From a virus, in IMG/VR virus record IMGVR_UViG_3300047564_000073, positions 1-21,764 of that record: a stretch of DNA of 21,764 nt; one strand, written 5' to 3'. This document shows positions 1 through 21,764 of this stretch, one piece after another. The translations under genes and the position numbers were made by a program. Position 1 is the first letter of the stretch, and each line of letters begins with the position of its first letter. A model generated the notes under the pieces. It searched no databases and was not told the origin of the DNA. It was given only the letters and a program-made list of their open reading frames with translations.

Positions 1-34
1 CCATTGGGGGGTGATGTATTATCATCCGGAAATC

Positions 35-505
35 ATGAACAAAAAACCACCAGAACTTCACATCGTTGACGGAACGACACCACGCAAGGGATTCCCCACC
101 GCGTTGCCCGACAACATTAAAAAAAGAATTCCTCGCGCCGAGTGGGTGGACAATCCTGCGGCTTGGGATAAAAATAAATTCATCGAAGAAACCGCCGAGT
201 TTTTATATAGCGTTTACGGCATTGGTAATGACCAAGACAAACACACGCTTGCAATGCTTGCCGACCATATCGAAACCTATGTGCAATGCACAGCCGCAAT
301 TAAAAAAGGCGGTGTTATTACCAAGTTCAATAACGGGCAAACTGTAGGACCAAACCCTTACCTATCTGTGCGCAATAAAACTATGACGCTCATAATCCAA
401 ATTATGAATGAACTAGGGTTAACCCCACGCAGTAGGTTATCTGCCGGCAAAGCCGAGGAGGATAGCCCTGTCGCACAATTCCTGCGAGGACCATTTGCAC
501 AATGA
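35..505 (+). CDS. terS: Terminase small subunit, P27 family
   Basis: Small terminase: recognises phage DNA and delivers it to the large subunit for packaging. The family call rests on the N-terminal ELHIVDGTTPRKG segment, the preference for a TerL gene immediately downstream, and the C-terminal NPYLSVRNKT...MNELGLTPRSR block, which is typical of P27-type small terminases (usually about 130-170 residues; 156 here). The start is uncertain. The frame is open back to the left edge, with GTG at 11 and ATG at 14 sitting almost on top of the GGGGGG run. I chose ATG 35 because MNKKPPELHIVDG lines up with the usual start of the family. An extension beyond the window cannot be excluded. The stop overlaps the terL start in ATGA, so the two are probably translationally coupled. 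A packaging initiation site would normally lie just upstream, outside the window. Confidence 0.85.
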   Translation: MNKKPPELHIVDGTTPRKGFPTALPDNIKKRIPRAEWVDNPAAWDKNKFIEETAEFLYSVYGIGNDQDKHTLAMLADHIETYVQCTAAIKKGGVITKFNNGQTVGPNPYLSVRNKTMTLIIQIMNELGLTPRSRLSAGKAEEDSPVAQFLRGPFAQ

Positions 506-2172
506 ATTGGCAAGACGGGGTAGCGTATGCACACGCAGTGGCAAAAGGCGAAATTAATGTCTGTAACGATGTTCGTCTGTCGTGTCAAAGATTTATAAAT
601 CAACTGGAAAACAAAGAATGGGAATGGGTATTTGACCATCGAGTGCCCGACCATGTTTTAAAGTTCGCGGGAACACTACAGCATACTAAAGGACCACAAG
701 CCGGTGAGCCGGTACTATTAGAGCCGTTTCAAATTCTGCTTATTTGCGCGACCTATGGGTTTAGGTCAAAAAAGGATTTAAACAAACGCATGGTCACGGA
801 TGTGATTTTGTTTATTCCACGCAAGGCGGGTAAATCTACCCTTACCGCGGTACTGTGTTTATACGAATTGTTATGCGGGGAAAGTGGACCTGAGGTTTAT
901 ACACTGGCAACAAACAGGGAGCAAGCCACGATTGTGTTTGATGCTTCCAAAGGTTTTGTGGAAAATATGCCCCGCGACCTAGCGACCTTGTTTAACCCAA
1001 GTAAATACAACATTAGTAAAAAAGGCGATACGCAGTCAATTTTTAAAGCGTTAAGCCGCGACACTAAAAAGTCTGGTGACGGTAAAAACCCGTCATGCGT
1101 AGTCGTTGATGAATCGGCTCAGATTACAGACCGTAACGCAATTGAAGTATTACATTCAGGCATGGTTGCTAGGCAGAACCCGTTGAGGGTGTATATTACA
1201 ACTGCCTCGTTCACAAAGGACACCAAGTTTTATGAGGACTTGTCCATGTATCAATCGATGCTTCGTGGCGAGGCGACTGATAACCCTAGATGGTTTGGTT
1301 TAACGTATGGCCTAGACCTTGGTGATGATTGGCGAGACCCAGTTAATTGGGCAAAAGCCAATCCGATGCACGGAATATCTGTTTATGAGGATGCCATTGC
1401 ACAACGGGCAGAGGAAGCAAAGCATAAGCCAGCCGCGCTGAATGAGTTTTTGTGTAAAACACTAAACGTATGGGTTTCTGCTAATGCGGCATGGCTTGAC
1501 AGAGCGCATTGGGATGACTCTGCTTGTGCAATAGTGCCAAGAACAAAAGAACCTGAGGCGGTATTTATTGGCTTTGACTTGGCGGCAACGCGAGATTTAA
1601 ATGCAGTTTGCACATTAAAGCGTTACGGAGAATTGGACTACGAGGCAGAATGGCAGTTTTTCTTGCCTGAGGAAAGCCTAGCGTTTATACCTAAACACTA
1701 CCTTGATATTTTTCAAGTGGCGATTGCAAGCGGGATTTTAAAATTAACCGAAGGTAACGTAATGGATGATCGCGAAATTAGCGAGTACATCATTAATCAG
1801 CAGTGCCAAAAGTACAATGTTAAAGAGGTAGGTTATGACGCATACAATGCCGCAAGTTTAGTTGCTCGTTTGCACGATGCAGGGGTTCCAGTTAAAAAAG
1901 TAGGCCAAGGCATGGCGGTTTTAAACAATCCAAGCAAATACATTGAAAAATTGATACTGAACAAGCAAATTAAGCATAGCGGCAACCCTTTTGTGGGCTG
2001 GCAACTAGGCAACTGCGAATGCTATACGGATGTCAACGGCAACATTAAGGTGCGCAAGAACGAAGCCGACAAAGCGGCAAAGGTTGACGGAATCATATCT
2101 ATGATTATTGCGGCACATTGCTCATTGGATAACCCATTTGTGAGTGATAGTTTTGGTTTTCGGTCGTTTTAA
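502..2172 (+). CDS. terL: Terminase large subunit (ATPase/nuclease)
   Basis: Packaging motor and DNA-cutting enzyme, which docks on the portal during genome packaging. The 556-residue length is normal for HK97-type (Terminase_1) large subunits. The ATPase domain shows Walker A PRKAGKST at about residues 106-113, Walker B CVVVDE at about 199-204 and a TTAS coupling motif at about 233-236. The RNase H-like nuclease domain shows acidic residues in order: D359 in GFDLA, D446 in GYDAYNA and D529 in KVDGIIS. All core motifs are intact, so it should be active. The start ATG overlaps the terS stop (ATGA) and has GAGGA at 486-490. No HNH endonuclease gene is visible beside it, but the left edge cuts off the usual location. 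Confidence 0.96.
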   Translation: MNWQDGVAYAHAVAKGEINVCNDVRLSCQRFINQLENKEWEWVFDHRVPDHVLKFAGTLQHTKGPQAGEPVLLEPFQILLICATYGFRSKKDLNKRMVTDVILFIPRKAGKSTLTAVLCLYELLCGESGPEVYTLATNREQATIVFDASKGFVENMPRDLATLFNPSKYNISKKGDTQSIFKALSRDTKKSGDGKNPSCVVVDESAQITDRNAIEVLHSGMVARQNPLRVYITTASFTKDTKFYEDLSMYQSMLRGEATDNPRWFGLTYGLDLGDDWRDPVNWAKANPMHGISVYEDAIAQRAEEAKHKPAALNEFLCKTLNVWVSANAAWLDRAHWDDSACAIVPRTKEPEAVFIGFDLAATRDLNAVCTLKRYGELDYEAEWQFFLPEESLAFIPKHYLDIFQVAIASGILKLTEGNVMDDREISEYIINQQCQKYNVKEVGYDAYNAASLVARLHDAGVPVKKVGQGMAVLNNPSKYIEKLILNKQIKHSGNPFVGWQLGNCECYTDVNGNIKVRKNEADKAAKVDGIISMIIAAHCSLDNPFVSDSFGFRSF

Positions 2173-2202
2173 TGTAGTATTGCGGAAACTTTGGAGAAAA
2201 TC

Positions 2203-3597
2203 ATGGGCATTTTGGATGTTTTTAGTAGAAAAAAGAGCGTTCAAAACGAATCAAATACGGTTCTTGGACAGTTACAACTGGGTAACCAAGTTGTTATGGG
2301 GCAGAATCGACAACAGCCCTCGCAACAATTACTCTATGTAACAACGTCTAGCACTACGACAGCGGGTCGAGTATTGGACATGTCTGCGTTAACTCGCAAC
2401 TCCACAGTGATGGGATGCGTTGGTGTAAAGGCTCGCGCTATATCTCAATGCGGCATTTCCATCATGGCAAAGAATAAAGATGGTGCTTTAGTTGATGCTT
2501 TGCTAGACCCTAACATTGGCTCACGCGATAAAGGCAAAGCGCAACAAGTTTTAAACCTATTACAAAATCCAAACAATTTTCAAAGCGCATACGAGTTTTG
2601 GTATCAATGGATGATGTGGCAAGACCTTGCCGGTGAGACATTCACTTTGTGGTGGCGCAAAGACCAAAAAGACCCTGTGCAAACGCCCATTGAGATGTAC
2701 AACATGGATGCGACACTGGTAACAGTTAAGTTAAATCCGGGCAATTACCCATCGTACGTACTTAGTTCGCCATCGTATGGGTTTAGCAAAGATACGCCTT
2801 TGGACGCGCATCAAATCATGCACATTAAAGAGGCGGCATGGCAAGGCTCATCAGGCTTTAATAAAGGCATTTTGGCTACGGAATTGATTGCTCTTGACCA
2901 AGACATCGATATTTACGCCAACTTTATTATGCAAAACGGAGCAAAACCCTCCGGTATTTTTAAAACTGACCAAGTAATTCCTGATGCAAAATACAAGGAA
3001 ATTGCCTCGCGTATTAAGGAAACTTGGAACCAAATGACGGGCAGTCGCGGCACAGACCCGTCAAAATCTGGTCAGGGTATGTTACTTGACCAAGGCATGA
3101 CGTATGAAAGCATTGAGATGCTTAATTTGCAAGATGCTGATGCGGCAAAGTTAAAAGAACAAACAATGAAGCGCATTTGTGGCGTATTTGGTGTACCGCC
3201 CGCAATGATTGGCATTGCCGACCAAAAATATAATAATACGCAAACAATGTTGGATGAATTTTACAAAACCGTGATGTATCCAACGGTAATTAGCATTGAG
3301 CAAAAGTTAAAACAGCATTTGTTTAAGGGTTACCCAAACCTTTGTGTACGCTTTGATACCAAAGATTTTTTAAAAGGCGCACCGCTTGACCAAATGAATT
3401 TCGTGACAGCCGCAGTAAAAGCAGGCATCATGACGCCTAATGAAGCACGTATGTATTTAAATATGCCTATTATTGAGGGCGGTGATGCACTACAATCGGG
3501 TGGCTCATCAGATAAGCCTATTGCGGGTACATCTCCACAGGACACGGGCGGTGGCGGTGGTAATCAGACGCGAAAAATGAATATAGGTACAACATGA
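2203..3597 (+). CDS. Portal protein, HK97 family
   Basis: Forms the dodecameric portal ring at one capsid vertex, the channel for DNA and the docking site for terminase and connectors. At 464 residues it is the usual size for an HK97-type portal. Recognisable features are the MGILDVFSRKK start, the VMGCVGVKARAIS helix near residues 69-81, GETFTLWWRK near 144-153, and FGVPPAMIGI near 329-338 followed by a long helix ending in YPTVISIEQKLKQ. The frame is open further upstream to a TTG at 2191, but ATG 2203 is preferred: GGAG at 2193-2196 sits six bases upstream and gives the typical N-terminus. The C-terminal tail is Gly/Ser-rich (GGGGGN) and likely disordered. Confidence 0.95.
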   Translation: MGILDVFSRKKSVQNESNTVLGQLQLGNQVVMGQNRQQPSQQLLYVTTSSTTTAGRVLDMSALTRNSTVMGCVGVKARAISQCGISIMAKNKDGALVDALLDPNIGSRDKGKAQQVLNLLQNPNNFQSAYEFWYQWMMWQDLAGETFTLWWRKDQKDPVQTPIEMYNMDATLVTVKLNPGNYPSYVLSSPSYGFSKDTPLDAHQIMHIKEAAWQGSSGFNKGILATELIALDQDIDIYANFIMQNGAKPSGIFKTDQVIPDAKYKEIASRIKETWNQMTGSRGTDPSKSGQGMLLDQGMTYESIEMLNLQDADAAKLKEQTMKRICGVFGVPPAMIGIADQKYNNTQTMLDEFYKTVMYPTVISIEQKLKQHLFKGYPNLCVRFDTKDFLKGAPLDQMNFVTAAVKAGIMTPNEARMYLNMPIIEGGDALQSGGSSDKPIAGTSPQDTGGGGGNQTRKMNIGTT

Positions 3598-3619
3598 TTG
3601 CAAAAAAACTTGCAATTTT
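3597..3619 (+). other. Hairpin with T-run after the portal gene
   Basis: Immediately after the portal stop there is a perfect 7-bp inverted repeat, ATTGCAA (3597-3603) and TTGCAAT (3610-3616), with loop AAAAAC, followed by TTT. It is A/T-rich and short, so at best a weak terminator or processing site. It opens the 120-base gap (3598-3717) between portal and protease, the longest intergenic gap in the window. A second 5-bp inverted repeat, CGAGT/ACTCG, lies at 3637-3641 and 3650-3654. I see no convincing promoter in the gap. Confidence 0.3.
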
Positions 3620-3717
3620 GGCTTCACAAATTCGAACGAGTAATGTTACACTCGGCACAATAGAGAAGCCCCACAAGATAAGAGACGACAATCAATCTAT
3701 CCACAATGGGGTGATAA

Positions 3718-4542
3718 ATGAAGAATTACACGCTAATTTGCGAAGCGCAAGTCCAACTAGCGACAAGCGCAAACGAGGCAGAAAATCCATCGGGAATGAT
3801 GGAAGCCCGAGTAACAACTTGGGGCGCACGCGAGGGTGCTGACGGTCGCAAGTTTAATTATCAGCCCGAAGGTTTTATGGATTGGGCTGAGGCGTTTAAT
3901 TCCGGTGATAAACCATTGCCAATGTTTCTTAATCACAACGACCTTGGCATGCCAATGGGCGAGTGGAATTCATTTGAATTTGACGACCAAGGCATGACCG
4001 CTAAAGGTCGCTTGTACACTAATACTGTTGGCGGTAACGACCTATATCAAATCCTTAAAGAATCACCAAATATGTTTGGTGGTGTTTCTGTTGGCGCATA
4101 CGCTGACGAAGCCTGTTGGGTAGATGCAGAAGGAAATCCTTTTGAAAATGGTCCCGATGGAACTATGTATTCAAACCCTGATTTTGATTATGAAACAGCG
4201 TTTTTTCAAATCACTAAGGGCGGACTGCGCGAAGTATCCGTCGTTATGTACCCTAACAATCCCAATGCGGAAATTAACAAATTAGAGATGTTTAGCACCG
4301 AAGGCGTGTTAAATATCCGAACAGTCGAAAAGACCTTGCGTGAGGCGGGTCTGACTCGTAAGGATGCGACCACCGCATCTTTGGTATTCAAGAAAGCAAT
4401 TGAACAGCGTGAGGCAGTTCAAAAGCCAATTGAATCTCTACCAACTCAGGGTGAGCCTGATGCGGTGGTAAACGAAGCCGACGCATTACTTGCCGCTTTT
4501 GAAGCGCGTGAGTTGGTGAAGGCACTTGAAAAACGTATCTAA
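3718..4542 (+). CDS. Prohead maturation protease (U35/S78-like)
   Basis: Serine protease packaged inside the procapsid that removes the capsid delta domain during maturation. The catalytic-type motifs are in the family order: His73 in PMFLNHNDLG, Ser124 in GGVSVGAY and Glu172 in LREVSVVMYPNNPNAEI. The C-terminal part (from about residue 197) has the helical NIRTVEKTLREAGLTRKDA segment common in these proteases. An in-frame TAA directly precedes ATG 3718, so this is the longest possible start; GGGG at 3708-3711 is six bases upstream. It lies between portal and capsid gene as in HK97. Its clear substrate is the first capsid protein, which carries a delta-like extension. The second capsid paralogue offers little to cleave. 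Confidence 0.92.
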   Translation: MKNYTLICEAQVQLATSANEAENPSGMMEARVTTWGAREGADGRKFNYQPEGFMDWAEAFNSGDKPLPMFLNHNDLGMPMGEWNSFEFDDQGMTAKGRLYTNTVGGNDLYQILKESPNMFGGVSVGAYADEACWVDAEGNPFENGPDGTMYSNPDFDYETAFFQITKGGLREVSVVMYPNNPNAEINKLEMFSTEGVLNIRTVEKTLREAGLTRKDATTASLVFKKAIEQREAVQKPIESLPTQGEPDAVVNEADALLAAFEARELVKALEKRI

Positions 4543-4546
4543 AGGA
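4541..4546 (+). promoter_or_regulatory. Strong ribosome binding site of capsid gene 1
   Basis: AAAGGA, seven bases upstream of ATG 4554. It is a near-consensus Shine-Dalgarno sequence that overlaps the protease stop codon, and it fixes the capsid start against the second ATG at 4560. It suits a very abundant protein. Confidence 0.6.
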
Positions 4547-4553
4547 AATTATT

Positions 4554-5903
4554 ATGTCTATGGATAAAGTATTGGAAAAAGTTGACGCGATTGCCGTGTC
4601 TAACGAATCCAAAATCGAAGCGGTGAAAGCCGAAGTTGCAACCACTGTGGAATCCGCAAAAGCCGAGTTGACTGAAAAGTTTGCCGCTTTGGAAGCCAAA
4701 GTTTCTGCTATTCAAATCCCTGAGTACATTCGTACACCACACAAAACTGTTCGCGGTGACGTTAATCGTCGCGTGCGTGAGCAATTGGCTTCTTTTACAA
4801 AAGGTAACAGCCGTGTTCAAACAGAATTAAAAATGTGGGAATCCGATGACCAATATCAAGCGTACATGACTGAGGCATCAACCCTCACAGGTTCCGGTGC
4901 TGGCATTGGTGGTCGTACAGCGTATGACCCTGTGTTTCACAAACTGCGTTTGATTAACCCAATGCGCGGCGTGTCACGTAATGTTTCTACTGATGGTTCA
5001 TCCTACCAGTTCAGAGCAAAAACGGGCAACGCGGGTGCGGCTTGGGGATATACAATCCAAAACAACGGTGCGGTTACAACTGAAGCCACATCTATTTGGC
5101 AATTGAATATGCAAGACATCAACGTTCAGTTCCCTATCCGTACTGCGGCTTTGGATGACATTGATGGTTTAGAAGCCAACGTTGTTGACGACATGCTCCA
5201 AGAATTTTCGGAGCAAGAAGGCTTGTCAATGATAAAAAACAACGACCAAGCCGGTTCAACCACCACAGCATACGGTGCGACGAATGGTTTGCGAGGTTTA
5301 AATCAGTACGGCGGTGATAATGCTTCATACGCGGGCGGCACTATCAGTACAGCATCGTATGGTACAAGCGGCACTGCTTCAACCAATGGTTTGCACAACA
5401 TTGCAACATACGACCAAGTAACCACAAACGGTGGCACTGCTTCCAATAATGTGACATACGGTGATTTGATTACATTCATTCACTCATTGCCACAGCAATA
5501 TTGGTCAACTGGTAATTGTTTTGTTATTAACCCATTGATGCTTGCTGGCATCCGTGGTTTGGTTGATGACAACGGCACACCAGTGTTTGAACGTATGTCT
5601 CCGCTAATCTATGATGGCATCGTTGGCAAATTGCTAGGCTTTGATGTGGTGGTTAACTCCTACTTAAATAGCCCTGTGTCTGTTGGCGGTGGTGGTTCTA
5701 CATCGTTGTACCCAATGTACTTCGGTGATTGGAATCGCGGTCATACAATCGTAGACAGGTTGAACATGGTTCTACGTCGCTACGAACAAACGGCTCCCGG
5801 ATTTATCACATTTTTCGGAGAAAAAAGATTAGCCACCAGCGTGGTCGATCCTTTTAGTATTATTCGTTATCGTTCAACTGCTACTGGTTACGACGTATCG
5901 TAA
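4554..5903 (+). CDS. Major capsid protein with delta/scaffold domain
   Basis: HK97-fold shell protein. Residues 1 to about 55 are rich in Ala, Glu, Lys and Val and strongly predicted by eye to be helical/coiled-coil (IEAVKAEVATTVESAKAEL). Together with the following segment, about 107 residues precede the conserved EASTLTGSG block, close to the 102-residue HK97 delta domain, so this region is likely an internal scaffold removed by the upstream protease. The mature part includes IGGRT, NNDQAGSTTT (residues 229-238), GLRGL and the C-terminal YEQTAPGF (410-417) followed by EKRLATSVVDPF, typical of HK97-type capsid proteins. A Gly/Ser/Thr-rich stretch (about 253-297) may be a surface insertion. 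The gene is followed by a hairpin and then a paralogue. Whether the HK97 cross-linking residues are present cannot be judged without structural alignment. Confidence 0.93.
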   Translation: MSMDKVLEKVDAIAVSNESKIEAVKAEVATTVESAKAELTEKFAALEAKVSAIQIPEYIRTPHKTVRGDVNRRVREQLASFTKGNSRVQTELKMWESDDQYQAYMTEASTLTGSGAGIGGRTAYDPVFHKLRLINPMRGVSRNVSTDGSSYQFRAKTGNAGAAWGYTIQNNGAVTTEATSIWQLNMQDINVQFPIRTAALDDIDGLEANVVDDMLQEFSEQEGLSMIKNNDQAGSTTTAYGATNGLRGLNQYGGDNASYAGGTISTASYGTSGTASTNGLHNIATYDQVTTNGGTASNNVTYGDLITFIHSLPQQYWSTGNCFVINPLMLAGIRGLVDDNGTPVFERMSPLIYDGIVGKLLGFDVVVNSYLNSPVSVGGGGSTSLYPMYFGDWNRGHTIVDRLNMVLRRYEQTAPGFITFFGEKRLATSVVDPFSIIRYRSTATGYDVS

Positions 5904-5910
5904 GACTGAA

Positions 5911-5938
5911 GGGGAGGGGTAAAACTCTCCCCTCTTTT
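5911..5938 (+). terminator. GC-rich hairpin plus T-run between the capsid genes
   Basis: Two alternative stems are possible. GAGGGG (5914-5919) can pair with CCCCTC (5929-5934), directly followed by TTTT. Alternatively GGGGAGGG (5911-5918) can pair with CTCTCCCC (5925-5932), with one G-T wobble. This is the only convincing intrinsic-terminator-like element in the window. Because only 22 bases separate the T-run from the next start codon and the next genes are essential, it probably acts as a partial attenuator or mRNA-stabilising 3' end of the first capsid message. That role is inferred. Confidence 0.6.
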
Positions 5939-5959
5939 AATCTTTAAGGAATTATCAAA

Positions 5960-6979
5960 ATGAGTGCAAACCAAAGAATTTTAGACGGCATCAAAAAAGC
6001 AATTAACGAGGGCGGTAAAGTCACCATTGATTTGCGTGAAGCCTCGACAATTACTGGTTCGGGTCTGGACATTGGTGGTCGCACTTATTTTGATGATGCT
6101 TTCACGGCATTGCGTCTTGCAAACCCTTTCCGCATGGGTTCACGCAACATTAAAACCGAAGATAGTTCGGCTGTGCAATTTGTTGCCAAAACGGGTAACG
6201 CAACAAGTGCAAATCCATGGGACCCTAATGCAACGCCTGACACGGGTTCACCAAACACCGCTACGTCGTTTTGGGTAATGCCCACACGCATTATTGCCGC
6301 AACATTGCCCGTTCGTATTGCCGCTATGGATGATATTAACGGCTTGCAAGATGCTTTGTTGACAGACCTTGCGTTGGAATTTTCGCAACAAGAAGGCGCG
6401 TCAATCGCTACGAACAATGACCAAGCGGGTTCAACAACAACGACAACAGGCGCGACTTATGGTTTGCGTGGTCTGAGTTCATACACAAGCGGTGGAACAG
6501 CCGCGTTTGGTTCAAGCGGTACTGCAATCACAAATGGCATTCACACGTTAGCAACTGTATCGCTTGGCGGCGTTGCTGTGACGTACAACAAAATTGTTGA
6601 CATTGCAAATGCATTGCCAGCGCAATATTGGTCATTGCCAACTACGGCGTGGCACATGACACCAACAATGATTCAAACATTGCGTCAATTAAAAGATACT
6701 CAGGGTTTACCATTGTTTTTGGAATTAGGTGAAGCGGGTGAAGGCGGCGCAGTCGGTTCTATCTTTGGATGGCCTGTTATTCCTAATTCTTTTCTTAATG
6801 CAACATTTCCAATTTATTTGGCAAATTGGGATAGATTCCTAACTATTGCTGATGTTGAGGAAATGGACATTCAAATATACGAACAGACCGCGCCCGGATT
6901 TTTAACAATGTATGCGGAGAAACGAGTTGCTACAACTGTACGTGACCCGTTTGCCGGTGTACGTGCAAGCGCGGCTTAA
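5960..6979 (+). CDS. Second HK97-fold capsid protein, lacking a delta domain
   Basis: Clear paralogue of the preceding capsid protein. Shared blocks in the same order are EASTITGSG (28-36), IGGRT, NPFRMGSRN, AAMDDINGL, EFSQQEG, NNDQAGSTTT (152-161), GLRGL, LPAQYWS, YEQTAPGF (307-314) and EKRVATTVRDPF. It has only 27 residues before the EAST block, against 107 in the first copy, so the delta/scaffold domain is missing and it may not need the protease. It is not a decayed copy: 339 codons are intact, all core blocks are kept, and it has its own AAGGAA ribosome binding site (5946-5951) nine bases before the ATG. Possible roles are a specialised vertex (pentamer) subunit like T4 gp24, a minor shell subunit, or a lineage-specific replacement. 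The sequence does not decide. Confidence 0.88.
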   Translation: MSANQRILDGIKKAINEGGKVTIDLREASTITGSGLDIGGRTYFDDAFTALRLANPFRMGSRNIKTEDSSAVQFVAKTGNATSANPWDPNATPDTGSPNTATSFWVMPTRIIAATLPVRIAAMDDINGLQDALLTDLALEFSQQEGASIATNNDQAGSTTTTTGATYGLRGLSSYTSGGTAAFGSSGTAITNGIHTLATVSLGGVAVTYNKIVDIANALPAQYWSLPTTAWHMTPTMIQTLRQLKDTQGLPLFLELGEAGEGGAVGSIFGWPVIPNSFLNATFPIYLANWDRFLTIADVEEMDIQIYEQTAPGFLTMYAEKRVATTVRDPFAGVRASAA

Positions 6980-6990
6980 GGGGCATATAA

Positions 6991-7653
6991 ATGGCAGTTG
7001 AGAACCAAACACTCGCGCCGTTTTATTCCGACCAACGGAATCCGTATAACTATTCTAAATTTGAGCAAGTTGACCGCGATGTTGCTACGCCTTGGCTGAC
7101 GCTAGAGGAAATTACGCAACAATTAAATTTGTTTGATGACGAAAGTCAGGATACATATTTAAAGTCGCTTGAACTTGCAACGCGCATGGCGATTGAGGAT
7201 TTTATTGGCGCGGCAATCTATCCCACAACATACAAGGTGTATTACCCTAACTTTGGGTTGTATAACACTGCGGTGTTTTTAGATTTGCCAGAGGTGGCGG
7301 TTACGGCTTATAACTCGGTCGGTGTATCGATTGATGCTGTTGAGTTTTATTCAACGTCAAACACTGTGCCAGTATTGATTGCGGCAACAAATTATTCCTA
7401 CGACCCAACGGGTAACAGAATAATATTGAATACAATTCCTAATACATTAAACCAAACTGTAGCCAATCCAATCGTTGTAACGTACACGCAAAATTCTGCG
7501 TTTATTTCGACTTACCCAGTTATTAAACAAGCGGCATTAATGTTGTTAACGCACTTGTACAACAATCGTTCAAATACGACAGATTCAATGTTGCGTGAAG
7601 TACCTTTTGGTGTGGCAACGTTGCTTCGCCCGTACAAACCTTTGGTGATGTGA
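6991..7653 (+). CDS. Head-tail connector, gp6-like adaptor
   Basis: Ring protein that binds below the portal and starts the neck. The N-terminal half has the adaptor pattern TPWLTLEEITQQLNLFDDESQDTYLKSLELATRMAIEDFIG (shown as in residues about 34-72; helical bundle), and the C-terminal end, with VIKQAALMLLTHLYNNRS, is the second helical block of gp6-like (Phage_gp6/QLRG) adaptors. Between them is a beta-rich, Asn/Thr/Val-rich segment that makes it longer (220 residues) than HK97 gp6 itself. AAGGGG at 6978-6983 precedes ATG 6991 by seven bases. The next start lies one base after its stop. Confidence 0.8.
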   Translation: MAVENQTLAPFYSDQRNPYNYSKFEQVDRDVATPWLTLEEITQQLNLFDDESQDTYLKSLELATRMAIEDFIGAAIYPTTYKVYYPNFGLYNTAVFLDLPEVAVTAYNSVGVSIDAVEFYSTSNTVPVLIAATNYSYDPTGNRIILNTIPNTLNQTVANPIVVTYTQNSAFISTYPVIKQAALMLLTHLYNNRSNTTDSMLREVPFGVATLLRPYKPLVM

Positions 7654-7654
7654 C

Positions 7655-7999
7655 ATGGGTATTGCCCGCTTTGAAAACATCCGAGTAAACCAATTAACCT
7701 TTGGCGCGAGTTCCTTTGGTGAGCAATCTACGACTATTACAAAATGGTTTGATACAAGGGCGCGTGTTTCGTCAGTGGCTAATAGCGTACGTATTTCAGA
7801 AAAGTATCGCGTTTATGCCGACATTGTAGAGTTCACATTGAATTACACGCCAAACACAAAAACGATTGTCGATAGCCAAAACCTGTATTCGATTGCTTAT
7901 AGAAGCGCAAACTGGCGCATTGATAGTGTGCGTGAATCAAATGACCGCATGACCGTTAAATTGCTTTGCGTGCGTAACGACCCTGTGGTGGCAGTATGA
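7655..7999 (+). CDS. Head closure protein (head-tail joining, gp7-like)
   Basis: Probable head-closure/stopper protein of the neck, sitting between adaptor and tail terminator. At 114 residues it has the length and all-beta pattern of the Phage_H_T_join family, with a KYRVYADIVEFTLNYTP strand pair near residues 49-65 and a C-terminal NWRIDSVRESNDRMTVKLLCVR segment, similar to the usual arrangement of a strand ending in a final basic beta-hairpin. The gene position (second after the capsid genes, before the terminator) matches HK97-type order. It starts one base after the previous stop, and its own stop overlaps the next start in ATGA. Confidence 0.68.
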   Translation: MGIARFENIRVNQLTFGASSFGEQSTTITKWFDTRARVSSVANSVRISEKYRVYADIVEFTLNYTPNTKTIVDSQNLYSIAYRSANWRIDSVRESNDRMTVKLLCVRNDPVVAV

Positions 8000-8418
8000 C
8001 AGCGCAAACAAATGTTGTTAATTACGGCAAAGCGATTCAATATCAATTGAACAGCATTGTTACGCCTATACCCGTATATGCCGCGTTTAACCGCAATTTT
8101 GCGACACAGCCTAAGTTTATTACATGGATGCTCAGAAACGTGCACCAAGACGTTTATACAGGCTCGTATCAGTCAGTTAAGGGCATCGACCGCCCCGTGT
8201 TTCAGATAAGTATCTTTACGCAAGTGATTGAAGATGGTTTTACAATTTCAAATCAGGTACTACAATCGCTACACGGCTATAGTGGTATGTTAGGAAATCC
8301 GGCTGACGGGGGTTTTTATATTTCCAAAGCGGATTGCCAGTGGCTGTATAACAGTTACGACAATGAGAATAAATTGGCTGAAATCTTTATTGATTGCACC
8401 ATAGATATTCCAACATAA
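7996..8418 (+). CDS. Putative tail terminator/completion protein
   Basis: Likely the protein that caps the tail tube and joins it to the neck. I recognise it mainly by position (between head closure and tail tube) and by layout: 140 residues, an N-terminal helix (NYGKAIQYQLNSI), then PIPVYAAFNRN, a central strand PVFQISIFTQVIEDGF and a C-terminal strand ending TIDIPT. This layout is as in DUF3168/gp17-type completion proteins. No catalytic residue pattern is expected or seen. The start overlaps the head-closure stop (ATGA), which suggests coupled translation. It is followed by a 36-base leader containing a T-run and the tail tube ribosome binding site. Confidence 0.6.
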   Translation: MTAQTNVVNYGKAIQYQLNSIVTPIPVYAAFNRNFATQPKFITWMLRNVHQDVYTGSYQSVKGIDRPVFQISIFTQVIEDGFTISNQVLQSLHGYSGMLGNPADGGFYISKADCQWLYNSYDNENKLAEIFIDCTIDIPT

Positions 8419-8434
8419 GACACGATTTTTTCAA

Positions 8435-8454
8435 CTCTTTAAAGGAAACTCAAA
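8435..8454 (+). promoter_or_regulatory. Tail tube gene leader with strong ribosome binding site
   Basis: The leader contains AAAGGAA (8441-8447), eight bases before ATG 8455. It resembles the leader of the second capsid gene (5938-5959): both have TCTTTAA, GGAA and TCAAAATG in the same order. This is consistent with high expression of a structural protein. Confidence 0.5.
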
Positions 8455-8949
8455 ATGGCTTTACCAACAAAAATTTTGCCCGGCTTTAGTGCAACGCTAT
8501 ACGCACAGCCAACCTCAACACCAACGCCTCTAACAACTGCGGCATTGTCCACTTACGCTACCGTTTCTGCCTTGGCAGTTTCTGGTAACTTAGTGCCCGT
8601 TGAGGCTATTCCTGCATTTGGCCAAGATGATGCTGTTGCGTCATTCGGCATTGCGGGTTCACGCCAATCGGACAAAATTCCTGTGCAATCCGCGCCGACA
8701 AGTATGAGCATTACAGCCGCTTGGAATCCTAGCGACACAGTTTTGTTATTGCTTCGTGGTGATGCTTATAACGGCACGATTGACCGCACGTTTATTATCT
8801 CTGCTACCGATGGTACAGGTATCGTAAATTACGCGTTTAATGGTCGCGTTAGCCAATGGACTATTGACTCCGCGCCCGGAGCCGAGGCTAAGGTTAATTT
8901 TACGATTCATCCTCGTGGTAATCAATACGGCTGGTCTGCCAGTGCTTAA
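8455..8949 (+). CDS. Major tail protein (tail tube subunit)
   Basis: Predicted to polymerise into the hollow tail tube. At 164 residues it lies in the normal range for siphovirus tube proteins. It begins MALPTKILPGFSATLYAQ and is Ala/Thr/Ser-rich and beta-strand-like throughout. It has a FIISATDGTGIVNYAFNGRV segment (shown as in residues about 109-128) before a final beta-hairpin ending HPRGNQYGWSASA, which fits the single-domain tube fold. Position supports the call: it follows the terminator and precedes the chaperone/tape-measure block. The strong dedicated leader also fits a very abundant protein. No extra C-terminal Ig-like domain is present. The assignment is by pattern and context rather than by a diagnostic motif. 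Confidence 0.78.
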   Translation: MALPTKILPGFSATLYAQPTSTPTPLTTAALSTYATVSALAVSGNLVPVEAIPAFGQDDAVASFGIAGSRQSDKIPVQSAPTSMSITAAWNPSDTVLLLLRGDAYNGTIDRTFIISATDGTGIVNYAFNGRVSQWTIDSAPGAEAKVNFTIHPRGNQYGWSASA

Positions 8950-8951
8950 TT

Positions 8952-9149
8952 ATGACCACTGATGACGCAGTAACATTGCTGACCAGTACCTACTTGCCCT
9001 TAGACCTTGTGGTCAGGGGCATGGAGTTAGACCCTAAAGAAGTGGCTGATGCTTTGGCAAACGCTACGGCGGGGTCGGAACAACAAACTGCATTACAGTT
9101 TTTGGCATCATACTTCCCGTATGCACCAACCAAAAAAATAAAAGAATAA
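8952..9149 (+). CDS. Small protein of unknown function
   Basis: I do not recognise this 65-residue acidic protein. It is Ala/Thr/Leu-rich, probably helical (SEQQTALQFLASYF), and ends in a short basic tail KKIKE. It starts two bases after the tail tube stop. It lies in the same reading frame as the next gene, separated only by TAA-AAC, so the two could be halves of one ancestral gene or a stop-codon readthrough pair, but each has its own ATG. The neighbourhood (tail tube upstream, gp10-like and chaperones downstream) suggests a tail assembly role. This is inference only. Confidence 0.6.
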   Translation: MTTDDAVTLLTSTYLPLDLVVRGMELDPKEVADALANATAGSEQQTALQFLASYFPYAPTKKIKE

Positions 9150-9152
9150 AAC

Positions 9153-9377
9153 ATGACTACGACAATAAAAGACAGTAACGATTTATTAGGTTTCCTAGTA
9201 AGCCAAGCCGAATCTCGCAAAGATTGGTTTGGCTTTTCTCAGCAACGCATGACAGCGGTAACGCTTGCGCATCAAATTGCACAGCATCATGCTGACAAGA
9301 TGACACCCGATGAAGTCGTAGATTACGCACTGCAAGTCAATCACCTTATATTTCATAAAATTATTAAGGCGGGATAA
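9153..9377 (+). CDS. Small protein of unknown function
   Basis: Not recognised. The 74-residue protein looks wholly helical, with a polar first half (SQAESRKDWFGFSQQR) and a His-rich middle (AHQIAQHHADK). It ends in a VDYALQVNHLIFHKIIKAG helix. There is no signal peptide or metal-site pattern beyond the clustered histidines. It shares the reading frame of both neighbours: TAA-AAC-ATG before it and TAA-ACC-ATG after it. The upstream ribosome binding site is weak, so translation may depend on coupling. Its place between the tail tube and gp10-like genes suggests a tail-module accessory role, but nothing shows its function. Confidence 0.6.
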   Translation: MTTTIKDSNDLLGFLVSQAESRKDWFGFSQQRMTAVTLAHQIAQHHADKMTPDEVVDYALQVNHLIFHKIIKAG

Positions 9378-9380
9378 ACC

Positions 9381-9947
9381 ATGCGAGCATCTTTCAACAT
9401 CGTTGGATTGAAGGATGTGCTTGCCGCGTTTGATGATTTGGCAGACCAAATTGGCGATAAAAAAGCCACTAGTAAAATTCTTGTCCCATCGGTACGCGAA
9501 GCAATGCAACCTGTACTAAATGAGGCTCGCGCACGTGTGCCCGTAAATACAGGTGGTCTTAAGTTATCCCTGCAAATTGAGGCGCGACGCCCTACAAGAC
9601 GTGATAAGCGGTCTAAATATATAACCGAAACTGATACTGTCATTGCGTCAGTTACCACGGCATCGGGTAAAAAACTAGCCAAAATGAGTGAGGGTAAGGG
9701 TTTGCTAAAAGCCAAAAAGCGTCTTGCCGCAATGGAAGGTGATGCACACGTAGGCGCGTATCGTGCAAATAAATTTCAAGGCATTAAAAGCGATGCTCGG
9801 GCAATAGCGCAAGAGTTTGGTTCTGCACACAATGCCGCACATCCTTTTTTACGAACTGCAATGGAAGGCCAAGCCCCACAAACCGCCAAAAGGCTTGGTG
9901 AAATTATCGGTAGGCGGATAACACAATACAAGGCAAAACAGAAATGA
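9381..9947 (+). CDS. HK97 gp10-like tail component
   Basis: Member of the HK97-gp10-like family of tail/neck proteins. Diagnostic segments are the N-terminal LKDVLAAFDDLADQI helix, ARVPVNTGGLKLSL (residues about 51-64) and EFGSAHNAAHPFLRTAME (about 145-162). These are the NTG(G/A)L and HPFLRPA-type blocks of the family. At 188 residues it is longer than the common 110-150, owing to a basic middle stretch around residues 95-140. In HK97 the homologue is encoded before the tail tube gene; here it lies three genes after it, next to the chaperone genes. Its stop overlaps the next start (ATGA), so it is likely co-translated with tail chaperone G. Confidence 0.8.
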   Translation: MRASFNIVGLKDVLAAFDDLADQIGDKKATSKILVPSVREAMQPVLNEARARVPVNTGGLKLSLQIEARRPTRRDKRSKYITETDTVIASVTTASGKKLAKMSEGKGLLKAKKRLAAMEGDAHVGAYRANKFQGIKSDARAIAQEFGSAHNAAHPFLRTAMEGQAPQTAKRLGEIIGRRITQYKAKQK

Positions 9948-10426
9948 CAAAATTTTCCAGTGCGTTTGGCGACAAATATCAAGCCAACAGAAAGAACCTT
10001 TTAATTCGTACGTTTGAATTAGGTGGTCATACATTTAAAGTTCGTATTCCATTGGTTGCAGAATCAGAGGCAATATACAAAAAAGTATCCGACCCTGATG
10101 ACAAAACCATAGAGAGAATTTACGTACAAATTACCGCGCCTTTAAGACAGTTTGAGGCAACTCAGGCTGAGAATTTTCAATTCACCGATAACGACATCTT
10201 GGTTGAGGGTCGCTCAATGCGAGAGGCGGCTAAAAACAAGGCTATTACAGAGGCTCGTATTACCGAGTTTTTTAAACTGCTTGTTCCTGAACTAGAGGGC
10301 GCAAGCCTTGACGATTTAACCTATGACGATATTGAGCAAGAGTTTCCTATATCTGTGCAGATGCAAATAGTGGAAAAAATTGGTGAAGTGATTAGCCCAA
10401 GTTATAGGGAAGCGCGGGGAAACTAA
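9944..10426 (+). CDS. Tail assembly chaperone, G-like
   Basis: Lambda G-type chaperone that coats the tape measure protein while the tube polymerises; it is not part of the virion. Identification rests on position just before the tape measure gene, size (160 residues; lambda gpG is 140), an acidic helical C-terminal half, and above all the slippery heptamer G GGA AAC at 10417-10423 read immediately before its TAA stop. Most ribosomes should terminate here and yield this product. A fraction should slip by -1 and yield the longer G-T fusion. The sequence starts MTKFSSAFGDKYQ and has a GGHTFKVRIPLVAESEAIY strand-helix segment. Its start overlaps the gp10-like stop. Confidence 0.78.
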   Translation: MTKFSSAFGDKYQANRKNLLIRTFELGGHTFKVRIPLVAESEAIYKKVSDPDDKTIERIYVQITAPLRQFEATQAENFQFTDNDILVEGRSMREAAKNKAITEARITEFFKLLVPELEGASLDDLTYDDIEQEFPISVQMQIVEKIGEVISPSYREARGN

Positions 10427-10474
10427 TACGCTCGTTAAAAAGCCAGTGTCAAGCGGCAATGATTTTTAACGGGC
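10417..10474 (+). promoter_or_regulatory. Programmed -1 ribosomal frameshift site (slippery heptamer and stem)
   Basis: Slippery heptamer GGGAAAC (10417-10423), phased X XXY YYZ in the G frame and followed at once by the G stop TAA. Six bases further on, GCTCGTTAAAAA (10430-10441) pairs with TTTTTAACGGGC (10463-10474). This 12-bp stem has one wobble pair and encloses a 21-base loop that can itself form a GCC/GGC stem. Lambda uses GGGAAAG at the same place. The phase, spacing and downstream structure all fit -1 frameshifting. Confidence 0.85.
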
Positions 10475-10788
10475 ATACCTTAGAGACAATACAAGACATT
10501 GATGACGTAACCATGGCGCACATACAGACGATGTATGCCGATGGCTTGGTTGGAAATTATGGCGTGCTGACGCAAATAGCGACCCTGACAAACGGGGTGT
10601 TTAACTATATGCGACCTGCAAATTCACCGCCTTATAAACTAGCCAACGTGCTTGGGAGTGCGTATGATTACATTTATCCACCGTTGCCTGAAAGCAGTAA
10701 ACAAGCGGCTGTTAACGATAGCCTTTTAATGTTTATGACGCAGGCGCAGGGGTTTGATAAAAAATTGTTTGAGGTAAAACATGGCTAA
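10423..10788 (+). CDS. T portion of the frameshifted tail chaperone G-T
   Basis: This is the downstream half of the G-T fusion, read in the -1 frame from 10423. The full product would start at 9944 and reach the stop at 10786-10788, giving about 281 residues, close to lambda gpGT (279). The -1 frame is open from just after a TAG at 10405-10407, so the slip must happen between there and the G stop, exactly where the heptamer lies. An ATG at 10459 exists but has no good ribosome binding site and lies inside the loop of the frameshift stem, so independent initiation is unlikely. The T domain would bind the tail tube protein and bring it to the chaperone-coated tape measure. The last eight bases overlap the tape measure start. 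Confidence 0.82.
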   Translation, partial: LIRSLKSQCQAAMIFNGHTLETIQDIDDVTMAHIQTMYADGLVGNYGVLTQIATLTNGVFNYMRPANSPPYKLANVLGSAYDYIYPPLPESSKQAAVNDSLLMFMTQAQGFDKKLFEVKHG

Positions 10789-12832
10789 TATGATTGCCCG
10801 CCTTGGCGTTGTTCTAGGCTTAGATTCTGCGGAGTTTAGCCGTGGGTTAGATTCGGCTGGCAAAAAACTTGAACAGTTTAGCCAAGCCGCAGAAAAGTAT
10901 GGAAAAATTGCCGCAGTTGGTATGGTTGCGGCAGGAATTGCGGCAGTTAGATACGCTGATGAACTGTTTGATGTTGCCGAAGCCAATGAAGTGGCTATTG
11001 GTACAGTTTTAAAGTTATCAAATGCTTTGCAAGATTCAGGCGGCAAAGCCGACAACGCGGGCAAGATGCTATCAGCGTTTGCAAAGTTTATTGATGAAGC
11101 CGCAGGGGGTTCAGAGAAGGCGCAAAAAACTGCTAAAGAATTAGGCATTAGTTTACAGGACTTGGGGAAACTTTCCCAAGAAGAATTGCTAAACAAATTG
11201 GTTGCCAACTTAGCCAAAGTTGAAGACCCAATCACGCGAAACGCCAAGGCAATGGAAATATTTTCCAAAGCCGCCAAGGGTGTTGATATGGTTGGTTTTG
11301 CCGACAAGATAGCGCAAGCCAATCCATTGATTGAAGAACAAGAAAAAGCAATCAAAGCCGCGGCAGATGTAATGGAATTTTTTGAGAAAACTTCCCGCGA
11401 TGTCATGTTGGTATTGGCTACAGAATTAGGACCAATCCTAAAGTCAACAGTTGATTACATGAAAACAATGAGTGACTATGGCGTGTCACTTAGCGGTATT
11501 TTTAAAACTGTATTTCAAACGGTTGCGGTTTTAGGTTCTGAAGTTGGTTATTTCTTTAAAGCAATTTTTGATGAAATTGGACACACATACAACAACGCGG
11601 TTATCTTAGTAACCAAAGGCGTTGATGCCGCAATTGAAGCAAACAAAAAATACAACAATTCTGTTTTAGCGCAAAGAATCCAATTAGATTTATACCAAGC
11701 GCAAGTAATGGGAGTTCCCCAATACGGAAATGCAATTGATGCGTTAGCGTTAAGTGGTGGGTCAAAATCTAAAGCGTCAAGTGGCGGCGGTAGAAAAGTA
11801 ACTGATGCCGATGAAAAAGAAAGACAGAAAAAAGCGGAAGAAGCAAAAAAAGAAGCAAAGCGTTTAGAAGAAGCCGCAGAAAAAGCAAGATTGCGGGCAT
11901 TGGAAAAATACTTTAATGAACTGCAACGCTTAGACAAGATTTTGTTAGACATTGCTAACAAAGAAAATAGTGCATTTACAGATTCACTTAGACGAATTGA
12001 AAATGAAGAAGCGGCATTAAAAAGTAAAAACGGTTTGTTTCAACTTGAACAGCAAATTAAAGATATGCGTTCTGAAGAAATACAGTTGAATAGAGAACTG
12101 TATATGCTTGACCAACAAAGACTGCAAAACATTAGAGAAATAAACCGCAACAATGATTTAGAAGCCGAAGCCAAACATTATTTGATTCAACTACAAAACG
12201 AACTAACAGAATCAAGTAATAAATATGTTGAAGCGCAATACAACGCGGCATTAGCGCAACGCAAAGGCACATTTGAGGAAGGCTTTACCAAGTCGATGAA
12301 GGCATTTTTGCGTGACCTACCTACGGAATTGGAAATTGGCGCAAAAACTTTTGAATCAGTCATGGGCAATATGGAATCTGCCATTGACAGATTTGTTAAA
12401 ACAGGCAAGATTGGTTTTAAAGATTTAGCCAAAAGCATTATCCAAGACATGATAGCGATACAAATGAAAGCCGCGGCTTCTAATTTTCTAAGTTCGATGT
12501 TTGGGTCTATGTTTGGTACTCGTGCAAATCCGTATCAACCAGCGGCAATGGCGGGCGTTCCCGGATATGCTGATGGCGGCTCCCCTTCGGTGGGACAAGC
12601 AAGCATTGTTGGTGAACGTGGACCCGAATTGTTTGTGCCAAGAACGGCTGGAAGCATAATCCCCAATCACGCATTGGCGGGCATGGGTGGCACTACGATG
12701 GTGACAAACAATTACATTAACGCCATAGATACCAAATCGTTTGAGGAACGCTTGTACGGCAGTTCTAACGCGATATGGGCGGCAAATCAGTACGCTAACA
12801 AATCGTTGGCGGTGAACAGGGGTCGGGCATGA
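10781..12832 (+). CDS. Tail tape measure protein
   Basis: Scaffold that sets tail length and is ejected into the host envelope during DNA injection. It has 683 residues. The N-terminus, MANMIARLGVVLGLDSAEF, is typical of the family, and a hydrophobic Ala/Gly-rich segment lies at about residues 43-56. A Glu/Lys/Ala-rich coiled coil spans about 342-385, with further helices to about 485. A lambda H-type C-terminal domain (FEEGFTKSMKAFLRDLPTE, then FKDLAKSIIQDMIAIQMK) covers about 498-575. Next comes the widespread ADGG...VGERGPELFVP motif at about 595-620. By the usual rule of about 0.15 nm per residue the tail would be near 100 nm (inference). The start has GAGG at 10771-10774 and overlaps the G-T gene by eight bases. 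No muramidase or peptidase insert is visible. Confidence 0.95.
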   Translation: MANMIARLGVVLGLDSAEFSRGLDSAGKKLEQFSQAAEKYGKIAAVGMVAAGIAAVRYADELFDVAEANEVAIGTVLKLSNALQDSGGKADNAGKMLSAFAKFIDEAAGGSEKAQKTAKELGISLQDLGKLSQEELLNKLVANLAKVEDPITRNAKAMEIFSKAAKGVDMVGFADKIAQANPLIEEQEKAIKAAADVMEFFEKTSRDVMLVLATELGPILKSTVDYMKTMSDYGVSLSGIFKTVFQTVAVLGSEVGYFFKAIFDEIGHTYNNAVILVTKGVDAAIEANKKYNNSVLAQRIQLDLYQAQVMGVPQYGNAIDALALSGGSKSKASSGGGRKVTDADEKERQKKAEEAKKEAKRLEEAAEKARLRALEKYFNELQRLDKILLDIANKENSAFTDSLRRIENEEAALKSKNGLFQLEQQIKDMRSEEIQLNRELYMLDQQRLQNIREINRNNDLEAEAKHYLIQLQNELTESSNKYVEAQYNAALAQRKGTFEEGFTKSMKAFLRDLPTELEIGAKTFESVMGNMESAIDRFVKTGKIGFKDLAKSIIQDMIAIQMKAAASNFLSSMFGSMFGTRANPYQPAAMAGVPGYADGGSPSVGQASIVGERGPELFVPRTAGSIIPNHALAGMGGTTMVTNNYINAIDTKSFEERLYGSSNAIWAANQYANKSLAVNRGRA

Positions 12833-13425
12833 GTTTCCAAACCATTTTTGATATACAGCAATCCATGACGGTTAACAATCGTCGCATGGTCGGACAACAA
12901 GTCGCACGTAGCGGTTACATCACCGTGGCGCAATATTTAACTGCTGTGCCATGGGTGTTTACGATTCAACCCCATGCATACCTTTATTACCCGCAAGTGC
13001 GCGATGTAATACAAAGCATTGATAACAAAGACAGACAATTGCCAGAACAAATCAGTTTTGCAAGTACAAATTTGCAATGGTTTGTAAAGATGCGCGGAAC
13101 TGCTACGGCGGCAACATTAAACGGCGCACCCGCGGCTAATACGCAAACGCTTGCGTTAACGTCTAACGGCACGTTTAAAGCGGGCGATTTTATTATGGTG
13201 GGCGGTTATGTTTACAAAATAACTGCTGACAGCGCGGGTTCATCCGTAGGGATTCATCGACCATTGATTGGCACGCCATCATCGGGTACAACTGTGTTTT
13301 TGGGAACTGCTTGTACGTTTAACGTCGTGGCAGAAGAATGCCCAACGTACACGTTAAATCCAATGACGGACGGCGCGTTTGTGCAATGGGATTCGCCATT
13401 TGTTTTTAGAGAATACATCGTATGA
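12829..13425 (+). CDS. Putative distal tail protein (tip module)
   Basis: Not firmly recognised. The 198-residue, mostly beta-type protein lies directly after the tape measure gene, where lambda-like phages place gpM or the distal tail (Dit) protein. An N-terminal part of about 95 residues (SFQTIFDIQQSMTVNNRRM; TVAQYLTAVPWVFTIQPHA) is followed by a repeat-like beta domain. That domain carries TQTLALTSNGTFKAGDFIM and GYVYKITADSAGSS, a fold pattern often seen in tail-tip and fibre proteins (a small carbohydrate- or tube-binding domain). It ends with a hydrophobic VQWDSPFVFREYIV segment. The start overlaps the tape measure stop and the stop overlaps the next start, both as ATGA, indicating a tightly coupled tip operon. 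Confidence 0.6.
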   Translation: MSFQTIFDIQQSMTVNNRRMVGQQVARSGYITVAQYLTAVPWVFTIQPHAYLYYPQVRDVIQSIDNKDRQLPEQISFASTNLQWFVKMRGTATAATLNGAPAANTQTLALTSNGTFKAGDFIMVGGYVYKITADSAGSSVGIHRPLIGTPSSGTTVFLGTACTFNVVAEECPTYTLNPMTDGAFVQWDSPFVFREYIV

Positions 13426-14066
13426 CAACAATCAACGCGGTAACGGGCACACAAATAAACCATGCGGAATTTGTAAAACTTACTGTTGGTATTGCGGGAA
13501 CGGTTTACACATTTTGCAACGCCGCCGCACCCATCACGGTTGGTGGTAACACGTTTACAAATCTTGGTGCATTGTTAAACGTAGGCGACGTTCAACGCGA
13601 TATTAAGGCAACGTCTGACGACATGACAATAGCGTTGACTGGCATTGATTCTGCAAACGTAGCATTGATTTTAAGTAGCGACATTAAAGGTTCATTGGTT
13701 GAAGTATGGCGCGGGTTCTTTGATTCAAACAACCAAATTATTACTACGCCTACGACGCAATTTTTTAAACGCTATCAAGGCATTATTAACAGCGTTTCAA
13801 TCACAGAAGATTTCAACACCGAAGCGCGAACACGCATTGCAACTTGTTCCATTTCATGTTCATCAATGCGCCGTATATTGGAAAACCGATTGTCGGGCGT
13901 TAAGACCAATCAAAACAATTGGCAATTTATTTACGCGGGTGACACGTCAATGAATCGTGTAAGCGAAATATCCAATACGTTTTTTGATTTTGGTTCACCA
14001 CCAAAAACACAAACACAAGCAAGCGAAACAACAATTACTGTAGATGAGAATGAATTTAGAGCATAA
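13422..14066 (+). CDS. Putative tail-tip/hub protein (lambda L-like position)
   Basis: A 214-residue protein resembling DUF2163-type or other minor tail proteins in layout. The N-terminal HAEFVKLTVGIAGTVYTFC is followed by a strand-rich TVGGNTFTNLGALLNVGDV. Then come IALTGIDSANVALILSSDI, a GSLVEVWRGFFDSNNQIIT segment, and a C-terminal part with conserved-looking RYQGIINSVSITEDF and CSISCSSMRRILENRLSG. It ends with DTSMNRVSEISNTFFDFG. Four cysteines occur (C32, C145, C149 and one nearby by count of the segment), but I see no clear Fe-S spacing as in lambda gpL, so equivalence to L is positional only. Coupled to the upstream gene by ATGA. The acetyltransferase-like gene starts two bases after its stop. 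Confidence 0.6.
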   Translation: MTTINAVTGTQINHAEFVKLTVGIAGTVYTFCNAAAPITVGGNTFTNLGALLNVGDVQRDIKATSDDMTIALTGIDSANVALILSSDIKGSLVEVWRGFFDSNNQIITTPTTQFFKRYQGIINSVSITEDFNTEARTRIATCSISCSSMRRILENRLSGVKTNQNNWQFIYAGDTSMNRVSEISNTFFDFGSPPKTQTQASETTITVDENEFRA

Positions 14067-14068
14067 AC

Positions 14069-14515
14069 ATGATAAGACCGGCATCAAAATACGACATTCC
14101 AAGATTGCTTGAAATTGTGGAGGCTTATGCTTATGAAAACCCTATTAAAAAACTTGGTGATTCTTGTAACCACTTTCCTCGGTATGTTGAGCAACTTTTG
14201 TTCGAAATTATTAGTGGTCGTGGTTTCATTTTCATTGATTCCAATTTACGCGGTGCAATTGTTGCTTACAAAAGTTCGAACATTTGGTCGCCGAAAGTAA
14301 AAGAATTAAACGAATTGCTTTGGTGGGTAGAACCCGAACATCGCAATGGAACAGTTGGCGGCAGATTATGGAAAGCGTTTGATGAACGCGCACAGGCTAT
14401 GTTAAAAGCGGGTGATGTTGATTTTGTTTGCACATCAATCTCGGCAAATGGTCCTTGGATTGATTACACGCGCAGGGGTTATAAATCCCTTGGCGCAACT
14501 TTTGTTAGGGAATAA
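14069..14515 (+). CDS. GNAT-family acetyltransferase-like protein in the tail module
   Basis: A 148-residue single-domain protein with the GNAT order. It has an N-terminal strand-helix MIRPASKYDIPRLLEIVEAY, a central strand with GRGFIFIDSNLRGAIVAYKS, and ELLWWVEPEHRNGTVGGRLW (residues 83-101). The last segment corresponds to the acetyl-CoA-binding strand and pyrophosphate loop, followed by helix KAFDERAQAMLKAG. The C-terminal DYTRRGYKSLGATFVRE resembles the GNAT end motif (Y-x-x-x-G-F/Y). The loop is a degenerate version of the Q/R-x-x-G-x-G/A signature, so activity is probable but not certain. It sits between tip genes, where lambda carries the K peptidase and I genes, and no NlpC/P60 gene is seen. 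Substrate unknown: a virion protein or a host molecule are both possible. Confidence 0.78.
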   Translation: MIRPASKYDIPRLLEIVEAYAYENPIKKLGDSCNHFPRYVEQLLFEIISGRGFIFIDSNLRGAIVAYKSSNIWSPKVKELNELLWWVEPEHRNGTVGGRLWKAFDERAQAMLKAGDVDFVCTSISANGPWIDYTRRGYKSLGATFVRE

Positions 14516-14517
14516 AA

Positions 14518-17304
14518 ATGGTTGGCTCATTAGTTGCGGCATCAGTATTCGGTTTAACTGCGGGAACAGTTGCTTATGCGGCGGCTGTGTTTGCGGTTAA
14601 CTTTGCGTTATCGTCAATTGTTACGCGTATGTTTGGCGACAACCCTGAAACGCAACAAGACATGGGTGTACGTCAACAAGTGCCACCAAGCGCGGTTAAC
14701 GCAATTCCTATTGTGTACGGTAACGCTTATATGGGCGGCACGTTTGTCGATGCTGTATTGACGACAGACCAGAAGACAATGTATTACGTCATTGCAGTTT
14801 CGTGCATTAGTTCAAACGGGCAATTTACGTTTGACAGAACGGATATGTATTATGGCGACAGAAAAATAACGTTTGATGGAACAGATTTAACCAAAGTGGT
14901 TAGCCTTACCGATGAAGCGGGCAACGTTGACACAAAGATTAGTGGCAATCTATACATTAATCTTTACACATCAACAGCGGGCGGCACGATTACTTCTGCT
15001 AACGGCGCATCTGCACCTAGTAGCGTTATGGGCGGGGCTGACATTGCAAGCGCACAGCGTTGGACAGGCACGCGTCAAATGAATGGTTTGGGTTTTGCGA
15101 TTGTCAAATTGATATACAACCGCGATGCTGACACGACGCAATTGTCGCCAATTACATTTAAAGTAGCCCATACATTAAATGGCACAGGCGTAGCCAAAGC
15201 GGGAGACGTTTGGTATGACTACATTACAAATGACGTTTATGGTGGTGCGGTTGGTTCATCGTTTGTTAACAGTTCAAGCGCAACAGCGTTAAACGTTTAC
15301 GGCGACCAAACCATTACGTTTACAAATTCAAGCGGTTCACCATCAACACAAGCGCGTTACCGCATTAACGGCGTATTGGATGCTGGTCAATCAGTATTGT
15401 CCAACATTGACCGCATTATGTCAGCGTGCGATTCATGGATGACGTATAACGCCGCGTTGGGTCAATGGTCGGTTGTAATTAACAAATCCGAATCTGCCGC
15501 GTATGCGTTTAACGACAACAACATTATTGGAGAAATTCGCGTTAGTGCAACCGATATTACATCGTCAATTAATCAAGTTGAAGCACGTTTTCCATTTAAA
15601 GAAAACCGAGACCAAGCCGCATTTGTAAACATTGAAACACCAAGCGGTTTGTTATACCCAAATGAACCCGTCAATAAATATTCTGTTACTTACGATTTGG
15701 TTAATGATTCCGTCCAAGCGCATTACCTTGCCAATCGTTTGCTTGAGCAAGCGCGGGAAGATTTAATTGTTTCATTTAGCACAACGTATTACGGCATTCA
15801 AGTGGACGCGGGCGATGTTGTCAGCGTAACAAATTCTGATTACGGATGGAACGCTAAATTGTTCCGCGTAATGAAAGTAAACGAAGCATCGCTACCCGAT
15901 GGTGGTTTGGGTGCGCGTTTGGAACTTAGCGAGTACAACGCGCAAGTTTATGACGACAAAGACATTACGCAATTTACGCCTGTGCCAAACAGTGATTTGG
16001 CATCGCCTGTTTTCTTTTCTGCATTGACAGCACCAACAATTACGGCATCACGCCCATCTGACGTAGTGCCTAGTTTTGACGTGCAAGTAACCGTACCAAC
16101 AACAGGGCGCGTAACGTTTGGCACGCTGTATTACACAATAACACCGGCAGACCCGTTGTCATGGAAAGTATTAAACATTGTTACGTCGCCTAATAACACG
16201 CCTGTTACCAACGGAACAAATTACACGTTTACAAATCAAGTATTGCCAGCGGGTACTTTTTACTTTACTTACACCGTAGGCAATGACATTGCTACATCGC
16301 AGAAAAGTCCAAACAGTTCAGCATTTGTTTGGGGACCTACTGCGGCGGCGGGAACTGCTGGCATAAATTTTCTGGTTGCTTATTTGGTGCAAGACCAAGC
16401 CGACCCAACACCTACATTTACTGCAACAACAACAGGGGCAACAGCACCTACTGGTTGGTCATTGACAGCACCCGCCGTTTCTGTTGGTGAGGTCATGTGG
16501 TACATCCAAGGTCAGTACAACAGCAACGCGGTAACGGTTAACAGCATTGCGGCAAACACGACGGCATGGTCGGGTCCTACTGCGGCAAGCATTTTCCAAG
16601 ACATTCGTTCTGACAATTGGAATGGCGATACGCCGCCTGATATTGAAGACCCGCTGACATACGGAACAGAAGGATATTACATTCAGCAAAGCACAGGCGA
16701 TGTATTTTTTAACAATGGACTTTTCCGTGGAAACATTACAGGTGCATCTGGAACATTTAGCGGCGATTTGGTAACAACGGGTAAATTGTCTTTAACTGGT
16801 TCAGGCAATGTAATTTCTGGATATTCAGTAAGTCAATACATTGATAGTTCGGCAAGTTGGGCTTGTATTTATGCAAACAATACTGCTAACAAACCCGTAC
16901 TAACTGCATACACAGAAAATTCACGGGCAATTTACGCGCAAAGCGATAGCACTTCACTTTCATCAAGTATCGTAGGTGACAATATTGGTAGTGGCGCGGC
17001 AGTACAAGCAACGGCAAATACTGGTACGGCTTTAATTGCTTATTCCGCAACAGGAACTGCGTTTGATTGCCAAGGCACAATGACCATAAGTTCAAACGCA
17101 AAAATAACAAATCTAAATTCTGAATTTTCCAATACGATTAAGAACACTGCTAACAGTCAATCTTTAAAATTTGTTGCAGGAACTGTTGTGGGAACAGCAA
17201 CAGCGACTTTTATCCCAACCAATAAACCCGGAACTTCAACAGGCAATGAGTGGATAAAAATCAATATTGACGGAACAGACCTTTACATACCAGCATGGAC
17301 ATAA
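14518..17304 (+). CDS. Tail tip/host-specificity protein, J-like
   Basis: Large central tip protein (928 residues), probably trimeric, forming the tail tip hub and contacting the host receptor. The N-terminus has a long hydrophobic Ala/Val/Phe-rich segment (residues about 3-35), then RQQVPPSAVNAIPIVYGNAY, a hub-type beginning seen in many J-like proteins. Central blocks SNIDRIMSACDSWMTYNA and VDAGDVVSVTNSDYGWNAK match the Phage-tail_3/J hub region. A fibronectin-III-like region spans about 500-620 (LTAPTITASRPSDVVPSFD). Residues about 732-750 (NNGLFRGNITGASGTFSG) introduce a repetitive Ser/Thr/Asn-rich C-terminal stalk likely to be receptor-facing. AGGGA at 14507-14511 supports ATG 14518. The protein is shorter than lambda J (1132). 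No frameshift or truncation is seen. Confidence 0.85.
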   Translation: MVGSLVAASVFGLTAGTVAYAAAVFAVNFALSSIVTRMFGDNPETQQDMGVRQQVPPSAVNAIPIVYGNAYMGGTFVDAVLTTDQKTMYYVIAVSCISSNGQFTFDRTDMYYGDRKITFDGTDLTKVVSLTDEAGNVDTKISGNLYINLYTSTAGGTITSANGASAPSSVMGGADIASAQRWTGTRQMNGLGFAIVKLIYNRDADTTQLSPITFKVAHTLNGTGVAKAGDVWYDYITNDVYGGAVGSSFVNSSSATALNVYGDQTITFTNSSGSPSTQARYRINGVLDAGQSVLSNIDRIMSACDSWMTYNAALGQWSVVINKSESAAYAFNDNNIIGEIRVSATDITSSINQVEARFPFKENRDQAAFVNIETPSGLLYPNEPVNKYSVTYDLVNDSVQAHYLANRLLEQAREDLIVSFSTTYYGIQVDAGDVVSVTNSDYGWNAKLFRVMKVNEASLPDGGLGARLELSEYNAQVYDDKDITQFTPVPNSDLASPVFFSALTAPTITASRPSDVVPSFDVQVTVPTTGRVTFGTLYYTITPADPLSWKVLNIVTSPNNTPVTNGTNYTFTNQVLPAGTFYFTYTVGNDIATSQKSPNSSAFVWGPTAAAGTAGINFLVAYLVQDQADPTPTFTATTTGATAPTGWSLTAPAVSVGEVMWYIQGQYNSNAVTVNSIAANTTAWSGPTAASIFQDIRSDNWNGDTPPDIEDPLTYGTEGYYIQQSTGDVFFNNGLFRGNITGASGTFSGDLVTTGKLSLTGSGNVISGYSVSQYIDSSASWACIYANNTANKPVLTAYTENSRAIYAQSDSTSLSSSIVGDNIGSGAAVQATANTGTALIAYSATGTAFDCQGTMTISSNAKITNLNSEFSNTIKNTANSQSLKFVAGTVVGTATATFIPTNKPGTSTGNEWIKINIDGTDLYIPAWT

Positions 17305-17307
17305 ATT

Positions 17308-17583
17308 ATGGCAAGACAAATTACAATTCCCGCACAACAATTTACTCAAGAGATTCAATCGTTAAAAGAATCTCCGGCTGATAAGGAAATTTCCATTGTT
17401 GTTGGCAATACAGATGAACATGGTGCTTTTATTGTGCCGCAACAATTCAAAACATATTACATACGGGATGAAATGTATGATGAATTGAATTCTGCCAATC
17501 CGCCATGGAACCCAACAAAACCAGCCGGAACTTATTTCAACGATGATTTGTGGCATTTCATTGATTTGTTAAATCAATCTTGA
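17308..17583 (+). CDS. Small protein of unknown function downstream of the tip gene
   Basis: I do not recognise this 91-residue protein. It begins MARQITIPAQQFTQEIQSL, has a short charged helix (LKESPADKEISIV), a His/Asp/Glu stretch, and an aromatic-rich C-terminal half (TYYIRDEMYDEL; NPPWNPTKPAGTYFNDDLW; HFIDLLNQS). It starts three bases after the J-like stop with little of a ribosome binding site, so it is probably translated by reinitiation. Its location between the tip protein and the fibre suggests a small baseplate-tip or fibre-assembly partner. That is inference from context only. Confidence 0.55.
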   Translation: MARQITIPAQQFTQEIQSLKESPADKEISIVVGNTDEHGAFIVPQQFKTYYIRDEMYDELNSANPPWNPTKPAGTYFNDDLWHFIDLLNQS

Positions 17584-17613
17584 TAAACTAACGGCAAGAC
17601 AAGACACCATTCC

Positions 17614-17627
17614 CCGCGAGAACGCGG
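17614..17627 (+). other. GC hairpin in the leader of the next gene
   Basis: CCGCG (17614-17618) and CGCGG (17623-17627) pair around the tetraloop AGAA. The sequence after it (TTGTTCG) is not a good T-run, so it is a poor terminator. It lies in the 74-base gap 17584-17657 upstream of ATG 17658, and may shape the mRNA leader or be an RNase-protected 5' end. Confidence 0.35.
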
Positions 17628-17657
17628 TTGTTCGACCTATGTATAGGGAACGCTAAC

Positions 17658-18143
17658 ATGGCGCTTTTTTCTAAGAATGTAATCACGCAAGTAAGCGGGT
17701 TTGATAACCCCTTGATTACTGGTGAACTTGTCTACAACCAACGATGGTATTGGAATATTACCATTCTTGATTCTGCGGGCGAACCCGTTAATCTGACAAC
17801 TGCGACTGTTACAGCAGACATTGCACGCAGACAAATTTCAAATCTGGTTGACACACGCAATGGATTGTCCTTTGACGTTGCCAATTACACGCCCACACCA
17901 ACTGCAATCAATTTGACGATTAGCAACAAGGTCAACGCGGCTGGTTCATTTACATTGGTCATTGACGATACTGCATGGGGTTTGATTAGTTCCGACCCGC
18001 AGTTAAAAATTGATGAACAAGACCCTGTTTGTTTTACAGGGAAAATAAAAATTGCATTTGCCGCTAACTCCCCAACGCCCGCCGAAGATAACATTATTTT
18101 CTTAATGTTCTTGGTTCGTTCGGATGGTGTGACTGTTCTTTAA
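17658..18143 (+). CDS. Putative tail/baseplate-associated protein, BppU N-terminal-like
   Basis: A 161-residue all-beta protein. The layout, ELVYNQRWYWNITILDSAG followed by LTTATVTADIARRQ and later GSFTLVIDDTAWGLI, resembles the N-terminal Ig-like module of upper-baseplate (BppU) and related phage proteins that plug fibres into the tail tip. I recognise the pattern, not a diagnostic motif. The frame extends up to a TTG at 17628, but ATG 17658 is preferred: AGGGA (17645-17649) lies eight bases upstream, and the extra residues would be encoded by the end of a hairpin. The position, directly before the fibre gene and ending eleven bases before its ATG, fits a fibre-attachment role. Confidence 0.6.
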   Translation: MALFSKNVITQVSGFDNPLITGELVYNQRWYWNITILDSAGEPVNLTTATVTADIARRQISNLVDTRNGLSFDVANYTPTPTAINLTISNKVNAAGSFTLVIDDTAWGLISSDPQLKIDEQDPVCFTGKIKIAFAANSPTPAEDNIIFLMFLVRSDGVTVL

Positions 18144-18154
18144 GGGGTAAAAAA

Positions 18155-21100
18155 ATGGCTATATCTAAAGTTGTTGTTGTTGACGGAAACAACCTCATTG
18201 TTCGTATTGACCGCGGTGTCGCGGGTCGTGGCGTTACAGATGTTGAACCAATCGAAATTGATGGTTCGCTGTATCTTGTTTTTACATTTTCTGATGGCAC
18301 GACGGAAACCGTTGGACCCGTTGGCACGATTCAATACATTGGGCAAGCCCCAATCGTCGTGTCTGGCTCAACCATCAGTTTAAGCACCGTACCGGTTAAC
18401 CTAGGGGGTACGGGTCAAGTTACCGCCAACGCGGGTTTTAACGCCCTTGCACCTACGCAAACGGGAAACTCGGGTAAATACCTAAAAACTGACGGCACTA
18501 ATTCCGCTTGGGATTTGCTGGACATTTCAACGGCTGACATTACGGGCGTGTTGCCACTTGTTAACGGTGGCACTGGTGCGTCCACTGCTAGTGGTGCGCG
18601 TACCAATTTGGGTTTAGGCACGATTGCTACACAAGACGCGTCTAACGTCGCTATAACGGGCGGCTCAATCACGGGTATTACAGACCTTGCTGTTGCCGAT
18701 GGTGGCACAGGAGCAAGCACCGCATCTGGAGCACGTACCAATTTAAATGCCGCAGACCAAGCGACAACAATTAGTGCCGGTACGGGTTTATCGGGCGGTG
18801 GTGATTTAAGCGCAAATCGCACATTAAATATTGCCAACACGACCGTTACAGCCGCCTCATACGGCTCTGCCAGCAATACGTTGACAGCGACAGTTAATGC
18901 ACAAGGTCAACTAACAGCATTAACCGCTACGCCTATTGCTATTACAAACACTCAAATTAGTGGCTTGGGCACAATGTCCACGCAAAACGCAAATTCCGTA
19001 GCCATAACAGGCGGGTCAATCACAGGCATTACGGATTTAGCGGTCGCTGACGGTGGAACTGGCGCAAGCGATGCGGCGGGTGCTAGAACAAATTTGAACG
19101 CGGCTAATCAAGCCACAACCATCACTGCGGGTACAGGCTTGTCCGGTGGTGGTGATTTGTCAGCCAATCGCACAATCGACATTGCCAATACAACGGTAAC
19201 GGCGGGTGCATTTGGTTCTGCATCTAATACTTTAACGGCAACTGTTAACGCACAAGGTCAGTTAACCGCATTGGCGGCAACCCCGATTGCAATTGCAAAT
19301 ACCCAAATATCGGGTTTGGGTACGATGTCAACGCAAAATTCTAATGCCGTAACAATTACGGGTGGAAGCATCACAGGCATTACCGACCTTGCTCTTGCGG
19401 ATGGCGGTACAGGCGCATCCAATGCAACTGACGCACGTTCCAATCTTGGCTTGGGCAGTGCGGCTGTATTAAACGCTGGCGTTGCTTTGGGCGTTGCTAC
19501 GCTTGATGCGGGCGGTACTGTGCCTTTGTCGCAAATCCCTGCAAGTATTCAAGGCGGCGTAAGTTACCAAGGCGCATGGAACGCATTAACTAATACGCCT
19601 ACGCTTGTATCTAGCGTTGGTAGCAAAGGTTACTATTATGTTGTTTCCGTTGCGGGCAATACAAACCTTAACGGTGTAACCGATTGGTTGGTAGGCGATT
19701 GGGCAATCTACAACGGTACGGCATGGGAAAAGATAGATAACACCGACCAAGTGGCAAGCGTTAACGGTTACACGGGCGTTGTTGTTTTGTCTAACACCGA
19801 TGTTGGCGCACCGCCTACAAGCCTAACAATCAGCGCGGGAACGGGTTTAACTGGTGGAGGCGACCTATCTACCAACCGTACCCTTTCAATCGCTAATACA
19901 GCCGTTTCTGCGGCTTCTTACGGCACTGCAAGCGCAGTTCCTACATTTACGGTAAATGGTCAAGGTCAACTAACCGCCGCTTCTGATGTAACAATTGCTA
20001 TTGCCAATACGCAAGTATCAGGGCTTGGCACAATGTCAACCCAAAACGCAAATAGCGTTGCCATCACAGGCGGTAGCATTACGGGCATTACCGATTTGGC
20101 TATTGCCGATGGTGGAACGGGTGCAAGCACCGCCCCTGATGCGCGAACAAATCTTGGTTTAGGCACTATTTCAACGCAAGATGCAAGTTCTGTAGCCATT
20201 ACAGGCGGTGCAATTAACGGTACAACCATTGGCGCAACTACGCCATCAACAGTAACGGGAACAACGGTTACTGCAACCACTTTGGTTGTAAACGATAATT
20301 CTACTTTTGGTAGTTCAAACACAGATACGTCAACATTTACGGGGCGTATTGCATCCGAATTTACGCCATCAGTGGATAACACTTATGACCTTGGAAGAAC
20401 AAGTCACGAGTGGCGCAATTTGTATTTGTCGGGTACAGGCAACATTGACAGTTTGATTGCTGATACTGCGGATATTAACGGCGGTACGATTGATTCAACT
20501 GCTATCGGTAGCACAACGCCATCATCGGGTGCGTTTACAACTGTTACCGCATCGACTGCAATTGGCATTGCTTCAGGCGGTACAGGGCAAACAACGGCTA
20601 ACGCGGCGTTCAATGCGTTAGCACCAAGCCAAACAGGGAATAGCGGCAAATACCTTACAACCGATGGTACTGACACATCTTGGGCATCAAACCCATTGGG
20701 TACAGTAACTAGCGTTGCGGCAAGTGTTCCATCATTCTTGTCTATTGCGGGTTCGCCCATTACGACAAGCGGCACATTGGCAATTAGTTTGTCGGGTACT
20801 GCATTGCCAACAACATCAGGCGGCACTGGCTTAACATCATTCACATCAGGCGGTGTGGTTTACGCATCTAGTTCTAGTGCATTGGCTACTGGCTCTGCGC
20901 TTAATTACAGTCCGACTTCTGGACTAACTACTAATGGAGTAACACAGGGATACAACACACTCCTATACACAGTAGATGGAACATTATCTAATTACAGCGC
21001 AACAAACAATGTTTATCTAAATGGTAATGTTGCAGGTGGATTAAGTCTACGAGGCTCAGGCAATGGCGCACAGTCAATTGGCATGGATGGTGCGGCATCA

Positions 21101-21764
21101 GGTGTAATAAGTTTTACCACTAATAGCACAGAAGGTATGCGCCTCACCTCAACAGGGTTGGGTATTGGTACAAGTTCGCCAGCAAGCAAGTTAGATGTTG
21201 CATCAGCCGCAGGGACAACGTATCAATTCATTTTACGAACAACTGATTCAGCAAGTGCTAACTCGTCTATCAGATGGAAAAATAGCACTGGTGTTGATAA
21301 ATCATTTATTGCATCAAACTTTAATATTGGCGACGCTACGGGAAACCTTGAGTTTGGTGCTGGCTCTACAACCAACATGGTGCTTAATTCCTCAGGCAAT
21401 CTAGGCTTGGGAGTTACTCCGAGTGCTTGGACTGCATACAAAGTTTTACAGATGAATAATGGTGCATTCTTTTCATCTGGCACAAATGCTTTTATGGGGT
21501 CAAATTGGTTTTACGATGGAGCAGATAAATACATAACAAGTGATTTCGCAACTTTTTATCGTCAACTCAGTGGCGTACATACTTGGGCTACAGCCGCATC
21601 AGGCACAGCAGGAAACACTATCTCCTTTACTCAGGCCATGACTCTGGATGCAAGTGGGAATTTGGCAATTGGAGCCACTTCAGCAGCCGCTCGACTTGTC
21701 TCCGTTGGATCAAACGCCACTGTCTTTAAAGCCTTGATTTTGCGTAACAGCAACGGATCGGATG
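18155..21764 (+). CDS. Long repetitive tail fibre, C-terminus beyond the window
   Basis: The frame from ATG 18155 (AAGGGG at 18142-18147, seven bases upstream) is open to the right edge: 1203 codons with no stop. Residues 1 to about 65 form an N-terminal attachment segment. Residues about 75-650 hold the repeats: eight GGTG motifs in all (some further on), three copies of AGTGL(S/T)GGGDLS/T, and four copies of a VxITGGSITGITDLA block. Residues about 433-550 insert a domain with DWLVGDWAIYNGTAWEKID and SVNGYTGVV, common in phage fibres. NTYDLGRTSHEWRNLYL lies at about 742-758, and EGMRLTSTGLGIGTSSPA near 990-1010 is the lead-in typical of fibres that end in a self-cleaving S74-type chaperone, expected past the edge. 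Role: receptor binding on the host surface. Confidence 0.88.
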   Translation, partial: MAISKVVVVDGNNLIVRIDRGVAGRGVTDVEPIEIDGSLYLVFTFSDGTTETVGPVGTIQYIGQAPIVVSGSTISLSTVPVNLGGTGQVTANAGFNALAPTQTGNSGKYLKTDGTNSAWDLLDISTADITGVLPLVNGGTGASTASGARTNLGLGTIATQDASNVAITGGSITGITDLAVADGGTGASTASGARTNLNAADQATTISAGTGLSGGGDLSANRTLNIANTTVTAASYGSASNTLTATVNAQGQLTALTATPIAITNTQISGLGTMSTQNANSVAITGGSITGITDLAVADGGTGASDAAGARTNLNAANQATTITAGTGLSGGGDLSANRTIDIANTTVTAGAFGSASNTLTATVNAQGQLTALAATPIAIANTQISGLGTMSTQNSNAVTITGGSITGITDLALADGGTGASNATDARSNLGLGSAAVLNAGVALGVATLDAGGTVPLSQIPASIQGGVSYQGAWNALTNTPTLVSSVGSKGYYYVVSVAGNTNLNGVTDWLVGDWAIYNGTAWEKIDNTDQVASVNGYTGVVVLSNTDVGAPPTSLTISAGTGLTGGGDLSTNRTLSIANTAVSAASYGTASAVPTFTVNGQGQLTAASDVTIAIANTQVSGLGTMSTQNANSVAITGGSITGITDLAIADGGTGASTAPDARTNLGLGTISTQDASSVAITGGAINGTTIGATTPSTVTGTTVTATTLVVNDNSTFGSSNTDTSTFTGRIASEFTPSVDNTYDLGRTSHEWRNLYLSGTGNIDSLIADTADINGGTIDSTAIGSTTPSSGAFTTVTASTAIGIASGGTGQTTANAAFNALAPSQTGNSGKYLTTDGTDTSWASNPLGTVTSVAASVPSFLSIAGSPITTSGTLAISLSGTALPTTSGGTGLTSFTSGGVVYASSSSALATGSALNYSPTSGLTTNGVTQGYNTLLYTVDGTLSNYSATNNVYLNGNVAGGLSLRGSGNGAQSIGMDGAASGVISFTTNSTEGMRLTSTGLGIGTSSPASKLDVASAAGTTYQFILRTTDSASANSSIRWKNSTGVDKSFIASNFNIGDATGNLEFGAGSTTNMVLNSSGNLGLGVTPSAWTAYKVLQMNNGAFFSSGTNAFMGSNWFYDGADKYITSDFATFYRQLSGVHTWATAASGTAGNTISFTQAMTLDASGNLAIGATSAAARLVSVGSNATVFKALILRNSNGSD
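18647..20160 (+). repeat. Diverged coding repeats in the fibre, 351-base period
   Basis: The VxITGGSITGITDLA unit starts at 18647, 18998, 19349 and 20057. The first three are spaced exactly 351 bases (117 codons) apart. The last step is 708 bases, i.e. 351 plus a 357-base inserted domain. Amino acids are highly conserved between units but the DNA is not: most synonymous positions differ. Confidence 0.8.

Follow-up and report, generated by a model that had tools for sequence, protein, structure and literature searches.

In HK97-type phages, one scaffold-fused capsid protein builds both hexons and pentons, and the task of the scaffold under each of these capsomers is unsettled. In HK97, the scaffold has a tower part (residues 2-66), a trimeric coiled coil of which each hexon has two, and a spoke part (residues 76-103) with a helix-turn-strand structure; the towers contact the portal, and there is no substantial interaction between the penton subunits and the scaffold domains around regular penton vertices (PMC10275583). 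An arrangement of hexon and vertex paralogs is already known from T4: the vertex protein gp24 is thought to derive from gp23 by duplication and loses a propeptide of 10 residues, and gp23 loses one of 65 (PMC9958956). Two HK97-fold paralogs in one shell are also found in the Family 2B encapsulins (Streptomyces lydicus; 9BJE/9BIX) (PMC12407261). A search of the open-access literature returned no report of two capsid genes in HK97-type phages, which is not proof of absence.

Two HK97-fold capsid genes in one head operon

The window, by which we mean the whole stretch of DNA that was analysed, corresponds to a linear IMG/VR virus record of 21.8 kb. The two capsid genes, here called MCP1 and MCP2, lie in an ordinary head operon:

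11..505, plus strand: terminase small subunit (Pfam Terminase_4 PF05119, 54.5 bits)
502..2172, plus strand: terminase large subunit (Pfam TerL_nuclease and TerL_ATPase; phrog_9, E 1.5e-131)
2191..3597, plus strand: portal protein (Pfam Phage_portal, E 4e-61)
3718..4542, plus strand: prohead protease of the S78 family (Pfam Peptidase_S78, E 8e-8, above cut-off; phrog_3244 head maturation protease)
4554..5903, plus strand: MCP1, HK97-fold major capsid protein of 449 aa with a full N-terminal scaffold domain
5946..5950, plus strand: Shine-Dalgarno-like AAGGA of MCP2, from the sequence
5960..6979, plus strand: MCP2, HK97-fold capsid paralog of 339 aa without the coiled-coil scaffold
6991..7653, plus strand: head-tail connector Ad1 (phrog_40 head-tail adaptor Ad1; Pfam Phage_connect_1)

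The two capsid reading frames are on the same strand, 56 nt apart, and both are intact; AAGGA precedes each of them, and a Shine-Dalgarno-like motif for MCP2 is present in 128 of 178 relatives. An earlier note on this DNA, which described the second gene as intact with a ribosome binding site of its own, was correct in this.

MCP1 and MCP2 are 44% identical over 338 columns (BLASTP, E 2e-76). Both exceed the cut-off of Pfam Phage_capsid (PF05065; 100.6 bits for MCP1 and 73.9 bits for MCP2, cut-off 24.2) and both match the PHROG annotation 'major head protein'. AlphaFold models, for which the row of isolate P19250A was left out of the inputs, have a mean pLDDT of 67 (MCP1) and 77.6 (MCP2). The MCP1 model aligns with the capsid protein of the Rhodobacter capsulatus gene transfer agent (RcGTA, 6TB9) with Z 19.6 and the MCP2 model with Z 21.4; for MCP2 and HK97 prohead I (8FQK), Z is 17.6. 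Foldseek likewise matched the two models to HK97-fold capsids (E 3.7e-16 and 6.6e-18), with a gene transfer agent capsid in first place. The RcGTA capsid protein Rcc01687 (6TB9, 6TBA), product of a single capsid gene, is the nearest solved structure to both proteins by fold and also by sequence profile (E 7e-11 and 3e-6). With Pfam matches above cut-off and predicted structures that fit HK97-fold capsids, the claim of two consecutive HK97-fold capsid genes, made in the earlier note from the letters alone, is borne out; the ordered blocks that it listed are present in both proteins, and its counts of about 107 (MCP1) and 27 (MCP2) residues ahead of the EAST block are right.

With HK97 gp5 the locus shares the terminase-portal-protease-capsid-connector order, the fused N-terminal scaffold (in MCP1), the fold and a putative terminator after the capsid gene, but it has two genes where HK97 has one for hexons and pentons. 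The likeness to T4 gp23/gp24 consists in the origin by duplication, the HK97 fold of both proteins and the much shorter N-terminal propeptide of the second protein. However, T4 has a separate scaffold core, whereas the scaffold is fused to MCP1 here, and the T4 pair has about 20% identity and forms a large prolate head, as opposed to 44% and a cultured member with a genome of 38.7 kb. The vertex position of gp24 is demonstrated in T4, and the likeness of MCP2 to it is a functional analogy only. The Family 2B encapsulins, in turn, are cellular compartments that form no virions, and their mixed shells have irregular tiling. That cultured member, Methylophilaceae phage P19250A (KX815270, complete genome), carries the same pair and a hairpin between the genes but has only 53-59% identity to the window proteins; it is the sole isolate found with the pair, and its MCP2 is annotated as 'hypothetical protein'. 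A similar synteny has been reported for OM43 phage Venkman (PMC8163748).

Two further genes of the window lie outside the head operon. Flanked by a baseplate-hub-like gene and the gene of the large tail protein, the tail module encodes a small protein that resembles GNAT acetyltransferases (14069-14515; match to phrog_1249 acetyltransferase with E 7e-10, Pfam match below cut-off); in P19250A the equivalent position is taken by an ORF of about the same length without annotation. The last ORF (18155-21763), repetitive and tail-fibre-like, has at least 1203 aa and continues past the end of the record. The repeats in this ORF are the probable cause of the minus-strand antisense ORFs in the same region.

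MCP2 lacks the scaffold tower and keeps a spoke

The two proteins differ at the N-terminus and in three loops:

4560..4709, plus strand: coiled-coil helix of the MCP1 scaffold, residues 3-52 (low-pLDDT AlphaFold secondary structure; missing from MCP2 in the alignments)
4749..4880, plus strand: MCP1 spoke/linker, residues 66-109 (alignment to HK97)
5963..6037, plus strand: helix and strand at the MCP2 N-terminus, residues 2-26 (matches HK97 scaffold spoke, residues 76-103)
5319..5342, plus strand: MCP1-only loop, residues 256-263, after the spine helix, deleted in MCP2
5421..5438, plus strand: MCP1-only loop, residues 290-295, deleted in MCP2
5682..5702, plus strand: MCP1-only loop, residues 377-383, deleted in MCP2

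The N-terminus of MCP1, where model confidence is low, is predicted to have a long helix (residues 3-52), a second helix (66-83) and a strand (90-92), and thus has both the tower and the spoke of a fused scaffold (delta) domain. For the first approximately 25 residues of MCP2, AlphaFold predicts a helix (3-17) and a strand (20-24) that resemble the spoke only, and the tower is missing in the MCP2 proteins aligned; accordingly, the MCP2 model aligns structurally from residue 2 to residue 339 with residues 76-382 of HK97 prohead I (8FQK). The description of MCP2 as lacking the delta domain, given in the earlier note, therefore applies to the coiled-coil tower (MCP1 residues ~1-65) but not to the spoke-like helix and strand, which are kept. 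The first mature residue of HK97, residue 104, aligns to MCP1 residue 110. The S78 protease is expected to remove the scaffold domain of MCP1, and from the alignment the cut is expected near residues 105-110; mature MCP1 would then begin near residue 110 and, at about 340 residues, be as long as MCP2.

The three loops were defined by class-specific columns in an alignment of 68 MCP1 and 68 MCP2 proteins, in which 50 positions are invariant across both. We infer that all three loops belong to the A-domain, at the centre of the capsomer. In one relative (L275) MCP2 has 413 aa, with about 70 inserted residues that follow the KTGNA block and are probably part of the E-loop.

The pair is widespread and results from one old duplication

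IMG/VR was scanned for relatives with either window protein, the P19250A proteins or a mixed alignment as query, using the best 80 matches per search; a single scan over contigs of bacterial and archaeal genomes contributed six relatives. Among these best matches, both genes are present at 298 of the 320 loci with a match. At the remaining loci the contig ends within or beside the pair, with the one exception of L154, which has an apparent MCP2 without MCP1; this MAG contig is most likely a chimera, in which a GC-rich bacterial stretch is joined to an MCP2 fragment. As some contigs were fetched repeatedly, the number of distinct complete pairs is 185, and the tandem that the earlier note had suggested looking for in other genomes is thus readily found. 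MCP2 is downstream of MCP1 in every one of these pairs, with a gap of 47-82 nt in 178 and an extra gene between the two in the other seven. The latter were considered as broken tandems and rejected, as MCP2 is still present beyond the extra gene. Among the matches listed, the tandem is a fixed feature of a large lineage of small tailed phages, mostly from freshwater.

The extra genes are of two kinds. In L321, L271, L280, L272 and L276, a protein of 101 aa is encoded after the hairpin, and the one tested matches phrog_2859 (unknown function). In L302 and L285, the gap has been invaded by genes of homing-endonuclease type (GIY-YIG-like and, by eye, HNH-like).

In a quick tree of the 68+68 rows, one branch with an SH-aLRT of 100 splits MCP1 from MCP2. 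When 11 single-copy outgroups were included in a more careful tree (among them HK97 and Pseudomonas phage VW-6S), MCP1 and MCP2 were sister clades (99/98; MCP1 clade 91/99); HK97 forms a long branch and its placement is unsure. MCP1 and MCP2 were produced by a single old duplication and, by these trees, MCP2 is a duplicate of the major capsid protein, as a dedicated penton protein would be. The single-copy outgroup sequences keep a scaffold-like N-terminal region, and the loss of the tower in MCP2 is therefore derived. dN/dS is about 0.09 in MCP1 as well as in MCP2 (31-32 close comparisons); each is thus under purifying selection, with a conserved job.

A conserved terminator-like hairpin separates the genes

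The gap between the two genes contains one more feature:

5910..5938, plus strand: intrinsic-terminator-like hairpin with GC-rich stem and T tract

It is the first entry in the list of terminator-like sites for window positions 1-18200. With one scan criterion, a terminator-like hairpin was found after MCP1 in 171 of 178 relatives, in comparison to a mean of 0.8 in shuffled sets; the same criterion found none in 177 stretches after MCP2 and one in 178 before MCP1. Hairpins are present in the remaining seven relatives too, with a weaker T tract or a longer distance. The stems are GC-rich with a median of 9 pairs, many loops are of the UUCG or GNRA type, and the 83 distinct hairpins have several pair types at each of seven inner stem pairs. 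The conservation of a terminator-like hairpin between capsid paralogs is a new observation. No promoter-like site was found in the MCP1-MCP2 gap.

The simplest reading of this predicted element is that MCP2 is probably made at a lower level than MCP1. The HK97 record has a putative terminator directly 3' of its capsid gene, and since the hairpin in the same way directly follows a capsid gene, MCP2 is placed on the low-copy side. Such a hairpin would lower all downstream genes, and the argument therefore gives an upper bound on MCP2 rather than a penton count. A hairpin following a capsid gene can also shield the mRNA 3' end. As a 3'-end stabiliser or processing site it would leave MCP2 as abundant as MCP1 and fit any role of the protein; the weak T tract in 7 of 178 relatives points in this direction, but the GC-rich stem, the many UUCG/GNRA loops and the T tract resemble intrinsic terminators, and we regard stabilisation as rather unlikely.

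MCP2 is exchanged as a cassette

The phages L061 and L099 are 94-100% identical in the upstream flank, in MCP1 and in about 3 kb downstream, and 87% identical in the block adjoining the MCP2 stop codon. Their MCP2 genes have 54-76% identity, from about 150 nt past the start to the stop. Four segments were compared across 152 loci, and a segment was called an outlier when it was at most 80% identical while the other three were at least 90% identical; these thresholds were set after the first case had been seen, and pairs inside a lineage are not independent. The outlier was MCP2 in nine of ten pairs (three lineages), the downstream segment in one, and never MCP1 or the upstream segment. In L173/L184, the third lineage, most of the change lies within the putative A-domain part of MCP2. 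Thus, in the set tested, phages that are nearly identical elsewhere have exchanged MCP2 alone, as a cassette, and never MCP1, which is also new.

It follows from these swaps that MCP1 works with quite different versions of MCP2. Strict co-evolution of the two proteins was expected and not seen: the identity of MCP2 correlates with that of its neighbours at 0.69-0.74, and the neighbours correlate with each other at 0.80-0.85.

Proposed roles of MCP1 and MCP2

The earlier note had offered a penton, a size-controlling minor subunit or a decoy as possible roles of MCP2. Of these the evidence favours the penton, although the position of MCP2 in the shell is one that we infer: lower expression is implied, the gene is under purifying selection, the trimer-forming tower is lost and T4 provides a precedent. 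We are inclined, with somewhat more confidence than doubt, to assign hexons to MCP1 and a dedicated penton subunit to MCP2, by analogy to T4 and as products of the one old duplication. MCP1 would be made in bulk with its fused scaffold; its coiled-coil towers would hold the hexamers together and touch the portal, and would then be cut off by the S78 protease. MCP2 would be made in smaller amount, owing to the terminator-like hairpin, and, towerless but with its spoke retained beneath the capsomer, would form the vertex pentamers, entering the shell by contact with MCP1. With trimeric towers at two per hexon, six subunits suit the scaffold and five cannot be divided into trimers. A point against this assignment is that a 63%-identical version of MCP2 can take its place while MCP1 stays unchanged, a looser relation than tightly interlocked neighbours would lead one to expect.

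A tentative extension, about which our doubt exceeds our confidence, is that a division into hexon and penton proteins arose here independently by stripping of the tower, with the penton gene serving as a single-gene exchange cassette under outside pressure (for example from defence or environment) and the hexon gene fixed.

The main rival to the hexon/penton reading is a mixed shell, in which MCP2 would enter hexamers, or both hexamers and pentamers, at a variable ratio and tune stability, curvature or surface. Family 2B encapsulins do co-assemble two HK97-fold paralogs with variable composition (PMC12407261), MCP2 retains the core fold, and the tolerated swaps suit a loose mixture. However, if the HK97 architecture applies, towerless subunits within hexons would break the two trimeric towers, and the three loop deletions of MCP2 fall in what is probably the A-domain, at the capsomer centre, so that we consider a mixed shell unlikely.

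Quite unlikely is a low-copy MCP2 that sets the size of the shell or marks the capsomers adjacent to the portal. The position of the gene would agree with this, past the hairpin, between capsid and connector genes and beside low-copy head-completion genes, but portal contacts in HK97 are made by the scaffold towers, and MCP2 has no tower; moreover, the P19250A genome is close in size to that of HK97 (39.7 kb) and needs no unusual shell size. That MCP2 stays outside the shell, as a decoy, as a capsid mimic that evades sensors (for example capsid-sensing host defences) or as an assembly-only protein, is very improbable: being the most often replaced segment it behaves as if under varying outside pressure, but a surface-exposed penton accounts for the swaps equally well, and its constant presence, its position in the head operon, the invariant positions shared with MCP1 and a dN/dS equal to that of MCP1 better suit a structural part.

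Whatever its place, a natural partner free of the tower permits a direct test of scaffold function. If MCP2 is the penton, scaffold towers would be required only for hexons and the portal, and the pair would be a second, apparently independent solution of the T4 type, in phages of much smaller size, one of them cultured. The 185 sequence pairs could be used to map hexon-specific and penton-specific residues, and exchange of the MCP2 cassette would point to the vertex as the place where such heads face changing selection.
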